Shown here: positions 1 through 64,000 of the stretch, one piece after another | Position numbering within the stretch: the stretch's first letter is position 1 | Layout: each line of letters opens with the position of its first letter | Source of the DNA: an uncultured Saprospiraceae bacterium | GTDB lineage: Bacteria; Bacteroidota; Bacteroidia; Chitinophagales; Saprospiraceae | NCBI GenBank assembly: GCA_938045585.1 | Contig: CALIAU010000010.1 | Span: forward strand, 1-64,000 | DNA length: 64,000 nt | Direction: 5' to 3' | Translations under genes and position numbers: made by a program | Notes under the pieces: generated by a model | Seen by the model: the letters and a program-made list of their open reading frames with translations, nothing else | Databases searched by the model: none | What the model was told of the DNA's origin: nothing

Positions 1-1
1 A

Positions 2-46
2 ATGGCCTTTAAAGAAGAGATGGCGTCAAAGAAAAAAAAGGAGTAA
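2..46 (+). CDS. possible C-terminal tail of a gene entering from the left edge
   Basis: An open frame runs from the window edge to a TAA at 44-46 and encodes a very basic, lysine-rich tail (ending KKKKE). A lysine-rich end is plausible for a cytoplasmic protein, but only 14 codons are visible and nothing identifies the family. It could equally be chance. The stretch from 47 to about 140 holds no gene and no clear signal. Confidence 0.25.
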   Translation: MAFKEEMASKKKKE

Positions 47-141
47 ATTAGAACTGACAACTAAAATCAGTAGAATATAAAACAGGAAACTAGAATCAGT
101 AATTAACTAAAAAAACTGACAACTGTTTTTAGGAGTTGACC

Positions 142-276
142 TTCTTGAATCTCGTCCCTTCATCTCTTCATCCCTTCATCTCTCCGTCTTGCTTACCATT
201 AACGATACCCAATCCTCGACACCAGTCCGAACGACGGAAACCATGAAACCATGATACCGTAATCACAAAGTGATTA
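142..276. repeat. 3'-flank structured repeat, copy 1
   Basis: CT-rich tandem units (tcatcyct type) are followed by a conserved block with two hairpins: a tight one around the GTCC/GGAC position (here gtcc-gaa-cgac, one arm mismatched) and gtaatcac-aaa-gtgattac, which overlaps the stop codon of the minus-strand gene to its right. Further copies lie at 1862-1981, 4126-4277 and 9191-9298, each at the 3' end of a T9SS cargo gene. It is probably transcribed as the mRNA 3' end and may act as terminator or stabiliser; that role is inferred. Confidence 0.75.
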
Positions 277-1698
277 CTCTATAACAATCTTCCTCACACC
301 ACTCTTCCCATTCACCGCAATCAACTTACACAGATATATCCCTTGCTGAATAGCAGACACATTCAGTGGTTCAGCAGAACTATGTTCTAATATTAACTTC
401 CCCTCTATAGAAAGAATTTCAATTCGCTTAATCGCTTCTTTTGTTTTTATTTGTAGAAGGTCATCAGCAGGAGAGGGGTAGACGGAGAATGATATTTGCT
501 CTACACTGAGTGTTGAAGAACTTATCAAATCTTCACCATCGCAATTTTCATCTATACCATTATTTGCTATTTCTGGAGCACCTAGGTGAATGTTTGGATC
601 CTCATCATTACAATCTAAAATAGTTGAAAACAAATCTTCATCCATGTCTATGCAGCCATCATTGCTGTAATTAATTAATCTAAGAGTGGTGTTTTCTATT
701 TCATAAAACGTAGACTGACCATCAAGTAGGTAGGGAGTTGAAGGATAATCACCTTCCAATAAAGTAAATTGTCCGCAATACAAACCAGCACTGCCCATAA
801 TACTTCGTTCACAATCAAGATCTCGTGGTGAACCTAAAATTAGAGCATTAGGTGGGTCCTCAGCATGTTCATTATGTGTTATACATTTATAGATGCTCGT
901 TATTGTCTGAGAAGCAAAATTTCGTCTTTCATATAAATTTCCGTAGTGCCCCATTCTATAAGTAGGAATATCATAAATCCCTGCCCATGGCTTTAGACTA
1001 ATGATAGATCCATAACCATCAACATGAACAACATCTTTATAAATAGTACCAAAATTTTGTTTAACATTTATGTAATATTCTTGATTCTGAAGTTCGGATT
1101 CAGAACTTACTGAGTCGTCACTATCGCCTTCAGGGATTAGTAAATATGTTAGAGTATAATCCTTAGTCTCAAAACTATAGCTTACAAACATTGTGTAAGT
1201 TCCATCAAAATCTCTTTTATATCTTGCTATGATTGTAGCGTTGTCTGATGTTCCTGATGCATAATACATATTGTATACTCCTAATTCGTAATACTCAGTA
1301 GTCTCTATTAAATTAAGCACTTCATCATGATAGTTTATACTATCAATAAATTCTCCGTCTCTTCCGTATCTAAATAAGTTATTAGCATTGTCATCAATGT
1401 AAATGTATTCTGCATTTACATTTAATCGTACTGGTACAGAATCCATTTCGATTGTTTTCTGCCAAAGAAACTCTCCTTTAGTAGTAAGAGCTGATAAATA
1501 TGTTTCATCAGAAGCCCCAAATTCACTTAGACTAAAAATTGTAGAATCTTGATAATTGTCAAAGAACAAGACATCATGACCAGACAATTCGGCAATCTCA
1601 TACTCTAAAATCTCATGTTCAAATATTGCATCTATTACCTGTCCCTGTAATTGAAAGGAGAGTACAAATAAGCTGAGTATGAGTATTCTTGTTTTCAT
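274..1698 (-). CDS. T9SS type A cargo protein with one degenerate MopE-like repeat
   Basis: Secreted or surface protein of 474 residues, function unknown. ATG at 1698 is preferred; a TTG two codons upstream is possible. Residues 1-20 are a signal peptide (MKTRILILSLFVLSFQLQG). Residues about 20-350 are a domain shared with the genes at 1978 and 9295 and resemble no family I recognise. One MopE-like metal-binding repeat follows (DCNDEDPNIH, then NGIDENCDG). The last 75 or so residues are a T9SS type A sorting domain (VYPSPADD, later KSGVRKIVIE). It is the shortest member of the four-gene cluster and looks like the same scaffold without the inserted repeats. Its promoter region (1699-1860) is nearly the same as that of the next gene. 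Cleavage and surface attachment after T9SS export are known for the sorting domain; binding partner unknown. Confidence 0.85.
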   Translation of the reverse strand: MKTRILILSLFVLSFQLQGQVIDAIFEHEILEYEIAELSGHDVLFFDNYQDSTIFSLSEFGASDETYLSALTTKGEFLWQKTIEMDSVPVRLNVNAEYIYIDDNANNLFRYGRDGEFIDSINYHDEVLNLIETTEYYELGVYNMYYASGTSDNATIIARYKRDFDGTYTMFVSYSFETKDYTLTYLLIPEGDSDDSVSSESELQNQEYYINVKQNFGTIYKDVVHVDGYGSIISLKPWAGIYDIPTYRMGHYGNLYERRNFASQTITSIYKCITHNEHAEDPPNALILGSPRDLDCERSIMGSAGLYCGQFTLLEGDYPSTPYLLDGQSTFYEIENTTLRLINYSNDGCIDMDEDLFSTILDCNDEDPNIHLGAPEIANNGIDENCDGEDLISSSTLSVEQISFSVYPSPADDLLQIKTKEAIKRIEILSIEGKLILEHSSAEPLNVSAIQQGIYLCKLIAVNGKSGVRKIVIE

Positions 1699-1861
1699 GT
1701 TCAATATATTAACTAGGTATCTGCTAAAAGTATGAACTTTCGTTTAAAAAGCTACTAACCTAATGTATGAGATCTAGCGTCTCTCCTTTCCCGCCGTTAT
1801 TCGTAAGATTCTCCTACGAAATAGTCTCATTCTCATCCCACTCTCATGCCATTCTGAATCG

Positions 1862-1981
1862 TTCTTGAATCTCGTCTCATCATCTTTCCGTCTTGCTTGC
1901 CATTAACGATACCCAATCCTCGACACCAGTCCGAAGGACGGAAACCATGATACCATGATGCCGTAATCACAAAGTGATTAC
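1862..1981. repeat. 3'-flank structured repeat, copy 2
   Basis: Second copy of the element at the 3' end of the cluster genes. It carries the intact tight hairpin gtcc-gaa-ggac near 1930 and the terminal hairpin gtaatcac-aaa-gtgattac that overlaps the stop codon of the gene beginning at 1978. The 160 bases to its left (1699-1860) are the leader of the preceding gene and closely match 3952-4110, so the duplication spans 3' end, spacer and 5' end. Confidence 0.75.
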
Positions 1982-3951
1982 TTTACAACCACCTTCCTCA
2001 CCCCACTCTTCCCATTCTGCATCCGCACCTTACACAAATACAATCCTGCTTGCACTGCAGAGATATTAAGTGGCGCATCTGTATACTGGCTGAGAATTAA
2101 TTTACCTTCTAAAGAAAGCAATTCTATATTCTGTATTTCATGCTGCGTTTTAATAAATAAAACATCTGTCGCTGGCGAAGGGTAGACCGTAAACTTAACT
2201 CTGTCAAGATCATAAGTAGATGATAATATCCAATCCTCCCCATCACAGTCCTCATCAATGCCATTTTCTGCAAGTTCTGCAGCATCTGGATTTATATTGG
2301 GATCGTCATCGTTACAATCATCTGCGAGTACAAAACCGTCTTGGTCGAGGTCGTCATCGAGGGTAGCGGGGTTGCAGTCATTGTCAAAGCCATCATATGG
2401 AATTTCAACTGTCAACGGATTAACCTCAGGGTTCAAGTCGTCACAATCTGTTGCATCGCCAACTCCGTCCTCGTCTAAGTCGAGTTCAGCAAAGCCATCA
2501 CAATTTTCATCTACACTATTTCCAAAAATTTCATCTGCCAAGGGAGAAATATTTGGATCTTGATCATCACAGTCGGTTAGTTCCCCAAACCCATCTAGAT
2601 CTTGGTCAAGTTCTAAAATCTTGTCACAATTTTCATCTATGTCATTGTTGAAAATTTCTGTTGCATCTGGGTGAATGGTCGGGTCAGTATCATCACAGTC
2701 GGTTAATGTAGTATATCCATCTCCATCATTATCGACTTCAGCAACACCATCGCAATTTTCATCAATGTCATTCCCTACAATCTCTTCAGCATGTGGCCCT
2801 AATTCTGGGTCTTCATCAAAGCAGTCATACGCGGATGAATATCCATCACCATCTTGATCTATGCAACTATCATTCTTGTAATCAATTACTCTTAAAGTAG
2901 TAGAATCAATTTCATAAAATGCGGCTAGCCCTTCTAGAAAAAATGGTGCAGTAGGATAACTAGCTTTTTGAAAAGTATCTTGACCACAATACAATCCTGT
3001 TTTTCCTATGATACTTCTTTCACAATCGATATCCCGCAAAGCACCTTGAAGTTCAGGAACATTACCATCATAGGTAGAAGACAACGTGCTCAGGCATTTG
3101 TAATCCAGTACAACAACGAAATCAAAAACTGTTTCAACAAGTATATCTCCAAAATGACCTATTCTATAATGCGGAGTCTCTGCACAAACAACTGGTTCAT
3201 TCCAATTTATAAAATCAATGACATTTCCATCGCCATCTATACGGATAATTGTTTGTTTATCAATAGAAGACCTGTAATAATTTCCGAACACATATTCTTG
3301 TTTTTGAATCTCATAGCTTGCTAATGAAGAACTAGTAGATTGGGGAGGAGAAGTTAGAGTATATGTTTTAGTATATTCTTTTGTGTTAAAATTATAGTTA
3401 ACAACAACATTGAATGTATTTATGTCTTCTGATGAGTAGGGGTCATCTTCTTCGTATCTATAAATGAAGTTAGCAGTATTTGAATTGCCAGTGGCATACC
3501 ACATGGAAGAATCAACAAGTTCATAATATTCTTCCTCATAATCATCGTAGGTGCGTGGACTAAGAGCAAACACTTCGTCGTAGTAATAAGTACTATCTAT
3601 AAATTCCCCAGCTCTATTATATCTAAATAAATTATGCGCATTATCATCAATGAAAATATATTCTTCATTTACATTTAAACGTCTTGGTATAGAGTCGAGG
3701 TCAATTTTTTTCTGCCACAGAAATATCCCATCAGATGTGAGGGCCGATAAAAACTTTTCATCATTTATACCTGTGGTACTTAGGGTAAAAATTGTAGAAT
3801 CTTGATAATTATCAACAAACAAGACATCATGACCAGACAATTCTACAATCTCATACTCTAAAATCTCATGTTCAAATATTGCATCTATTACCTGTCCCTG
3901 TAATTGAAAGGAGAGTACAAATAAGCTGAGTATGAGTATTCTTGTTTTCAT
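1978..3951 (-). CDS. T9SS type A cargo protein with five MopE-like metal-binding repeats
   Basis: Secreted or surface protein, 657 residues from ATG 3951. The signal peptide and about the first 50 residues are almost identical to those of the gene at 274. After the shared N-terminal domain, residues about 360-572 hold five tandem repeats of the MopE type (DxDGDG...DCDDxDPxIxPxAxEI...NxIDENCDG), rich in Asp and Asn and with paired cysteines; such repeats are associated with calcium or copper binding. Residues about 575-657 are a T9SS type A sorting domain (VYPSPATDVLFIK). The last repeat and the sorting domain are nearly identical to those of the genes at 4274 and 9295, a sign of recent duplication or gene conversion. 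Metal binding is a family-based inference; the biological role is unknown. Confidence 0.87.
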   Translation of the reverse strand: MKTRILILSLFVLSFQLQGQVIDAIFEHEILEYEIVELSGHDVLFVDNYQDSTIFTLSTTGINDEKFLSALTSDGIFLWQKKIDLDSIPRRLNVNEEYIFIDDNAHNLFRYNRAGEFIDSTYYYDEVFALSPRTYDDYEEEYYELVDSSMWYATGNSNTANFIYRYEEDDPYSSEDINTFNVVVNYNFNTKEYTKTYTLTSPPQSTSSSLASYEIQKQEYVFGNYYRSSIDKQTIIRIDGDGNVIDFINWNEPVVCAETPHYRIGHFGDILVETVFDFVVVLDYKCLSTLSSTYDGNVPELQGALRDIDCERSIIGKTGLYCGQDTFQKASYPTAPFFLEGLAAFYEIDSTTLRVIDYKNDSCIDQDGDGYSSAYDCFDEDPELGPHAEEIVGNDIDENCDGVAEVDNDGDGYTTLTDCDDTDPTIHPDATEIFNNDIDENCDKILELDQDLDGFGELTDCDDQDPNISPLADEIFGNSVDENCDGFAELDLDEDGVGDATDCDDLNPEVNPLTVEIPYDGFDNDCNPATLDDDLDQDGFVLADDCNDDDPNINPDAAELAENGIDEDCDGEDWILSSTYDLDRVKFTVYPSPATDVLFIKTQHEIQNIELLSLEGKLILSQYTDAPLNISAVQAGLYLCKVRMQNGKSGVRKVVVK

Positions 3952-4125
3952 GTTCAATATATTAAATAGGTATCTGCTAAAAGTATGAACTTTCGTTTAA
4001 AAAGCTAATAATCTAATGTCTGAGATCTAGCGTCTCTCCTTTCCCGCCGTTATTCGTACGTTTCTCCTACGAAACAGTCCCATTCTCATCCCATTCTCAT
4101 CCCACTCTCATGCCATTCTGAATCG

Positions 4126-4277
4126 TTCTTGAATCTCGTCTCTTCATCCCTTCATCTCTTCATCCCTCCATCTCTTCATCTCTTCGTCTTGCTTGCCATG
4201 AACGATACCCAATCCTCGACACCAGTCCGAAGGACGGAAACCATGAAACCATGATACCGTAATCACAAAGTGATTAC
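4126..4277. repeat. 3'-flank structured repeat, copy 3, with expanded CT-rich units
   Basis: Third copy of the cluster 3' element. The CT-rich part is longer here (several tcatcyct units between 4140 and 4190), followed by the conserved block with gtcc-gaa-ggac and the terminal gtaatcac-aaa-gtgattac hairpin over the stop codon of the gene starting at 4274. Copy-number variation in the CT units suggests slippage. Confidence 0.75.
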
Positions 4278-7200
4278 TTTACAACCACCTTCCTCACACC
4301 ACTCTTCCCATTCTGCATCCGTACCTTACACAAATAGAATCCTGCCTGTACAGTAGAGATGTTAAGTGGCGCATCTGTATCCTGGCTGAGAATTAATTTA
4401 CCTTCCAAGGAAAGCAATTCTATATTCTGAATTTCTTGCTGCGACTTAATAAATAAAACATCTGTCGCTGGCGAAGGGTAGACCGTAAACTTAACTCTGT
4501 CAAGATCATAAGTAGAAGATAATATCCAATCTTCTCCATCACAGTCCTCATCAATTCCATTTTCTGCAAGTTCTGCAGCATCTGGATTTATATTGGGATC
4601 GTCATCGTTACAATCATCTGCGAGTACAAAACCGTCTTGGTCAAGGTCGTCGTCAAGGGTAGTGGGGTTGCAGTCGTTGTCCAAGCCGTCGTAGGTGATT
4701 TCCATAGCGTCTGGATTAATGTCTGGATTAAAATCATCACAGTCTTCATGTGAGAACCAACCATCCTCGTCCATGTCCCTAACCAGTTCTGTTTTTGCAG
4801 TGTTTGTAAATATAGGCGCATTAAAGTCAAAATAAATATCTGCTCTATTTTCCAACACATCACCAACTTCTAGATAAGGCCAAGTCTTCACACGGAACGC
4901 TATATGTCCATCATTAAATTCATCTTCAAAAGGCAAGTTTATATCCTTAAAGAAAAACTCGAAAATTTTACCATCTCGTCTTACTAATTCATATGGAGCA
5001 CTGGACGAAGTAACTTCTAAGGTTCGTATGTCAAATTGTGATGTGTCAATAATATCTTTTACAACAATATCAATTGCTGATGCAGTTCCATTATTTTCAA
5101 AGCGAATTATATAATTGACATAATCACCAATCATTTCCTCTTTGAGGTAATCGCCTTCTAGGCATCGCTTGTCATTAGGGTCGTAGGAATTTACTACAGT
5201 CTGACTTAACTCATATGTGTTATTGCTAAGGTTCACATCCTGATTGCCGCAATCAACAGTCGCATCAAATCGTAGAATTTCTCCACCAAAAAGAGGGTCT
5301 GCATCATTGGGGGTATTTACTTTGAATTCTAAAAATATTTTTTTGGTTTCAAAAGGAAAAATATCAATCTGCCATTTCAAAAGATTGTCATTTTGGGTAT
5401 CTACATTTGGAGAAGCGCTTTCAAGCGTTAAAAATGTAGACTCATAACTGAGTTCCAATTCTGAACTAGTAGCAACATTGCCAATGTTTTTTATGATGAG
5501 TTCATATCTACTAGAAAAACCAGGTCGAAGTTGAGTAAGTGGTAATAGAATAACTTCAAGATCCTTATAGTCTAGCTCAGTTTTACTGACGCAAAAATCT
5601 TGTATAATACTATCTCCAGTTGGTGGAAAATTTATTTGAACATCGGTCGGGCTCACTTCAAAATAGCTTGGATTTGCAATAACCGGTTTCAGAGAATAGC
5701 TGCCTTCCGTCAATTCTATCATATACATGCTATCTTGACCAAAGGTGAAATACCCAAATTCGGTTCCATCATTTATTGTCATGTTTGGTGCAGGTATTGC
5801 CATTGCACTTTCAGTACATCCATTACCTTCTGTATCAAAATAAAATAGGCCTGATACTAAATTATTGTAATGGGAATTATTGTATTCACAATAGTTGCTT
5901 GTTTTGACTGTTTCAATTCCAAATTCTAAGAACTTAGTTTCATAACATTCTCTTTCTTCTTCATCCATGCAAATGTATTCTAAGGAGGGTGACCAAGCGA
6001 AAGTTTGATAACTGAAATCATCTAATAGTTCTGAGGCGCCATTTTTCACATACAGTTCTTTAACATCAAGGTGAATTTTCAAATCTTTAAGATTACTTAA
6101 TTCACTCAAGTCTAATACTTGTAGAGAGTCTCCTGAAATTTTTAAGGACTCAATGTTTGTGTTGTTACTTAAATCTAATTTTTCGTTTAAGTCAAAATAA
6201 TAGGAAAGATTTAGGTCTTTTAATTTTGTGTTATGACTAAGGTCAATATTTTGAATATCGTTTAAACTACAATCTAAAATTTCTAATTCAGCATTATTAC
6301 TGAGGTTTAGACTATCAATTTTTGTCCTAAAGCAGTATAGTTCTTTTAGTTTAGTATGGTTTTCTAAGCTTAAATCATTAAAATTATTGTCAAAGCCAAA
6401 AGTGTTACTACAATCAAGAAATTCTAACTCTAAATTATTGTCGAAATTTAGACCTGACAGCATATTATTACGACAATTGACATGCTTCAAAAATGGGTTA
6501 TAACTTAAATCCAAAGTGGTCAATTCTTCATCTTCGCATCTAAGGTATTCCAATTGTGGAAAGCTCTCAAGATTTAAAATTCCAATTTCATTTTCGAATA
6601 AATCTAAGTATTCTAGCTGATAGTCATCGTTGCTAGTTTGAATTCCCGTAAGTTTTGATTGGTGGCATAATAAATACTTAAGGTTTTGATTATGTGATAA
6701 GTTCAGAATTCCTGTATCTTCTCCATTGTATTCATATAGAATTAATGTATCCAATAAAGGCATTTGTTGCGGCACAAAATGTATATCAGAATCCCAAAAT
6801 TGTGAACCATGTGCTTCAAAATAACGCAGGTTCTCTAGGTGAAATACCTCTGCTTGGTTGTCTCTGGCTACAATAATCAACCGTTCTAAGTTTGTCATAT
6901 TTTGAATTAATAAACTTTCATTACTTCTGATCTCGATTTCTCGCACTTTTGGTAGGTTTTCTATAATAGTAGGGTGATCAATTTCGCCCAGAAAAATAAG
7001 TTCTTCTAGCTCCAGAAAGTCGTTTATTCGTAGGGGTTTTGCATTTAACTCAGTAAAATTCTCATTTATATGCAAGCTTTGTAGGTTTTGAAATGCCTCT
7101 AGACCGTCCAATGGAAAAGCGTTATCATTAGAAGACCTGCCAATTCTAGAAATTTCTAAATGTGTTATATCCTCAACTTCATCAAAGGACAGTCGGTTAT

Positions 7201-8878
7201 CTTTATTAATATCTAGGTTGTTTTCAAGCAATAAGGAATTCCTCACACCATCAAATGGGATATAAACATAATTTAAAATTACTTCTGAAGAACAGTCACT
7301 GTTTACCTCACAGGTATACCCTAAGCCATCTACCAAACTTTGAATTTCTACAACTTCATGATTATCGCAACAGATCATACTTAATTCTGGATTTTCATCA
7401 AGAACTATATTATGAGATGTAATATTTAGTATGGTGAGTGTTTCAAGTTGATTATTAGAACAGTCTAAATAATCCAAGTAAAGATTATTGTTTACATTCA
7501 GTTCTGTTAAGTTATTGTTAGAACATCTTAATTCCCTAAGAGAAAAAGCATCCTCAACATTTAGTTCGGAAATAGAATTGTCATAACATTCTAATTTTTG
7601 CAGATAATGTTGATTAGAAAGAGCTAGACTGGTTAAGTTATTATTAGAACAAGTTAAATTGATTAATGAGTCTAAATTGTTCAAATTTAAACTTTCAATA
7701 AGATTGTTTTGACATTCAAAGTTATACAACTTTGTACTATTAGATAAGTCTAAATTTTGAATCAAATTGTCGTTACATTCCAAACGCTCTAGCTTTATTA
7801 AGTTTGATACATTAAGGTTCTCTATTTTGTTTTCGCCTGCAAATAAGACTTTAAGATTATTTAGATTTGATACATCTAATGCACTTATTTTATTAGTATA
7901 ACAATGAAGAGTTTCTAGAACTGGGGCATTATGAAGCTCTAAGGTTTTTAGAAGATTATTATTGTTATTACAAAAAAGTGATTTTAGATTGGGTGTGTTT
8001 TCAAGTATTAAGCTGCTTAGTCTATTTCTTGAGCAATCTAAATATTCCAAGTTTTCTAAATCTCCAAAAATTATCTCTTCATACTTTGCAAGACTGCAGT
8101 CTAAATACTTTAGATTATCAGTGCTGCTAAGATCTAGTATATCATTGTTAATTCCATTTCCAGGGATAATCAGAATTTCTATTTTAGGTAAATCGAAGGT
8201 TGGATTAATCGCATCATAACCATGCATTCTTAAATACCGTAGTTCTGGACAATTAAAATGCATATCACCCTCATCATTTATTTTGCCCATGTGTAAGTAA
8301 ACAAGATTTGGTGCAGATGAAATTAAAGCTTCTAAATGATATAAGTGTTTAACTTCTCCTGTTTTAATACTATCTAATTGAGTAAAGGTGTAATTAGCTA
8401 AAGGGTTTATACTGGGATCTATTTCAACGTCTTTGTATTCTAAAGAAGCAGTTTCATTGATCTGTGCATGAACAAATTGTCGGATGGAGGGGATAGAAAA
8501 AAAATTAGCATTTGGGATTATTTTTTCTATGATATTTGGTGTAGAGAATTGAATCTTCTCAATATTTGAGATATTGTAAGAAATATATTTTAAATTTTCA
8601 TTCAAGCTTAAGTCTACATCTACTACAACAAAATCATTTATTAAGTTGAGTGAATCTAAGTTGCGAAAGTATTTTAAATATTTATTTATATCACCATCAT
8701 TTCCATACCAGCTAAGAGTTTTCACATTTAAAGATTCAAAGGTATCAATGACCCCGTTCTGATCAAGATCATACCCTGCAATCGATAACCTATTTGTGAT
8801 CCCAGGAGGTAGATTGTCTGCGTTTACGTTGAAGCAGAGCATACAGAGAATCAAAGATGTAAGGTATAGTCTGGTCAT
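4274..8878 (-). CDS. giant LRR surface protein with DUF7619-like and MopE-like repeats, T9SS cargo
   Basis: 1534 residues; ATG at 8878 follows an upstream TTG. Order: signal peptide (1-21); EF-hand-like cap (DLDQNGVIDTFESL, about 38-51); LRR block 1 to about residue 510 (LDCSNNxL-type repeats) with a cysteine-containing end; second EF-hand-like cap (DINKDNRLSFDEV, about 550) and LRR block 2 to about 980; a prealbumin/SdrD-like segment (about 1000-1100); a DUF11-like beta-sandwich; a domain starting SYDPNDKRC (about 1229-1360) that matches the DUF7619 pattern of Bacteroidota secreted proteins; two MopE repeats; T9SS type A sorting domain. Known LRR and Ig-like surface proteins act in adhesion or ligand binding; that role here is inference. 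Unlike its neighbours it lacks the shared N-terminal domain, while its last 120 residues are almost theirs. Confidence 0.88.
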   Translation of the reverse strand: MTRLYLTSLILCMLCFNVNADNLPPGITNRLSIAGYDLDQNGVIDTFESLNVKTLSWYGNDGDINKYLKYFRNLDSLNLINDFVVVDVDLSLNENLKYISYNISNIEKIQFSTPNIIEKIIPNANFFSIPSIRQFVHAQINETASLEYKDVEIDPSINPLANYTFTQLDSIKTGEVKHLYHLEALISSAPNLVYLHMGKINDEGDMHFNCPELRYLRMHGYDAINPTFDLPKIEILIIPGNGINNDILDLSSTDNLKYLDCSLAKYEEIIFGDLENLEYLDCSRNRLSSLILENTPNLKSLFCNNNNNLLKTLELHNAPVLETLHCYTNKISALDVSNLNNLKVLFAGENKIENLNVSNLIKLERLECNDNLIQNLDLSNSTKLYNFECQNNLIESLNLNNLDSLINLTCSNNNLTSLALSNQHYLQKLECYDNSISELNVEDAFSLRELRCSNNNLTELNVNNNLYLDYLDCSNNQLETLTILNITSHNIVLDENPELSMICCDNHEVVEIQSLVDGLGYTCEVNSDCSSEVILNYVYIPFDGVRNSLLLENNLDINKDNRLSFDEVEDITHLEISRIGRSSNDNAFPLDGLEAFQNLQSLHINENFTELNAKPLRINDFLELEELIFLGEIDHPTIIENLPKVREIEIRSNESLLIQNMTNLERLIIVARDNQAEVFHLENLRYFEAHGSQFWDSDIHFVPQQMPLLDTLILYEYNGEDTGILNLSHNQNLKYLLCHQSKLTGIQTSNDDYQLEYLDLFENEIGILNLESFPQLEYLRCEDEELTTLDLSYNPFLKHVNCRNNMLSGLNFDNNLELEFLDCSNTFGFDNNFNDLSLENHTKLKELYCFRTKIDSLNLSNNAELEILDCSLNDIQNIDLSHNTKLKDLNLSYYFDLNEKLDLSNNTNIESLKISGDSLQVLDLSELSNLKDLKIHLDVKELYVKNGASELLDDFSYQTFAWSPSLEYICMDEEERECYETKFLEFGIETVKTSNYCEYNNSHYNNLVSGLFYFDTEGNGCTESAMAIPAPNMTINDGTEFGYFTFGQDSMYMIELTEGSYSLKPVIANPSYFEVSPTDVQINFPPTGDSIIQDFCVSKTELDYKDLEVILLPLTQLRPGFSSRYELIIKNIGNVATSSELELSYESTFLTLESASPNVDTQNDNLLKWQIDIFPFETKKIFLEFKVNTPNDADPLFGGEILRFDATVDCGNQDVNLSNNTYELSQTVVNSYDPNDKRCLEGDYLKEEMIGDYVNYIIRFENNGTASAIDIVVKDIIDTSQFDIRTLEVTSSSAPYELVRRDGKIFEFFFKDINLPFEDEFNDGHIAFRVKTWPYLEVGDVLENRADIYFDFNAPIFTNTAKTELVRDMDEDGWFSHEDCDDFNPDINPDAMEITYDGLDNDCNPTTLDDDLDQDGFVLADDCNDDDPNINPDAAELAENGIDEDCDGEDWILSSTYDLDRVKFTVYPSPATDVLFIKSQQEIQNIELLSLEGKLILSQDTDAPLNISTVQAGFYLCKVRMQNGKSGVRKVVVK

Positions 8879-9190
8879 CAAAATAGATTGTAGTTTTTCA
8901 AATCAATTAACAGCTCAGATATAGAGCTTATGCAATTTAATACTTTGTAAGTTCTTTTAACAAGATTTTCAGTACGAGAGCGGGTAGTTTGCTATAGATG
9001 ATTGCTATAGCTTAATATTTAATTTACATATCATAGATTAATGTAGAATGGACTAGTCTATTTTTTATGTTTTTGAAGTCGAAATCTAGTTGAGCTTCGA
9101 TTCGTGATTTACTTATATAATTTTTGATTAAGGCCTTTTTAGAATTTTTATGCGTGAAACCTTTTCATTCTGATGTACTTAAGATACAGT
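8879..9190. other. AT-rich leader of the giant LRR gene
   Basis: This gene-free stretch contains no ORF with coding character. It should hold the minus-strand promoter of the gene starting at 8878, but I see no convincing TAnnTTTG element. It is not similar to the leaders of the genes at 274 and 1978, so this gene did not share in the duplication of promoter DNA. Confidence 0.5.
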
Positions 9191-9298
9191 ATCCCTTCAT
9201 CTCTCCGTCTTGCTTGCCATGAACGATACCCAATCCTCGACACCAGTCCGAAGGACGGAAACCATGAAACCATGATACCGTAATCACAAAGTGATTAC
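9191..9298. repeat. 3'-flank structured repeat, copy 4
   Basis: Fourth copy of the cluster 3' element, shortened in the CT-rich part. It keeps the gtcc-gaa-ggac hairpin near 9250 and the gtaatcac-aaa-gtgattac hairpin (9280-9298) overlapping the stop codon of the minus-strand gene to its right. Confidence 0.75.
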
Positions 9299-12200
9299 TC
9301 TATAAGAACCTTCCTCACACCACTCTTCCCATTCTGCATCCGTACCTTACACAAATACAATCCTGCCTGTACAGTAGAGATGTTAAGTGGCGCATCTGTA
9401 TCCTGGCTGAGAATTAATTTACCTTCCAAAGAAAGCAATTCTATATTCTGTATTTCTTGCTGTGTCTTAATAAATAAAACATCTGTTGCTGGCGAAGGGT
9501 AAACCGTAAACTTAACTCTGTCAAGATCATAAGTAGATGATAATATCCAATCCTCTCCATCGCAGTCCTCATCAATGCCATTTTCTGCGAGTTCTGCAGC
9601 GTCAGGATTTATATTGGGATCGTCATCGTTACAATCATCTGCGAGTACAAAACCGTCTTGGTCGAGGTCGTCGTCGAGAGTGGCGGGGTTGCAGTCATCA
9701 TCCATGCCATTGTAAGGGAATTCTCTGCATTCTGCAGTTACTTCCACGTTTGAATTAACTATTGCGCTTACCGATTCTAATTGATCTATATCTGTACAGA
9801 CAAATTCTAAGGCATCTGTATTGGTCAGCAGTAGTTCCTGTTCAATGGAGCCATTATGAATATTCAGTGTTTCTAACAGATTGCAATTCTCACAATCAAG
9901 TTTCTGAAGTAATGGCATATCACATAAACTCAAGCTGCTTATATTATTGAATCCTAGGTTTAAATCTTCAAGAAGTTCTTGATGGGATAAATTAAGAAAT
10001 TCAATTTCATTATTGTTCAGGTTTAAGCATTTTAGCCTGTTGTTTGAAGATAGGTCAATAGTTTTTAAAGTATTGTTAGATAGATCTAAAGTCTCTAATA
10101 AATCGCAGTTCAACTCCAAATTATCAAGTGAGTTTTCTGACAATTCTAAATGTCTAAGTTGAGGAGTCTCAATTAAAAATAGATTTGCTTCACCCAGTTT
10201 TGAATTGTTTATAACGAGCCGTTCAAGCGTTGTAGAACGTATCTCGACATCTTTGTCATTAAGATTGTTAGAAGATAAGTCTAAATAATTTAAATTTTCC
10301 AAACTATTTAAAACAGACAAATCAAGAAATTCGTTTAGCGGATTGTTATTAAGAATTAATGTTTCCACAGTTGAAGAATTCAGAAAATCAATACTACTTA
10401 TTCTATTATTAGATAAGTTGAGATAATCTAGCTGGCTTAGTTTTTCTAAATTGATATATTCTATGCTCGAATTTCTTAAAGATAAATATTTGAGATTAAT
10501 AAAGGCGTCTAAATAAATCAAGCTGTCTAAGGAAAAGCCTGCATTGCTTATTAAAGTGTCAACTAGTTCCGCCTCAAAACATTCAATAATATTATTTTGA
10601 TTCATATCAAATCCACTAAAGACTAGAAAATCTGATAGTCCAGAATCAGGAATGGGCAAGAGTGTAAAACCAACATTCGGGTTATTATCGTCACAGTCAT
10701 GCAAGGAACCTACGCCATCTCCATCATTATCTGACTCAGTAATTCCGTCACAGTTTTCATCTATATCATTCCCAATAACCTCACTTACTCCAGGATGGAT
10801 TTCCGCATCAGTATCATCACAATCCTCTGCTAGGATAAACCCATCCTGATCTAGATCATCATCCAGGGTATTAGGGTCACAATCATTGTCTAATCCATCA
10901 TAAATAATTTCAACAGCATCTACATTCACATTCGGATTTGTATCGTCACAGTCTGTTAGGGTAGTATAACCGTCTCCATCACTATCTATCTCAGCTATCC
11001 CATCGCAATTTTCATCTATGTCATTCCCAATAATTTCCATAGCATCACTATTAATTGCAGGGTCCGTATCATCACAGTCTTCCATAAAGCCAAAACCATC
11101 TTCATCTAGATCGTCGTCTACAGTGTCTGGGTTGCAATCATCATCGATGCCATTGTATGGAAATTCTACACAATCAGAACTTAGCTCTACGTTAGAACTT
11201 ACCTGACTTTCTACATCTTCCAATTGTTCTGGGTCTACACAGATAAACTCTAATGAATTTGGTAGGCTTAAGCTTTCTTCAGAAGAACCATTGTTAATAT
11301 TAATGGTGCTTATAGTGTTGCAATTGCTGCAATGAAATTCTTTTAAATTTGGAGTATGGCAAAGAGCAAAACCAGATTGTGCATTAAATGGATTGTTTGA
11401 TAAATCTATTTCTATTAAAGATTCTAGATTATCTAAATAGATCGAATCAATAGAATTGTTACTTAGATCTAGCAGCTCTAGACCAGAGTTAGCTGATAAA
11501 TCTATCGTACTTAGCTGATTGTGTGAAGCATCTAAGAATGATAAATTCTCAAGACTTCCTATTCCAATTAAACTATCCGTGAGCAAATCATTTCCCTCTA
11601 CATTTAGTGTTTCAAGTGTGGTGAAAGGAGATACATCAAAACTAGCTAAAAGATTAAATCTAAGCTTGAGTTCTTTTAAGTTGTTTAAAGCAGAAAGCTG
11701 AAGACTAAGCAAATCATTATACCCTAGGTCTAATAATTCTAAATTAGCTAAGTTGTTTATATTAACATCAATTAAATCATTCCCAAATAAGTCTAAGAAT
11801 TGTAAACTATCATGATCAGTAATGTTAATAGATTTTAATTTGTTGTGCCTTAAATCTAAATGAGATAAGACTGGGAAATGATCTAAGTTAATTGTGTCGA
11901 TATCATCTAGAATTGATAAATAACGAAGATTAGAAAACGATTCTAAGAGTGTTCCGTCTTGGATATCTAATTCGCGTAAAATTAAGGTATCGACAGCCTG
12001 TGCTTCATAACAGTCAATTATATTATTTTGGTTTAGATCTATGCCTATATCTAAAAGATAAGAATAGAGTTTACTACCAACTTCTGGTAGTCCTAATACA
12101 CCTACATTGGGATCAGAATCATCACAGTCGGTTAATGTTGTAAATCCATCTCCGTCATTATCGACTTCAGCAATGCCATCACAATTCTCATCTATATCAT

Positions 12201-13335
12201 TCCCTACAATCTCTTCAGCATGCGGCCCTAATTCTGGGTCTTCATCAAAACAATCATAAGCGGAAGAATATCCATCTCCATCCTGATCTATGCAACCATT
12301 ATTCTTGTAATCAATTACTCTTAATGTTGTATTGTCTATTTCGTAGAAAGCTGCTTGACCATCAAGCAAATAAGGGGTGGACGGGTATTCGCCAAAGAAA
12401 AAGCTATCTTGACCACAGTATAAGCCTGCACGTCCCATAATACTTCGTTCACAATCAATGTCTCGCGGAGAACCTAAAGTTAGTACTTCAGGTGGATCCT
12501 CAGCATGCTCATAATGTGTGATACATTTATAGGTGCTCATTATGGATTGAGAAGCGAAATTTCGTCTTTCATATAAATTTCCATAATGCCCCATTCTATA
12601 ACGAGGAATATCATAAAGTCCTGCCCATGACGTTAGACTAATGAGAGATCCATAACCATCAACATGAACAACATCTTTGTAATCACCTAAATTTTGATGA
12701 ACATCAATATAGTATCCTTGATTATGAAGTTCTTTTTCAGAACCTATCGAGGGGCTAGTATCGTATTCAGGGCTTAATAAATATGTTAGAGTATAATCCT
12801 TAGTCTCAAAATTATAGCTTACAAACATTGTGTAAGTTCCATCATAATCTCTTTTATATCGTGCTATGATTGTAGCGTTGTCTGATATTCCTGATGCATA
12901 ATACATATTGTATACTCCTAATTCGTTATAGTCATTAGTCACAATTAAATAAAGAACTTCATCATGATAGTTTATACTATCTATAAATTCCCCGTCTCTT
13001 CCGTACCTAAATAAGTTATTAGCATTGTCATCAATGTAAATGTATTCTGCATTTACATTTAATCGTACTGGAACAGAATCCATTTCGATTGTTTTCTGCC
13101 AAAGAAACTCACCTTTAGTAGTAAGAGCTGATAAATATGTTTCATCAGAAGCCCCAAATTCACTTAGACTAAAAATTGTAGAATCTTGATAGTTGTCAAA
13201 GAATAAGACCTCATGACCAGACAATTCGGCAATCTCATACTCAAAAATTTCATGTTCAAATATTGCATCTATTACCTGTCCCTGTAATTGAAAGGAGAGT
13301 GCAAATAAGCTGAGTATGAGTATTCTTGTTTTCAT
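9295..13335 (-). CDS. T9SS cargo with two LRR blocks nested inside MopE-like repeats
   Basis: 1346 residues, ATG at 13335. Order: signal peptide; the N-terminal domain shared with the genes at 274 and 1978 (to about 335); MopE repeats; LRR block 1 (about 412-723); further MopE repeats; LRR block 2 (about 888-1202); a last MopE repeat; T9SS type A sorting domain (about 1270-1346). Both LRR blocks start with an EF-hand-like cap (DLNQNNIIDCYEA, DMNQNNIIECFEA) and end with a cysteine cap (FICVD..., FVCTD...). Each interrupts a MopE repeat: DCDDSDPNV precedes block 1 and FPYNGIDDDCNP resumes after it; DCDDNNPNV and FPYNGMDDDCNP do so for block 2. The arrangement suggests LRR modules projecting from a metal-stabilised stalk (inference). 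The leader differs from those of its paralogues although the signal peptide is the same. Confidence 0.88.
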   Translation of the reverse strand: MKTRILILSLFALSFQLQGQVIDAIFEHEIFEYEIAELSGHEVLFFDNYQDSTIFSLSEFGASDETYLSALTTKGEFLWQKTIEMDSVPVRLNVNAEYIYIDDNANNLFRYGRDGEFIDSINYHDEVLYLIVTNDYNELGVYNMYYASGISDNATIIARYKRDYDGTYTMFVSYNFETKDYTLTYLLSPEYDTSPSIGSEKELHNQGYYIDVHQNLGDYKDVVHVDGYGSLISLTSWAGLYDIPRYRMGHYGNLYERRNFASQSIMSTYKCITHYEHAEDPPEVLTLGSPRDIDCERSIMGRAGLYCGQDSFFFGEYPSTPYLLDGQAAFYEIDNTTLRVIDYKNNGCIDQDGDGYSSAYDCFDEDPELGPHAEEIVGNDIDENCDGIAEVDNDGDGFTTLTDCDDSDPNVGVLGLPEVGSKLYSYLLDIGIDLNQNNIIDCYEAQAVDTLILRELDIQDGTLLESFSNLRYLSILDDIDTINLDHFPVLSHLDLRHNKLKSINITDHDSLQFLDLFGNDLIDVNINNLANLELLDLGYNDLLSLQLSALNNLKELKLRFNLLASFDVSPFTTLETLNVEGNDLLTDSLIGIGSLENLSFLDASHNQLSTIDLSANSGLELLDLSNNSIDSIYLDNLESLIEIDLSNNPFNAQSGFALCHTPNLKEFHCSNCNTISTININNGSSEESLSLPNSLEFICVDPEQLEDVESQVSSNVELSSDCVEFPYNGIDDDCNPDTVDDDLDEDGFGFMEDCDDTDPAINSDAMEIIGNDIDENCDGIAEIDSDGDGYTTLTDCDDTNPNVNVDAVEIIYDGLDNDCDPNTLDDDLDQDGFILAEDCDDTDAEIHPGVSEVIGNDIDENCDGITESDNDGDGVGSLHDCDDNNPNVGFTLLPIPDSGLSDFLVFSGFDMNQNNIIECFEAELVDTLISNAGFSLDSLIYLDAFINLKYLSLRNSSIEYINLEKLSQLDYLNLSNNRISSIDFLNSSTVETLILNNNPLNEFLDLSVLNSLENLNYLDLSSNNLNDKDVEIRSTTLERLVINNSKLGEANLFLIETPQLRHLELSENSLDNLELNCDLLETLDLSNNTLKTIDLSSNNRLKCLNLNNNEIEFLNLSHQELLEDLNLGFNNISSLSLCDMPLLQKLDCENCNLLETLNIHNGSIEQELLLTNTDALEFVCTDIDQLESVSAIVNSNVEVTAECREFPYNGMDDDCNPATLDDDLDQDGFVLADDCNDDDPNINPDAAELAENGIDEDCDGEDWILSSTYDLDRVKFTVYPSPATDVLFIKTQQEIQNIELLSLEGKLILSQDTDAPLNISTVQAGLYLCKVRMQNGKSGVRKVLIE

Positions 13336-13612
13336 TCTTTTAATAATGTCGTGTAATTTAAGGGTATTTTTAGAATAATTGAACTATAATTCGCCTGTCT
13401 GCGCAGTTCTCTCTTCATCCCTTTATCCTGCCTGCGCAAGCAGGAAGGATATCCATCTGCCAGGCCATACCGAACTTGCACGAAGGATAGTAGCAATTCC
13501 GAAGGAAGTCTGCAGGACCGCAACGAACGTGAAGCTTGCCTGCTTTTAGGCACGCAAGCAGGTTGTGGATAGCCTGATTCTATGCTTGCAGAGCAAGAAT
13601 AGAACGTGCCCA
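13336..13612 (-). repeat. diverged copy of the dispersed structured intergenic element
   Basis: Read on the minus strand this stretch begins gggcacgttc, then a long hairpin (ttctatgcttgc/gcaagaatagaa arms), then a segment resembling GGTCCTnC-GGACT-CCTTCGGA-CTGCTACCA, as in the elements at 32531 and 62893. A cctgcctgcgcaagcagg palindrome lies at 13427-13446. It is non-coding: the open frame through it is made of these palindromes. The remaining 13613-13759 carries the gcvP promoter. Confidence 0.6.
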
Positions 13613-13721
13613 AATCAATATTCTCATTTTCATCTCAAGCTCAGCCTTAGATTCCCAACAATTTGCTTTTTCTACTGTTATTTAAACAGGCTTCGATATC
13701 CATTATCAGCATTATATTACA

Positions 13722-13729
13722 TATTTTTG
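13722..13729 (+). promoter_or_regulatory. putative Bacteroidota -7 element of gcvP
   Basis: TATTTTTG matches the TAnnTTTG -7 consensus of Bacteroidota sigma-A promoters and lies 31 bases before the gcvP ATG, giving a short leader. A matching -33 TTTG at the usual spacing is not obvious, so the call is tentative. No glycine riboswitch-like structure is visible. Confidence 0.4.
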
Positions 13730-13759
13730 GACTTTATAACCTGACTGAGAATTAATATT

Positions 13760-16630
13760 ATGATGTACAATACATTAGACTATTTTCAAAGACGCCATAT
13801 AGGAACAAATGAAGATGTTCTGCCGCATATGTTAAAGGAAATTGGCGTAGAATCCCTAGATGAACTTATTGATAAAACGATACCTTCTCAGATCAGAATG
13901 GATAGGGATCTTGATGTGCCAGATGCACTTACTGAAAAAGACTATCTGGATCATCTTCAGAAGATAGCCGACAAGAATACAATATTCAAAAACTTTATTG
14001 GACAGGGCTACTATGGGACAATTACTCCCTCTGTAATCTTGCGCAACATTTTCCAAAATCCAGGATGGTACACGCAGTACACTCCCTACCAAGCAGAAAT
14101 TTCTCAAGGACGCTTAGAAGCTCTCCTTAATTTCCAAACGGTGGTTGCAGACCTCACTGGACTAGAAATAGCAAATGCATCGCTCTTAGATGAGGGTACA
14201 GCGGCTGCAGAGGCTATGGCCATGTTCCAAAGTTTGCGTAACAAAAAAAGAAAGAACAATCCTGCAACTAAATTCTTTGTAGATGATGCAGTCTTTGAAG
14301 CAACTGTAGATATTTTGGAAACACGAGCGCTACCAATAGGAATAGAGATCGTACGTGGCTCATATAAAGAAATTGATATCAATGATGATTTTATTGCTGC
14401 GCTTCTACAGTATCCAAATAGTGAGGGAAGCGTAGAAGACTACACGGGCTTTGCTGCGCAGTGTAAAGAGCAGGGAATCTATATAACAGTAGCTGCTGAC
14501 CTACTTAGTCTGGCGCTCTTGAAACCGCCAGGCGAATGGGGAGCAGATGCAGTGGTGGGTACAACCCAACGTTTTGGTGTGCCTATGGGCTATGGTGGTC
14601 CACATGCTGCTTACTTTGCTACACATGAAGATTTCAAAAGACAAATTCCTGGACGGATCATTGGTTTGTCTCAGGATAGTCAGGGTGATACCGCCTTACG
14701 AATGGCTTTGCAAACACGTGAGCAACATATCAAGCGTGAAAAAGCGACTTCTAATATTTGTACGGCACAGGCCTTGCTTGCGATTATGGCAGGAATGTAT
14801 TGTGTCTATCATGGTCCGAAGGGAATAAAAAATATAGCGGATAGGATTCACCATCTCAGCTTCTTGCTTGCGAGTAATCTTAGAGAGATGGGACTGCAGG
14901 TGATGAACACGCATTTCTTTGATACCATCACAGTGGAGACTGCGGATACAGCTAAGCTTAAAAGCTTAGCAGAGGCGAAGAAGGTAAATATGTTTTATAG
15001 AGAGGGCAGTGTTTCTGTTTCTATAGATGAGCTTACTACCGAAGATGAGCTGCGTTTGTTGCTCGATATTTTTGCGGAAGCAAATGGGAAGCAATATGTG
15101 TTTAATCATTCCAATGGTGTACAGGCTATTCCTGATAGTTTACAACGTACTAGTGCCTACTTAGAACATCCGGTCTTCCATAAGAATCAGTCTGAAACGC
15201 GTATGATGCGCTATATAAAATCTTTAGAAAATAAAGATTTGAGTTTAGTACATTCTATGATTCCACTCGGTTCTTGTACAATGAAATTAAATGCGGCGAC
15301 CGAATTGATTCCAGTTACCTGGCCTAAGTTTTCTTATATGCATCCGTTTGCACCAGCAAATCAAGCTACTGGCTACAAGCAAATTTTTGAAGAGTTAGAA
15401 GCCTACCTGTCTGATATTACCGGCTTCACTGCTTGTTCGCTCCAACCTAACTCTGGAGCACAGGGCGAGTATGCAGGTTTGCTTACCATTGCAGCATACC
15501 ATAAATCAAGAAATGACGCAGGAAGAAATATAGCCTTGATCCCTTCGTCTGCACACGGGACAAATCCTGCAAGTGCAGTTATGGCAGGCATGAAGGTTGT
15601 CGTGACGAAGTGCGATGAGAATGGAAATATTGACCTTATTGATTTAGAAGAGAAGGCAGTTCAGTATAAAGATACCTTAGCAGCTCTGATGGTAACCTAC
15701 CCATCTACGCATGGAGTATTTGAAACAGAGATTCAGAGAATATGTCAAATCATACATGACAATGGGGGACTGGTATATATGGACGGAGCAAATATGAATG
15801 CGCAGGTAGGACTTACAAACCCGGGCATAATAGGTGCAGATGTGTGTCATCTTAACCTACATAAAACCTTTGCGATACCGCATGGCGGTGGAGGGCCAGG
15901 CATGGGACCTATCTGTGTAAATGATAAGCTAAAAGACTTTTTACCTGGACATAGCTTTGTGGAAACAGGAGGTAGCCAACGTATAAAGGCAGTTTCGTCT
16001 GCTCCATGGGGAAGCGCAAGTATCCTATTGATTTCCTATGCCTACATACGTATGCTTGGTAATAAAGGTTTGCTAAATGCGACCAAGTATGCCATCCTAA
16101 ATGCTAACTATATTCGTGCAAGATTAAGTGAGGCCTACCCAGTACTTTACTCTGGAGAACAGGGTATGGTGGGTCATGAATTGATATTGGATCTTAGGCA
16201 GTTTAAAGCTCTAGGGATTACAGCAGAGGATGTGGCAAAACGACTAATTGACTATGGCTTCCATGCGCCTACGCTTTCTTTTCCAGTAGCAGGCACCATT
16301 ATGATAGAGCCTACAGAAAGTGAAGACTTGGAGGAACTCGATAGATTCTGTGAGGCAATGCTACAAATCAAAAATGAAATAGACGAGATAGCAAATGGAA
16401 CTGCTGATAAAGAGAATAATGTTCTAAAGAATGCTCCACACACAGTGGGCGTCATAACAGCAGACGAATTTGCCTTTCCTTATAGTAGAGAGAAAGCAGC
16501 CTTTCCTCTTGACTTTGTACGAAAGGCAAAATTCTGGTCTACAGTAGGTCGGGTCAACAATGCCTATGGCGATAGAAATCTTATTTGCACCTGTCCTCCT
16601 ATTGAATCATATCAAGAAATGGAAGCGTAA
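13760..16630 (+). CDS. gcvP: glycine dehydrogenase (decarboxylating), P-protein of the glycine cleavage system
   Basis: PLP enzyme that decarboxylates glycine and passes the aminomethyl group to the lipoyl arm of GcvH; cytoplasmic. 956 residues, the full length of the single-chain P-protein (the E. coli protein has 957), with fused N- and C-terminal halves. Visible hallmarks are the N-terminal RRHIG, the PLP-binding lysine Lys702 in LNLHKTFAIPHGGGGPG, and the S-A-HGTNPASA loop (PSSAHGTNPASA). ATGATG offers two starts; the first is used. GcvH and GcvT are not in the window. A secreted endonuclease gene follows 17 bases downstream and may be cotranscribed, although no functional link is apparent. 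Confidence 0.97.
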   Translation: MMYNTLDYFQRRHIGTNEDVLPHMLKEIGVESLDELIDKTIPSQIRMDRDLDVPDALTEKDYLDHLQKIADKNTIFKNFIGQGYYGTITPSVILRNIFQNPGWYTQYTPYQAEISQGRLEALLNFQTVVADLTGLEIANASLLDEGTAAAEAMAMFQSLRNKKRKNNPATKFFVDDAVFEATVDILETRALPIGIEIVRGSYKEIDINDDFIAALLQYPNSEGSVEDYTGFAAQCKEQGIYITVAADLLSLALLKPPGEWGADAVVGTTQRFGVPMGYGGPHAAYFATHEDFKRQIPGRIIGLSQDSQGDTALRMALQTREQHIKREKATSNICTAQALLAIMAGMYCVYHGPKGIKNIADRIHHLSFLLASNLREMGLQVMNTHFFDTITVETADTAKLKSLAEAKKVNMFYREGSVSVSIDELTTEDELRLLLDIFAEANGKQYVFNHSNGVQAIPDSLQRTSAYLEHPVFHKNQSETRMMRYIKSLENKDLSLVHSMIPLGSCTMKLNAATELIPVTWPKFSYMHPFAPANQATGYKQIFEELEAYLSDITGFTACSLQPNSGAQGEYAGLLTIAAYHKSRNDAGRNIALIPSSAHGTNPASAVMAGMKVVVTKCDENGNIDLIDLEEKAVQYKDTLAALMVTYPSTHGVFETEIQRICQIIHDNGGLVYMDGANMNAQVGLTNPGIIGADVCHLNLHKTFAIPHGGGGPGMGPICVNDKLKDFLPGHSFVETGGSQRIKAVSSAPWGSASILLISYAYIRMLGNKGLLNATKYAILNANYIRARLSEAYPVLYSGEQGMVGHELILDLRQFKALGITAEDVAKRLIDYGFHAPTLSFPVAGTIMIEPTESEDLEELDRFCEAMLQIKNEIDEIANGTADKENNVLKNAPHTVGVITADEFAFPYSREKAAFPLDFVRKAKFWSTVGRVNNAYGDRNLICTCPPIESYQEMEA

Positions 16631-16647
16631 TTTTATCAAAACAAAAT

Positions 16648-17748
16648 ATGCACAAGAAACTCAGCGGATTTAAGCAACAAGCAAAAGCGTTCCTTTTTTT
16701 CTTGTGTGTGATAAGTTTTCAAAACCAACTCAGGGCACAGTTTGATCACATCGATGTCTATCCAGGGTTGGAGGGTAACGCCCTGTTTACTAATCTTCAA
16801 GAAGGATTTACACCGCTGAATCTTCTGACATGGAGTGACACAAGAGATACAATGTTTTCCGTTGTATGGGGAGTCAATGATAGTCTATCCTGTATTTACA
16901 CAGGGCATAGTTTGTATATGGATCCTTCAGAAGATCCCACGCAAACTGTTTTTCTAGATGGCATTTCTGATGGTATAAATACAGAGCATGTCTACCCACA
17001 AAGCAAAGGAGCATCAGACGGGAATGCACGCATCAATATGCATAATCTTTTTCCAAGCAGAGTAGACGTAAATTCGGCACGCGGCAGTTTGCCCTATGGT
17101 GAAATTAATGATAGCCAAACAGCTACCTGGTATTTTGATGATATGAATCAGAGTAACATTCCACAATCCAACATTGATGCCTACAGCGAATTTGGAAATG
17201 GGATGTTTGAACCAAGAGAAGAAGTGAAAGGAGATATCGCAAGAACAGTAATGTACTTTTATACCATATACAGAGCAGAAGCAGACGCGGCAGATCCAGA
17301 CTTTTTTGATTTGCAACGCGAAGATATATGTAACTGGCACTATGCAGATCCCGTAGACCAAAAAGAATGGGAAGGCAATTTAAAAATTGCTAGCTATCAA
17401 GACGGTTTAGCAAACCCCTTTGTTCTAGACTGTTCCCTGGCTAGCAGACTCTACTGCGAGGATGTCAATATGGCCTGTCAAATCAGTTCTTCTGTAGAGC
17501 AAACTTTGGATGCATCACAAATACGTGTGTATCCCAATCCAGCAAATGATTTCTTGCAACTGGAAGTAGCAGCAGAGCTTTCTTTAGTAGAGCTCATTCT
17601 TTTGAATGCACATGGCCAGACGCTTAAAAATATACATCCTACAAAGAGACGCATTGAACTCATTGACCTGAATCCTGGTATTTATATATTAAAGTGTGTA
17701 GATAGGAGTGGCAAGAGTCGCGCGTACAGATTTGTAAGATCAAAATAA
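16648..17748 (+). CDS. secreted endonuclease I family nuclease with T9SS sorting domain
   Basis: His-Me finger nuclease of the endonuclease I family (PF04231), 366 residues. A signal peptide occupies roughly residues 1-31 (ends FQNQLRAQ). The catalytic region contains NTEHVYPQSKGA and NARINMHNLFPSR, the family's conserved His and Asn residues, followed by WYFDDMNQSN and MYFYTIYRAEA. From about residue 295 a T9SS type A sorting domain follows (IRVYPNPANDFLQLE ... GIYILKC). Extracellular DNA degradation for nutrient scavenging or biofilm turnover is likely by analogy. It starts 17 bases after gcvP and is followed 25 bases later by a cyclophilin gene. Confidence 0.93.
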   Translation: MHKKLSGFKQQAKAFLFFLCVISFQNQLRAQFDHIDVYPGLEGNALFTNLQEGFTPLNLLTWSDTRDTMFSVVWGVNDSLSCIYTGHSLYMDPSEDPTQTVFLDGISDGINTEHVYPQSKGASDGNARINMHNLFPSRVDVNSARGSLPYGEINDSQTATWYFDDMNQSNIPQSNIDAYSEFGNGMFEPREEVKGDIARTVMYFYTIYRAEADAADPDFFDLQREDICNWHYADPVDQKEWEGNLKIASYQDGLANPFVLDCSLASRLYCEDVNMACQISSSVEQTLDASQIRVYPNPANDFLQLEVAAELSLVELILLNAHGQTLKNIHPTKRRIELIDLNPGIYILKCVDRSGKSRAYRFVRSK

Positions 17749-17773
17749 TTGTAAAAACTAAATTTAAACACAG

Positions 17774-18274
17774 ATGTCAGCAATAGATAAAATAGATCCA
17801 GGACTTATTAACCTTGGAATGGAAACCGCTTCCTTCGAGCAAGATCAAAAAATATGTATCCATACGAACAAAGGAGAAATTAACTTGACGCTCTATGGAA
17901 CAAAGGTGCCTAAGACTGTTTTCAATTTTTTGGAATTAGCCAAAGCTGGCTATTATGATGGCCTACGTTTTCATAGAGTGATTCCAGACTTTATGATACA
18001 GGGAGGCTGCCCCAATGGAACAGGTGCAGGTGGACCAGGCTATAAGTTTGGAGATGAATTCCATGCGGAACTAAAACATGATGGTCCAGGTATTTTATCT
18101 ATGGCGAATGCTGGTCCTGGAACGAATGGCAGTCAGTTTTTTATTACCCACGTGGAGACCGCTTGGTTAGATGGCAAGCATACCGTATTTGGCAAGGTGG
18201 ACTCTGAGGCAGATCAAGCTACTGTCAATGACATACGTGGCGGCGATGAGATTGTCAAAATAGAATTGAAATAG
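17774..18274 (+). CDS. peptidyl-prolyl cis-trans isomerase, cyclophilin type
   Basis: Catalyses proline isomerisation during protein folding. 166 residues forming one cyclophilin domain without a signal peptide, so cytoplasmic. Catalytic Arg68 is in [13 protein letters not shown]; also visible are [32 protein letters not shown] and the [12 protein letters not shown] stretch. The N-terminal 30 residues precede the usual [10 protein letters not shown] strand and are slightly longer than in minimal bacterial cyclophilins. It is probably the last gene of a gcvP-endonuclease-cyclophilin run; the gene to its right is convergent. Confidence 0.95.
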
Positions 18275-18304
18275 AAAAGCTTCCAGTTTCGCATCTAGAT
18301 ATTT

Positions 18305-19015
18305 TTATGCTCTACTTGTCTTTCCAAAAATCAGGAAGGGTAGATAGACTATTCCCATAAAGAGAAACATCACGAGTTCGCCTGATAATAGATACCAGGG
18401 CCAGGGTCCCATGTGATCTAATAGAGTAGCAGACTCTGGTGTGTGCATAGTGTACAAATAATTAGAGCCTAATAGATAATTTACTCCATGCATAAGTACA
18501 ATCAAGATATTGCTTGCGATAATAGCATGGACCATATCTTTCATCGTAACACGCAGTCCGTAGACAAATACTGCATACAGCGCGACAAGTACGGAGCCAT
18601 TGTGCAATAGCCAGTAACAGAAATAGGAAAGATTAGGAAAACCCTCTGGAAGATCTGGAGTGATAATGGCATTTAATGTGCCTGTCAGTGTAAAAAAATA
18701 GAATATTGCTAGAGCAGTTCTATTTTTGCTATACATTATAAAGGGTGCAATGACAGCTAGCAATCGACATAGATGCAGGGGTAATCCTTCCTCTATTGTA
18801 AATGTTCCCATGTGCTGTTCGTAATAGATGCGTAAAAAGACAGCGATAAAGGGTAATAAGGCTAAGGCAACACCTAAGTTGACCTGTTGTTTTTCGTTTA
18901 ATTTTTTCTTTGCATAGCCTATGATGAGAATACCTAGGCATATATAGAAAAGCACGGGATAAAGATGCTCAAGAGAATAGGCAGAAAACTGTGTGTCTTC
19001 AAATAAAAAAGACAT
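18305..19015 (-). CDS. YwaF-family (TIGR02206-like) integral membrane protein
   Basis: About 236 residues with six or more hydrophobic helices. Conserved-looking features of the YwaF/TIGR02206 family are an N-terminal FSAYSLEHLYPVLFY, LPLHLCRLLAVIAPF and a C-terminal GPWPWYLLSGE. The start is placed at ATG 19015 because the upstream extension is not hydrophobic and would overlap the divergent peptidase gene; the chosen start leaves a 64-bp shared intergenic region. Function of the family is not established. It converges on the cyclophilin gene with 30 bases between. Confidence 0.8.
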   Translation of the reverse strand: MSFLFEDTQFSAYSLEHLYPVLFYICLGILIIGYAKKKLNEKQQVNLGVALALLPFIAVFLRIYYEQHMGTFTIEEGLPLHLCRLLAVIAPFIMYSKNRTALAIFYFFTLTGTLNAIITPDLPEGFPNLSYFCYWLLHNGSVLVALYAVFVYGLRVTMKDMVHAIIASNILIVLMHGVNYLLGSNYLYTMHTPESATLLDHMGPWPWYLLSGELVMFLFMGIVYLPFLIFGKTSRA

Positions 19016-19025
19016 AGAGATGGTA

Positions 19026-19061
19026 TTGTTGCTACCTAATGTAAACAAATTTTTATATTTC
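19026..19061 (+). promoter_or_regulatory. putative promoter of the S46 peptidase gene
   Basis: TTG at 19029-19031 and TATATTTC at 19054-19061 are separated by 22 bases, close to the TTG-N19-23-TAnnTTTG layout of Bacteroidota promoters with one mismatch in the last position. The element lies in the 64-bp gap between divergent starts at 19015 and 19080. Confidence 0.4.
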
Positions 19062-19079
19062 GTGTCTAAAGCAAAAATT

Positions 19080-21269
19080 ATGAACTTGAATATTCTTAGA
19101 AAGTGCACTCTAAGCCTAGTTATTATCTGTCTCCTTAGAATTTCTGTCTTTGCAGGAGAGGGTATGTGGCTGCCTATATTTCTTAAAGCATTGAATGAGG
19201 CTGAGATGCAGTCCTTGGGGATGAAGATTACTGCAGAAGATATTTATTCTATCAATAATGGATCATTAAAAGATGCCATCGTACATTTTGGAGGATTCTG
19301 TACCTCAGAGCTTATCTCTGATGAGGGGCTTTTGTTAACCAACCATCATTGTGGTTATAGTGAAATCCAATCACACTCTAGCTTAGAAAAGAATTATTTA
19401 AGAGATGGATTTTGGGCAATGTCTAAATCCGAAGAACTTGCAAACCCAGGTTTGTTTGCCAAATTTATCGATCAGATAATAGATGTAACGGATGTTATAA
19501 CAGCAGGTGTAGAGAACGACATGACGGACAAGGAGAGGCAATCTATAATTGATAAGAACATGAATAGGTATGAGACCAGCTATAAGTTAGGTCCTTATCA
19601 AGAATTACAGGTAAGATCTTTTTATCATGGCAATCAATTTTTTGCCATCACGTCTACCACCTACCCTGATGTACGTTTAGTAGGTGCGCCGCCAGAATCT
19701 ATTGGAAAGTTTGGAGCGGATACAGATAACTGGGAATGGCCAAGACATACAGGAGACTTTGCTCTTTTTAGAATTTATGCAGGTCCCAATAACGAACCAG
19801 CGGAATATTCTGAGAATAATGTTCCTTACAAGCCTAAGCACTTTTTACCGATTTCTTTGGATGGAGTAGAAGAAGGAGACTTTACACTTGTCTTTGGGTT
19901 TCCGGGAAGAACCAATCAGTATCTACCTGCCGTAGCAGTAGAACAGTTAGTAGAAAAACAAAATCCATCGCGCATAGCTATCCGTGAAACTGCGCTGGGC
20001 ATACTCGATAAGTATATGCGTAAAGACGAGTCAGCTCGACTGCAGTATGCGTCTAAGTTTGCCCGTGTTGCAAATTATTGGAAAAAATGGATAGGGGAAA
20101 GCTCAGGACTGAAACGCACCAATGCTCTAGAGAAAAAGAGAGAAAATGAAGAACGCTTTAAGGCGGTACAGGCGAGGAAAATGATTACAAAAAAGAGTAA
20201 GGTCTTAGACGAATTTGATACCATGTACGCAGGCATCGAGGATTATACCATCGCAAGAGATTATTACAGCGAGATTACTTCTCGGAATGTAGAACTTTTA
20301 CGTGTTGCAGGTTTTGCAAATAATCTCATTAGCCGTTATGAGTCGCAGGGAGATGCGGGCTATAAGGCTTACGCACAGCGACTGAATGGTTTCTTTTCAG
20401 GTTTTTATAAAAACTACAGAGCAGATATTGATCAAGAAGTTTTTGCAGCATTGAGCGAAATGTATGTAGAAAACTTAGATCCAAAATTTATTCCGCAGTC
20501 CTTACAAAAGAAAAACACGACGATGATGGGTAAAAGCTATGCAGATCTAAGTAAAGAGATGTATAGTAACACAATTCTAACAGACGAAAAAATGATGATG
20601 AGTTTGTTGTCGGGAGACCCAGCTAGCTCTGTTGCAAAATTTAAGGAAGATAAATTTGTTCAAATGGCAGGAGAATGGAGAGCGCATTACGATAAGATAA
20701 TTTCTGCTCCTTACAATGCCTACAAAACTCAAATTGATTCTTTGCAACGCGTATATATGCAAGCGCAGATGGATGCCTTTCCAGATGAACGTTTCTACCC
20801 GGATGCCAATAGCACGATGCGGGTTACCTATGGACAGGTGGAAGGCTATTTCCCTAAGGATGGTGTGTGCTATACGCCAGTTACTCACTTAGACGGCGTC
20901 ATTGCTAAATACAAGCCAGGCGATTATGAATTTGATGTGTCAGCTAAACTCCTAGATCTCTACGAAAAAAAGGACTACGGACAATACGCTGCAAGCAACG
21001 GAAAAATTCCAGTTTGCTTCTTAGGCTCTAATCATACTACAGGGGGTAATTCGGGTAGCCCAGCAATAGATGCACATGGAAATCTGATCGGATTAAATTT
21101 TGATAGAGTATGGGAAGGTACCATGAGTGATATTAATTATGATCGTAGTATTTGCAGAAACATAATGGTAGATGCGCGATACATTTTATTTATCGTAGAT
21201 AAGTATGCAGGTGCAACGCATCTCATAGAAGAGATGAAGCTGGTACATCCAAAGAAAATGAAGGGCTAG
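19080..21269 (+). CDS. S46 family dipeptidyl-peptidase, DPP11-like
   Basis: Exported serine exopeptidase that removes dipeptides from peptide N termini, used by asaccharolytic Bacteroidota to feed on protein. ATG 19080 gives 729 residues beginning with a signal peptide (ends SVFAGEG). The chymotrypsin-like residues are visible: catalytic His90 in LLLTNHHCGY, an Asp region near DNWEWPRHTGDF, and catalytic Ser658 in TGGNSGSPAID. Arg676 in LNFDRVWEG lies exactly 18 residues after the serine, the position that is Arg in DPP11 (acidic P1 residues) and Gly in DPP7 (hydrophobic P1). An Asp/Glu preference is therefore likely (inference). A coiled-coil gene follows after 3 bases. Confidence 0.93.
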   Translation: MNLNILRKCTLSLVIICLLRISVFAGEGMWLPIFLKALNEAEMQSLGMKITAEDIYSINNGSLKDAIVHFGGFCTSELISDEGLLLTNHHCGYSEIQSHSSLEKNYLRDGFWAMSKSEELANPGLFAKFIDQIIDVTDVITAGVENDMTDKERQSIIDKNMNRYETSYKLGPYQELQVRSFYHGNQFFAITSTTYPDVRLVGAPPESIGKFGADTDNWEWPRHTGDFALFRIYAGPNNEPAEYSENNVPYKPKHFLPISLDGVEEGDFTLVFGFPGRTNQYLPAVAVEQLVEKQNPSRIAIRETALGILDKYMRKDESARLQYASKFARVANYWKKWIGESSGLKRTNALEKKRENEERFKAVQARKMITKKSKVLDEFDTMYAGIEDYTIARDYYSEITSRNVELLRVAGFANNLISRYESQGDAGYKAYAQRLNGFFSGFYKNYRADIDQEVFAALSEMYVENLDPKFIPQSLQKKNTTMMGKSYADLSKEMYSNTILTDEKMMMSLLSGDPASSVAKFKEDKFVQMAGEWRAHYDKIISAPYNAYKTQIDSLQRVYMQAQMDAFPDERFYPDANSTMRVTYGQVEGYFPKDGVCYTPVTHLDGVIAKYKPGDYEFDVSAKLLDLYEKKDYGQYAASNGKIPVCFLGSNHTTGGNSGSPAIDAHGNLIGLNFDRVWEGTMSDINYDRSICRNIMVDARYILFIVDKYAGATHLIEEMKLVHPKKMKG

Positions 21270-21272
21270 GCT

Positions 21273-22217
21273 TTGAAACATCTAGAGCGATTAGAAGAAA
21301 TAGATAGAAAAATTGCGCAAGCAAGAGAGTCCTCAGATATAAAAGATGAATTGCAGTCCCATTTAGAAGATGTAGAGCAAAGGAGAGTAGAGCTAAATGA
21401 AAAGATAAACAGATTGTTTGCCTATGTAGATGCGGGTAAGGCCAAGTTTGAAAATTTAGAATCGAATTCGGTTGTGTCACTTTTTTACAAGGTCTTAGGC
21501 ATGCAAGAGGCTCTTGTGGAAGAAGAGCATCAAAACTTTGTGCAGTCTGCCCTAGAGTATAATGCTGCCTTAGATCAATTACATCTCTTAGATTTTGAAA
21601 TTAAAATTGTGCGGCGTAAGCTGCACGATATTTCCAAGATGCAGATGAATGTAGATGCTCTATTAGAAGAAAAGCAAAAAATTATAAATGTCCATGATGC
21701 CGCCACGGCAAGGAAAATAGGGAGCTATGATAATTTGATATACTCTGCTCGTAAAAAAGAACGCGATGGATTAAAACTCATAGCTGAGTTGGATAAGATA
21801 TTAAAAGATTTACGTTTCATTTATGATATAGTGAACAAGACGGGAGATTGGATGTCTGAGAATAGGGGAGCAAGAAACTATCTTCCTTTTTGGTACAATA
21901 AACAAATCAAATTAGCCTCTAGGGCTTCCAGTAGGGTACAGAATAATTTAGACGAGATAGGTAAGCATATTTTAAAGTTTGACTCTGAGATACAGCTAAA
22001 GAAAATGTATGTCAAGGATTATTTGGATCGTTTGTTTGATCAACTTATCAAGGACTGGGTAGCTAACTATTATTTTAAGTCAACGGAGAAAAATATAAAA
22101 GATACGATTGCAGTATTAGAATCGCTCAAAATCGGAATTGAAGAAAAGCTCGCTTTTCTCAAAGAGGATGTTGAGCTATTGATAAAGGAGAAAAGGGAAT
22201 TTCTTTTAAAGCTATAA
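21273..22217 (+). CDS. unknown coiled-coil protein coupled to the S46 peptidase gene
   Basis: 314 residues from a TTG start three bases after the peptidase stop. No ATG lies near the 5' end: the first in-frame Met codons are more than 100 codons in, after strongly coding-like sequence. The protein is almost entirely charged amphipathic helix (ERLEEIDRKIAQAR, EEHQNFVQSALEYNAALDQL, KIGIEEKLAFLKEDVELLIK), without a signal peptide or membrane segment, so a long cytoplasmic coiled coil. I recognise no family. Tight coupling suggests cotranscription with the peptidase, though an export substrate and a cytoplasmic coiled coil have no obvious joint role. A strong terminator ends the unit. Confidence 0.75.
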   Translation: MKHLERLEEIDRKIAQARESSDIKDELQSHLEDVEQRRVELNEKINRLFAYVDAGKAKFENLESNSVVSLFYKVLGMQEALVEEEHQNFVQSALEYNAALDQLHLLDFEIKIVRRKLHDISKMQMNVDALLEEKQKIINVHDAATARKIGSYDNLIYSARKKERDGLKLIAELDKILKDLRFIYDIVNKTGDWMSENRGARNYLPFWYNKQIKLASRASSRVQNNLDEIGKHILKFDSEIQLKKMYVKDYLDRLFDQLIKDWVANYYFKSTEKNIKDTIAVLESLKIGIEEKLAFLKEDVELLIKEKREFLLKL

Positions 22218-22221
22218 AGGC

Positions 22222-22266
22222 AGCAATAAAAAAAGGGGCTAGATACTAGCCCCTTTTTTTATTGCT
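22222..22266. terminator. bidirectional intrinsic terminator
   Basis: A 21-bp perfect stem with a 3-base loop (ata): caat, an A run and ggggctag pair with ctagcccc, a T run and attg. The A and T runs make it a U-tailed terminator on both strands. It lies between the convergent genes ending at 22217 and 22279. Confidence 0.93.
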
Positions 22267-22278
22267 TGTCAGAGAAAA

Positions 22279-23286
22279 TTATTTAATAAATACCTTCTCA
22301 CTGAATCGGCTTCCTTCATACTGTATTTCTACCAAATACATCTGCGTGTTGTTTGCAGCGATTGGGAGAATAGCTGATCCATTTTCAGTACTAGTGAATA
22401 CTTTCTTGCCATTAAGATCATATACAGTTACGCCATAGGGATTTCCGTTGTCTGTCTTTATGTTAATCTGATTGTTAATAGCGCTGATATTAAATTTAGC
22501 TCTCAATTCAGTATCAGAGATAGAAGAGGTAAGCGGACTTGCTTGATCAACTCCAAGGTTAAACATACGGTACTGATCATTTACATTGAGGTTCCAAACG
22601 ATAGCAACCACAGACCAGTCTTCTAAGTCCTCACCTTGACCCAAAGGAAGACTATGCGTAAATGACTCTTCGTATCTAAATCCTGCTGATGGATCATTTA
22701 CGATGTTTGGTCCAAAAGAAGTAGATGTCAAAGCCTCACGTAATACGTTCGGGTGATTTGCATCGTTTCCAATACTCGCTTGGAATCCCACAACATTATC
22801 TTCCACTAGGTATACGCCTAGGTAATACTCACCAGTTACATCAGTTACAAATTCAACGTCAACCTCTACCTGTAATTGATTGCCTGCGTGTTGTGCATCT
22901 ACATTTACTGCAACTGAAGATCCTAAGCTACTTAGAAGATCAACAACCTCCACAACCTCAGTTACTTTTGAAGGATAATTATTAGCCAAGACTCCTTGGT
23001 CATCATCATTCACAAAGAATACAGGCTGACTAAATGTTTGTAAATTGTCTTTTAAATCCTCAGCAGTTTGATTAAATAAACCACCTGAATAGTGTAAGGT
23101 CCATGCAAAGGCATTTTTACCTTCTAATTCTTCCATAGTCTGCTCCATCATCTCCCATCCCCATGTTCCACATCGTGGACACCAGTCGGCAGTTACTTTA
23201 GTGAATAAAGACCATTGAGTTGCTGATTGCGCACCCATGCTAAGTGCTGCAAAACAGAAAAGTGCGCTAAAAATAAATTTGTTCAT
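22279..23286 (-). CDS. Omp28-related secreted protein with thioredoxin-like CxxC and T9SS sorting domain
   Basis: 335 residues. Signal peptide 1-19 (ends LSMGAQS), then a thioredoxin-like fold with the WCPRCGTWGWEMM motif near residue 36, typical of Omp28-related proteins of Bacteroidota. The middle (about 120-250) is beta-rich and includes a V-E-DNVVGFQASIGND segment. The C terminus from about 265 is a T9SS type A sorting domain (YGVTVYDLNGKKVFTS, ending SEKVFIK). A redox or disulfide role outside the cell is suggested by the CxxC pair; substrate unknown. It begins 11 bases downstream of the M28 lipoprotein gene, so both are probably in one transcript. Confidence 0.88.
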   Translation of the reverse strand: MNKFIFSALFCFAALSMGAQSATQWSLFTKVTADWCPRCGTWGWEMMEQTMEELEGKNAFAWTLHYSGGLFNQTAEDLKDNLQTFSQPVFFVNDDDQGVLANNYPSKVTEVVEVVDLLSSLGSSVAVNVDAQHAGNQLQVEVDVEFVTDVTGEYYLGVYLVEDNVVGFQASIGNDANHPNVLREALTSTSFGPNIVNDPSAGFRYEESFTHSLPLGQGEDLEDWSVVAIVWNLNVNDQYRMFNLGVDQASPLTSSISDTELRAKFNISAINNQINIKTDNGNPYGVTVYDLNGKKVFTSTENGSAILPIAANNTQMYLVEIQYEGSRFSEKVFIK

Positions 23287-23297
23287 TCTTAAAATTT

Positions 23298-24278
23298 TTA
23301 TTGAATACTATTATCTGATTCCTTGTATAAAGTAGCAAGTACAACCTGCCCTACAACACGGAGTGAGTTTTTGTCTATTACGTTAATATTATCGTCGTGG
23401 GTATGCCAATGCGATCCAAATCCATGCTCAGAACCCTTGACTTGGTTGATGATATCTACCATTGGGATGCCAGCAATTACATTAACGAAGTAATGATCAT
23501 CTGTCAGGTTGCCTCCGAGTTCGTCTACAAATTTATCGGAATATCCCATGTTTTTAGCCAAATTCCAGATTTTTTCTTGCACTTTCGGTGCATAACGTCG
23601 TGAAACCTGATCTTTTGCAAATCTTGGGTTTTTCGAGCCAACCATATCGAGCAAAATTCCATACTCAGGCTTATAATTCTCTGGATAGAGGTTTTTTGAC
23701 CAATATTGAGAGCCCAAACACCACGATTCTCGCTCATTTGATTCGCGTTCACCCTGATCCTCTACATCAAATAAGACCACATCTACACCTAAATCTATAG
23801 GGTTTGCCTGTATCGTTTTGGCGATTTGCATTATGACACCAACACCACTTGCTCCATCATCAGCTCCATCAATGGCCTGCCCCTGCTTACTTGGGTCCTT
23901 ATCTTCTTCACCCACTCTTCTGGAATCCCAGTGTGCTGATAAGAAAATACGGCGAGGATTATCTGGATTAAATTGTGCAATGATATTATGCCCTGGCATC
24001 TTATCCCCAGTATACAGGGTGCCAGTAAAATCTTGGCTGTGGACCTTCGCTCCCATAGACTCAAATTCTGAGATCATCCAATCTTTACATTGACTATGCG
24101 CATCTGTACCTGGTACTCTGGGGCCAAAAGCACATTGTTTCTCCACATAAGCGAATGCCGCCTCTTTATCAAAGGCAGGAATTTTCACTCTTGGCTTTGA
24201 GGGTGCTGTCTTTGTTGCATCTGACTTACATCCTATAAGGAGAGCAACAATCATTAGACAGGCAATTACATTTTTCAT
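23298..24278 (-). CDS. M28-family lipoprotein, glutaminyl-peptide cyclotransferase-like
   Basis: 326 residues with a lipoprotein signal (LLIGCKSD). The zinc-dependent M28 core is visible: HWDSRRVG (His ligand), DGADDGASGVGV (bridging Asp), DVEDQGE (Glu), LLDMVGSKNPRF (Asp) and GSHWHTHDDNINVI (last His). The LLDMVGSKNPRF and DDHYF/WHTHDDN motifs resemble bacterial and animal glutaminyl cyclases more than M28 aminopeptidases, so N-terminal pyroglutamate formation on exported proteins is plausible; many T9SS cargo proteins start with Gln after signal cleavage. Aminopeptidase activity is the alternative. It sits between cysS and the Omp28-like gene, 11 bases apart on each side. Confidence 0.88.
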   Translation of the reverse strand: MKNVIACLMIVALLIGCKSDATKTAPSKPRVKIPAFDKEAAFAYVEKQCAFGPRVPGTDAHSQCKDWMISEFESMGAKVHSQDFTGTLYTGDKMPGHNIIAQFNPDNPRRIFLSAHWDSRRVGEEDKDPSKQGQAIDGADDGASGVGVIMQIAKTIQANPIDLGVDVVLFDVEDQGERESNERESWCLGSQYWSKNLYPENYKPEYGILLDMVGSKNPRFAKDQVSRRYAPKVQEKIWNLAKNMGYSDKFVDELGGNLTDDHYFVNVIAGIPMVDIINQVKGSEHGFGSHWHTHDDNINVIDKNSLRVVGQVVLATLYKESDNSIQ

Positions 24279-24289
24279 GATATATATAT

Positions 24290-25774
24290 TTATTTAAAGC
24301 TCCAGCTGGAGCCATCACTACCATCTTTTACTACAATCTCTAAAGCATTCAAACTGTCTCTTATTTTATCCGAAGTATCCCAATCCTTTTTCTCCCGTGC
24401 AGACTGTCTTAATTCAAGAATAAGCTGCATAAGACCATCACTCACATCATTGGAGCCAGCACCTCCTTCAGTCGTCAGGCCAAGCACCTGATCAATAAAT
24501 TCAGGCATCTGTGTTTTAAGCAAGTCCATGGTTTCCTTAGATACCATATTAATGTCTAAGCTTCCCTGCTTGTAACTATTGATTTTTGTTACGAGATCAA
24601 ACAAACGAGAGATTGCTTTAGGTGTATTGAAATCATCATCCATATCTGCAAGCATTGCATCTAGGTTCATGATGATATCCGCATCTTCAGAATTCCCATT
24701 CCCACTTGTGCTCAAGCCTTCCAAAATCTTCTGCGCCTCTAGAATTCTTTTAAATCCTTTTTCTGCAGCTTGTAAGGCTTCATCCGTAAGATCCATGGTA
24801 GAGCTGTAATGCGATTGCAGCATAAAGAAACGAACAACCATTGGACTATAGCCTTTGGACACATGTGGACTATTACCTGTGAATAATTCTTCTGGACTAA
24901 TCGTATTCCCATCACTCTTTGACATTTTCTTTCCATTCATCAGTAGCATGTTTGTATGCAACCAATAATTAGAAGGTGTACAATCGCAGGCGCCTACATT
25001 TTGTGCAATTTCGTTTTCATGATGCGGAAACTTTAAATCATTGCCACCGCCATGTATGTCAAATTTCTGTCCCAGATACTTAGTACTCATGACAGAACAC
25101 TCAAGGTGCCATCCCGGAAAGCCAACAGACCAGGGAGAATTCCATTTCATAAGGTGATCATCAGCTGCTTTCATCCATATTGCAAAATCCGACGGATGAT
25201 TCTTTTCACTCTGGTTTTTGAGATTGTCTCGGGTTTCAGTTAGTAGATCATCAATAATACGACCTGATAATTTGCCATAGACTTTTTTCTCCTCAGCAAA
25301 TTTGATAGTATCAAAATATACAGAACCGTTTTTGACATAGGCATAGCCATTGTCTAGTATCTGTTGCACCATTTCTATTTGCTCTGGAATATGTCCTGTA
25401 GCTCTTGGCTCTATGCTAGGCTTTTTTGTGTTGAATATATCCATGATAGCATGGAAACCATTGGAGTATTTTTGTACCACCTCCATAGGTTCTAATTTAT
25501 CCAGACGTGCCCCCTTAGAAATTCTATCCTCACCATCATCGAGTAAGTGCCCTACATCCGTAATGTTCCGTACATAGCGCACCTTGTAACCCTTATATAA
25601 AAGGTATCTATAGATAGTGTCAAAACCAACAAAGGTTCTACAATTACCAAGATGTACATCACTATAGACGGTAGGCCCACAGACGTACATGCCTACAAAA
25701 CCTGCATTGATTGGAACAAATTCTTCCTTTTTTCTCGTCAAACTATTTTGAACAAATAGAGTCTTTCCTTTCAT
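24290..25774 (-). CDS. cysS: cysteinyl-tRNA synthetase
   Basis: Class I synthetase charging tRNA-Cys; 494 residues from ATG 25774. A TTG at 25801 would overlap the upstream stop and add nine residues without family support; the family normally starts just before the LTRKKEEF segment. Visible: CGPTVYSDVHLGNCRTF (zinc Cys and a HLGN version of HIGH), WHLECSVMS and HGGGNDLKFPHHENE (zinc ligands and active site), and KKMSKSDGN (KMSKS). The C-terminal helical domain is complete. It follows the endonuclease/exonuclease/phosphatase gene by 23 bases and is probably part of the leftward mutL run. Confidence 0.97.
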   Translation of the reverse strand: MKGKTLFVQNSLTRKKEEFVPINAGFVGMYVCGPTVYSDVHLGNCRTFVGFDTIYRYLLYKGYKVRYVRNITDVGHLLDDGEDRISKGARLDKLEPMEVVQKYSNGFHAIMDIFNTKKPSIEPRATGHIPEQIEMVQQILDNGYAYVKNGSVYFDTIKFAEEKKVYGKLSGRIIDDLLTETRDNLKNQSEKNHPSDFAIWMKAADDHLMKWNSPWSVGFPGWHLECSVMSTKYLGQKFDIHGGGNDLKFPHHENEIAQNVGACDCTPSNYWLHTNMLLMNGKKMSKSDGNTISPEELFTGNSPHVSKGYSPMVVRFFMLQSHYSSTMDLTDEALQAAEKGFKRILEAQKILEGLSTSGNGNSEDADIIMNLDAMLADMDDDFNTPKAISRLFDLVTKINSYKQGSLDINMVSKETMDLLKTQMPEFIDQVLGLTTEGGAGSNDVSDGLMQLILELRQSAREKKDWDTSDKIRDSLNALEIVVKDGSDGSSWSFK

Positions 25775-25797
25775 AGCGCAAAAATAGTGGCATTTTC

Positions 25798-26841
25798 TCA
25801 ATTTGCTATTCCTAGCGTACTTATTATAGGGTAGTGATCAGAATATTTTTTTCGTACAACTCGGTGGTCTAATGCCTTCAGAGAGGGGTCAATGAATGTA
25901 AAATCTATACGCAGCATAGGTATGGGGCCTGCGTAGCTATAGCCAAGTCCACTAGCAGACTCTACAAAGGCATCTTTTAGATCCTTGGTTAACTGATTGT
26001 ATATGTAGGATTCTGGGGTATCATTAAAATCTCCCGAAAGAATCACAGGATGGGGGCTCTTTTCAAGATGAGAACGGATTTTTCGAATTTCATCTACCCG
26101 TTCTTTCGATGCAAAATTATAGCTTGATAGTATATATTTTACGTTTGACCAAGCCTCCTTATCCTCCAGTCCGTTTTGCTCTAGAATTTTGTCTGTATGA
26201 TTTGATATTTTGTTAGAATGTAAATGAACGCAATAGACGCGTATTGTTTGTTTCGGATGCTTGATATCCACCCAAGAACAGGTATTGTACTTAAGTTTTA
26301 ATGGAATTTCTCCAGAGTCTAGAATTGGATACCTAGAATAGATTAAGTCAATGAGACCATCTTTTGAGTTGGTATAATAACTCGGTAAATATTTCTTGAA
26401 GAAATCTTTGGGGAATGCATTTGCCTCTTGCAGACAAAGAATATCTAAAGACGCAACATCAATATCATTTAAAAATTCTTCTTGTAATTTTTTTTGCTTC
26501 GCTTGGTTTTTATCGTGTATGAATTTACCTAGGTTCATATTCATACTCATTAATTGAATGCTGGCATCTTGCTTGCTAAGATTATCCGCAGTTTTTGTTC
26601 CTACATGCCGCTGAATGTGATTGATGCCTAAGAGTAAAACAAAAATGGATATAGTAATATATTTAGGATTGACAATTAGCCAGAACAAAATGAAAAATAT
26701 ATTCAGACCAAATAGGAGAGGATAGAATATGCCAAATATGCCAAAAAAAGAAATACTCTCTGGATTCACATAGCCAGCGAGATATGCAAACAATGTTGCC
26801 ACAGCAATAAGACCATTAATAAATACAATTAATTTTTGCAC
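25798..26841 (-). CDS. membrane-anchored endonuclease/exonuclease/phosphatase family protein
   Basis: 347 residues, GTG start overlapping the upstream rhomboid stop by one base. Two or three hydrophobic helices (residues 1-75) precede an EEP domain with LQEANAFP (metal-binding Glu), LSGDFNDTPES, RIDFTFID and SDHYPIIS (catalytic Asp/His). Such membrane-tethered EEP proteins are common in Bacteroidota beside rhomboid and mutL genes; the substrate (nucleic acid or phospholipid head group) is unknown. Confidence 0.9.
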   Translation of the reverse strand: MQKLIVFINGLIAVATLFAYLAGYVNPESISFFGIFGIFYPLLFGLNIFFILFWLIVNPKYITISIFVLLLGINHIQRHVGTKTADNLSKQDASIQLMSMNMNLGKFIHDKNQAKQKKLQEEFLNDIDVASLDILCLQEANAFPKDFFKKYLPSYYTNSKDGLIDLIYSRYPILDSGEIPLKLKYNTCSWVDIKHPKQTIRVYCVHLHSNKISNHTDKILEQNGLEDKEAWSNVKYILSSYNFASKERVDEIRKIRSHLEKSPHPVILSGDFNDTPESYIYNQLTKDLKDAFVESASGLGYSYAGPIPMLRIDFTFIDPSLKALDHRVVRKKYSDHYPIISTLGIAN

Positions 26842-27746
26842 TAATTTCCTTTACCAGCTTTATTTAGAAATTCTCTTTCTTCTGAAGTAAGACTATCTAT
26901 TCCTTGCTTATTTATTTTATCAAGAATCTGATCAATTTTGCTTTGCGGATTTTCCTCAGGCGGCTGCTTGGCTATTGGCTTTTCTTTCTCCTTGTGGTAG
27001 ACTAGAGTAAGCGGGGACTTTTTTCGTTTAGGATTTATAGGCTTTTCTTTCTTACCGTGAAATAGGTTTTGCAGGGGCTCGGTGATGTCTGAACCTGATC
27101 GTAGATTAAGTACGTAAATAATACCAAAGGCTACACCTCCTAAGTGTGCAAAGGCGCCACCCGAATTAGAAGCAGAGGTACCTATCAAATCTAAGAAGAG
27201 GAGAAAAAATGCAATGTATTTTATTTTAACAGCCCCAATAAAAGGAAGATGCATATTATAATCAGGTGAGAGATAGGTGGCCGTAAATAGAAATCCCATT
27301 ACTGCTGCTGAGGCGCCTTTTAGATTGGAGTGACCTCCTGAACCAATTGGTAATAAATTATCCGCAAACAAATAGAAGAGGATTCCCATCAGACCTGACA
27401 GAATATATATCGGAAGAATACGTCGATCACCTATAAGATCGCCCACGATGCGACCAAACCAATGTAGGAGTAACATATTGAATAGAATATGCATAAAGCC
27501 TACATGTAAAAACATATAGGTAATAATAGTCCAAGGCTTGCGTATGAGTTCGGATAAATCAGAGGGTACGGCCAGATAATCCAGCAAAGGGTGTGCATCT
27601 ATAGGGGCACCGGGATTAATATGACCAGTAAAAGCTATTATTAGGCGAACAACAACAAAAATGGCCACATTTATAATAATGAGCCTTGTCAACATGTTGC
27701 CCATGTTGAACGAATTTTTTATGTCTTCAAGAATAGATCTAAACAT
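26841..27746 (-). CDS. rhomboid family intramembrane serine protease (first of two)
   Basis: 301 residues. About six transmembrane helices, the HVGFMHILFNMLLLHWFG motif in TM2, GASAAVMGF for the catalytic Ser and AHLGGVAFG for the catalytic His. The GASAA motif is a variant of GxSG, with Ala in the last position. A basic, lysine-rich cytoplasmic tail with a short helix follows (about 225-301). Rhomboids cleave membrane protein stems or act in quality control; substrate unknown. It lies 35 bases after the second rhomboid gene and overlaps the EEP gene by one base. Confidence 0.92.
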   Translation of the reverse strand: MFRSILEDIKNSFNMGNMLTRLIIINVAIFVVVRLIIAFTGHINPGAPIDAHPLLDYLAVPSDLSELIRKPWTIITYMFLHVGFMHILFNMLLLHWFGRIVGDLIGDRRILPIYILSGLMGILFYLFADNLLPIGSGGHSNLKGASAAVMGFLFTATYLSPDYNMHLPFIGAVKIKYIAFFLLFLDLIGTSASNSGGAFAHLGGVAFGIIYVLNLRSGSDITEPLQNLFHGKKEKPINPKRKKSPLTLVYHKEKEKPIAKQPPEENPQSKIDQILDKINKQGIDSLTSEEREFLNKAGKGN

Positions 27747-27781
27747 ATATACTTCTTAACGCAAAATTGAGTAGAATAGAT

Positions 27782-28393
27782 TCAAATCTCGCGTTTTTTT
27801 ATCCAATAGTAAACTAATGCTGCTCCAACCAAGGCTCCAATTATATGGGCTAGATGTCCTATGTTTTTACCAAAACCAGTAAATAAGCCTATTCCAATTA
27901 AAACTATGGCAATATATTTCCCCTTTAAAGGTATGGGTGGAATCAATAACATAATCTCTCTCTCCGAGTAAAGTAATCCAAAAGCAGCAACAATACCAAA
28001 AATTGCACCCGATGCACCTAAGTGGTATGTACTCATCAGTCTACTCAATTCCACAAACTCCATCGCGTAGCCCAAGTAACTCACTCCAATCTCTATAAAG
28101 GTCCCTATAATTCCTGCAGTAAGATAGACAAATAGAAAGCGCTTTGCTCCCAAGGCATCTTCCACCATTGGACCTAAAAAAAATAAGGTGATCATATTGA
28201 ACATTAAATGATCTAGGTCATAGTGGATAAAAATATGCGTAATCAACTGGTAGGGGGAAAAGTGCGGACTGGGAGGATAGATCAAGGCCATCTCTGGTAA
28301 ATGAATTCCAGCAGAACGTAATCCTTCTACTAATATGAAGAAGACGATGTTAGAAAGAATAAGATGTTTTACTACCTCTGTAATCCGAAACAT
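27782..28393 (-). CDS. rhomboid family intramembrane serine protease (second, compact)
   Basis: 203 residues forming a minimal six-helix rhomboid without tail. HYDLDHLMFNMITLFFLG in TM2, canonical GASGAIFG with the nucleophile Ser, and HLAHIIGALVG with the catalytic His. It starts nine bases after the mutL stop. The canonical GxSG distinguishes it from its neighbour, so the two probably diverged in specificity. Confidence 0.93.
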   Translation of the reverse strand: MFRITEVVKHLILSNIVFFILVEGLRSAGIHLPEMALIYPPSPHFSPYQLITHIFIHYDLDHLMFNMITLFFLGPMVEDALGAKRFLFVYLTAGIIGTFIEIGVSYLGYAMEFVELSRLMSTYHLGASGAIFGIVAAFGLLYSEREIMLLIPPIPLKGKYIAIVLIGIGLFTGFGKNIGHLAHIIGALVGAALVYYWIKKREI

Positions 28394-28402
28394 GCGACTT
28401 AA

Positions 28403-30181
28403 TTATTTAAACAAGTTTTCAATTTCCGATAGCTCATAAGTAACTATTGATTTTTTACCCTCTGAATTTACATATGGATTTTGACAGGCAAATAATTGAT
28501 CAATAATACTTTGCATTTCCTCTTCTGTTAAGCGTTTCCCTTTTTTTATGGATGTACTTTTAGCAAGGGAACGCGCTAAATTTTCTGCGATACCAAGTTG
28601 AAACTCAATATTGGACTCGTAGGCTTCTAAAAACTTATCCAGAGTGTCTTCAGTTGAGTTTTCTTCTAATTCTGCAGGAGTCGCATGCACGATAATACTA
28701 TTGTCACCAAAGTTTTCAATATCGTATCCAATATGGTTTAGTTCATCCACCATATTAATCAATAGGGTATACCGTTCTGGTGTATAATTTAGTGTAATAG
28801 GGAAGAGTAGTTTTTGTGAACTCCCCTGACCCTCCGATAAACAGTTCTTATATTTTTCATACAGAATCCGTTCGTGGGCATAACATTGATGTATGAGAAC
28901 AAAACCAGACTTTATTTGATGCACTATATAATTGTTGTGAATCTGGAACGGTTTGGATTTTATCTTATCAAGACTGGAATGCAAACTACCTTCCTCGGTT
29001 GCCGCGCTCCTATAAATGGTATCGTCTGTTTTAGAAATTTGATTTTCCTTGATTTCATCATACAAGGAAGACCATTTATCAATTTCTTGCTTTCCTGCCT
29101 TGGAATACTCTCTGCTCGGAATGTCCCTACCGATAGAACTTTGGACATGTTCAAACTGACGTTCCGCTTCAAAGTCAATCATCGGGCGTAGACTATATTT
29201 CCCAAGGGCATGTTTGATTGCCACATTGAGAAAATTATAAACAATGCGTTCTTCTTGGAATTTTATTTCATGCTTGGTAGGATGGACATTTATATCTATC
29301 TGTGAAGGATCTATGTTTAGATTTAAAACATAAAACGGATGCACATCCTTAGTAAGTAAGTCCCCATAAGCAAGCCGTATTGCGTGATTTAGGTAATTAC
29401 TCTTGATAAAGCGTTCGTTCACAAAGAGATACTGCTCACCTCTAGATTTTTTGGCAGAATCCGCCTGCCCCACAAAGCCTTGTACGGAAAAGGCATCTGT
29501 CTCTTCCTGCACTGGCAGCAATTTTTCATTATACTTCTTCCCAAAGATACTCACGACACGTTGTCGGATATTGGAGGTAGGGAGATAGTATAATTCTGTC
29601 CCGTTGTGATATACTTTGAAAAATATTTCAGGCTTAATAAGCGCGATGCGTTTAAATTCTTCAAGGATTTTACTCAACTCTGTGGCATCAGTCTTTAGGA
29701 AATTCCGACGTGCAGGAACATTGAAAAATAAATTCTTGACTGCAATGGAGCTACCCTTAGGCGTCTGACAAATTTCTTGGGTTTCTATTTGAGAACCATT
29801 AATAACTATACGCGTTCCTACCTCTTTGTCAGCAGTACGTGTTTTTAATTCCACGTGGGCTATGGAGGCAATAGAAGCAAGCGCTTCTCCACGGAAACCC
29901 ATGGTGTTTATTTTAAAAAGATCAGCTGCTTCTCTAATCTTGGAGGTTGCATGCCGTTCAAAGGATAAGCGTGCATCCGTTTCTGACATACCCTTCCCGT
30001 TATCTACCACCTGAATGAGAGACTTCCCTGAATCCTTAAGTATTATTTCTATTTCTGTACTTCCCGCATCAATTGAATTCTCTAGCAACTCTTTTATTAC
30101 AGAAGCAGGTCTTTGAATAACCTCACCCGCTGCGATCTGATTAGCAATTGATTCCGGAAGTAGCTGAATGATGTCAGCCAT
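28403..30181 (-). CDS. mutL: DNA mismatch repair protein MutL
   Basis: 592 residues. The N-terminal GHKL ATPase is complete: KELLENSIDAGST, DNGKGM, and GFRGEALASI, with a transducer domain to about 330. The C-terminal dimerisation domain contains HQCYAHERILYEKY in place of the endonuclease motif DQHAx2Ex4E; the Asp and His positions are His and Cys, and no clear CPHGRP-like motif follows. Nicking activity may therefore be absent or altered. The start overlaps the upstream small membrane protein gene by eight bases, so the two are translationally coupled. It heads a leftward run of rhomboid, rhomboid, EEP and cysS genes. Confidence 0.95.
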   Translation of the reverse strand: MADIIQLLPESIANQIAAGEVIQRPASVIKELLENSIDAGSTEIEIILKDSGKSLIQVVDNGKGMSETDARLSFERHATSKIREAADLFKINTMGFRGEALASIASIAHVELKTRTADKEVGTRIVINGSQIETQEICQTPKGSSIAVKNLFFNVPARRNFLKTDATELSKILEEFKRIALIKPEIFFKVYHNGTELYYLPTSNIRQRVVSIFGKKYNEKLLPVQEETDAFSVQGFVGQADSAKKSRGEQYLFVNERFIKSNYLNHAIRLAYGDLLTKDVHPFYVLNLNIDPSQIDINVHPTKHEIKFQEERIVYNFLNVAIKHALGKYSLRPMIDFEAERQFEHVQSSIGRDIPSREYSKAGKQEIDKWSSLYDEIKENQISKTDDTIYRSAATEEGSLHSSLDKIKSKPFQIHNNYIVHQIKSGFVLIHQCYAHERILYEKYKNCLSEGQGSSQKLLFPITLNYTPERYTLLINMVDELNHIGYDIENFGDNSIIVHATPAELEENSTEDTLDKFLEAYESNIEFQLGIAENLARSLAKSTSIKKGKRLTEEEMQSIIDQLFACQNPYVNSEGKKSIVTYELSEIENLFK

Positions 30182-30494
30182 CTGTTGTAAATGATTGAAT
30201 GATTTTTAGAAAACCGTCAGATTGCATCAATAACATAGAAAGCCCTATAAGCACTCCTATTATGACAACCAAGCGGACATTTGATTTTTTTGTTTCACTA
30301 GCTCTAAACTTCTTATCGCCTCGATATCTACTCTTAAGACCAGAACGGATTCTGTCCTTTGCAGCCTCAGGATCATTCTGAGCACTATGCCTATTCACCT
30401 GCTGGTCCAATGCCTCTTTTTCAGGGTCATAATACCTTGGTGTGTAGTTAAAGGAGTTGTGTTTTGGTCTTTTATTGAAACTAAATAAGCCCAT
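30174..30494 (-). CDS. small single-pass membrane protein upstream of mutL
   Basis: 106 residues. A basic, Arg/Lys-rich cytoplasmic segment (YTPRYYDPEKEALDQQV, AKDRIRSGLKSRYRG) precedes one transmembrane helix (VRLVVIIGVLIGLSMLLM) and a short tail. Similar small proteins sit before mutL in many Bacteroidota and are sometimes mislabelled as a riboflavin synthase subunit; I assign no function. It overlaps mutL by eight bases and is the first gene of the leftward unit, divergent from the purF-type gene. Confidence 0.82.
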   Translation of the reverse strand: MGLFSFNKRPKHNSFNYTPRYYDPEKEALDQQVNRHSAQNDPEAAKDRIRSGLKSRYRGDKKFRASETKKSNVRLVVIIGVLIGLSMLLMQSDGFLKIIQSFTTDG

Positions 30495-30610
30495 ATATGC
30501 TATCTGTCTTCAAATGTACACAGACTTAGAAGGTATTCAAAGAAAATAGCAGGCGGTATTCACTATATAATCGTATTTTTACCGCATAATTTTCCTGAGA
30601 GAATTTTAAG

Positions 30611-32506
30611 ATGAGTGAACAAATCAAACATGAATGTGGATTAGCGTTTATTCGCTTGAGGAAACCACTTGAGTACTATCTAGATAAGTATGGTACAGCA
30701 CTATATGGCCTAAATAAATTAAGGCTTTTAATGCAAAAACAGCGGAATAGAGGGCAGGATGGAGCAGGAGCTGCCATAATTAAACTAGATATGCCGCCAG
30801 GTTCCCGCTATATCAGCCGAAAAAGAGATAATTCCCCTACCTATCTGCGTAATTTGTTCCAAAACATTTACGGTAACTTTAATGATGTAGACCCTGCTAA
30901 AATGCAGGATATACCCTGGCTTAAAAAGAACAAGCCATATATAGGTGAACTCCTCTTAGGACACCTCAGATATGGTACCCATAGTTCTAATAGCATAGAA
31001 ACCTGCCACCCCTTTCTTAGACAGAATAATTATATCACGAGAAACCTAGTCCTTGCTGGAAACTTCAACATGACCAATGTGGACGAACTCTTTAGTGAAC
31101 TTATAGAGGTAGGTCAGCATCCTAAGGAAAAATCGGATACAGTTACTGTACTAGAAAAAATAGGACACTTTTTAGACGCTGAGGTAGAGCGCACCTTCAA
31201 TTGGTTCAAGCCTGAAGGATATAACAATCAAGAAATTACGCGACTGATTGGGGATAGTCTGGATGTGCAGCGCGTATTACAACGCTCATGTAGAAAGTTT
31301 GATGGAGGCTATGTCATGGCAGGGATGTTAGGACACGGGGATGCCTTTGTGTGTAGAGATCCAGCAGGTATCCGTCCAGCCTTTTACTATGCAGATGACG
31401 AAGTGGTCGTGATGGCCTCAGAAAAGCCAGCTATTCAGACAGCCTTTAATGTGCAGTATAATAAGATACAAGAACTAGAGCGCGGTCACGCACTCATTGT
31501 AAAAAAGGATGGAAACTATGATGTAAAGCCATTTAAAGATCAGCTGGAAAGAAAGGCCTGTTCATTTGAACGCATCTACTTCTCGAGAGGCACAGATAAA
31601 GATATTTACCTCGAAAGAAAACAGTTGGGTAAAGCGATGGCAGCGAAGATTATGCAGAAGGTGAATTATGATTTTGAAAATACCGTCTTCTCATTTATTC
31701 CCAATACGGCAGAGGTTGCATTCTACGGTATGATGGAAGGCATCCACGAACTCCTAAATGAATACAAAGGAAAAAGCATAATTGATCTTGGAGCAAATCC
31801 TGATCCAGAAGAGGTGAAAAAGATAACGGCTTGGCAACCACGTATGGAAAAGCTAGCCGTGAAAGACGCGAAGATGCGCACCTTCATCGCAGATGATACA
31901 AGTAGGGGAGAGATGATGTCACATGTCTATGATGTTACCTATGGTATTGTAAAAAATCACATTGATACCCTGGTGGTAATAGATGATTCTATCGTGCGAG
32001 GAACCACTTTGAGGGATAGCATTATTCAAAACTTAGCGCGTCTAAAGCCTAAAAAAATTATTGTTCTATCCTCTGCTCCACAGATACGATATCCTGATTG
32101 CTATGGTATCGATATGTCGAAGATGAAAAACTTTGTTGCCTTTAAAGCACTCGTGGCTTTATTGAAAGAGGACGGCAAAGAAGACTTGTTAGAAAAAACC
32201 TATCACGCGTGTAAGGAACAATTGAGCCTGCCACTAGACAAGATAGAAAATAAGGTCAAGGATTTATATGATCATTATACAGCAGAACAGATCTCTGCAA
32301 AAATTTCTGAGATAGTCACTGCTAAGAACATTATCCCAGAGGTAGAAGTAATCTATCAGACGATAGAAGACCTGCATGCCGCCTGTCCTAATCACACAGG
32401 AGATTGGTATTTCTCAGGTGTCTATCCTACACCAGGCGGAAATAAAATTGCAAATATTGCCTTCATCAACTTTATGGAGAAGAAAGATCTGCGTGCCTAT
32501 GCCTAA
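30611..32506 (+). CDS. purF: amidophosphoribosyltransferase-type class II glutamine amidotransferase
   Basis: 631 residues. The nucleophile is Cys9 (KHECGLAFIRL) after a short propeptide, followed by NRGQDGAGAA and GHLRYGTHSSN of the class II glutaminase. The phosphoribosyltransferase part contains the PRPP motif VIDDSIVRGTTLRDS. It corresponds to the long Bacteroidota version of PurF (the classic enzyme has about 500 residues) with an extended C-terminal region. The expected reaction is PRPP plus glutamine to phosphoribosylamine, the first step of purine synthesis. It is monocistronic: followed by a long repeat island with no gene. Confidence 0.9.
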   Translation: MSEQIKHECGLAFIRLRKPLEYYLDKYGTALYGLNKLRLLMQKQRNRGQDGAGAAIIKLDMPPGSRYISRKRDNSPTYLRNLFQNIYGNFNDVDPAKMQDIPWLKKNKPYIGELLLGHLRYGTHSSNSIETCHPFLRQNNYITRNLVLAGNFNMTNVDELFSELIEVGQHPKEKSDTVTVLEKIGHFLDAEVERTFNWFKPEGYNNQEITRLIGDSLDVQRVLQRSCRKFDGGYVMAGMLGHGDAFVCRDPAGIRPAFYYADDEVVVMASEKPAIQTAFNVQYNKIQELERGHALIVKKDGNYDVKPFKDQLERKACSFERIYFSRGTDKDIYLERKQLGKAMAAKIMQKVNYDFENTVFSFIPNTAEVAFYGMMEGIHELLNEYKGKSIIDLGANPDPEEVKKITAWQPRMEKLAVKDAKMRTFIADDTSRGEMMSHVYDVTYGIVKNHIDTLVVIDDSIVRGTTLRDSIIQNLARLKPKKIIVLSSAPQIRYPDCYGIDMSKMKNFVAFKALVALLKEDGKEDLLEKTYHACKEQLSLPLDKIENKVKDLYDHYTAEQISAKISEIVTAKNIIPEVEVIYQTIEDLHAACPNHTGDWYFSGVYPTPGGNKIANIAFINFMEKKDLRAYA

Positions 32507-32530
32507 GACTGAGTCTAGGATTTAGAATAA

Positions 32531-32660
32531 TTTTTGGGCGTGCCCTCTGTGCTAAAGCACACAGGTCGTGTCGTCCGCAGCCAGGTCCTTCGGACGCCTC
32601 CGGCCTGCTACCACCTGCCTGCGTGCGCAAGCAGGCAGGCCACTCACGCGCACGCAGGCC
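32531..32660 (+). repeat. dispersed structured intergenic element, left edge of the repeat island
   Basis: Begins tttttgggcgtgccctc, then a hairpin (ctgtgct/agcacac arms), AGGTCGTGTCG, CGCAGCCAGGTCC with tight ccttcgg/cctccgg turns, CTGCTACCACC and CACTCACGC, and includes the cctgcctgc/gcaggcagg palindrome (32614-32639). The same order appears at 62896-62990 and, more diverged, at 40898-41046 and 13336-13612. It is non-coding. Confidence 0.75.
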
Positions 32661-32668
32661 ACTCACGC

Positions 32669-32776
32669 GTTATACGTGACTTGTAGATAGGAATCTACAA
32701 GTCACGTATTTATTATTGTTTAATTGGAACAGGTTTGATATGTATGTGTAGTTTGGAAACTACACTTAACGGTAAA
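32669..32776 (+). repeat. REP/BIME-like unit 1, type a
   Basis: Hairpin A is a 16-bp perfect stem (tacgtgacttgtagat at 32673-32688, partner 32693-32708, loop agga). A conserved AT-rich linker (atttattattgtttaattgg) leads to hairpin B, gtgtagttt-gg-aaactacac, and then acggtaaa. Both stems carry GTAG/CTAC, the tetranucleotide typical of REP sequences handled by TnpA-REP (RAYT) transposases. Confidence 0.75.
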
Positions 32777-32856
32777 CTAGTCCGCGTGAGTTGCCTGGAA
32801 AGTGGCCGCATGGACAGACCCGCCTGCGTGCGTAAGCAGGCAGGCCCTGTAGGGGC

Positions 32857-32951
32857 CGACTGACTTGTAGATTTCAATCTACAAGTATGTATTATCATTG
32901 TTTAATTAGAAGGGTATGATATGATTGCGTAGTTTGGAAACTACTCGTAAG
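32857..32951 (+). repeat. REP-like unit 2, type b
   Basis: Hairpin A stem acttgtagatt (32863-32873) pairs with aatctacaagt (32876-32886); hairpin B is gtagttt-gg-aaactac (32929-32944). The linker reads ...taattagaagggtatgatatgattgc, which differs from type a and matches unit 4. The upstream tatacgtg extension of units 1, 3 and 4 is missing. Confidence 0.72.
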
Positions 32952-32968
32952 TGAGATATCTGTGTAAA

Positions 32969-33075
32969 GTTATACGTGACTTGTAGATTCCTATCTACAA
33001 GTATGTATTTATCATTGTTTAATTGGAATAGGTTTGATATGTATGTGTAGTTTGGAAACTACACTTGACGGTAAA
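32969..33075 (+). repeat. REP-like unit 3, type a
   Basis: Near-copy of unit 1: gttatacgtgacttgtagat start, the same linker with one change (ggaatagg), hairpin B gtgtagttt-gg-aaactacac and the acggtaaa end. The lower stem of hairpin A is lost because the 3' side reads atgtattt instead of cacgtatt. Confidence 0.75.
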
Positions 33076-33094
33076 TCAAATAAAACAGAAACGT

Positions 33095-33118
33095 CCAAGG
33101 GGTCATGACCTCTTGAAC
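33095..33118. repeat. short hairpin repeat, copy 1
   Basis: Stem caaggggt/acctcttg around a catg loop, ending gaac. A 24-base near-copy with two differences lies at 41112-41135, where the same stem is perfectly paired (accccttg). Here one pair is G-U, so pairing is kept in both. Confidence 0.55.
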
Positions 33119-33158
33119 AAAGAGTCTTTTCTCTCTAATTGTCCTCTTGACCAGTTAA

Positions 33159-33264
33159 GTTATACGTGACTTGTAGATTCCAATCTACAAGTATGTATTT
33201 ATCATTGTTTAATTAGATGGGTATGATATGATTGCGTAGTTTGGAAACTACGCATGACGGTATA
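33159..33264 (+). repeat. REP-like unit 4, type b
   Basis: Starts gttatacgtgacttgtagatt, hairpin A with a cc loop, type b linker (taattagatgggtatgatatg), hairpin B gcgtagttt-gg-aaactacgc and gacggtata. Its hairpin B has lengthened arms (gc/gc) relative to unit 2, keeping base pairing. Confidence 0.75.
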
Positions 33265-33274
33265 GGGAGCTAGG

Positions 33275-33374
33275 AAGGGCACGACCTGCCTACTTGCAAA
33301 GCAAGTAGGCACATTCTGCAGTGCACGTACTGCAGAATGTCCTGAGTGCTAACGAAGGAGGGCACGCCCAAAAA
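33275..33374 (-). repeat. structured element closing the repeat island
   Basis: Read on the minus strand: gggcgtgccctcc, two long hairpins (acattctgcagt/actgcagaatgt and gcctacttgc/gcaagtaggc), then AGGTCGTGCCC. The opening and the AGGTCGTG segment match the element at 32531, but the hairpin arms in between are different sequences of similar form. 33375-33500 is plain AT-rich leader of the SPOR gene with no clear promoter match. Confidence 0.68.
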
Positions 33375-33500
33375 AATCGTAATATTTCATTCTAATTTTT
33401 AGTACTGATAGGATTAAATCGAAATTTCCCACCTAAGTTCTTTACTTCTAAGAAACAACATATTATAAAAATTCATAATTTTACAGACAAGACTAGAACT

Positions 33501-34094
33501 ATGAATAAGATTTTAAAAGCAATTGTATATATACTCATACTTATCTTTCTGTATTTATGGTTAAGTACTGTTTTTGATTCTTGTGGAAATAAAACAGTGG
33601 ATGCAAATGCCGATACGGAAAGTATTATTGAAGAAGGCCTCGGAGATGACGACTTGGTAGACCTATCTTCCGTGGTAGATGAGGATGACGAATTTGAATC
33701 TGAAGAGGAAGAAACTAGTTATGAAGATCAAGCATCCAATCGAACAGAGGATGTCTCTGGTGATCTGACGGCACCCTTAGAAGAGGATGAAGAGGTGGAA
33801 GAGCCTAGGTCCACAAGACAGGCTGACCCAGCGCCAGCACCGCGTACCTATAGAGCTGATGATAGTGCGCCCTACCTGATAGTGGCAGGAAGTTTCTCAC
33901 AAGAAGGAAACGCCAATGCCTTTGTAGACAAATTAAGGCGCATGGGATATAGAGAAGCGGAGAAGGTGCGTTTTGACGATTCTAAGTTTTATTCTGTGGT
34001 TGCGCAGCGATTCGGAAATAAAAATACGGCAAACTCAGAAGCAAGAAATCTGAAGTCAAGAGGTGTAGATTGTTACGTCCATACACGAAAATAA
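33501..34094 (+). CDS. membrane-anchored SPOR domain protein
   Basis: 197 residues. One N-terminal transmembrane anchor (LKAIVYILILIFLYLWL), a long acidic linker rich in Glu and Asp (residues about 35-110), a short Pro/Arg stretch, then a C-terminal SPOR domain (APYLIVAGSFSQEGNANAF ... YSVVAQRFGNKNTANSEA). SPOR domains bind peptidoglycan lacking stem peptides, often at division sites. A role in envelope or division is inferred. Its stop is followed directly by the ATG of the next gene. Confidence 0.9.
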   Translation: MNKILKAIVYILILIFLYLWLSTVFDSCGNKTVDANADTESIIEEGLGDDDLVDLSSVVDEDDEFESEEEETSYEDQASNRTEDVSGDLTAPLEEDEEVEEPRSTRQADPAPAPRTYRADDSAPYLIVAGSFSQEGNANAFVDKLRRMGYREAEKVRFDDSKFYSVVAQRFGNKNTANSEARNLKSRGVDCYVHTRK

Positions 34095-34841
34095 ATGTGC
34101 GGTAGATCATCCCTAAGCAAGACAGAAAAAGAACTGGAAGAACGCTTTAAGTCCAGCTTTTATTCAGATGATCTGATCCGATATAATCCGCTCCCAAATT
34201 ATAATGTAGCGCCTTCTCATTATCATCCTGTTATCACAAACACGGAACCAGATAAGTTTCGATTTTTCAGATGGGGGCTCATTCCGTTCTGGGCCAAAGA
34301 TGAAAAGATTGGTTATAAAATGATTAATGCACGGGTAGAAACGCTCACACAAAAACCTGCATTTAAAACGCCCTTGTTGAAACGAAGATGTATAGTTCCC
34401 TTTGATGGATTCTATGAGTGGAAGAAGGAAGCTGATGGTAGCAAAACACCCTACCGTATTGTACTAAAACAAACCGAAATATTTTCTCTAGCAGGCCTAT
34501 GGGAAAAATGGAAAAATGCAGAGGGAGAAGATATATATAGCTTCACAGTAATTACGCAGGCTCCCAATAAACTGATGTCTAAGATTCACAATAGAATGCC
34601 TGCCATTCTTAATCCAGATGAAGAGCGATTATGGTTAGAAGACGGAGTCCCTGTTGAGGAGCTGATTAAACTTATTAAGCCATATCCGGATGCGATGATG
34701 GATGCATATACGGTAAGTAGTAGGGTAGGGAATGTGCGGAATAACGATGCAAGTTTAATAGAACCCTATACCAAGATAGTAGAAGCCCCTAAAAAGAAAA
34801 CCGACGAAGGAGATATGAATAGACATACGCTTTTTGATTAA
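34095..34841 (+). CDS. SOS response-associated peptidase family protein (YedK/HMCES type)
   Basis: 248 residues, ATG directly abutting the SPOR stop codon. The catalytic Cys2 (MCGRSSL) forms a thiazolidine crosslink to abasic sites in single-stranded DNA in known members. Also present are NARVET (Asn), PFDGFYEWKK (Glu) and IHNRMPAIL (His), the full active-site set. It protects or flags abasic DNA. Cotranscription with a SPOR protein is unexplained functionally. A terminator follows. Confidence 0.95.
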   Translation: MCGRSSLSKTEKELEERFKSSFYSDDLIRYNPLPNYNVAPSHYHPVITNTEPDKFRFFRWGLIPFWAKDEKIGYKMINARVETLTQKPAFKTPLLKRRCIVPFDGFYEWKKEADGSKTPYRIVLKQTEIFSLAGLWEKWKNAEGEDIYSFTVITQAPNKLMSKIHNRMPAILNPDEERLWLEDGVPVEELIKLIKPYPDAMMDAYTVSSRVGNVRNNDASLIEPYTKIVEAPKKKTDEGDMNRHTLFD

Positions 34842-34874
34842 AGCTCTTAAGAAAATTATAGAATGCTTAGACAT

Positions 34875-34912
34875 AAAAAAAGCCCAGCTAATTACTAGCC
34901 GGGCTTTTTTTT
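34875..34912. terminator. intrinsic terminator between convergent genes
   Basis: Stem agcccagcta/tagccgggct with one mismatch and loop attac, preceded by an A run and followed by a T run, so it can act on both strands. It separates the YedK-type gene from the lipoprotein gene ending at 34928. Confidence 0.88.
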
Positions 34913-34927
34913 ATATGCTTTTTGTGA

Positions 34928-36160
34928 TTAAAATTTCACATTGAATCTGTAGAAATCTGAATTGTCTCCAGGTGCTGCCTTTTCATTTACTTCTATAGTT
35001 TCTAACAAGTAATAGTTAGTCCCATTCGCTACAGCGTAAATGTCACCCTCCTCCGTAATCCACTCATTGAGTGGAGAAACATCATACGCGCCTACAATTG
35101 CCTCTCTAAAGTTTACACTTGCAAAGCTAAATGTTTCTGGAACACCATTTTCTCCTGGTCTTACTAGTCTTACATCAAATCCATTTACACCTTCAATTTT
35201 TCTGATCCAGTCTGATCCTGGTTGGCTGATATCGATACCTAAATCTCTTATCTCAGCAAGTGGATCAGCGCTTCCAGTTCCCATACCTGTGTCAAGATCT
35301 AGTCCACCTGTTCCTGCAGGTCCTGCAGAGTTTAATAATACACCCTCTAGTGTAGTAGTAAGAGCAGTACCTGTTGAAATGTCTACAGAGCTAGTTGCAG
35401 ACTCACCATCCGTTGCTGTGATTCTTACATCATAGGTAAATGTTCCTCCTGCTTCAGGTGCACGTATATAGATTTTCTTCATTGTAAATCCTTGCTGATC
35501 AGCAGCTGGGATAGCATATGGATTTGCATCAAAGCCAGTAGAAAGATCTCCATAATAGAGTCTGCTAAGGTCTGTCATAAGGACACCGTTTTCCCATACT
35601 TCTACAGTGCTCAGATCTCCTGAGCCAGGTGTCGCGTCGAAATCTAAAGCAACGATCGAACCTGGATCAGCAGTTACGTTGCTTCCTCCCATGTATGTAA
35701 AGGTAGGAGGAGTCACTACTACTGAAAGTTCTGTTGTTACTGTTACTGTCTCAGAATCAAGATTGTTATTTTCATCTACAGTTTCAAATCTATACGTTCG
35801 TACAGCTTCATCTGCATGGCTCACTACTTCAACATCGTAAGAAAAGCCAACTGTTTTTTCATCACCTACTAAGATGATTGGGTTTGCTCCTGCAAAAACC
35901 GAATTAAATGTGATTCTTGTAGGATCTATAAGTGTTCCATCTTCATAGACAGCAAATGATCTAAGATCTGCATCACCTGGTGTAGCTGTAGCAGTTACAA
36001 TAAATGCTTGCAATGGCTCCAGTGTAACTTCCGAACCATCAAGAGCAATGGAAGGAGGAGTTGCAGTAGGGTCACCGCCACCACCTAGATCTTCTTCACA
36101 AGAAGTCATTAAAAACATGGTTCCAACGAAGAGCATGAATGGATAAAGTAAATTTTTCAT
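34928..36160 (-). CDS. predicted surface lipoprotein with two Ig-like beta domains
   Basis: 410 residues. Lipoprotein signal ending MTSC, followed by EEDLGGGGDP; an acidic stretch right after the lipid Cys fits the surface-export signal of Bacteroidota. Two similar segments (SIALDGSEVTLEPLQAFIVT and MGGSNVTADPGSIVALDFDA, each followed by GxxDLxxxxVxExGxLxxDxxRxxxN/Y) indicate a duplicated Ig-like domain between about 35 and 270. The C-terminal 130 residues are a further beta-rich domain with no recognised family. Function unknown. Confidence 0.8.
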   Translation of the reverse strand: MKNLLYPFMLFVGTMFLMTSCEEDLGGGGDPTATPPSIALDGSEVTLEPLQAFIVTATATPGDADLRSFAVYEDGTLIDPTRITFNSVFAGANPIILVGDEKTVGFSYDVEVVSHADEAVRTYRFETVDENNNLDSETVTVTTELSVVVTPPTFTYMGGSNVTADPGSIVALDFDATPGSGDLSTVEVWENGVLMTDLSRLYYGDLSTGFDANPYAIPAADQQGFTMKKIYIRAPEAGGTFTYDVRITATDGESATSSVDISTGTALTTTLEGVLLNSAGPAGTGGLDLDTGMGTGSADPLAEIRDLGIDISQPGSDWIRKIEGVNGFDVRLVRPGENGVPETFSFASVNFREAIVGAYDVSPLNEWITEEGDIYAVANGTNYYLLETIEVNEKAAPGDNSDFYRFNVKF

Positions 36161-36455
36161 TATTAATTAATAGTTTGATTTAAGAAATAGAAGTGTCTGT
36201 TGTTATTTCGTTTAGACGTTTTGAAAACGAATTTGAATCTTAAAAAATGCTTAAAAACTTGATTTTTTTCATTTCAAACCCAAAAATCAGGGTTTTACCT
36301 AGGAATTAGCGCAAAATTAGTAAATGGATTGGACTTTTTAGTATGAACAATTTATTGTTCCTGCTCTAGAGATATGGCAGTAATACACGTGTATTGGGGA
36401 AATGGACACTTAAAATATGAACAAGAATTGCTTTTTGACTCCCTTTGTTTACAAA

Positions 36456-36698
36456 CTAGTTACATACACAGGCTAAACACTCCTCCTCGCTCGCAAAGCC
36501 ATATTCTGAACAACCACTATACGATATCATTTCACAGCTCTTTGTATCACCCTCATAAAACCACCTAGAGAAAAATGCTAAACATTCTTCCACAGGAACA
36601 ACATCTGTACAGGCAGAGGGTAGATCTTCACAAGCATCTGAATCGCCGCAGGCAAGCAAACTTGTTAAGAGTAGAAGAGATAGTATGTACTTTTTCAT
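36456..36698 (-). CDS. small cysteine-rich lipoprotein with a Kunitz/BPTI-like domain
   Basis: 80 residues. Lipobox LLAC places the lipid on Cys17. Residues 30-79 match the Kunitz cysteine layout: Cys30-x8-Cys39-x15-Cys55-x7-Cys63, identical to the spacing of BPTI Cys5, 14, 30 and 38, then Cys74 after ten residues (12 in BPTI) and Cys77/Cys79. CLAFFSRWFYE aligns with the BPTI segment CKARIIRYFYN, and CEMISYSGC with CQTFVYGGC. The P1 position is Leu40, which in animal inhibitors favours chymotrypsin- or elastase-like targets. Cys23 and Cys79 could form an additional disulfide. The strict PROSITE pattern is not met because the last loop is two residues short. Protease inhibition at the cell surface is inference. 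Confidence 0.7.
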   Translation of the reverse strand: MKKYILSLLLLTSLLACGDSDACEDLPSACTDVVPVEECLAFFSRWFYEGDTKSCEMISYSGCSEYGFASEEECLACVCN

Positions 36699-36757
36699 TG
36701 TTTTCTTTATATGATATACCGCTATTTAGCTCTCAGTGTTGCCTTTACCCAGATAAT

Positions 36758-37780
36758 TTAATTCTCTACAGAAGCCCACAACATAAATAAATCAAACATA
36801 GCTTCTTGTTTAAAGAGGTAGTATTTTTTTCCAAATAGATGGAAGGGCAGACCTATTAGATTCATGACTGCCCAAGTTCTTTTATTTCCGCTATACACTG
36901 CATCGGTTTTTATTTGCATGATAGTTGCGGAGGCACCATATCCAAAAATAATGGGACCCGAATCATAATCTTCTTCACTCGATCCATCTTCATGTTCTTT
37001 GACCAATTGTATCCCAAGGTAGTTATCAACAAATTTTTCTTGATAACTGACATAGTATGACTCCATCTCCTTGTATTGCATTTTGTGCAAAAAATAACTT
37101 ATTAACGCTTGAGACGAACCACGAAGCTCTGACGGATTGCTGCCAACATGATGGATTAATCCACTTGGATGTGTTCCAGTATCTAATAATAACTGCAACC
37201 AGCTTGCTTGTATCTCTCCACTTGCAATTGAAGTCATAGCAACTAGATTATCGGCAGGCCAATTCGTTCCGGCATAGGTATCCAGAATTCTTAGACTATC
37301 CGTTTGTGTTTCTATGATACGGGATGAAAGTGTTTCTACCTTCATTGCTATCTCTTCTTGTATCGTTGACAGGGAAAAGAGAGGGCTGTCCTTGTATTCT
37401 TGCATAACTAAGTTCGTCCAAGCAGTATAAAATATGCCATACTTTGGCTCAATGTTTTCGTGGAAGATTTTTCTTGTTGATTTTGAAACTAAGCGTTTTA
37501 TGCAATTATCGACTATGTGCGCGTACCCTTCCTCTTTTACAGAATAATTTCTGGTATACTCTATAACTGATAAAGCCAAGAGTGCATTACTAAATACCTT
37601 ACCTTCTGGAAATCTTTGCTGTAAGATGTCATCATATCCATCGTCTATGATTCCAGATAAATAGGAAATTTGATTTTTTATGGATCTTGATTTTAGGTAG
37701 CCATTGTAAGGAGTAAGGAAGCAGAGGAAGGCATATAACATTAAAAATAGAAACACGTATTTTACAGCTTTCTTTATCAT
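36758..37780 (-). CDS. unknown membrane-anchored or exported helical protein
   Basis: 340 residues. An N-terminal hydrophobic helix (AVKYVFLFLMLYAFLCFL) acts as anchor or uncleaved signal. The rest is mostly helical with aromatic-rich repeats and motifs TNWPADNLVAMTSIA, HPSGLIHHVG and DSGPIIFGYGASATI that recall (alpha/alpha) barrel proteins; I do not assign a family. It lies 60 bases from the DnaE gene on the same strand and may be its downstream neighbour in a transcript. Confidence 0.7.
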   Translation of the reverse strand: MIKKAVKYVFLFLMLYAFLCFLTPYNGYLKSRSIKNQISYLSGIIDDGYDDILQQRFPEGKVFSNALLALSVIEYTRNYSVKEEGYAHIVDNCIKRLVSKSTRKIFHENIEPKYGIFYTAWTNLVMQEYKDSPLFSLSTIQEEIAMKVETLSSRIIETQTDSLRILDTYAGTNWPADNLVAMTSIASGEIQASWLQLLLDTGTHPSGLIHHVGSNPSELRGSSQALISYFLHKMQYKEMESYYVSYQEKFVDNYLGIQLVKEHEDGSSEEDYDSGPIIFGYGASATIMQIKTDAVYSGNKRTWAVMNLIGLPFHLFGKKYYLFKQEAMFDLFMLWASVEN

Positions 37781-37841
37781 GTATTTGTATAACGGTATTC
37801 TTCTCTTTTCATTCTTTCGTAGTTGCTAGTTTTTAAATATC

Positions 37842-40820
37842 CTAATACCGCTCATCCTGCACATAGGGCAACTTCTGCATCTTACTTACTTCTAGACTTG
37901 GAAAACCAAAATCCTCTACAACTCTTCCTGTTATAAGATAACAACCACGTCCTAAGAAGGGATAACGTGCCAGCGATGGAGGAAAATGTACTGTGTCAAA
38001 AAACTGCCCATGCTTATCTATCCAGGTGCCAAAATTCATCAACTTCTTATTCACAGTCCGTACATTTTTTCGTGTAACAAAATAACCAGTCATCTGCACT
38101 GTTTTCCCTAGAAGGGCTTTCATCTGTTCGGCGAGAATGTCACCCCTTGTTTTTTCTGCAATAAGTTCAAATGGAGAACAAAGTGGAAAGCCCAGTAATT
38201 CTATTTCATCAAAGGCCTGTTCGTATTCTCCCTCTTCTAAGTCAGGTAGACAAAAATCATCCTTCTCTGTTCGAAACAATGCGGCAGGTTCTGCTAGCTG
38301 CATCTTTGGATTGTGCACCATGTTCTTTTCCCACATAAGTTGATACTTGTTTAACTCTGTAAATCGGAAGGCACCTATGCGAATGAGAATTTCTAATTGA
38401 TCGCGCGAAATAGGAAGACGGGTAACAAAGTCCTGGAGGTCATGGAAATCACCATTGTCTGTCCGTTCGTTCACAATCTGCCGCGCCACCTTCTTTTCTA
38501 ATTCGGCAATATGTATAAAGCCTATGTACACAGTTTTGTCTAGGATGCAGGTCAGGTGTTGACTGTTGTTTATACAGGGCGCCTCTATCTGGGCACCACA
38601 CATCCGCGCCTCATGGACATAGAGTTCGGTTCTATAAAAGCCACCAAAATTATTGATAACGGCCACCATAAATTCTAGAGGGTAGTAGGTTTTTAGATAG
38701 AGGCTTTGGAAAGACTCTACAGCAAAACTCGCTGAGTGTGCCTTGCAAAAGGAATAACCACTAAAGCTCGCAATTTGTCGCCATACCTCCTGTGCTAATT
38801 CCTCCGGGTAGCCACGTTGCTGACAGTTTCTAAAATACTTTTCCTGCAAATTTCTAAACGTGTCGGAATCTTTTTTCTTACCCGTCATAATCCTCCGTAA
38901 GATATCAGACTCGTCTAGAGCGAGGCCAGCAAAGTGATGTACGATCTTCATGACATCTTCCTGGTAGACCATGACCCCAAAGGTTTCTTTGAGTTTGTCT
39001 TCAAAGACAGGATGGATGTAGCTAAATGATTCTGGATCATGGAAGCGCTGGATGTATGCACGCATCATACCCGACTTAGCCACACCGGGACGTATGATAG
39101 AACTAGCAGCAACCAGATGCACATAGTTATCACAGGATAATTTTGTAAGCAGTCCGCGCATAGCAGGAGACTCTATGTAAAAACAGCCGATGCACTGCCC
39201 AGACTTTAGCTGTGCTTTTACCCGTGCATCCTCTTTAATGCGGGGGATATCTCGAATGTCAACCGCCTTTCCTTGGTTTTCTGCAATCAGCGTTACCGCA
39301 TCTTTGATATGCCCCAGTCCACGTTGGCTGAGTATGTCGTATTTGTGAAAACCTAAATCTTCCGCACCATACATGTCAAAATGTACGATAGGGAAGCCCT
39401 TGGGCATCAGTTGCAGAGCAGTGTAATAGCTGAGCGGCTCTTCGCTGATGAGAATACCACCAGCATGGATGGAGAGGTAATTGGGAAAACCCTCTATCAT
39501 TTTTCCGTATGTAAAGATGTGCTTAGCAAAGGGATGATGTCTCTCTGTCTCAAGAGGGTAGTTGACAATCAGATCAATATCCTTTTTAGGTAGCCCCAGT
39601 ACCTTGCCCAGTTCGCGCACGATAGATTTTCCCTTAAAGGTGTTATAGGTTGCGAGTAGGGCAGTATGTTTTTCTCCGTAGCGTTTAAAAATATAGTCCG
39701 TTACATCATCGCGCTGGTCCCAGGAAAAATCAATATCAAAATCTGGAGGCGAACTCCTATGTGGATTAATGAAGCGTTCAAAGTATAGATCCAACTCGAG
39801 CGGATCTACATCTGTTATGTAGAGATTGTACGCAACAATAGAATTGGCCCCACTACCACGTCCCACATGATGATAACCCGCCGTCTGCGCATAGCGAATG
39901 ATATCCCAGGTGATGAGAAAGTAAGGAGAAAATCCTAGATCATCTATTACTTTCAGTTCACGCAGTGTACGCTGCATCGCTTTTTTATTCCTGTCCCCAT
40001 AGCGCCGTTTACATCCATTGATAGCCAACTTATTGAGCAGGGTCATGTCATCATGCTTTGTTCCCGTAAACGTGCGTCTATTATTCAAGAAACTAGAGGG
40101 TAATTCTATGTGACAGCTAGCAAGTAATTTTTTAGTGTTTTCAATAATGCGCGGATAGGGCTCAAACAAAGTACAGAGCTCTTCCTCAGTATAAAACCGC
40201 TCTGAAGCATTCGCACAATACTCAGGTTTTAGATTTCCAATGATGAGATTAAGATCTATGCAGCGCAGTAGCTTGTGTATTCTAAAACCATCATCATTAA
40301 GAAAACTTATGGGCGCCATTACAACAAGTTTTTCTTGATGGTTTTTTAGATAAGAAGAATACAGATGATTCACCTCCGTAGGACGGATACCTACATACTC
40401 ATGTTCTCGTAGTTGCGTAATTCCTTTGGGTAGCTTCTTGTATATAATATAGGCGTGCTTAAATGCGGGCGCTATCTTAGGCAGCACCCTTCGATTGAGC
40501 GAACTTTCCGTAAGGAGATCATTCAGTTCGCGCCAGCCCTCTCTATTTTTTGCGATTCCTATATAGTATAGCTCCTTATGTATGCCGGGATGCCCCTCCG
40601 GTAAAATATCTCTTTCAGGATCCTCGCGAAACTCTATCCCCAGTACAGGTTTTATCCCCTGCTTTTTGCATGCACTCACGAAGGCATGGCTACAAGACGT
40701 ATTATTAATATCAGTAAGCGTAAGTGTCTTAATGCCGCGTTGTGCAGCTTCTTCCACGAGCTGTTCCGGAGACAGAGTTCCATATTTAAGCGAGTAATAT
40801 GTGTGACAGTTTAAAAACAT
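37842..40820 (-). CDS. short DnaE-type DNA polymerase III alpha subunit (second-copy type)
   Basis: 992 residues from ATG 40820 (a TTG at 40829 is the alternative). The N-terminal PHP domain begins LNCHTYYSLKYGTL, so the first metal-binding HxH of classic PHP domains is degenerate. The polymerase core has GRGSGANSIVAYNLYITDVDP, PDFDIDFSWDQRDDV (two catalytic Asp), IHAGGILIS and the fingers segment FSYIHPVFEDKLKETFGVMVYQEDVM. A C-terminal OB-like segment (TVQMTGYFVTRKNV) ends the protein; the long tau-binding tail of replicative DnaE is absent. The length and form fit an accessory, DnaE2/ImuC-like polymerase, but no imuA or imuB is adjacent. Translesion or repair synthesis is inferred. Confidence 0.9.
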   Translation of the reverse strand: MFLNCHTYYSLKYGTLSPEQLVEEAAQRGIKTLTLTDINNTSCSHAFVSACKKQGIKPVLGIEFREDPERDILPEGHPGIHKELYYIGIAKNREGWRELNDLLTESSLNRRVLPKIAPAFKHAYIIYKKLPKGITQLREHEYVGIRPTEVNHLYSSYLKNHQEKLVVMAPISFLNDDGFRIHKLLRCIDLNLIIGNLKPEYCANASERFYTEEELCTLFEPYPRIIENTKKLLASCHIELPSSFLNNRRTFTGTKHDDMTLLNKLAINGCKRRYGDRNKKAMQRTLRELKVIDDLGFSPYFLITWDIIRYAQTAGYHHVGRGSGANSIVAYNLYITDVDPLELDLYFERFINPHRSSPPDFDIDFSWDQRDDVTDYIFKRYGEKHTALLATYNTFKGKSIVRELGKVLGLPKKDIDLIVNYPLETERHHPFAKHIFTYGKMIEGFPNYLSIHAGGILISEEPLSYYTALQLMPKGFPIVHFDMYGAEDLGFHKYDILSQRGLGHIKDAVTLIAENQGKAVDIRDIPRIKEDARVKAQLKSGQCIGCFYIESPAMRGLLTKLSCDNYVHLVAASSIIRPGVAKSGMMRAYIQRFHDPESFSYIHPVFEDKLKETFGVMVYQEDVMKIVHHFAGLALDESDILRRIMTGKKKDSDTFRNLQEKYFRNCQQRGYPEELAQEVWRQIASFSGYSFCKAHSASFAVESFQSLYLKTYYPLEFMVAVINNFGGFYRTELYVHEARMCGAQIEAPCINNSQHLTCILDKTVYIGFIHIAELEKKVARQIVNERTDNGDFHDLQDFVTRLPISRDQLEILIRIGAFRFTELNKYQLMWEKNMVHNPKMQLAEPAALFRTEKDDFCLPDLEEGEYEQAFDEIELLGFPLCSPFELIAEKTRGDILAEQMKALLGKTVQMTGYFVTRKNVRTVNKKLMNFGTWIDKHGQFFDTVHFPPSLARYPFLGRGCYLITGRVVEDFGFPSLEVSKMQKLPYVQDERY

Positions 40821-40897
40821 GGGGAACAAATATAGACGAAATAACCGACATCAGCATGTCGAATAAACAGTTTTTATCAGAATTTGTATTTTCTTCT

Positions 40898-41046
40898 GGA
40901 CGTGCCCCTTTTCTTTCGCTGCCACTCCAGAAAAAGGTCGGAGTATTCCAGGCGCGTTATTCACTTGGTCCTTCGGACGAGCAACTCGTTGCTCCCTTCC
41001 ATGTTCCCTGCCTGCGTGCGCACGCAGGCAGGCTCACGCAAAATCC
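40898..41046 (+). repeat. diverged dispersed structured element with a long palindrome
   Basis: Starts ggacgtgcccc, then a hairpin (ccttttc/agaaaaagg arms), ttcactTGGTCCTTCGGACGA, and a 12-bp perfect palindrome cctgcctgcgtg/cacgcaggcagg (41007-41032, loop cg), ending CTCACGCAAAATCC, the same end as the element at 62896. Non-coding. Confidence 0.65.
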
Positions 41047-41111
41047 TTAGACAGAATGTACATCGTATAACAAAGTGTTCATTCGCTCTATCTATCCAGT
41101 AAACAATGTGC

Positions 41112-41135
41112 CCAAGGGGTTATGACCCCTTGAAC
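41112..41135. repeat. short hairpin repeat, copy 2
   Basis: Perfect 8-bp stem caaggggt/accccttg with a tatg loop and trailing gaac; near-copy of 33095-33118. Confidence 0.55.
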
Positions 41136-41156
41136 TCTTTAACTAGTGATCCTATT

Positions 41157-41375
41157 GGATTCCGTCCCCTCCGTCCCCTCCGTCCCCTCCGTCCGCTCTG
41201 TTCGTTCGTCCGTTCTGTCCGTTCGTCCGTTCGTCCGTTCGTCTGTTCGTCCGCTCTGTCCGTTCGTCCGTTCGTCCGTTCGTCTGTTCGTCCGCTCTGT
41301 CCGTTCGTCCGTTCGTCTGTTCGTCCGTTCGTCCGTTCGTCTGTTCGTCCATTCGTCCATTCGTCCGTTTCTCCA
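41157..41375. repeat. octamer minisatellite with 41-bp higher-order period
   Basis: Begins with three 9-base units (tccgtcccc type) and continues with gttcgtcc octamers. A higher-order 41-base unit made of three gtccgttc, one gtctgttc and gtccgctct occurs exactly twice in tandem (41217-41257 and 41258-41298), then degenerates. The sequence has no stops in most frames, so open frames through it are not evidence of coding. A short related tract lies at 63191-63245. The remaining 41376-41628 is AT-rich leader of the metalloprotease gene. Confidence 0.85.
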
Positions 41376-41628
41376 AGTCCTCAAGCGAAGAAAAGAAGGC
41401 ATACACGCCAAAAGCAGAAAGTATAGAAGGAAAACAAGGCGTGTAGGCAAATAAAATTTCAATTTTTAGCAGATTTGTATACTTGGAGTTAAATTATTTT
41501 TATAATTTAATGTCGCCTAGGATACATCCTTTAATCTAGGTGAAACAACTTCCACTAAAACAAGAATAGAGATAAAGTCAACAAGTCTTAATTCTAATCA
41601 TTAACAAATCAAAAAACTTATTACACGT

Positions 41629-43974
41629 ATGAAGTTATTATCAACGCTATTACTTTTTGTATTAGTGACGACCTGTTCTCTACAGGCACAAAGAAATTGC
41701 TCCTCTATGGAAGTGCTAGAAATGCAGTTGCAAGAGAACCCGCAGCAAGAAGAGATAATGAGGCAGATTGAAAAATTTACTCGAGAAAGCCAGAATAATC
41801 CATCAAAAATGGTGGATGGTGTTATTACTATCCCTGTGGTATTTCACATAGTATGGAATACGAACGCGGAGAACATTAGTGATGCACAGGTGGAATCACA
41901 ATTACAGATTTTAACGGATGATTTCCGTAGATTTAATGCCGACGCAGATAACACATGGGGTCAAGCAACAGATACTGAAATTCAGTTTTGTATGGCTTCC
42001 GTAGATCCAAATGGGAATGCTACAAATGGTATTACAAGGACAAATACATCAACATCAGCGTTCAGTGCAAACGATAATATGAAGTTTAATTCTTCTGGAG
42101 GGAAGGATGCTTGGCCGGCAGCGGACTACCTTAATTTTTGGGTCTGCGATCTGAGCGGTGGGCTATTAGGATATGCACAATTTCCAGGCGGTCCTGCTAG
42201 CACAGATGGTGTTGTATGCGATTACCAATATGTGGGTAACATAGGAACAGCAACTGCTCCATTTAACTTAGGAAGAACAGGAACACACGAGGTGGGGCAC
42301 TGGTTAAACCTAAGACATATCTGGGGTGATGGTGGATGTAATGTAGATGATTTCGTATCGGACACACCTACTTCTGATGCATCTAATGTAGGATGTGCGG
42401 TAGGACATGTCTCATGTGGTTCTACAGATATGGTGCAGAATTATATGGATTACTCGGATGATGCTTGTATGAACCTATATACAGTAGGACAAAAAGATAG
42501 AATGCGCGCTTTATTTGATCCAGGAGGATTTAGAGAAAGTTTATTATCCTCTAATGGTTGTGGATCTGGCACGGGACCAACATGTACAGATGGTGTACAG
42601 AATGGAAATGAAACAGGCGTAGACTGTGGTGGACCTGATTGTGGCCCATGCGAATCTACCTGCTCAAATACAGAGGTAATCATCAGCATTACCTTAGATA
42701 ATTATCCAGAAGAAACATCTTGGACAGTACAGAATGAGAACGGAAATGTAATAGCAAGTGGTGGAACCTACGGTTCACAACCAGATGGATCTACAGTAAC
42801 AGAGACGCTATGTTTAGCAGACGGGTGCTATGATTTTACAATAAATGATTCCTTTGGTGATGGTATTTGCTGTAGCTATGGTAATGGTTCATACGCTGTT
42901 GTAGCAGCTGGAACTACAGTTGCATCAGGAGGAAATTTTGGTTCATCAGAAACAACGAATTTCTGCTTAGGAGGCGGAAGCGGGCCTACATGTACTGATG
43001 GTATTCAGAATGGAAATGAAACAGGTGTAGACTGTGGTGGCAGCTGTAGCCCTTGCCCCATACCAGGATGTACTAACCCTAGTGCGCATAACTATAATCC
43101 AAATGCAACTCAAAATGATGGTTCATGTGAAACATGTATAGACGGTGTACAAAATGGAGATGAGACAGGTGTAGACTGCGGTGGTAGCTTATGTGATCCA
43201 TGTAATAATGGTGGATGTACAGATGTGAATATAAACTTCAACAACTTTGACTCCAGTTGGGGTATATGGAATGATGGTGGTTCTGATTGTAGAAGAAGTG
43301 CAAATGATGCTGCCTATGCTTACAGTGGAAATAGATGTGTAAGACTTAGAGATAATACTTCTTCGTCTAATACTACTACAGACAACCTTAACCTAGCAGG
43401 TTTTGAAGAGGTAACAGTTGACTTTACCTACCTGGGTATAAGTATGGAAAATGGAGAGGACTTTTGGTTACAGGTTTCACTCAATGGTGGATCTACTTAC
43501 CAGACGGTAGTTGACTATAACAGTGGAACAGAGTTCCAAAATGGAGTTAGAGAATTTGAGACTGTTGTTCTTACTGGAACATTTACTTCTACGACTAGAT
43601 TCAGATTTAGATGTGATGCATCTGCAAATGGAGATAGAATATATCTTGATGATGTTGAACTTACTGGTTGTACATCTGGAGGGAATAGAGAAACGATCGG
43701 TGTAGCACACTTAAGCGAATTTGAAATTGATAAGGTCTATCCAAATCCTGCTGCAGAAAGTCTTACTCTCAGAGTTAATAATCCTATTGATGCAATGGCT
43801 AATATTAGTCTTATTGACTTGCAGGGGAAAAGAGTCTTAGGAGAAAGACTGGACGTTATTTCTGGAACGCAAGAACTGACTATAAATGTTGCTCATATAA
43901 ATACAGGAATTTACTTCCTACACTATACATCAGGTGATAAAACAGTGGTAGAAAAAATCGTGATTGCGCGATAA
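41629..43974 (+). CDS. secreted M43-family zinc metalloprotease with T9SS sorting domain
   Basis: 781 residues. Signal peptide ends LQAQ. The pro-region (to about 60) is followed by a cytophagalysin/pappalysin-type catalytic domain with His220-Glu-x-x-His224-x5-His230 (HEVGHWLNLRH) and the Met-turn MVQNYMDYSDDACMN. Downstream are three short TCTDGxQNGxETGVDCGG Cys motifs, a beta domain with a GDGICCSYGNGSY loop, one jelly-roll domain of about 140 residues (WGIWNDGGSDCRR ... DRIYLDDVELTGC) also found twice in the gene at 45978, and a T9SS type A sorting domain (KVYPNPAAESLTLRV). Extracellular protein digestion is the expected role. A terminator follows. Confidence 0.94.
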   Translation: MKLLSTLLLFVLVTTCSLQAQRNCSSMEVLEMQLQENPQQEEIMRQIEKFTRESQNNPSKMVDGVITIPVVFHIVWNTNAENISDAQVESQLQILTDDFRRFNADADNTWGQATDTEIQFCMASVDPNGNATNGITRTNTSTSAFSANDNMKFNSSGGKDAWPAADYLNFWVCDLSGGLLGYAQFPGGPASTDGVVCDYQYVGNIGTATAPFNLGRTGTHEVGHWLNLRHIWGDGGCNVDDFVSDTPTSDASNVGCAVGHVSCGSTDMVQNYMDYSDDACMNLYTVGQKDRMRALFDPGGFRESLLSSNGCGSGTGPTCTDGVQNGNETGVDCGGPDCGPCESTCSNTEVIISITLDNYPEETSWTVQNENGNVIASGGTYGSQPDGSTVTETLCLADGCYDFTINDSFGDGICCSYGNGSYAVVAAGTTVASGGNFGSSETTNFCLGGGSGPTCTDGIQNGNETGVDCGGSCSPCPIPGCTNPSAHNYNPNATQNDGSCETCIDGVQNGDETGVDCGGSLCDPCNNGGCTDVNINFNNFDSSWGIWNDGGSDCRRSANDAAYAYSGNRCVRLRDNTSSSNTTTDNLNLAGFEEVTVDFTYLGISMENGEDFWLQVSLNGGSTYQTVVDYNSGTEFQNGVREFETVVLTGTFTSTTRFRFRCDASANGDRIYLDDVELTGCTSGGNRETIGVAHLSEFEIDKVYPNPAAESLTLRVNNPIDAMANISLIDLQGKRVLGERLDVISGTQELTINVAHINTGIYFLHYTSGDKTVVEKIVIAR

Positions 43975-44002
43975 ATTACTAATTGACTTGACAAAATAAA
44001 GA

Positions 44003-44038
44003 AGCCGGATTGTGCAAAACGTATAATCCGGCTCTTTT
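44003..44038 (+). terminator. intrinsic terminator of the metalloprotease gene
   Basis: Nine-base perfect stem agccggatt/aatccggct (44003-44011 and 44025-44033) followed by a T-rich tract, 29 bases after the stop codon. Confidence 0.9.
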
Positions 44039-44598
44039 TATTGGTTTTTATAAAAAATCCTCGAAAAATCTATTTTAAATGGATATTGCTTTTAATCCAT
44101 TTCTACAAGCAATGACCGAATATTTGTACGTTAAAATGAAATTAACAAAATAAAATTCTGCAATATTTCAAAAACCAAACTCAAGGTTAATTTTTATAAA
44201 TTTTTTTCTACAAAAACACTACAAGACGTAGGGGTAAGCACTACAAAATGGGTCTTATATATGTACAACGGTACAAAACCATTAAAACTTAATAACACCC
44301 TTTATATCATTTTGAAGTTTTTTTGGTTGATAACACCCTTTGATTTTTGAGAACGAAATCTTTTTAACACCTTTTACAATAGCTTAGCGGCTATATTAAA
44401 ACACCCTTTTCACATTAACACCCCATAACACCTTTATTTAGCATTACCAGCGGAAGAAGAAATTCTCCGCTTTTTTTTTGCCCTCAACACAAGGAGCGAA
44501 CTCCAGACTAACGCATTCTCAAAACATTATGACGCATTCTTTTTTGCTAAAGGAATCCTAGTAATTTCGTGGCATCTTGTAAGTACAAATACAAGAAG
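44039..44598. promoter_or_regulatory. long AT-rich intergenic region with six AACACC(C/T) motifs
   Basis: No gene. Six copies of aacaccc or aacacct start at 44294, 44332, 44366, 44400, 44417 and 44427, mostly followed by T runs; spacings are 38, 34, 34, 17 and 10. Before them lies a compositionally distinct stretch with gtaggggtaagcac (around 44228). The cluster is 170-300 bases upstream of the start at 44599 and could be binding sites or a leader RNA; this is inference. Confidence 0.4.
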
Positions 44599-45654
44599 AT
44601 GAAACATGTACTTATAATACTTACTCTAATCCTAAGCTGCGTTAATCTTTCCAAAGCAGACGAACCGGATACACTACTATATCATGTCATTGCAGAATCA
44701 GGATTGGTCCTTAGAGCTGGTGAAGGAGTTGAAACAGAAAAACTACTACTTATTCCTTATGAGGATACTCTCCGTGTTGTAGGTATGTATCTGCTTACCT
44801 ATCCAGATAAAAGAGTGAAGATTGGTGGTGTAGAAGGCTATTGGCTTCCTGCCATATATCAAGGGGTAGAGGGATTTATATTTACAGCCTACATTAAGAG
44901 AGGTAAAAAGTATATCGAAGATACAGGGGAACTCTTATACCGTCTTGTCTTCGAAGAACGCGTCCAGAGTCCACTAAACTATGCACCTGGTTTATATTGG
45001 TACGGCTTTTATCAAGACTCCACAGGCAAGGGCATACAAATGAAAGAAATAGAGTTAAGTATGGATGTTGTAGAAGAGAATTTTGGAGAATACGATGCAT
45101 TTACACCACTTCATTATAAAGTAAATACGAACAAATCCAAGAAAGCAAAATTTATAATTGGAATGAAAAAGCCCATGGAATCTACAGACAAATCTGGAGT
45201 ATCATATAGTAGAGAATTCTTAGAAGGTAAATTTTTACATGCCTATGAGGTTTTAGAATTACATGGAAAATCCACGATGTATGTTAAACCAATTGCAAAG
45301 ATTACTAAGGATACAAGTGATACTGGTGTTATATCTGAAATGCTAGACTATCATCTCACGCTTTCTAATATGGCATATTCAATGTATTATGATCATGCCA
45401 TCGATTTTCCTTTTCCAGATGTCCTTGATCATTCAGGTTCAGTAGAGAAACATACGGTGTATAAGAATCCACAAATATATTGGAAAGGAGACTTAAATGA
45501 AGATGGGAATGATGATCTTATTATTAAGACTACCCATATGTCAGATAGCTGCGGGGGAGGTGTAGGATTTCATATCTTGATTTCTAAGCCTGAAGGAGAA
45601 TATTTTAGATTAGAGAAACAGGGAAGTGGTGGCTTTATGTATGAAGGATGTTAG
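44599..45654 (+). CDS. exported SH3b-domain protein with an Asp-rich calcium-like loop
   Basis: 351 residues from ATG 44599, chosen because it starts the signal peptide directly (MKHVLIILTLILSCVNLSKA). Residues about 25-100 resemble a bacterial SH3 domain (SGLVLRAGEGVETEKLLLIP), a cell-wall-binding fold. The middle is unassigned. Near the C terminus GDLNEDGNDDLII matches the Asp-rich loop of FG-GAP/VCBS-like or EF-hand-like calcium sites. The end (HMSDSCGGGVGFHILISK) resembles secreted proteins of unknown role. No sorting domain, so probably periplasmic. Confidence 0.7.
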   Translation: MKHVLIILTLILSCVNLSKADEPDTLLYHVIAESGLVLRAGEGVETEKLLLIPYEDTLRVVGMYLLTYPDKRVKIGGVEGYWLPAIYQGVEGFIFTAYIKRGKKYIEDTGELLYRLVFEERVQSPLNYAPGLYWYGFYQDSTGKGIQMKEIELSMDVVEENFGEYDAFTPLHYKVNTNKSKKAKFIIGMKKPMESTDKSGVSYSREFLEGKFLHAYEVLELHGKSTMYVKPIAKITKDTSDTGVISEMLDYHLTLSNMAYSMYYDHAIDFPFPDVLDHSGSVEKHTVYKNPQIYWKGDLNEDGNDDLIIKTTHMSDSCGGGVGFHILISKPEGEYFRLEKQGSGGFMYEGC

Positions 45655-45811
45655 GGTCTGTGATGCTATATTTTTATAGGATGGTTCTAAGAAGGCCGCT
45701 TAAAGTAAAGGCCTAAATTTTGTAATAAAATGTATAAAAGGGGCTTTAAAATGAATTGGATTTATTCAAAAAAAGCCTAAATTTGCCATCCGTTCGAAAG
45801 AATCGGTGTAT

Positions 45812-45886
45812 TGACCCATGGTGTAATTGGCAACACTACGGTTTTTGGTATCGTCATTCTAGGTTCGAGTCCTAGTGGGTCAACCA
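45812..45886 (+). tRNA. tRNA-Gln (UUG)
   Basis: Complete cloverleaf: acceptor TGACCCA/TGGGTCA, D stem GTGT/ACAC, anticodon stem ACGGT/ATCGT with loop TTTTGGT and anticodon TTG (reads CAA), T arm CTAGG-TTCGAGT-CCTAG, discriminator A at 45883, followed by an encoded CCA. A terminator hairpin follows immediately. Confidence 0.97.
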
Positions 45887-45917
45887 AAGCATTCCAAGCA
45901 ATTGGGATGCTTTTTTT
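45887..45917 (+). terminator. intrinsic terminator after tRNA-Gln
   Basis: Stem aagcattcc/gggatgctt (one G-U pair) with loop aagcaatt and a run of seven T. It starts directly after the encoded CCA. Confidence 0.88.
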
Positions 45918-45977
45918 GTTTATATAAAAAAGGCCCACTTGTAAATTCAAGTAGGCCATCCATTCATGATAATTGTC

Positions 45978-48900
45978 TTATTCCACCACTATTAACTTAT
46001 AGCTTCTTAACTCGCCTTCAAAAATAAGTTGCACAGTATATGTCCCAATGGCAATCCCATCCATCTGTATTTCTTTTTCTCGATTTCCATCATTCCAAGC
46101 CAACTGTTTTACCAGCCTTCCACGAATATCTAATAATTGTATTTCTTGCAATTCTTCGGATTCTTCTACTTGGATAATCAGATTACCATAATTACTAACT
46201 GGGTTAGGGAAAATGTGTACCTCTGATTTTTCCTCCCGCGACTCTACAACAATTTCCTCTTCCATTATATCGGCATTTGAACTACAAGCTCTAATAACAA
46301 CATCGTCGATATAGACATAATCAGCATCCCCGCTTGCATCACATCTAAATCGTATTTTAGTATTATTTGTGAATGGTCCGTCAATACCCACCGATTCATC
46401 ATAGTGCGTGTTATTATTAAAATCTGTTCCTCTTGCCCACGACGCAACAGTGGTGTAGCTGGAACCTCCGTTCGTTGAAACCTGCAACCAGAAATCTTCA
46501 TTTGTTTCCATACTTCTTGGATAATAATGGAAATCAACTGAAATGCTTTCGTAACCCGCAAGGGAAAGATTATCCGTAGTCATCACACTTGTACTCGTGT
46601 TATCACGCAGCCTAATACTGAAAGGCGTAGATCCGGGATAAGAAGCGGTACGTACACAATCAGTTCCCCCATCATTCCAAATCCCCCAGCCAGTAGCAAA
46701 GGTTTCTACCTCAGCAACTGGACAGAAATAGCAAGCTGTTATAGTTATATCATCGAGATAGATATAATCCCAATCACCGCTAGCGTCACATCGAAAACGT
46801 AATCTAGAATTTTCTGTAAAGTCGACATTATCAATAACGACTCTCTCATTATATCGTGTATTATTATTAAAGTCCGTTCCTCGTTTCCAAGTTTCTACTG
46901 TTGTGTAACTACTACCACCATTCGTAGAAACTTGTAACCAGAAATCTTCATTTGTCTCCATACTCCTAGGATAAAATGAAAAATCGACCACTAATGAACT
47001 GACCCCGCTCCAGTCATGTACAGCGGAACTCACAGAAGAATGCACTCCAGAATTATCACGTAATCGTATACTATAGCTTCCCGTATTTGCATACTGAGCA
47101 ACTCGATGACAATCACTGCCTCCATCAATCCAAGTTTCCATTCCTGTCTCAAAGCTATGTGATGAAATTTCAGGACAAGAAGAACAATTATCGTTCGGAG
47201 CAATGCCCGTTGGGTTATTGTCATAAAGGCCAAGATTACTACTTATTGCACCATCCCAATCACCAACAAATTCCCACCAATTCGTCATGAATTGTCCGTT
47301 ATATGGTATTTCGTTTAGATATCCTGGTAGGCTCTGCATCCAATACAAATAATAATTTACCTCAGTTTCTGCAGGTGGGATGTTTTCATAAGGCCAGTTG
47401 TAATCCAGTGCTGCCCATGTATTTACATTGACTAGTTTTGTTGGTCCTCCATTAGGTTCCCAATTTTCTATATCGCTGGCAACCAGTGTTGTATTAAGGT
47501 AGTCATAATCGACGGTTGTATTCGGTGGGCGATGCGTATCTCCAGCGCGGCCTAGAGGAGGGTTGTTGTTTACGGAACCAACAAAATTTTCTTGAAACAT
47601 ATCAAAGTCAATTTGTTTAAACATTGCTTCCAATTGATGACCCTGGTTATGTAGATTAGGAGTTCTCCCATAATTGAATCCGTACACCGTATAGGTTTTA
47701 GAATATACAGGTAGATCAGTATCTGGTGTGAAACTATGGCTATTCGAAGCACTGACTCCTGATGGACTGGACATTTCACTTTCCCAACCAAAAATTCCTC
47801 CTGGCACGTCATGATGGTATCCCCAAATCCAAAGCTCGTCAACATCCTGCTCGTCCACATAGGATTCTAGATCAAATCGTTCAGCAATCTTAGGAACGTC
47901 CATAAAATTTATTGTTCCATTGTTAATATTCCCCTGGAAAGGAACCTCTAAAAAACGTGGCATAGGTTCGTAGACTTGAATGTAGTCCACTACCTCATAT
48001 CCTAGATAGGGTTCAGCATCTGGATTGTTATAGCCTCTAAACTTGGTACGTTCTTCTAACATATGTTTCATCATGATGCTATAGTCATCCACAAGGTTTT
48101 CAATATTGTTGAGAGGATATGTGCCACCTCCTAGATCAGGACCAACCTCATTCATGTCTAAATTCACCCCATCTTGAGTAGGAAAATAACAGACTATAAG
48201 TACCTTCATATCTTCTTTAAAACAATCCGCAGGTTTAGTCATGAATGGATCTATAGGAGGATGACTTGGATCAATTATCGGATCTTTTATTTCTATATTA
48301 AGTTGAACACTTTGGCCTTCAAGTGATCCAGTAAGCACAACACTGTTAGTAGGATTATGCGTATGTACGATACCAGCTCCGTCCACAGTAGCTCTGTAAT
48401 TATTAGAACTTGACCAATCAAGCAAACTGCTTGGGAAATTAAAAGTCTGGCCTCCTGACGTTCCACTTATTTTAGGATTATAGCGCCAGTTCGGGTATAA
48501 GTCAATATTGTTTTCATCGAGCGATAAATCCGTTAACTCTATTCCATTAAAAAAGCTTGCGGCAATTTCATTTTCACTTCTTACTATATCACTAATTCTA
48601 ATCTCGTCCATCCATCCTTTCCATTGCTTATTTCCAAAATCAGATCCTATCCGAAATTGTGCGTCACTTATGCTTGCAAGATTAACATTTACATCTGTGG
48701 AAGATACCTTAGACCCATCAATATATAGTTCGAGTAAATCGGAATTCCATGTGTAAGCTATGTGATGCCATTCATTTATATTCCAATCTTGGACATCGTA
48801 ATTGATATTGAGTTCTGGGGTTCCGCTTGGACTATAGCGATTTACTATAAACCGCAACGTAGAGCCACCATTAATAAAGATGAGAATTCCTCCTGATCCT

Positions 48901-49895
48901 CCCCATTGAAGAATGGTATGATCTCCGCCACCAGGCTGGGGTTCAAAGGTAGGTTTTACCCAAGCTTCGAAACTGCCAACGGAATCATTGATATTTCCCG
49001 ATGCATTATATTGAAGATTTTCATTTTGATCAAAATATCCTGATTTGTCTAGTAAGCCATTGAAAGTACCAATACCAGTTGAAGTGTGCGCGTTTTGTAA
49101 GACCTCTCCATCTGTTGTAGAATTAAATCGTAAAATCAGAGTAGTTTTCCAGTCATGTCGCACACCTTCTTCTGGATTATCATAAGAGTAAGCAATCTCA
49201 GCAGCGGTACGTACATGTTTAGAGATGCGCATTTCATCGATACGTCCAGTCCATTTACTCCCTCCATTATCAGATCCCACATAAAATGTACTAGTACCGA
49301 TAATTGGAATTTGGTCGTTACTTATGTCTACTTCATTTACCTCCTCTCCGTCAATATACATGTGCATTGTGGATGCATTCCAGGTAAATGCAACATGATG
49401 CCACTGATGTGCATTCCAATCATTCACATTATAAGCTATACCAATTTCGTTGCCAACTGGATCGCTACCATATCTGTTTAATATCATTCTAAGATTTCCA
49501 GCACCATCCTTGAATATAAGCATCCCTCCTCCAGTGCCCCAGGACAAAAGAGTACGCGTTACACCATCATCACCATGCCAAGCAGGTCGAACCCATGCTT
49601 CAACCGATCCAACTGTAGACTTAATGTTTATATTAGAACTCGTGCTGCTGTATCTGTTGTATCTAAGGAGACTAGCTGAATAGAAATTTCCTGCTGTTCC
49701 TTGTTGCCCATTTGAATAATACGACACTCCTGTGCTGGTGTGTGGACTTTCGTATTCCGTGTTTTTTGTAAGTGAATTGAAATGTATTAAGCTTAAAGCA
49801 TTATCATCCAGTATATGATCCTGGGCAATGATAGAAAAGGAGACACAGGTAAAAAGACTTAGCAAAAATGCGCATAAAGGTGTTGGTTTACACAT
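45978..49895 (-). CDS. large secreted LamG/jelly-roll protein with unknown central domain, T9SS cargo
   Basis: 1305 residues. Signal peptide ends SFSIIAQ. Two LamG-like domains follow (about 55-235 and 250-440), each with the SVGSxEAWVxP, WHHxAxTWN and ELYIDG pattern. Residues about 555-930 form a domain I do not recognise, with CFKEDMKVLIVCYFP, ELWIWGYHHDVPGG and His749-x3-His753-x2-Glu756 (HNQGHQLE), residues that could bind metal. Two jelly-roll domains (about 940-1215) follow, each starting with the WxDGGSDC or WNDGGTDC pattern and ending in DYIYLDD or DYVYIDD; these match the domain in the M43 protease. A T9SS type A sorting domain ends the protein (VHIFPNPVSNYGNL). A carbohydrate-directed or protease-like role is possible. 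Confidence 0.85.
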   Translation of the reverse strand: MCKPTPLCAFLLSLFTCVSFSIIAQDHILDDNALSLIHFNSLTKNTEYESPHTSTGVSYYSNGQQGTAGNFYSASLLRYNRYSSTSSNINIKSTVGSVEAWVRPAWHGDDGVTRTLLSWGTGGGMLIFKDGAGNLRMILNRYGSDPVGNEIGIAYNVNDWNAHQWHHVAFTWNASTMHMYIDGEEVNEVDISNDQIPIIGTSTFYVGSDNGGSKWTGRIDEMRISKHVRTAAEIAYSYDNPEEGVRHDWKTTLILRFNSTTDGEVLQNAHTSTGIGTFNGLLDKSGYFDQNENLQYNASGNINDSVGSFEAWVKPTFEPQPGGGDHTILQWGGSGGILIFINGGSTLRFIVNRYSPSGTPELNINYDVQDWNINEWHHIAYTWNSDLLELYIDGSKVSSTDVNVNLASISDAQFRIGSDFGNKQWKGWMDEIRISDIVRSENEIAASFFNGIELTDLSLDENNIDLYPNWRYNPKISGTSGGQTFNFPSSLLDWSSSNNYRATVDGAGIVHTHNPTNSVVLTGSLEGQSVQLNIEIKDPIIDPSHPPIDPFMTKPADCFKEDMKVLIVCYFPTQDGVNLDMNEVGPDLGGGTYPLNNIENLVDDYSIMMKHMLEERTKFRGYNNPDAEPYLGYEVVDYIQVYEPMPRFLEVPFQGNINNGTINFMDVPKIAERFDLESYVDEQDVDELWIWGYHHDVPGGIFGWESEMSSPSGVSASNSHSFTPDTDLPVYSKTYTVYGFNYGRTPNLHNQGHQLEAMFKQIDFDMFQENFVGSVNNNPPLGRAGDTHRPPNTTVDYDYLNTTLVASDIENWEPNGGPTKLVNVNTWAALDYNWPYENIPPAETEVNYYLYWMQSLPGYLNEIPYNGQFMTNWWEFVGDWDGAISSNLGLYDNNPTGIAPNDNCSSCPEISSHSFETGMETWIDGGSDCHRVAQYANTGSYSIRLRDNSGVHSSVSSAVHDWSGVSSLVVDFSFYPRSMETNEDFWLQVSTNGGSSYTTVETWKRGTDFNNNTRYNERVVIDNVDFTENSRLRFRCDASGDWDYIYLDDITITACYFCPVAEVETFATGWGIWNDGGTDCVRTASYPGSTPFSIRLRDNTSTSVMTTDNLSLAGYESISVDFHYYPRSMETNEDFWLQVSTNGGSSYTTVASWARGTDFNNNTHYDESVGIDGPFTNNTKIRFRCDASGDADYVYIDDVVIRACSSNADIMEEEIVVESREEKSEVHIFPNPVSNYGNLIIQVEESEELQEIQLLDIRGRLVKQLAWNDGNREKEIQMDGIAIGTYTVQLIFEGELRSYKLIVVE

Positions 49896-50281
49896 GGTTT
49901 AAATTGTTTTGCCTGTACAATTGTAGAGTGAGTGGATTGAAAACTCTTGTACAGGAGATGAAAAATACTATTGCTTGATCAATGTGATTCTAGTAAGAGG
50001 TGTAGTCTAATATTTAATACATGAATCAGTTGAATTGCATTCAAATGGACTATGCAATTAAGACGGCAAATCGTACGGATCTAAGCTATCCTAATTAATA
50101 GTGTATGGGATCTCGGTAGTAGGAACTTGCTATATAAGATTTCTATAAAAATATTTTTATAGAATCTATATTTAGTAGCTAGGACTAAGGATTAACATTT
50201 ATCCCTAATACTAGTGATACAATCACTAGTATTAGGGATAAGGGAAGAGGAAACCTATGTGTTAAAATTTAAGCTGCTAAC
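49896..50281. other. AT-rich intergenic region with one long perfect hairpin
   Basis: No coding signal. It should contain the promoter of the minus-strand LamG gene. The one notable structure is the palindrome at 50199-50241, listed separately. Confidence 0.5.
50199..50241. repeat. 20-bp perfect inverted repeat with 3-base loop
   Basis: The arm ttatccctaatactagtgat (50199-50218) pairs exactly with 50222-50241 around aca. It lies 41 bases beyond the stop codon of the minus-strand gene at 50282, where it could stop transcription or protect the mRNA end, although no strong U tract follows. Confidence 0.75.
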
Positions 50282-50605
50282 TTAGTTTATACGCGTTTTG
50301 TCATTATGTTTTTTTGCATAAATGTTCTTTCCTGCGCGTGCCTGTCTCTTTTTAATGGTGGCTTTTTCCTTTCTCGTAATCTGGCCATCCGCTTTTGCTT
50401 TGTGTTTAGCGCGAGCAATTCCTTTTTGTTGTTTTTTAAGCTGCTTTGCTTCCCTCTTTGTCAGTTCACCTGAACGCACACCTTGTTTGATTTTTTGCTT
50501 TTGTTTAACCTGCGTTTTAACTACTTTACTTTGTGTTGTCTGTGCGCTTAGGCTTTGCATTGCTCCTAAACTGAGGAAGGCTAATAATAGAATAATCTGT
50601 TTCAT
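50282..50605 (-). CDS. small basic exported protein of unknown function
   Basis: 107 residues. Signal peptide ends MQSLSAQ. The mature part is about one third Lys/Arg/Gln and contains a helical repeat: KQGVRSGELTKREAKQLKKQ and KADGQITRKEKATIKKRQ, each a turn (SGELT or DGQIT) followed by a charged helix, similar to EF-hand-like helical pairs. Comparable short periplasmic proteins occur in Bacteroidota. Function unknown. Confidence 0.72.
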   Translation of the reverse strand: MKQIILLLAFLSLGAMQSLSAQTTQSKVVKTQVKQKQKIKQGVRSGELTKREAKQLKKQQKGIARAKHKAKADGQITRKEKATIKKRQARAGKNIYAKKHNDKTRIN

Positions 50606-50835
50606 AATAATTTGTTTTTGTTTATTGAATTACACACCTATGACTAAGAGTTCATGTGGAAGTTTAAGAGGGGAGCACTTCTTTAAGTTTATATTAACAG
50701 AATTGGATGTGTTTAGAATTGTATCCCTAGTCTAAGAACTTAGGTATTGCCTATCTTTCTATCTGTGTAAGGGAATTTTATTAATTGAACACTCGTTTAT
50801 AAGGAGTAACTTCTAACCGCAAGATATATTTACCT

Positions 50836-51801
50836 ATGATAAACGCATGTATTCCTTTCTTTATCCTTTTTTTAATGGCGAGTTGCTCTGATAAAAATGA
50901 GAAAAGAGAACACACACTGGCAAGTATTGAAGATAGATCAATAACAAACTCAGAACAAGATTCTATAGACGTATATATCTTCCCCTACAATTTTTCAGCG
51001 AAGTCAAAACAATGCAGCTTAGATCCTGCACTTATTGAAGTGTCTGGTCTTTCAATGTACGGAGAAAATCAACTCGCAGCGGTCAATGATGAACAAGGGA
51101 TCTTATTTGTCTATGACATGGATAGTTGCACTATAAAAGAGCAATTTAAATTTGGGAAACCAGGAGATTATGAAGGAGTCGAAATAGTAAATAATAACGA
51201 GCTGTTTGCTATTACGTCGAAGGGTAATGTGTATCATACAAAAACAGATGATCCAGCATTCTCTGAGGTGTATAATACAGCTCTGTCCCAAACAAATGAT
51301 GTGGAAGGTTTAGGATATGATCCAGAAAGAAATAGACTGCTCTTAGCATGCAAATCTTCACCAAATATTAGAAATTTCAGTCGATCAAAGGACACAAAAG
51401 CAGTCTACGCCTTCTCACTCGAAGACTATACATTGAAGGAAGACCCTGTGCTTTCAATAAAAGATGACAAACTCCTTTCTTGGTTTGAAACGACCTACAG
51501 TAAAGATGCCATGTCAAAGAAAAAATGGAAACAAACCCGCATTAGAATTTTAGATTTTAGTCCGTCGGGCATAGCCGTGCATCCACTTGATAATTATTAT
51601 TATCTACTATCCTCAGTTGGTAAAACCTTAGTTGTGATAGACAAGCGAGGCGCGATCAAACATATTGAGCTACTCGATAAAAAACTATTCCGTCAACCCG
51701 AAGGAATTTGCTTTGATGCGAACGGAAATATGTTTATTGCCAATGAGGGCAAGGCTGCTAGAGGGAAGCTATACAAACTGGAAAGTTCTCACAAGAAATA
51801 A
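50836..51801 (+). CDS. SdiA-regulated-domain lipoprotein (beta-propeller)
   Basis: 321 residues. Lipoprotein signal (FLMASCSDK). After a short linker the sequence follows the SdiA-regulated family: VSGLSMYGENQLAAVNDEQG, GKPGDYEGVEIVNNNELFAI, NDVEGLGYDPERNRLLLACK, SGIAVHPLDNYYYLLSS and FRQPEGICFDANGNMFIANEG, each one blade of a predicted beta-propeller. The family's molecular activity is unsettled. It precedes the large T9SS gene at 51877 by 75 bases. Confidence 0.88.
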   Translation: MINACIPFFILFLMASCSDKNEKREHTLASIEDRSITNSEQDSIDVYIFPYNFSAKSKQCSLDPALIEVSGLSMYGENQLAAVNDEQGILFVYDMDSCTIKEQFKFGKPGDYEGVEIVNNNELFAITSKGNVYHTKTDDPAFSEVYNTALSQTNDVEGLGYDPERNRLLLACKSSPNIRNFSRSKDTKAVYAFSLEDYTLKEDPVLSIKDDKLLSWFETTYSKDAMSKKKWKQTRIRILDFSPSGIAVHPLDNYYYLLSSVGKTLVVIDKRGAIKHIELLDKKLFRQPEGICFDANGNMFIANEGKAARGKLYKLESSHKK

Positions 51802-51876
51802 ATGTATACGCAATGTCGTGTTTAGTTTCAGTTTTTTAAATTCAAAAATGTATTTTGAAAAAGAACAAAACTAACC

Positions 51877-54573
51877 ATGCAGAAATTCTATCATTTTTCT
51901 CTAATATTCATTACTGTTTTTATCATTTTGCCAAATTCAGTTTATGCACAATGCGAATCTTATGATTTTTGCATTGAAACCCTATCAGAAACAACTGTGT
52001 TTACAAATAATGATTTTGATTACAGCTGTATTCAAGGGCAGCTCTGCTCAGACTTTACTCCCGAAATCAATCTTCCTGGAGATCCCTGTATCTTTCATGA
52101 GGAAACTACAGTATGGAATGCTATAACTATTGAGAATACAGCCAAACAGTTGTTTATCAGTTTTTCGACGGAAGGAAACTGGTCACCAGTGCTGGCTGCA
52201 TACTTAGGAGGCTGTGAAAATTTAGTACAACTAGAAGATAGTATGAATGGGTTTTTCCCATGTAGTAATATGGATGCTAGCTCTGATCATTTAGTTCTTA
52301 CTATACCAGAGGGTGCGATACAAACTGATCTTGCTATTCTATACATTGCATGTAGTACTAAGGATCTTGTTGATATAGAAGAATTCGAACTCTGTATCAA
52401 TGCTACAGAATTTGATTCTCCCTGTATTTTTCAGGAAGAAAACTTTAATCCAACTGAAGAAAATTTTACGGTAGTCAATAGGTCTTTTGGTGGCCCTGTG
52501 GATGGTCCCTTTTATGCAGGAGAGGAGATACAAGTATGTTTTAACTATTCCTATGATGCGACAACTCTTGGAAATGATTGGATTAAGTCTATAACTCCTA
52601 CTTTTGGTGAAGGCTGGGATCCCGCTTATTTTGATGGAGCTTTAAATGCGCCGTTTGGCACAGAATGGTTTGTAGAAGAAGGAGATTGTGGACCCCGTAT
52701 GCAAGAGGATATAGATCAGGCCTGTATCTATGCGGATGCAGATGGTAAGCTGCAAATTTGTAATCTCTTATACGAAGTATGCCCATGTGAAGGAGGAATC
52801 CAAGAAGGTGATTTTATACCAAGTTCTTGGTTTTGGAACTCCTCAGGAGCAAGTCCATCCTGTGTAGCTGATACCTGTTCTCCTTCCTTTAGTTGGGGGC
52901 TACCTGCTGGAGTTATGGTAGATATTAATTTCTGTTTTGATCTTAGAGTAAGAGAAACAATTGATGCTTGTAATTCCCCAGGAAATTTACAAATGAGTTT
53001 TCATATTGCCTCTGATGAGTTGACAGGTTGCTGGGACGAAGTGATTCCTTGCACAGCAATATTCACGTCTGTAAGTCCCTCTTGGGAAACTGCCTGTGGG
53101 GATCCACCAGCACTGCAATATGCTTCTAGCTGTGCTGGAGTAGATTTGTTCTTACAGGAATATGTGTTTTGTGATCTGAATGATATGGATGGCTTAGCGG
53201 GTAGGATGTTTGATACGATTGTGGGGCCTAGGCCTAACCCATTGTGTAATGGTTTCGGTTCTGCACATAATATGACCTGGTTCGCTTTTATTGCACCATC
53301 AGGTGAATTTGAATTAACAGTGAATGGAGATGCATGCACAATGGGGGATGCTGGTTTCAATGGATTTCAGATTGGCATTTATGAAGACTGCTCGTTTTTA
53401 AATGCAGTTTTTTGCGATGTTATGGAACCTCATATGTCAGTAACTATGCCATCTGATATTTTAACTCCAGGAGAATTGTATTATTTATTTTTAGATAGCT
53501 GGGCTCATTCCGTATGTGATTTTCAGTTCGATTTTAATTGTTTAAGTGGAGATTGTAATCCAATAGTTTTACCAGAACCAGATGTATTTATAGTCAATTC
53601 TTGTTTTAATATGGATAGTACTATTTGTTTAGAAAACACTTTGGAATTAAGTATAGATGGATATGAGAATGCCGATGTAGATTTTGTTTGGGAAATACAA
53701 AATCAAGAAGCAGCTTTTCAACAGATATATGTAGATCTCCAGAATGTGCTTTCCTATGATTTCCCCGAAGCTGGGACCTACTCTATATGTGGCACAGTTT
53801 CTAGTCTTTGTTATTCCTATACGATATGTGAGGAGTATACTGTAATTGATGCTTTAGAAAGTATAACATTTCCGCCACTTTCAATTTGTGAAACAGGAAT
53901 AGTAGATGTTCCTGATTATACTGTGGGAGGAGAAACATTTACATGGGATCATACAATTAATGTTTCAGGTGTAGGAGGAGAAACGTTTTCATTCATGGAT
54001 ACAGTAGAAACAAACTGTTGCTTTTTTGAACAAAGTATTGAAATTTCAATTTTGCAAGATGCTGTAGGAACCATACGATTGCCTACCTGTCCTCTAAGTT
54101 TTCCAGTGGAATATAACGGCAATAGCTATACGGATTATGGAAGCTACTCAGAGCTGCTAGAAGGTGCTAGTCTTTTTGGCTGTGATAGTATTCTAATTGT
54201 AGAAGTAGTGTCAGGAAATAAAAATTGTTCTGGGGTAGAAGACCTTGAAATAGGTTTTGTAATTGGGGTAGATAGTCTGATGGACAATTCCAAGAAAATT
54301 CAATTACGCAAAAATGCAAGACTAGAAGAAAAGGAATTGATTCGTGTGTTTCCTAATCCTGCAAGCGAACGCATTTATCTTGAGTCGGATTTTGTAGACC
54401 ATGAAAGCGGATATGATTATTCTCTAATCGACCTCTATGGCAAAATACATGCAACAGGAAGTTTGAAAAACGAATTGGATATTTCAAGCTACACGAACGG
54501 GGTCTACTTGCTAAGAATTACACACAAAAGCTCACAGCTAGGTGCTACCCATAGGATAAGTATCCTTCGTTAA
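51877..54573 (+). CDS. large cysteine-rich secreted protein with T9SS sorting domain
   Basis: 898 residues. Signal peptide ends SVYAQ. The mature protein is rich in Cys, Asp and aromatic residues. Segments around 20-170 and 420-555 look related (NAITIENTAKQLFISFSTEG versus NMTWFAFIAPSGEFELTVNG, both followed by a cysteine-rich GIYxxC-like strand), so a duplicated beta domain is likely; a PKD-like segment (about 570-650) follows. The end is a T9SS type A sorting domain (IRVFPNPASERIYLES ... GVYLLRI). No enzyme motif is recognised. Confidence 0.82.
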   Translation: MQKFYHFSLIFITVFIILPNSVYAQCESYDFCIETLSETTVFTNNDFDYSCIQGQLCSDFTPEINLPGDPCIFHEETTVWNAITIENTAKQLFISFSTEGNWSPVLAAYLGGCENLVQLEDSMNGFFPCSNMDASSDHLVLTIPEGAIQTDLAILYIACSTKDLVDIEEFELCINATEFDSPCIFQEENFNPTEENFTVVNRSFGGPVDGPFYAGEEIQVCFNYSYDATTLGNDWIKSITPTFGEGWDPAYFDGALNAPFGTEWFVEEGDCGPRMQEDIDQACIYADADGKLQICNLLYEVCPCEGGIQEGDFIPSSWFWNSSGASPSCVADTCSPSFSWGLPAGVMVDINFCFDLRVRETIDACNSPGNLQMSFHIASDELTGCWDEVIPCTAIFTSVSPSWETACGDPPALQYASSCAGVDLFLQEYVFCDLNDMDGLAGRMFDTIVGPRPNPLCNGFGSAHNMTWFAFIAPSGEFELTVNGDACTMGDAGFNGFQIGIYEDCSFLNAVFCDVMEPHMSVTMPSDILTPGELYYLFLDSWAHSVCDFQFDFNCLSGDCNPIVLPEPDVFIVNSCFNMDSTICLENTLELSIDGYENADVDFVWEIQNQEAAFQQIYVDLQNVLSYDFPEAGTYSICGTVSSLCYSYTICEEYTVIDALESITFPPLSICETGIVDVPDYTVGGETFTWDHTINVSGVGGETFSFMDTVETNCCFFEQSIEISILQDAVGTIRLPTCPLSFPVEYNGNSYTDYGSYSELLEGASLFGCDSILIVEVVSGNKNCSGVEDLEIGFVIGVDSLMDNSKKIQLRKNARLEEKELIRVFPNPASERIYLESDFVDHESGYDYSLIDLYGKIHATGSLKNELDISSYTNGVYLLRITHKSSQLGATHRISILR

Positions 54574-54606
54574 AAGTCAATAATACAAGTTAAGTAAAAC
54601 TAGAAC

Positions 54607-54915
54607 CTATCCTCTTCTAGCACGCATGCTGCGAAATCGCATATCCTTATACTTTTGGATCTGGGATTGCATCTTACGCAAAGCTGAATTTACAGCTTGA
54701 TTCTCATTCCTGTGTTCGTCTTTGACAAATAGGGGAGAGCCATTTTTAGGAATAAGCTGTAAACTTATCACCTTCATGCCATTATCTTCTGTAACACGCG
54801 TAGTGACAGAATTAATGAAGCCGTATTTAGAAAAACTGGATTTGATTTTGTCTTGAAGGAAGTCGCGTAGTTTGCCTTGATTCTTATGACCGGGAGCATC
54901 AATTTTAATTTGCAT
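54607..54915 (-). CDS. HPF/RaiA-like ribosome-associated protein
   Basis: 102 residues, single domain. MQIKIDAPGHKNQGKLRDFLQ followed by an alternating strand/helix pattern and a basic, Arg-rich end (RFRSMRARRG) resembles short hibernation-promoting factors of the S30EA family, which bind the ribosome decoding centre in stationary phase. Similarity is at the level of fold and layout, so the family call is moderate. Confidence 0.65.
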   Translation of the reverse strand: MQIKIDAPGHKNQGKLRDFLQDKIKSSFSKYGFINSVTTRVTEDNGMKVISLQLIPKNGSPLFVKDEHRNENQAVNSALRKMQSQIQKYKDMRFRSMRARRG

Positions 54916-55090
54916 CTAGAATTATTATTCGATTAGATAATAAGTATATCTCTATATACTATAAAAATTAAAAGAGTTTAGAATAACATTAAGATAGCGG
55001 ATTCCTATTCATTTGTCAAGTGGATTTCATAATTATAAATTTAGATATGTTGTGAGCCGATCTAAGACATCTCATTTCCATTAATTCTAG

Positions 55091-55098
55091 TACATTTG
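55091..55098 (+). promoter_or_regulatory. putative -7 element of the DinB-like gene
   Basis: TACATTTG matches TAnnTTTG, 30 bases before the start at 55128. No convincing -33 element at the normal spacing. Confidence 0.3.
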
Positions 55099-55127
55099 AC
55101 TTTATTTCTAATTGAATTATGTAAAAT

Positions 55128-55739
55128 ATGAGACAATATCTGCGTTGCTTTATTCTAGTATTATTAACAACAAGCTGTCTTCAGTCGCAAACGGATTCAC
55201 TCATTATGGAAGAAACACCACCATACTACCAAATACCAGAAGCACCAGAATCGTATAACGGGACCAACGTAGTCGCTCGCATGATTGATGGTCTAGGCTT
55301 TAGATACTATTGGGCAACGAAAGATTTAAGAGACGGAGACCTAGAATTTACTCCAGGTAATAATGGTAGAAAAGCTTCCATCGTTTTAGACCATCTCCAT
55401 GGACTCTCCACTACCATATTAAATGGAACACTAAATAAACCAAATGTCAGACCTGCCGAAAAGGTAGAACGCACTTGGGAAGAATTGCGCAAAGCAACAC
55501 TTGAAAATTTTATGGCAGCAAGTAAAAACTTGAGACTAGCTGATGGTGAAGACCTCCAACATTTAAATATAATTTTTCAAAGAGGGGAGAATAGTTCAGA
55601 ATTCCCGTTTTGGAATATGATCAATGGACCCATAGCAGATGCCATATATCATGTAGGTCAAATTGTATCCTTCAGACGATCATCTGGAAACCCAATGGAC
55701 CCCAATGTAAATGTATTTATGGGCGTAAGAAAAGATTAA
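55128..55739 (+). CDS. DinB-like four-helix protein with export signal
   Basis: 203 residues. A signal-like N terminus (CFILVLLTTSCLQSQ), possibly a lipoprotein, is followed by a DinB-type helical bundle with LDHLHGLS and a second helix containing AIYHVGQIVSFRR, whose histidines could be metal ligands as in DinB-fold proteins. The activity is unknown; thiol-transferase members of the fold exist. Confidence 0.72.
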   Translation: MRQYLRCFILVLLTTSCLQSQTDSLIMEETPPYYQIPEAPESYNGTNVVARMIDGLGFRYYWATKDLRDGDLEFTPGNNGRKASIVLDHLHGLSTTILNGTLNKPNVRPAEKVERTWEELRKATLENFMAASKNLRLADGEDLQHLNIIFQRGENSSEFPFWNMINGPIADAIYHVGQIVSFRRSSGNPMDPNVNVFMGVRKD

Positions 55740-55880
55740 AGCCTGACACTCAGTATTAGGATTCAAGCCCCCTGCTTACTCACGTGGGTAGCTTTCACAG
55801 CTTGTTTTATTTAAGTATTGCACTCTTTACAATTGGAATTTACATTCTTTCTGAATCGCTCTTACGCAAATTCTCTTCAT

Positions 55881-55928
55881 CCTGCCTGCGTGCGCAAGCA
55901 GGCAGGCTCCATGCGCACTTAAGTGCGC
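55881..55928. repeat. palindromic intergenic repeats
   Basis: cctgcctgc/gcaggcagg palindrome (55881-55906), as at 32614, followed by the 16-base perfect palindrome gcgcactt/aagtgcgc (55913-55928). A CT-rich stretch and two tctagcgtct motifs lie to the right (to about 55990), as found near 1770 and 4020. Confidence 0.65.
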
Positions 55929-55991
55929 TATCTCTTCATCCCTCCGTCTTGTCTAGCGTCTAAAATCTAGCGTCTAGTATCTAAATCCCCT

Positions 55992-56486
55992 CTACTGCTT
56001 CGACCCCGTTATTTCACAAGTGTCACTGCCCAAAACTGTCGTGTCACCTGCCAGAAATATTTCCAAGGTCATAGTTCCCATGATTGCATCGCCATCTATA
56101 CTACCCGTACCGTTGACATCGATATCAGTTAAGATGTTTCCAAACTGTGGAATCGGAATGTTTTCTTTTTTGTCGTCAAAGGTGATGTTATTCCCTGATA
56201 CAGTAGCTCTAATGGAAAGGGGAGCTGGCTGTCCTTCAATTGGAAGAAATACTACAACAGATTCTGTAGCTGCAGGATCCACTCCTACATCAATAGAAAA
56301 AGACACGCTATCTGCAGAAATTAAAGAAAGCGTTCCTGGACATACTAGATTTCCTAGAAATTCCCCTATAAATTGATCTCGATCCAAACCAGGTTCTTCC
56401 TCTTCGCCACAAGCACTAAAATGGAAAACAGCTAGAAATGAGCAGATTACGAGGCCCCACTGTAGTAAATTTGTCTTTTTCATCAT
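55992..56486 (-). CDS. small predicted lipoprotein of unknown function
   Basis: 164 residues. Lipobox near FHFSACGEEEEPG with an acidic run after the Cys, as in surface-exported lipoproteins. The mature part is a short beta-rich domain (LISADSVSFSIDVGV, TVSGNNITFDDKKENI, VNGTGSIDGDAIMGTMTLEI) resembling lipocalin- or calycin-like small proteins in layout, but I assign no family. Confidence 0.75.
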   Translation of the reverse strand: MMKKTNLLQWGLVICSFLAVFHFSACGEEEEPGLDRDQFIGEFLGNLVCPGTLSLISADSVSFSIDVGVDPAATESVVVFLPIEGQPAPLSIRATVSGNNITFDDKKENIPIPQFGNILTDIDVNGTGSIDGDAIMGTMTLEIFLAGDTTVLGSDTCEITGSKQ

Positions 56487-56552
56487 TTGTATTTTATCAG
56501 TTCTGAATATAGCGAAAAATCGTAGTTTTTATTGTCTTATACCTGCCACTTC

Positions 56553-58064
56553 CTAAAGGGCTTTAATTTTTTCTATGCCTGCGTGCAGTCTATCAATACT
56601 TTCCTCCTTTCCTAATAAACTCATCATTCCAAAAATATCTGGTCCCTTCATAGTCCCGGATATAGCAATTCTTAAAATAGGCAAAATTGCTCCAAAACTT
56701 AATCCATTATCGCCTATGTAGCCTTTTATTATCCCTTGAACAGTATCTGAATCAAAACTGCTACTCTCTGCCATCTGTGTACGTATCGCTGTAAAGTGTA
56801 GTTCATTCTCATCCTTCCACTTCTTACGTGCAATTTTTTCATCTTCAATTCTTGGCTTCTCAAAAAAGTAGTAGCCTTTACTTACAAATTCATTATAAGA
56901 CTCTACGCGTTCTTTCATGAGTTCAATGAATCCTAGAATAAATGAATCACTATGACCCATATAAGAAGCATTCTGTAATAAGGGTTTAATTACTTCAGCA
57001 ATCTCAGCATTGTCCTTGGCGATAATATATTGTTGATTAAACCACTTGGCTTTATCAATATCAAATCGCGCACCCGATTTTACAATCTTCTCCAAACTAA
57101 AGGCCGCAATCAAATCCTCCATATTAAACATTTCCTGCTCCGTTCCTGGATTCCATCCAAGAAAGGCCAGGAAATTTTTAATAGCATCCTTGTCGAAACC
57201 ATCTTCCCTAAATCCTGCATAGGTTTCCTCGGCTTTCCATTCTAATGGAAAGACGGGGAAACCAAATTTAGCACCGTCCCGCTTCGATAACTTACCCTGA
57301 CCAACCGGCTTCAGTATAAGTGGTAGATGGACAAATTGAGGCGGTTCCCATCCCATAAATTCATACATCAATATGTGGTGCGCTGTACTTGATAACCACT
57401 CTTCTCCCCGAATAACATGCGTAATCTCCATCAGGTGGTCATCTACAATATTGGCCAAATGATACGTAGGCATGCCATCTCCTTTTAGGATAACCTTATC
57501 ATCTAACTCCTTCGTATCAAAACTCACCTCATCACGCACAATATCTTTAAAGCCTATACGTCTATCAGATGGAATGTTTAAGCGGACAACAACGTTCTCT
57601 CCTTTTTCTAACAAGGCCGCCGTTTCTTCTGTAGAAAGACTCAATGAGTTTTTCATTTGCATACGGACTGTAGCATCATACTTGGCAACATGCTTCCCAT
57701 TTTCTTTCGCCTCCTCGCGCATGCGCTCTAGATCCTCTGCAGAATCAAATGCATAGTAGGCATTCCCATCCTCTAACATCTTCATAGCATATTGCTTGTA
57801 CAGATCCTTTCTTTCAGATTGACGATAGGGACCGTAATCTCCTCCCTTAATGGGGTTTTCATCCGTCTCTAAGCCAAACCAATCCAATGCCTCAATAATA
57901 TAGTCTTCCGCCCCAGGCACATAACGCGTTCTGTCTGTATCTTCTATACGCAAGATGAAGCTACCACCCATTTTTTTTGCAAACAGATAGTTATACAATG
58001 CTGTGCGTACACCCCCTATGTGTAAGGGACCCGTAGGACTAGGTGCAAATCGTACTCTAACCAT
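56553..58064 (-). CDS. gltX: glutamyl-tRNA synthetase
   Basis: Class I synthetase charging tRNA-Glu; 503 residues. FAPSPTGPLHIGGVRTALYNYLF (HIGH site) and KLSKRDGA (KMSKS site) are intact, as are the RIEDTDRTR and GDGMPTYHLANIVDDH segments. A second class I tRNA synthetase gene (cysS) lies in the same window but is not linked. A 78-bp gap separates it from the divergent deacetylase gene. Confidence 0.97.
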   Translation of the reverse strand: MVRVRFAPSPTGPLHIGGVRTALYNYLFAKKMGGSFILRIEDTDRTRYVPGAEDYIIEALDWFGLETDENPIKGGDYGPYRQSERKDLYKQYAMKMLEDGNAYYAFDSAEDLERMREEAKENGKHVAKYDATVRMQMKNSLSLSTEETAALLEKGENVVVRLNIPSDRRIGFKDIVRDEVSFDTKELDDKVILKGDGMPTYHLANIVDDHLMEITHVIRGEEWLSSTAHHILMYEFMGWEPPQFVHLPLILKPVGQGKLSKRDGAKFGFPVFPLEWKAEETYAGFREDGFDKDAIKNFLAFLGWNPGTEQEMFNMEDLIAAFSLEKIVKSGARFDIDKAKWFNQQYIIAKDNAEIAEVIKPLLQNASYMGHSDSFILGFIELMKERVESYNEFVSKGYYFFEKPRIEDEKIARKKWKDENELHFTAIRTQMAESSSFDSDTVQGIIKGYIGDNGLSFGAILPILRIAISGTMKGPDIFGMMSLLGKEESIDRLHAGIEKIKAL

Positions 58065-58142
58065 AGAATTAATTCTATTTTTGTCATTTAAAAATTCATC
58101 ACAAAGAAAACATATTCTGTCCCTCTTGAAAGAACATAGCGG

Positions 58143-58754
58143 ATGTATTTAGTAAAAACACCAGTAATTCTAAAAAAAATGTACCCGAGCCTCTATTGGG
58201 ACTTTTATTCCGAAGAGAAAGATGTGTATCTGACCTTTGATGATGGACCTATTCCTGAATCTACACCCTGGGTATTGGACTTACTCAAAAAATATAACCT
58301 CAAAGCAAGTTTTTTCTGCATAGGAGAAAATGTCGTGAAGCACCCAGACATCTATGCGCGACTCATAGAAGAAGGGCACCGTGTTGGGAATCATACCCAG
58401 ACACATGTTTCTGGCTGGGCGACAGATGATGATATCTATTTAAACGAAATCAAAACAGCGGGTCAGTATATTTCGACGAATATCTTTAGACCACCCTATG
58501 GCAGAATATCACGCTCTCAATCGGAAAGAGTAAATAAGAACTTTAAGATTATTATGTGGGACGTGCTATCAGGAGATTTTGATACGAAACTATCTGCAGA
58601 AGATTGTTACAATAACATAGTGAGCAATGTGAGCTCAGGTTCTATCCTAGTGTTTCATGATAGCCTCAAAGCTAAACCACGATTACATGGAAGCCTAGAA
58701 AGGGTCATAGAGTTTTTAAATAGGGAAGGGTATACTTTCAAGACTATTGCTTAA
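58143..58754 (+). CDS. polysaccharide deacetylase (NodB family)
   Basis: 203 residues, no signal peptide. NodB motifs are present in order: TFDDGP (metal-binding Asp), HTQTH (metal His), RPPYG, WDVLSGDFD and LVFHDS. These enzymes remove N-acetyl groups from peptidoglycan or other polysaccharides. Without an export signal it may act on lipid-linked or cytosolic substrates, or the short N terminus may associate with the membrane. Confidence 0.92.
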   Translation: MYLVKTPVILKKMYPSLYWDFYSEEKDVYLTFDDGPIPESTPWVLDLLKKYNLKASFFCIGENVVKHPDIYARLIEEGHRVGNHTQTHVSGWATDDDIYLNEIKTAGQYISTNIFRPPYGRISRSQSERVNKNFKIIMWDVLSGDFDTKLSAEDCYNNIVSNVSSGSILVFHDSLKAKPRLHGSLERVIEFLNREGYTFKTIA

Positions 58755-58757
58755 CTA

Positions 58758-61082
58758 TTAAAACTCTCTCCGATAACTAAACACCGGAATCAAACCCAAT
58801 TGTTTTTCAATAAATTCTTCATCTCGCTCTAGGTCATAACTAAAGTAAGCCTCATTTAGTGTATTCGATAGATTTTGAATATCTAGTATGATTTGATTTT
58901 TTCCAAAAGTATAATTCAAACGCGTATCAAACCGTAAATAATTACCCATTTGCTCAAACGTGGATGAATACACAATTCTTCCACTTAGTTCCGATTGCTC
59001 GGTATCTACCCTAGGCATATATGCACCTCCTCTAAAATGACCAGCGAGAGAAACAAATAATTTGCCTGTGCCGAACCTAAATTCTTTAGTCCCAAACACA
59101 TTACTCGTAAAACCAAAATTGTTTGGTGCAGGGAAATTTACATTCTCGCCATCTCTCTGGTACACACTCGTAAAGACTGAGCCGTTTAAGACAAAGTGAA
59201 AATCATCCGAAAAAGCATGATCAAAACTGGCTTCTATTCCTCTACTATAGGCAAGCCCTTCATTTCTTAATTTAGTGGGTCTTATAAAGTCAGTGCCGGA
59301 ATATGGAAAGTACTTTTCTGCATCATCAGGTATAGGCAGATTAAACAGATTGTGGTTAAACAGCTTAAGTAGGATAGTACTTTTTTTATCTGTTGACAAT
59401 TGATAAGTAAGAGAGGCAAAACTATTAATAGCTCTACTATTTTCTAATTGGGGCTGCCCTCCACTTGACCTATTTAATTCTTCTTCCGCTAAACCATAAA
59501 TGGCAGCCTCTTGATTTTGATTTGAAAAATTACTGCCCAAGGCAAACTTAAACCTATTGGATATTTTACTAAGACTTATACCCGGCTCCAAATAGATGTT
59601 TTTTTGTGGCGTGAAAGCTAAGGCAAACGCAGGCTTAATTACCCATGAGTGTGCGTCTATCTCCAACCCATAGGACACATTACCATACAGTACATCCCTG
59701 TCTATAGATGAATAGAAAGTCTGTAGGTTTTCATCTTCTAGAATACCTTTTTCAGAGTAGACGTAGTTAAATGCCCAGAAATTTACATTCAGACCTATGC
59801 TGTGGGTAGCATTCTTGGATGCCCGGTGTCGGAATTCTGAGAACAGTGCAGTTTTATCCTGTCTATCTTGTAGCAAAGATGTAAACGGTGTCCTATTAGG
59901 TCTTGCCCTTTGGTCAGAATTAAAACCGTCATCACGCTTTCTTGAAAAAAAGATACTCGTATGTATTTCTGAAGTATTATTAAAATTTCTAAACATAGTC
60001 AATCCAGCTGTACCTAGGTACCCCTCTGTGTTTTGGAATAAGGGTCCTCTTTTTTCATTTTTGTTGTGTCCCCCTATAAAGCTAAAATTGATAGCTCTAT
60101 CCGGTTTATCTAAAAAGTGAAAACGCATGAATAAATCCTGATAGCGTATCTTCTCTCCATCAAAATCTACTCCCAGATCTCCTAAAATACCTGTAAAGGA
60201 ATATCTATAGTGTGCCTGCATACCAGTGATAGGAGTGAAGGCCTTACTAAAGCCGGCTTCTGCACCAAGTATCCCTATTTTTGCAAAACCATTCCTATCT
60301 GGAATCGTTTTTCTTGGTCTAATGTTAGAAATACCTCCAATCGCATTTCCATGTGTTTTAGAGAAGGGAGCAGGGTAAAAGCTGTAACTATCAAGCACCT
60401 CAAAAGGAATTGCAAGAACACCTCCTGCATTGGAAGTACTGCGGTTACTTATAGTACCTGCACTATTCAGATGATTTGGATTTAATACTTCTGCACCATC
60501 TATTTTCCAATTAATCATTTCATTCGGTAGACCATGATAGCTAATCGTATTTGCCTGATCATTCTGCGTCCCTGTACCTGGGATGCGCAATACACTTCTT
60601 GAAGGGTCATCAAAACTGGCAGCTATGCCTGGATGATATTTATCTATGGTTAACTCACCAATCTTTGATACATCAAAATAATGGTAGGGAGCAGCTACAA
60701 TTTCTAAACCATCAAGAATATTCCTTCCAGAACTCAACTGAATCTCATAAAAAGGAGCCAGGCTTTCTTTGTTTATTTTGATTAATTTTGTCTCATACCC
60801 CAGATGTGAAATCTCCATAGAGAAGCTTAGAAGTTTAGGGTAGGGGATTTCAAAATTCCCATTCGCATCTCCCATGGTTCCCACTTTGTAATTGCCTTTA
60901 CTGTCATATATAACAAGGGTATAAGCCACTAATGGCTCCTGGGTATTAGAGTCTTTGACCTGTCCCTTTATTAAAGCCTGTGCAGTTCCAGAAACTGTAG
61001 TTATTAGAATAAAAAGAAGAAGATATATAGCATGCGTAGGCAAACATAGCTGCTTATGCTTAGCAAAATATTCCTTGGTCAT
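58758..61082 (-). CDS. TonB-dependent outer membrane receptor
   Basis: 774 residues. Signal peptide ends TAQA, then a carboxypeptidase-regulatory-like beta domain (about 37-120: GQVKDSNTQEPLVAYTLVIYD), plug (about 140-240) and a beta barrel ending in aromatic FSYRREF. Typical of the larger Bacteroidota receptors for nutrients or siderophores. No SusD-like gene is adjacent, so a non-glycan substrate is possible. It follows the isomerase-like gene by nine bases, suggesting a shared operon, perhaps uptake plus processing. Confidence 0.88.
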   Translation of the reverse strand: MTKEYFAKHKQLCLPTHAIYLLLFILITTVSGTAQALIKGQVKDSNTQEPLVAYTLVIYDSKGNYKVGTMGDANGNFEIPYPKLLSFSMEISHLGYETKLIKINKESLAPFYEIQLSSGRNILDGLEIVAAPYHYFDVSKIGELTIDKYHPGIAASFDDPSRSVLRIPGTGTQNDQANTISYHGLPNEMINWKIDGAEVLNPNHLNSAGTISNRSTSNAGGVLAIPFEVLDSYSFYPAPFSKTHGNAIGGISNIRPRKTIPDRNGFAKIGILGAEAGFSKAFTPITGMQAHYRYSFTGILGDLGVDFDGEKIRYQDLFMRFHFLDKPDRAINFSFIGGHNKNEKRGPLFQNTEGYLGTAGLTMFRNFNNTSEIHTSIFFSRKRDDGFNSDQRARPNRTPFTSLLQDRQDKTALFSEFRHRASKNATHSIGLNVNFWAFNYVYSEKGILEDENLQTFYSSIDRDVLYGNVSYGLEIDAHSWVIKPAFALAFTPQKNIYLEPGISLSKISNRFKFALGSNFSNQNQEAAIYGLAEEELNRSSGGQPQLENSRAINSFASLTYQLSTDKKSTILLKLFNHNLFNLPIPDDAEKYFPYSGTDFIRPTKLRNEGLAYSRGIEASFDHAFSDDFHFVLNGSVFTSVYQRDGENVNFPAPNNFGFTSNVFGTKEFRFGTGKLFVSLAGHFRGGAYMPRVDTEQSELSGRIVYSSTFEQMGNYLRFDTRLNYTFGKNQIILDIQNLSNTLNEAYFSYDLERDEEFIEKQLGLIPVFSYRREF

Positions 61083-61091
61083 AGATTCCTT

Positions 61092-62144
61092 TTAAATACC
61101 CAAAATAGATTTGAGGTATTGTTCATCCGTTTCCCCTCCGGCAAAATCATCAAATGCTTTTTCTGTTACCTGGATGATGTGTTTTGAAATAAAAGGTGCA
61201 CCCTCAGCAGCGCCTTGTTCTGGCGACTTTATACAGCATTCCCATTCCATAACTGCCCAACCCTTATATCCATACTGAGATAGTTTTGAAAAGATAGAAG
61301 CAAAATCTATTTGCCCATCGCCTAACGAACGGAATCGCCCGGGTCTATCCTTCCAAGATTGATAACCACCATAGACCCCAGATCTACCATTCGGATTAAA
61401 CTCCGCATCCTTGACATGGAACATTTTTATGCGCTCATGATAGATATCTATAAAGCTTAGGTAGTCGAGTTGCTGCAAAATAAAATGACTCGGGTCATAC
61501 AAGAGACAGGCTCTCTTGTGCCCATCTAGTTTGTCTAGAAACATTTCATAAGTAACACCATCATGTAAATCTTCACCAGGATGTATTTCATAGCACAGGT
61601 CTACACCACAATCTTCAAAATGATCAAGTATTGGTTTCCATCGTTTTGCTAATTCAGTAAATGCCATGTCGATTAATCCATCCGGTCGTTGTGGCCAAGG
61701 ATACATTGTATGCCAGGCTAAGGCTCCAGAAAAACTTGCATGCGCCTCTAGTCCCAAATGCTTACTTGCAGAACCTGCCCATTTCAGCTGCTGTGTCGCC
61801 CATTCCGTTCTAGCCTTTGGTTTTCCATGCACCTCCTTAGGGGCAAATCCATCAAACATGCTATCATAAGCAGGATTTACCGCGACCAGCTGCCCCTGCA
61901 AATGCGTGGACAATTCTGTAATCTCCAAACCATAACTTGCAACTTTGGCCTTTAGCTCATCACAATAACTCTGATCTTCTGCGGCAGTCTGTAAGTCGAT
62001 TAATCGAGCATCCCAGGTAGGGATTTGTATTCCCTTATATCCAAGTTTTGTCGCCCACTGGCATATTCCTTCAAGGCTATCGAAAGGTGCAATATCCCCC
62101 ATAAACTGGGCAAGAAAGATCGCTGGCCCTTTAATTGTCATCAT
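61092..62144 (-). CDS. sugar phosphate isomerase/epimerase family (xylose isomerase-like TIM barrel)
   Basis: 350 residues, soluble. TIM-barrel metal sites: CYEIHPGEDLHDG (Glu and His), LLYDPSHFILQ (Asp), HVKDAEF (His/Asp) and VMEWECC (Glu). The closest pattern is the myo-inositol/sugar isomerase family. It begins 194 bases from the divergent small gene and runs into the TonB receptor gene, so an inducible catabolic pair is plausible; the substrate is not evident. Confidence 0.88.
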   Translation of the reverse strand: MMTIKGPAIFLAQFMGDIAPFDSLEGICQWATKLGYKGIQIPTWDARLIDLQTAAEDQSYCDELKAKVASYGLEITELSTHLQGQLVAVNPAYDSMFDGFAPKEVHGKPKARTEWATQQLKWAGSASKHLGLEAHASFSGALAWHTMYPWPQRPDGLIDMAFTELAKRWKPILDHFEDCGVDLCYEIHPGEDLHDGVTYEMFLDKLDGHKRACLLYDPSHFILQQLDYLSFIDIYHERIKMFHVKDAEFNPNGRSGVYGGYQSWKDRPGRFRSLGDGQIDFASIFSKLSQYGYKGWAVMEWECCIKSPEQGAAEGAPFISKHIIQVTEKAFDDFAGGETDEQYLKSILGI

Positions 62145-62338
62145 CTTTACACATATTTTGCTTATAAATATACAAATCGATAGGGTTCCACCTACAAATC
62201 TGTGTCTTATAGATGTACGGTCGTCTTAAGGGCATTGAAACCTACAAAAGCAAAGAAAATGAGACCTGGGAAAAAAAATCTCGTTTTGGTGGTAACACTT
62301 TTGCTTTTAAAGAGATATACTAATATAGAAGCTACAGA

Positions 62339-62761
62339 ATGTTAACCAACAGAGAAATAGAATATAGAGACTTACTGAACTCAAAACTGCTTGAGAACAG
62401 ATTCAGGTTAGAGGACCTTATAGAAACATATGCGCCTCTCAGCTATGCATACTTATCAAGAGTAGGAAAATTAGATTCTAAGATTGATGAATTTTGTAGA
62501 AACGTACCTGCTATTCGTCCTCAGATTGCAGCTCAGTTTTTGAAATCTCTATTATATGATTCTGATGTAACAGTATCTGTATTAGCCCGATATGAACTTA
62601 GCCAACATGCAATAGAAGAAGGTCGTACCGTTTATGAAAGACTCACTTGGGACTATGAGCCAGCAAATCTTATTGAAGCTTTACTGACGAAAAGTCAACT
62701 CCCTCAAAAAGGTAAGGAGCCAATCACAATGGTACTTTCTTCAGTTGCACAGGTTGCATAA
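62339..62761 (+). CDS. small conserved-looking helical protein of unknown function
   Basis: 140 residues, soluble and mostly helical (LENRFRLEDLIETYAPLSYAYL, VTVSVLARYELSQHAIEEG). No signal peptide or domain recognised. Codon use resembles the neighbours, supporting a real gene. Confidence 0.65.
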   Translation: MLTNREIEYRDLLNSKLLENRFRLEDLIETYAPLSYAYLSRVGKLDSKIDEFCRNVPAIRPQIAAQFLKSLLYDSDVTVSVLARYELSQHAIEEGRTVYERLTWDYEPANLIEALLTKSQLPQKGKEPITMVLSSVAQVA

Positions 62762-62895
62762 AAGTCCCTTGGGCTAGATTTTAAGGCAGCACAGTTCTCA
62801 CATCGCTACTTTCACCGTTTGTGGTTCTTTATACTTCAGCCCTTTTCTATTTACAATTTTCGGAAACTTTAATTTATAAGTGTTCATTACAATAT

Positions 62896-62990
62896 GGGCG
62901 TGCCCTCCTTTTCAAAGAAAAGCAGGTCGTGTCGTGCGCAGCCAGGTCCTCCGGACTCCTTCGGACTGCTACCACCACTCACGCAAAATC
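62896..62990 (+). repeat. dispersed structured intergenic element, best-preserved form
   Basis: gggcgtgccctc, hairpin (ccttttc-aaa-gaaaag arms), AGGTCGTGTCG, TGCGCAGCCAGGTCC with tight cctccgg and ccttcgg turns, CTGCTACCACCACTCACGCAAAATC. Same order as at 32531; only the first hairpin differs in sequence. The rest of 62991-63388 has two further hairpins (ccaagag/ctcttgg at 63124, gcccc/ggggc near 63156), a short octamer-like tract (63191-63245), and no gene. Confidence 0.72.
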
Positions 62991-63324
62991 ATCCCACAAT
63001 TCCCCAGCTCAGACATCTTTCTCCTTCTCTTCATCAAGTCTAAGCTCTGACAACTGTATTATCTTCAGTCCTAAATAATTATGTCGCTCCTTCAGAGCTA
63101 AGATTTTTTTGTACATCTTATAACCAAGAGATGCTCTCTTGGCTATAAGAGATTGCCCCTTTGGGGCAAAGCTTGTTCCATTATTTAAATTACCGTCTGC
63201 CCCGTCCGCTCCGTCCGCTCCGTCCGCCTTGTCTGTTCGTCTCCATATCCTCTCGCTGTTTTGAAGTTACCCTCAGTCCGGTTTGTACACTCTGTCCCGC
63301 TTCCGTCCCAAACACGCCGCTCTC

Positions 63325-63395
63325 TCTTCATCTTTTAATTTTAGATTAAAGATTCCCAATCCATGAAACCAGCCCGCAGGGCGGAAAACTATCGC
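63325..63395. repeat. diverged copy of the 3'-flank structured repeat
   Basis: CT-rich start, then cccaatcc, atgaaaccag, and a tight hairpin gccc-gca-gggc followed by ggaaaac, located at the stop codon of the DAHP synthase gene. The hairpin corresponds to gtcc-gaa-ggac in copies at 1862, 4126 and 9191, with T-A replaced by C-G in the stem. Confidence 0.6.
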
Positions 63396-64000
63396 CCCTT
63401 AAATATCGAATTCTGCTGATTAATACTCTCATCATGAATCGCTGCAAACAACTTCCTAATAAATTCATCACTGAGACCATTTCTATTTCCAATCTTCAAA
63501 TACCTTTGAATCTTCTTTGTCCAAGTTTTGTTTTGGTAAATAGTCATGTTATTGTCTTTCTTGTATTTGCCAATATCATTTACAATCTTCATTCTATTCG
63601 AAAGAAGATCCACAATATCATCGTCGATATTTTTTATTTCTTCACGAAACTGTTGTAATGGCGTTTGGATAGGAACCTCGCCTTCATAATCTTCCCTAAG
63701 AACCATTTCTGTAACCATGGCACCAAATACTTCTGGGGTGATCTGCTGCTTTGCATCGCTCCATGCATTGTCAGGATCTATGTGACTTTCTATCATCAAA
63801 CCATCAAAATCTAAATCCATAGCTTTTTGTCCTACATCCTGAAGTATATCCCTACGCCCACAGATATGACTTGGATCTGCAATCATTGGAATCTCTGGAA
63901 ATTCCTGCATAAACTGAATAGGAATTTGCCACTGGGGTCTGTTGCGATAATACTTTTCTCCAGAATATGAAAAACCTCTATGGATCGCGCCTAACTCCTT
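63389..64000 (-). CDS. 3-deoxy-7-phosphoheptulonate synthase / chorismate mutase fusion, 3' part
   Basis: Gene runs off the right edge; 203 residues are visible. The first segment (LGAIHRGFSYSGEKYYRN, MIADPSHICGRRDIL, GLMIESHIDPDNAWSDAKQQI) is the C-terminal half of a DAHP synthase barrel. From about residue 127 an AroQ-type chorismate mutase follows (EIKNIDDDIVDLLSNRMKIVNDIGKYK), ending IFKGR. It links entry into the shikimate pathway with the branch to Phe and Tyr, allowing feedback control by prephenate or Tyr in known fusions. The upstream start is outside the window. Confidence 0.93.
   Translation of the reverse strand, partial: KELGAIHRGFSYSGEKYYRNRPQWQIPIQFMQEFPEIPMIADPSHICGRRDILQDVGQKAMDLDFDGLMIESHIDPDNAWSDAKQQITPEVFGAMVTEMVLREDYEGEVPIQTPLQQFREEIKNIDDDIVDLLSNRMKIVNDIGKYKKDNNMTIYQNKTWTKKIQRYLKIGNRNGLSDEFIRKLFAAIHDESINQQNSIFKGR

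Follow-up and report, generated by a model that had tools for sequence, protein, structure and literature searches.

In a 64,000-nucleotide stretch of DNA from an uncultured Saprospiraceae bacterium (the window), one gene encodes a protein of 1346 amino acids in which two leucine-rich repeat (LRR) blocks interrupt an array of MopE-type repeats at one and the same loop, each with the first half of a repeat unit before it and a second half after it (Table 1). We consider it probable, as a whole explanation, that the two LRR domains stand in line with the repeats at a boundary between half-units and stem from one insertion that was then duplicated. The arrangement is real, and the evidence favours its origin as a variant of known parts through an ordinary shuffling of domains, in which a single insertion was subsequently duplicated. 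We refer to the parts of the repeat unit as A (the calcium-type loop), B (the DCDD part) and C (the PYNGxDDDC part).

Table 1 Features of the 1346-amino-acid protein and of its tandem neighbours, as positions in the window
Feature (protein residues)	Position	Strand	Basis or remark
Gene of the 1346-aa protein	9295..13335	(-)	signal peptide by eye, N-terminal domain, MopE-type repeats, two LRR blocks, T9SS tail
N-terminal domain (about 21-348)	12292..13275	(-)	no Pfam match at E 0.01
Intact MopE-type unit 1 (350-387; first half is DCFDED)	12175..12288	(-)	motif search and by eye
Orphan first half 1, calcium-type loop and DCDDSDPNV (392-411; motif 403-411)	12103..12162	(-)	
LRR block 1 (412-722)	11170..12102	(-)	EF-hand-like N-cap loop 433-444, Cys-bearing C-cap 697-722
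Orphan second half 1, EFPYNGIDDDCNP onward (724-741)	11113..11166	(-)	
Three intact MopE-type units (742-864)	10744..11112	(-)	Pfam and motif spacing
Orphan first half 2, calcium-type loop and DCDDNNPNV (869-888; motif 880-888)	10672..10731	(-)	
LRR block 2 (889-1203), sister of block 1	9727..10671	(-)	
Orphan second half 2, EFPYNGMDDDCNP onward (1205-1222)	9670..9723	(-)	homology to LRR-free paralogue restarts at 9723
Last intact MopE-type unit (1223-1260)	9556..9669	(-)	
T9SS type A sorting domain (1278-1345)	9301..9504	(-)	PF18962, TIGR04183
Tandem paralogue, five MopE-type units	1978..3957	(-)	LRR-free comparison gene
Tandem paralogue, one MopE-type unit	274..1704	(-)	no LRR
Neighbour with N-terminal LRR, DUF7619, two whole MopE-type units and T9SS tail	4274..8881	(-)	

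In a tandem set of genes this one comes fourth, and the other three members (274-1704, 1978-3957 and 4274-8881) also carry PF18962. In the protein, PF11617 is matched in four stretches at 99.6 bits (gathering cut-off 27), the Pfam families LRR_4 and LRR_8 at 80.5 and 67.3 bits (cut-offs 27), and the T9SS type A sorting tail at 38.5 bits for PF18962 (cut-off 27) and 30.3 bits for TIGR04183 (cut-off 23). This tail makes export of the protein to the surface, or its secretion, probable and, taken together with the domain make-up and with what is known of the family, suggests a surface-bound role in recognition or adhesion, the protein being probably an adhesin or recognition protein. The Asp-rich repeats of the PF11617 type, which carry cysteines and occur in short runs beside the two internalin-like LRR domains, are likely to bind calcium and to serve as spacers, and a stiffening of the putative spacers by calcium is plausible. 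The N-terminal domain, which looks propeller-like by eye, is shared with the paralogues at 274-1704 and 1978-3957; it found no match in the 59 other genomes searched, and hhalign detected no similarity between it and the N-terminal part of the C29 protein, another LRR-bearing protein of the source genome. Family knowledge also suggests that the tandem paralogues differ in their recognition domains.

The distance between the B and C motifs is 319 and 323 residues across the two LRR blocks, while the gap is 12 residues in 157 and 11 in six of the other 163 pairs of the loci compared. Likewise, in a set of 147 ORFs with MopE-type repeats, in which start-to-start spacings of 14-23 were accepted, the spacing is 18 in 607 of 626 pairs, 17 in 17, and 19 and 20 in one each, so that the split pairs lie far outside the normal range. 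Each block comprises about 311-315 residues, slightly more than the roughly 310 of the first-pass annotation, and replaces about five residues of the loop. Near the block starts lie the EF-hand-like loops DLNQNNIIDCYE (one block) and DMNQNNIIECFE (the other), and both blocks end in a Cys-bearing cap. The first-pass annotation's description of a common interruption point and of shared N- and C-caps is thus upheld, the former also at the level of DNA. Compared with the LRR-free paralogue at 1978-3957, homology at 81% DNA identity stops at nucleotide 1226 of the gene (codon 409), just past DCDDSDP, and homology at 92% restarts at nucleotide 3613 (codon 1205), the first base of EFPYNG; both outer junctions are therefore breakpoints, within the precision of local alignment. 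The likeness between this paralogue and the gene at 4274-8881 extends a further 43 nucleotides upstream of the restart point, which assigns the 3' breakpoint to the gene at 9295-13335. The left half aligns to unit 2 of the paralogue and the right half to unit 4, and the outer halves thus do not correspond to a single unit of it.

The two LRR blocks are each other's closest relatives among the segments compared. With their flanks they match at 253 bits and 45% identity, against 65 bits and 29% identity for the best other LRR match among those listed from 150 genomes of the family, and in a tree of 20 LRR segments (taken from the N-cap onward) they are sisters with support 96/97, in a bootstrap that had not settled. 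One insertion followed by internal duplication would therefore suffice for both blocks, without a second independent insertion at the loop; the picture of movable modules that had each inserted independently loses ground accordingly.

The boundary at which the LRR blocks lie is also used by repeat arrays elsewhere. Among 185 arrays in 150 ORFs, 134 start with A-B, 25 with a variant B, 16 with C and 10 unclearly, and 153 end with C, nine with B, four with a variant and 19 unclearly; the ORFs were gathered from matches to the query, and these frequencies are not unbiased. Two of the C starts belong to the 1346-residue protein and 14 to other ORFs. Three B ends (L061, L211 and L213) were dropped by eye as non-MopE halves, leaving six, of which two are in our protein and four in other ORFs. 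The half-motif lists of the 147-ORF set held 16 first-half and 23 second-half rows before sorting by eye, which removed masked stretches, first halves of variant form and Cys-rich repeats of other kinds; L063, L090, L123 and L047 also read as second-half starts by eye, outside the 16 counted. By eye, the C starts follow several unlike domains, and since several of them have a preceding domain in common, the independent events number fewer than 14. A lone C-A-B unit flanked on either side by other sequence occurs in three ORFs (L063, L225 and L133), which may represent one event, given a common preceding domain by eye. The C starts, B ends and lone C-A-B units point to the B/C boundary as an alternative domain boundary, in which case a reunion of the halves that flank the LRR would not be required, and the proposal that they require each other is hard to maintain when arrays in 14 other ORFs begin with a second half on its own. 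Both cysteines of the unit are kept in 585 of 586 unit matches, the remaining match being spurious by eye, and their co-loss was thus uninformative as a test of pairing.

By AlphaFold2, with a six-row alignment of residues 345-800, most of the LRR was resolved (model residues 100-394, corresponding to 444-738 of the protein), whereas the MopE-type parts and the start of the LRR N-cap (model residues 1-99 and 395-456) remained at pLDDT <50, so that the structure prediction proposed in the first-pass annotation succeeded for most of the LRR and failed for the repeats. The LRR model aligns to the LRRs of InlJ and InlA and to leptospiral and SDS22 LRRs at Z 23-25, with Z 24.6 both to InlJ and to a Roco LRR. 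The matched structures are open solenoids with ends far apart, and an in-line placement therefore fits better than the side arms that had been envisaged. The InlJ match covers model residues 67-377 (protein 411-721), and if few linker residues are left, an in-line domain would again be likelier than a looped-out one. This argument is weakened by the first 33 matched residues, 411-443 at the N-side junction, which have pLDDT <50, and we regard the in-line geometry as modestly the more likely on the basis of the model.

An LRR run was detected by motif in 13 of the 147 ORFs: in 10 it precedes all MopE-type units, in two it lies between whole units (L234, the C29 protein of the source genome, and L061 of genome G140), and only in the 1346-residue protein does it lie between half-units. 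The two cases between whole units are at odds with a fixed insertion site. No other match listed spans the B-LRR junction in draws of 398 genomes of the family, 298 of the order and 395 of the phylum, which overlap and include the source genome, with at most 10-13 candidates scored per genome and, for the family, matches listed down to about E 1.6e-4; within the candidates scored, the recurrence of the split that had been expected in other genomes was thus not seen. The possible-junction matches in G140, G066 and G033, when read individually, hold no B-LRR-C arrangement, and neither do G076, G394, G002, G127, G245, G330, G192 and G346. Nor, in the 150 ORFs, is there another array that breaks off after a first half and resumes with a second half beyond a globular insert. 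In IMG/VR the LRR profile found no relative, the MopE profile eight loci and the A2 query one locus, and a search of genome contigs gave one MopE-type relative, without the split. We found no description of LRRs combined with MopE-type repeats in the open-licence PMC literature.

According to the explanation we favour, the MopE-type chain would alternate two half-units (a calcium-type loop with DCDD, then PYNGxDDDC) and could begin or finish with either of them; the loop that joins DCDDxDPxV to EIPYNG would be one of two domain boundaries in use. A single LRR module would have entered at this boundary, and a segment holding the LRR with its flanking half-units would later have been duplicated within the gene. 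The reading of the first-pass annotation, in which each LRR module is nested in the loop of one repeat whose halves rejoin, perhaps through a disulfide between DCDD and DDDC, so that the LRRs form side arms of a calcium-stiffened stalk, seems to us unlikely. In its favour are the following points. Both blocks lie at exactly one loop, both orphan halves retain the positions that are invariant in the A4 alignment (by eye), and the near-constant presence of both cysteines is compatible with their pairing. Of the complete arrays that consist of one unit, moreover, 20 are A-B-C and three are C-A-B; with its register the commoner, A-B-C may be the unit that truly folds, and the split halves may still pair. 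In a low-confidence prediction of the 80-residue shifted-register fragment 724-803 (13 rows, mean pLDDT 55, no secondary structure), the best stretch, 31-60, spans a B-C pair, although chain ends usually score lower. Against nesting stand the appearance of the two blocks as one duplicated event, an LRR alignment that fills almost the whole interval (its first part at low confidence), the far-apart ends of internalin-type solenoids, the occurrence of halves alone elsewhere, and the lack of recurrence among the matches listed.

One could also speculate that the LRR caps supply the cysteine partners of the half-units, Cys442 for Cys404 and a C-cap cysteine for Cys734, which would make a dedicated B-LRR-C cassette. 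Only two of 20 LRR N-caps caught by motif have a cysteine at this place, both of them in the 1346-residue protein, and in 14 of 16 second-half starts, including its two, a cysteine precedes the Tyr of YNG by 5-11 residues (counted by eye). The two N-caps are, however, sisters and hence represent one event, L102 and L117, which fall outside the motif, also carry an N-cap cysteine with a second cysteine nearby (by eye), and the C-cap cysteines may bond to one another, as in modules of the ordinary kind; we thus hold the cassette to be rather improbable. A still broader idea, that the repeats form a two-register ribbon of disulfides and calcium whose half-units are general sockets, accepting foreign domains at either boundary and being completed by the cap cysteines of the LRR, is likewise doubtful in our judgement. 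That an unequal exchange between repeat units of the tandem gene cluster merely trapped an LRR in a poor place, with no functional meaning, appears very improbable: the tandem paralogues do have alike 3' ends, and the split is seen in one genome only among the matches listed, but the reading frame is open throughout, the arrangement was retained after duplication, and the half-unit residues are conserved while the LRR blocks with their flanks have diverged to 45-47% identity.

Should the socket idea be true, it would describe a means of assembling long surface adhesins from modules, and the 1346-residue protein would be an instance loaded twice over. Although MopE-type repeats are frequent in the genomes searched, the crystal form of the sole good match to a solved structure is without the motif region. 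That arrays can start and stop at either half-unit suggests, in a form open to testing, where constructs should be cut and how domain boundaries in such proteins should be read, and the tandem paralogues with and without LRR offer a natural comparison.

Among known systems, InlJ and InlA are aligned by the predicted LRR block over about 290-300 residues, and no region of the internalins except the LRR is seen in the 1346-residue protein, which scores 25.8 bits against a cut-off of 1700 for the InlJ family NF033187 and thus falls outside class 1 InlJ. The two internalins are anchored to the Gram-positive wall, in contrast to the T9SS tail found here. For the repeats, a profile search of the PDB with the MopE motif gave residues 6-43 of the 2vov chain as its only good match: MopE of Methylococcus capsulatus has one motif of the PF11617 type in its secreted form. 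The account in PMC3423442 gives a crystal form from which the 46 N-terminal residues, and with them the motif, are missing, and names histidines 132 and 203 as those that bind Cu(I). Copper binding by the repeats finds no support in this comparison. Closest in composition are the neighbour at 4274-8881 and L112, L113 and L111, which combine the same type of LRR module, with an EF-hand-like N-cap, and the same MopE-type repeats (the neighbour also sharing the T9SS tail), but place the LRR ahead of all repeats, whereas in the 1346-residue protein it lies within the array at a half-unit boundary. In the C29 and G140 proteins, LRR blocks alternate with MopE-type units as they do here, the junctions falling between whole units there and between halves in the 1346-residue protein.

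The 3' ends of the four tandem genes, together with the DNA downstream of them, are copies of one another, and with the copy at 1875 taken as the reference, identity amounts to 93% for the copy at 4171 and 92% for that at 9192, while the copy at 171 and the reference are 74% alike. This likeness suggests gene conversion within the tandem cluster. The N-terminal domain of the 1346-aa protein is present in three copies in its own genome; it has no match in Pfam, and a search of 59 other genomes returned 0 matches.

Positions of features in the window and of the C half in shifted-register proteins
Feature	Window position	Position in protein
3'-end copy at 171	171-470	
3'-end copy at 1875	1875-2174	
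3'-end copy at 4171	4171-4470	
3'-end copy at 9192	9192-9491	
N-terminal domain	12292-13275	
Peptidase S46	18993-21269	
M43 metallopeptidase with T9SS tail	41629-43974	
Laminin-G-type protein with T9SS tail	45978-49895	
C half, locus L063		326
C half, locus L225		359
C half, locus L133		344

MopE-type repeats also occur at nine IMG/VR loci (L123-L131), two of which, L123 and L128, share one contig; in L124 they follow, as judged by eye, a subtilisin-like domain. L063, L225 and L133 each carry a stand-alone MopE-type unit in the shifted register C-A-B, preceded by a domain with a WIDGG-like sequence and followed by other C-terminal sequence. In the 2184-aa protein encoded by L061 (1926-8477, genome G140), single MopE-type units take turns along the chain with blocks that resemble LRRs and that fall, by eye, into two kinds. 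Visual inspection likewise places a non-LRR stretch of about 90 residues inside a MopE-type unit of L007 (C20 in the genome of the 1346-aa protein), at another loop, the interval between the calcium-type loop and DCDD.
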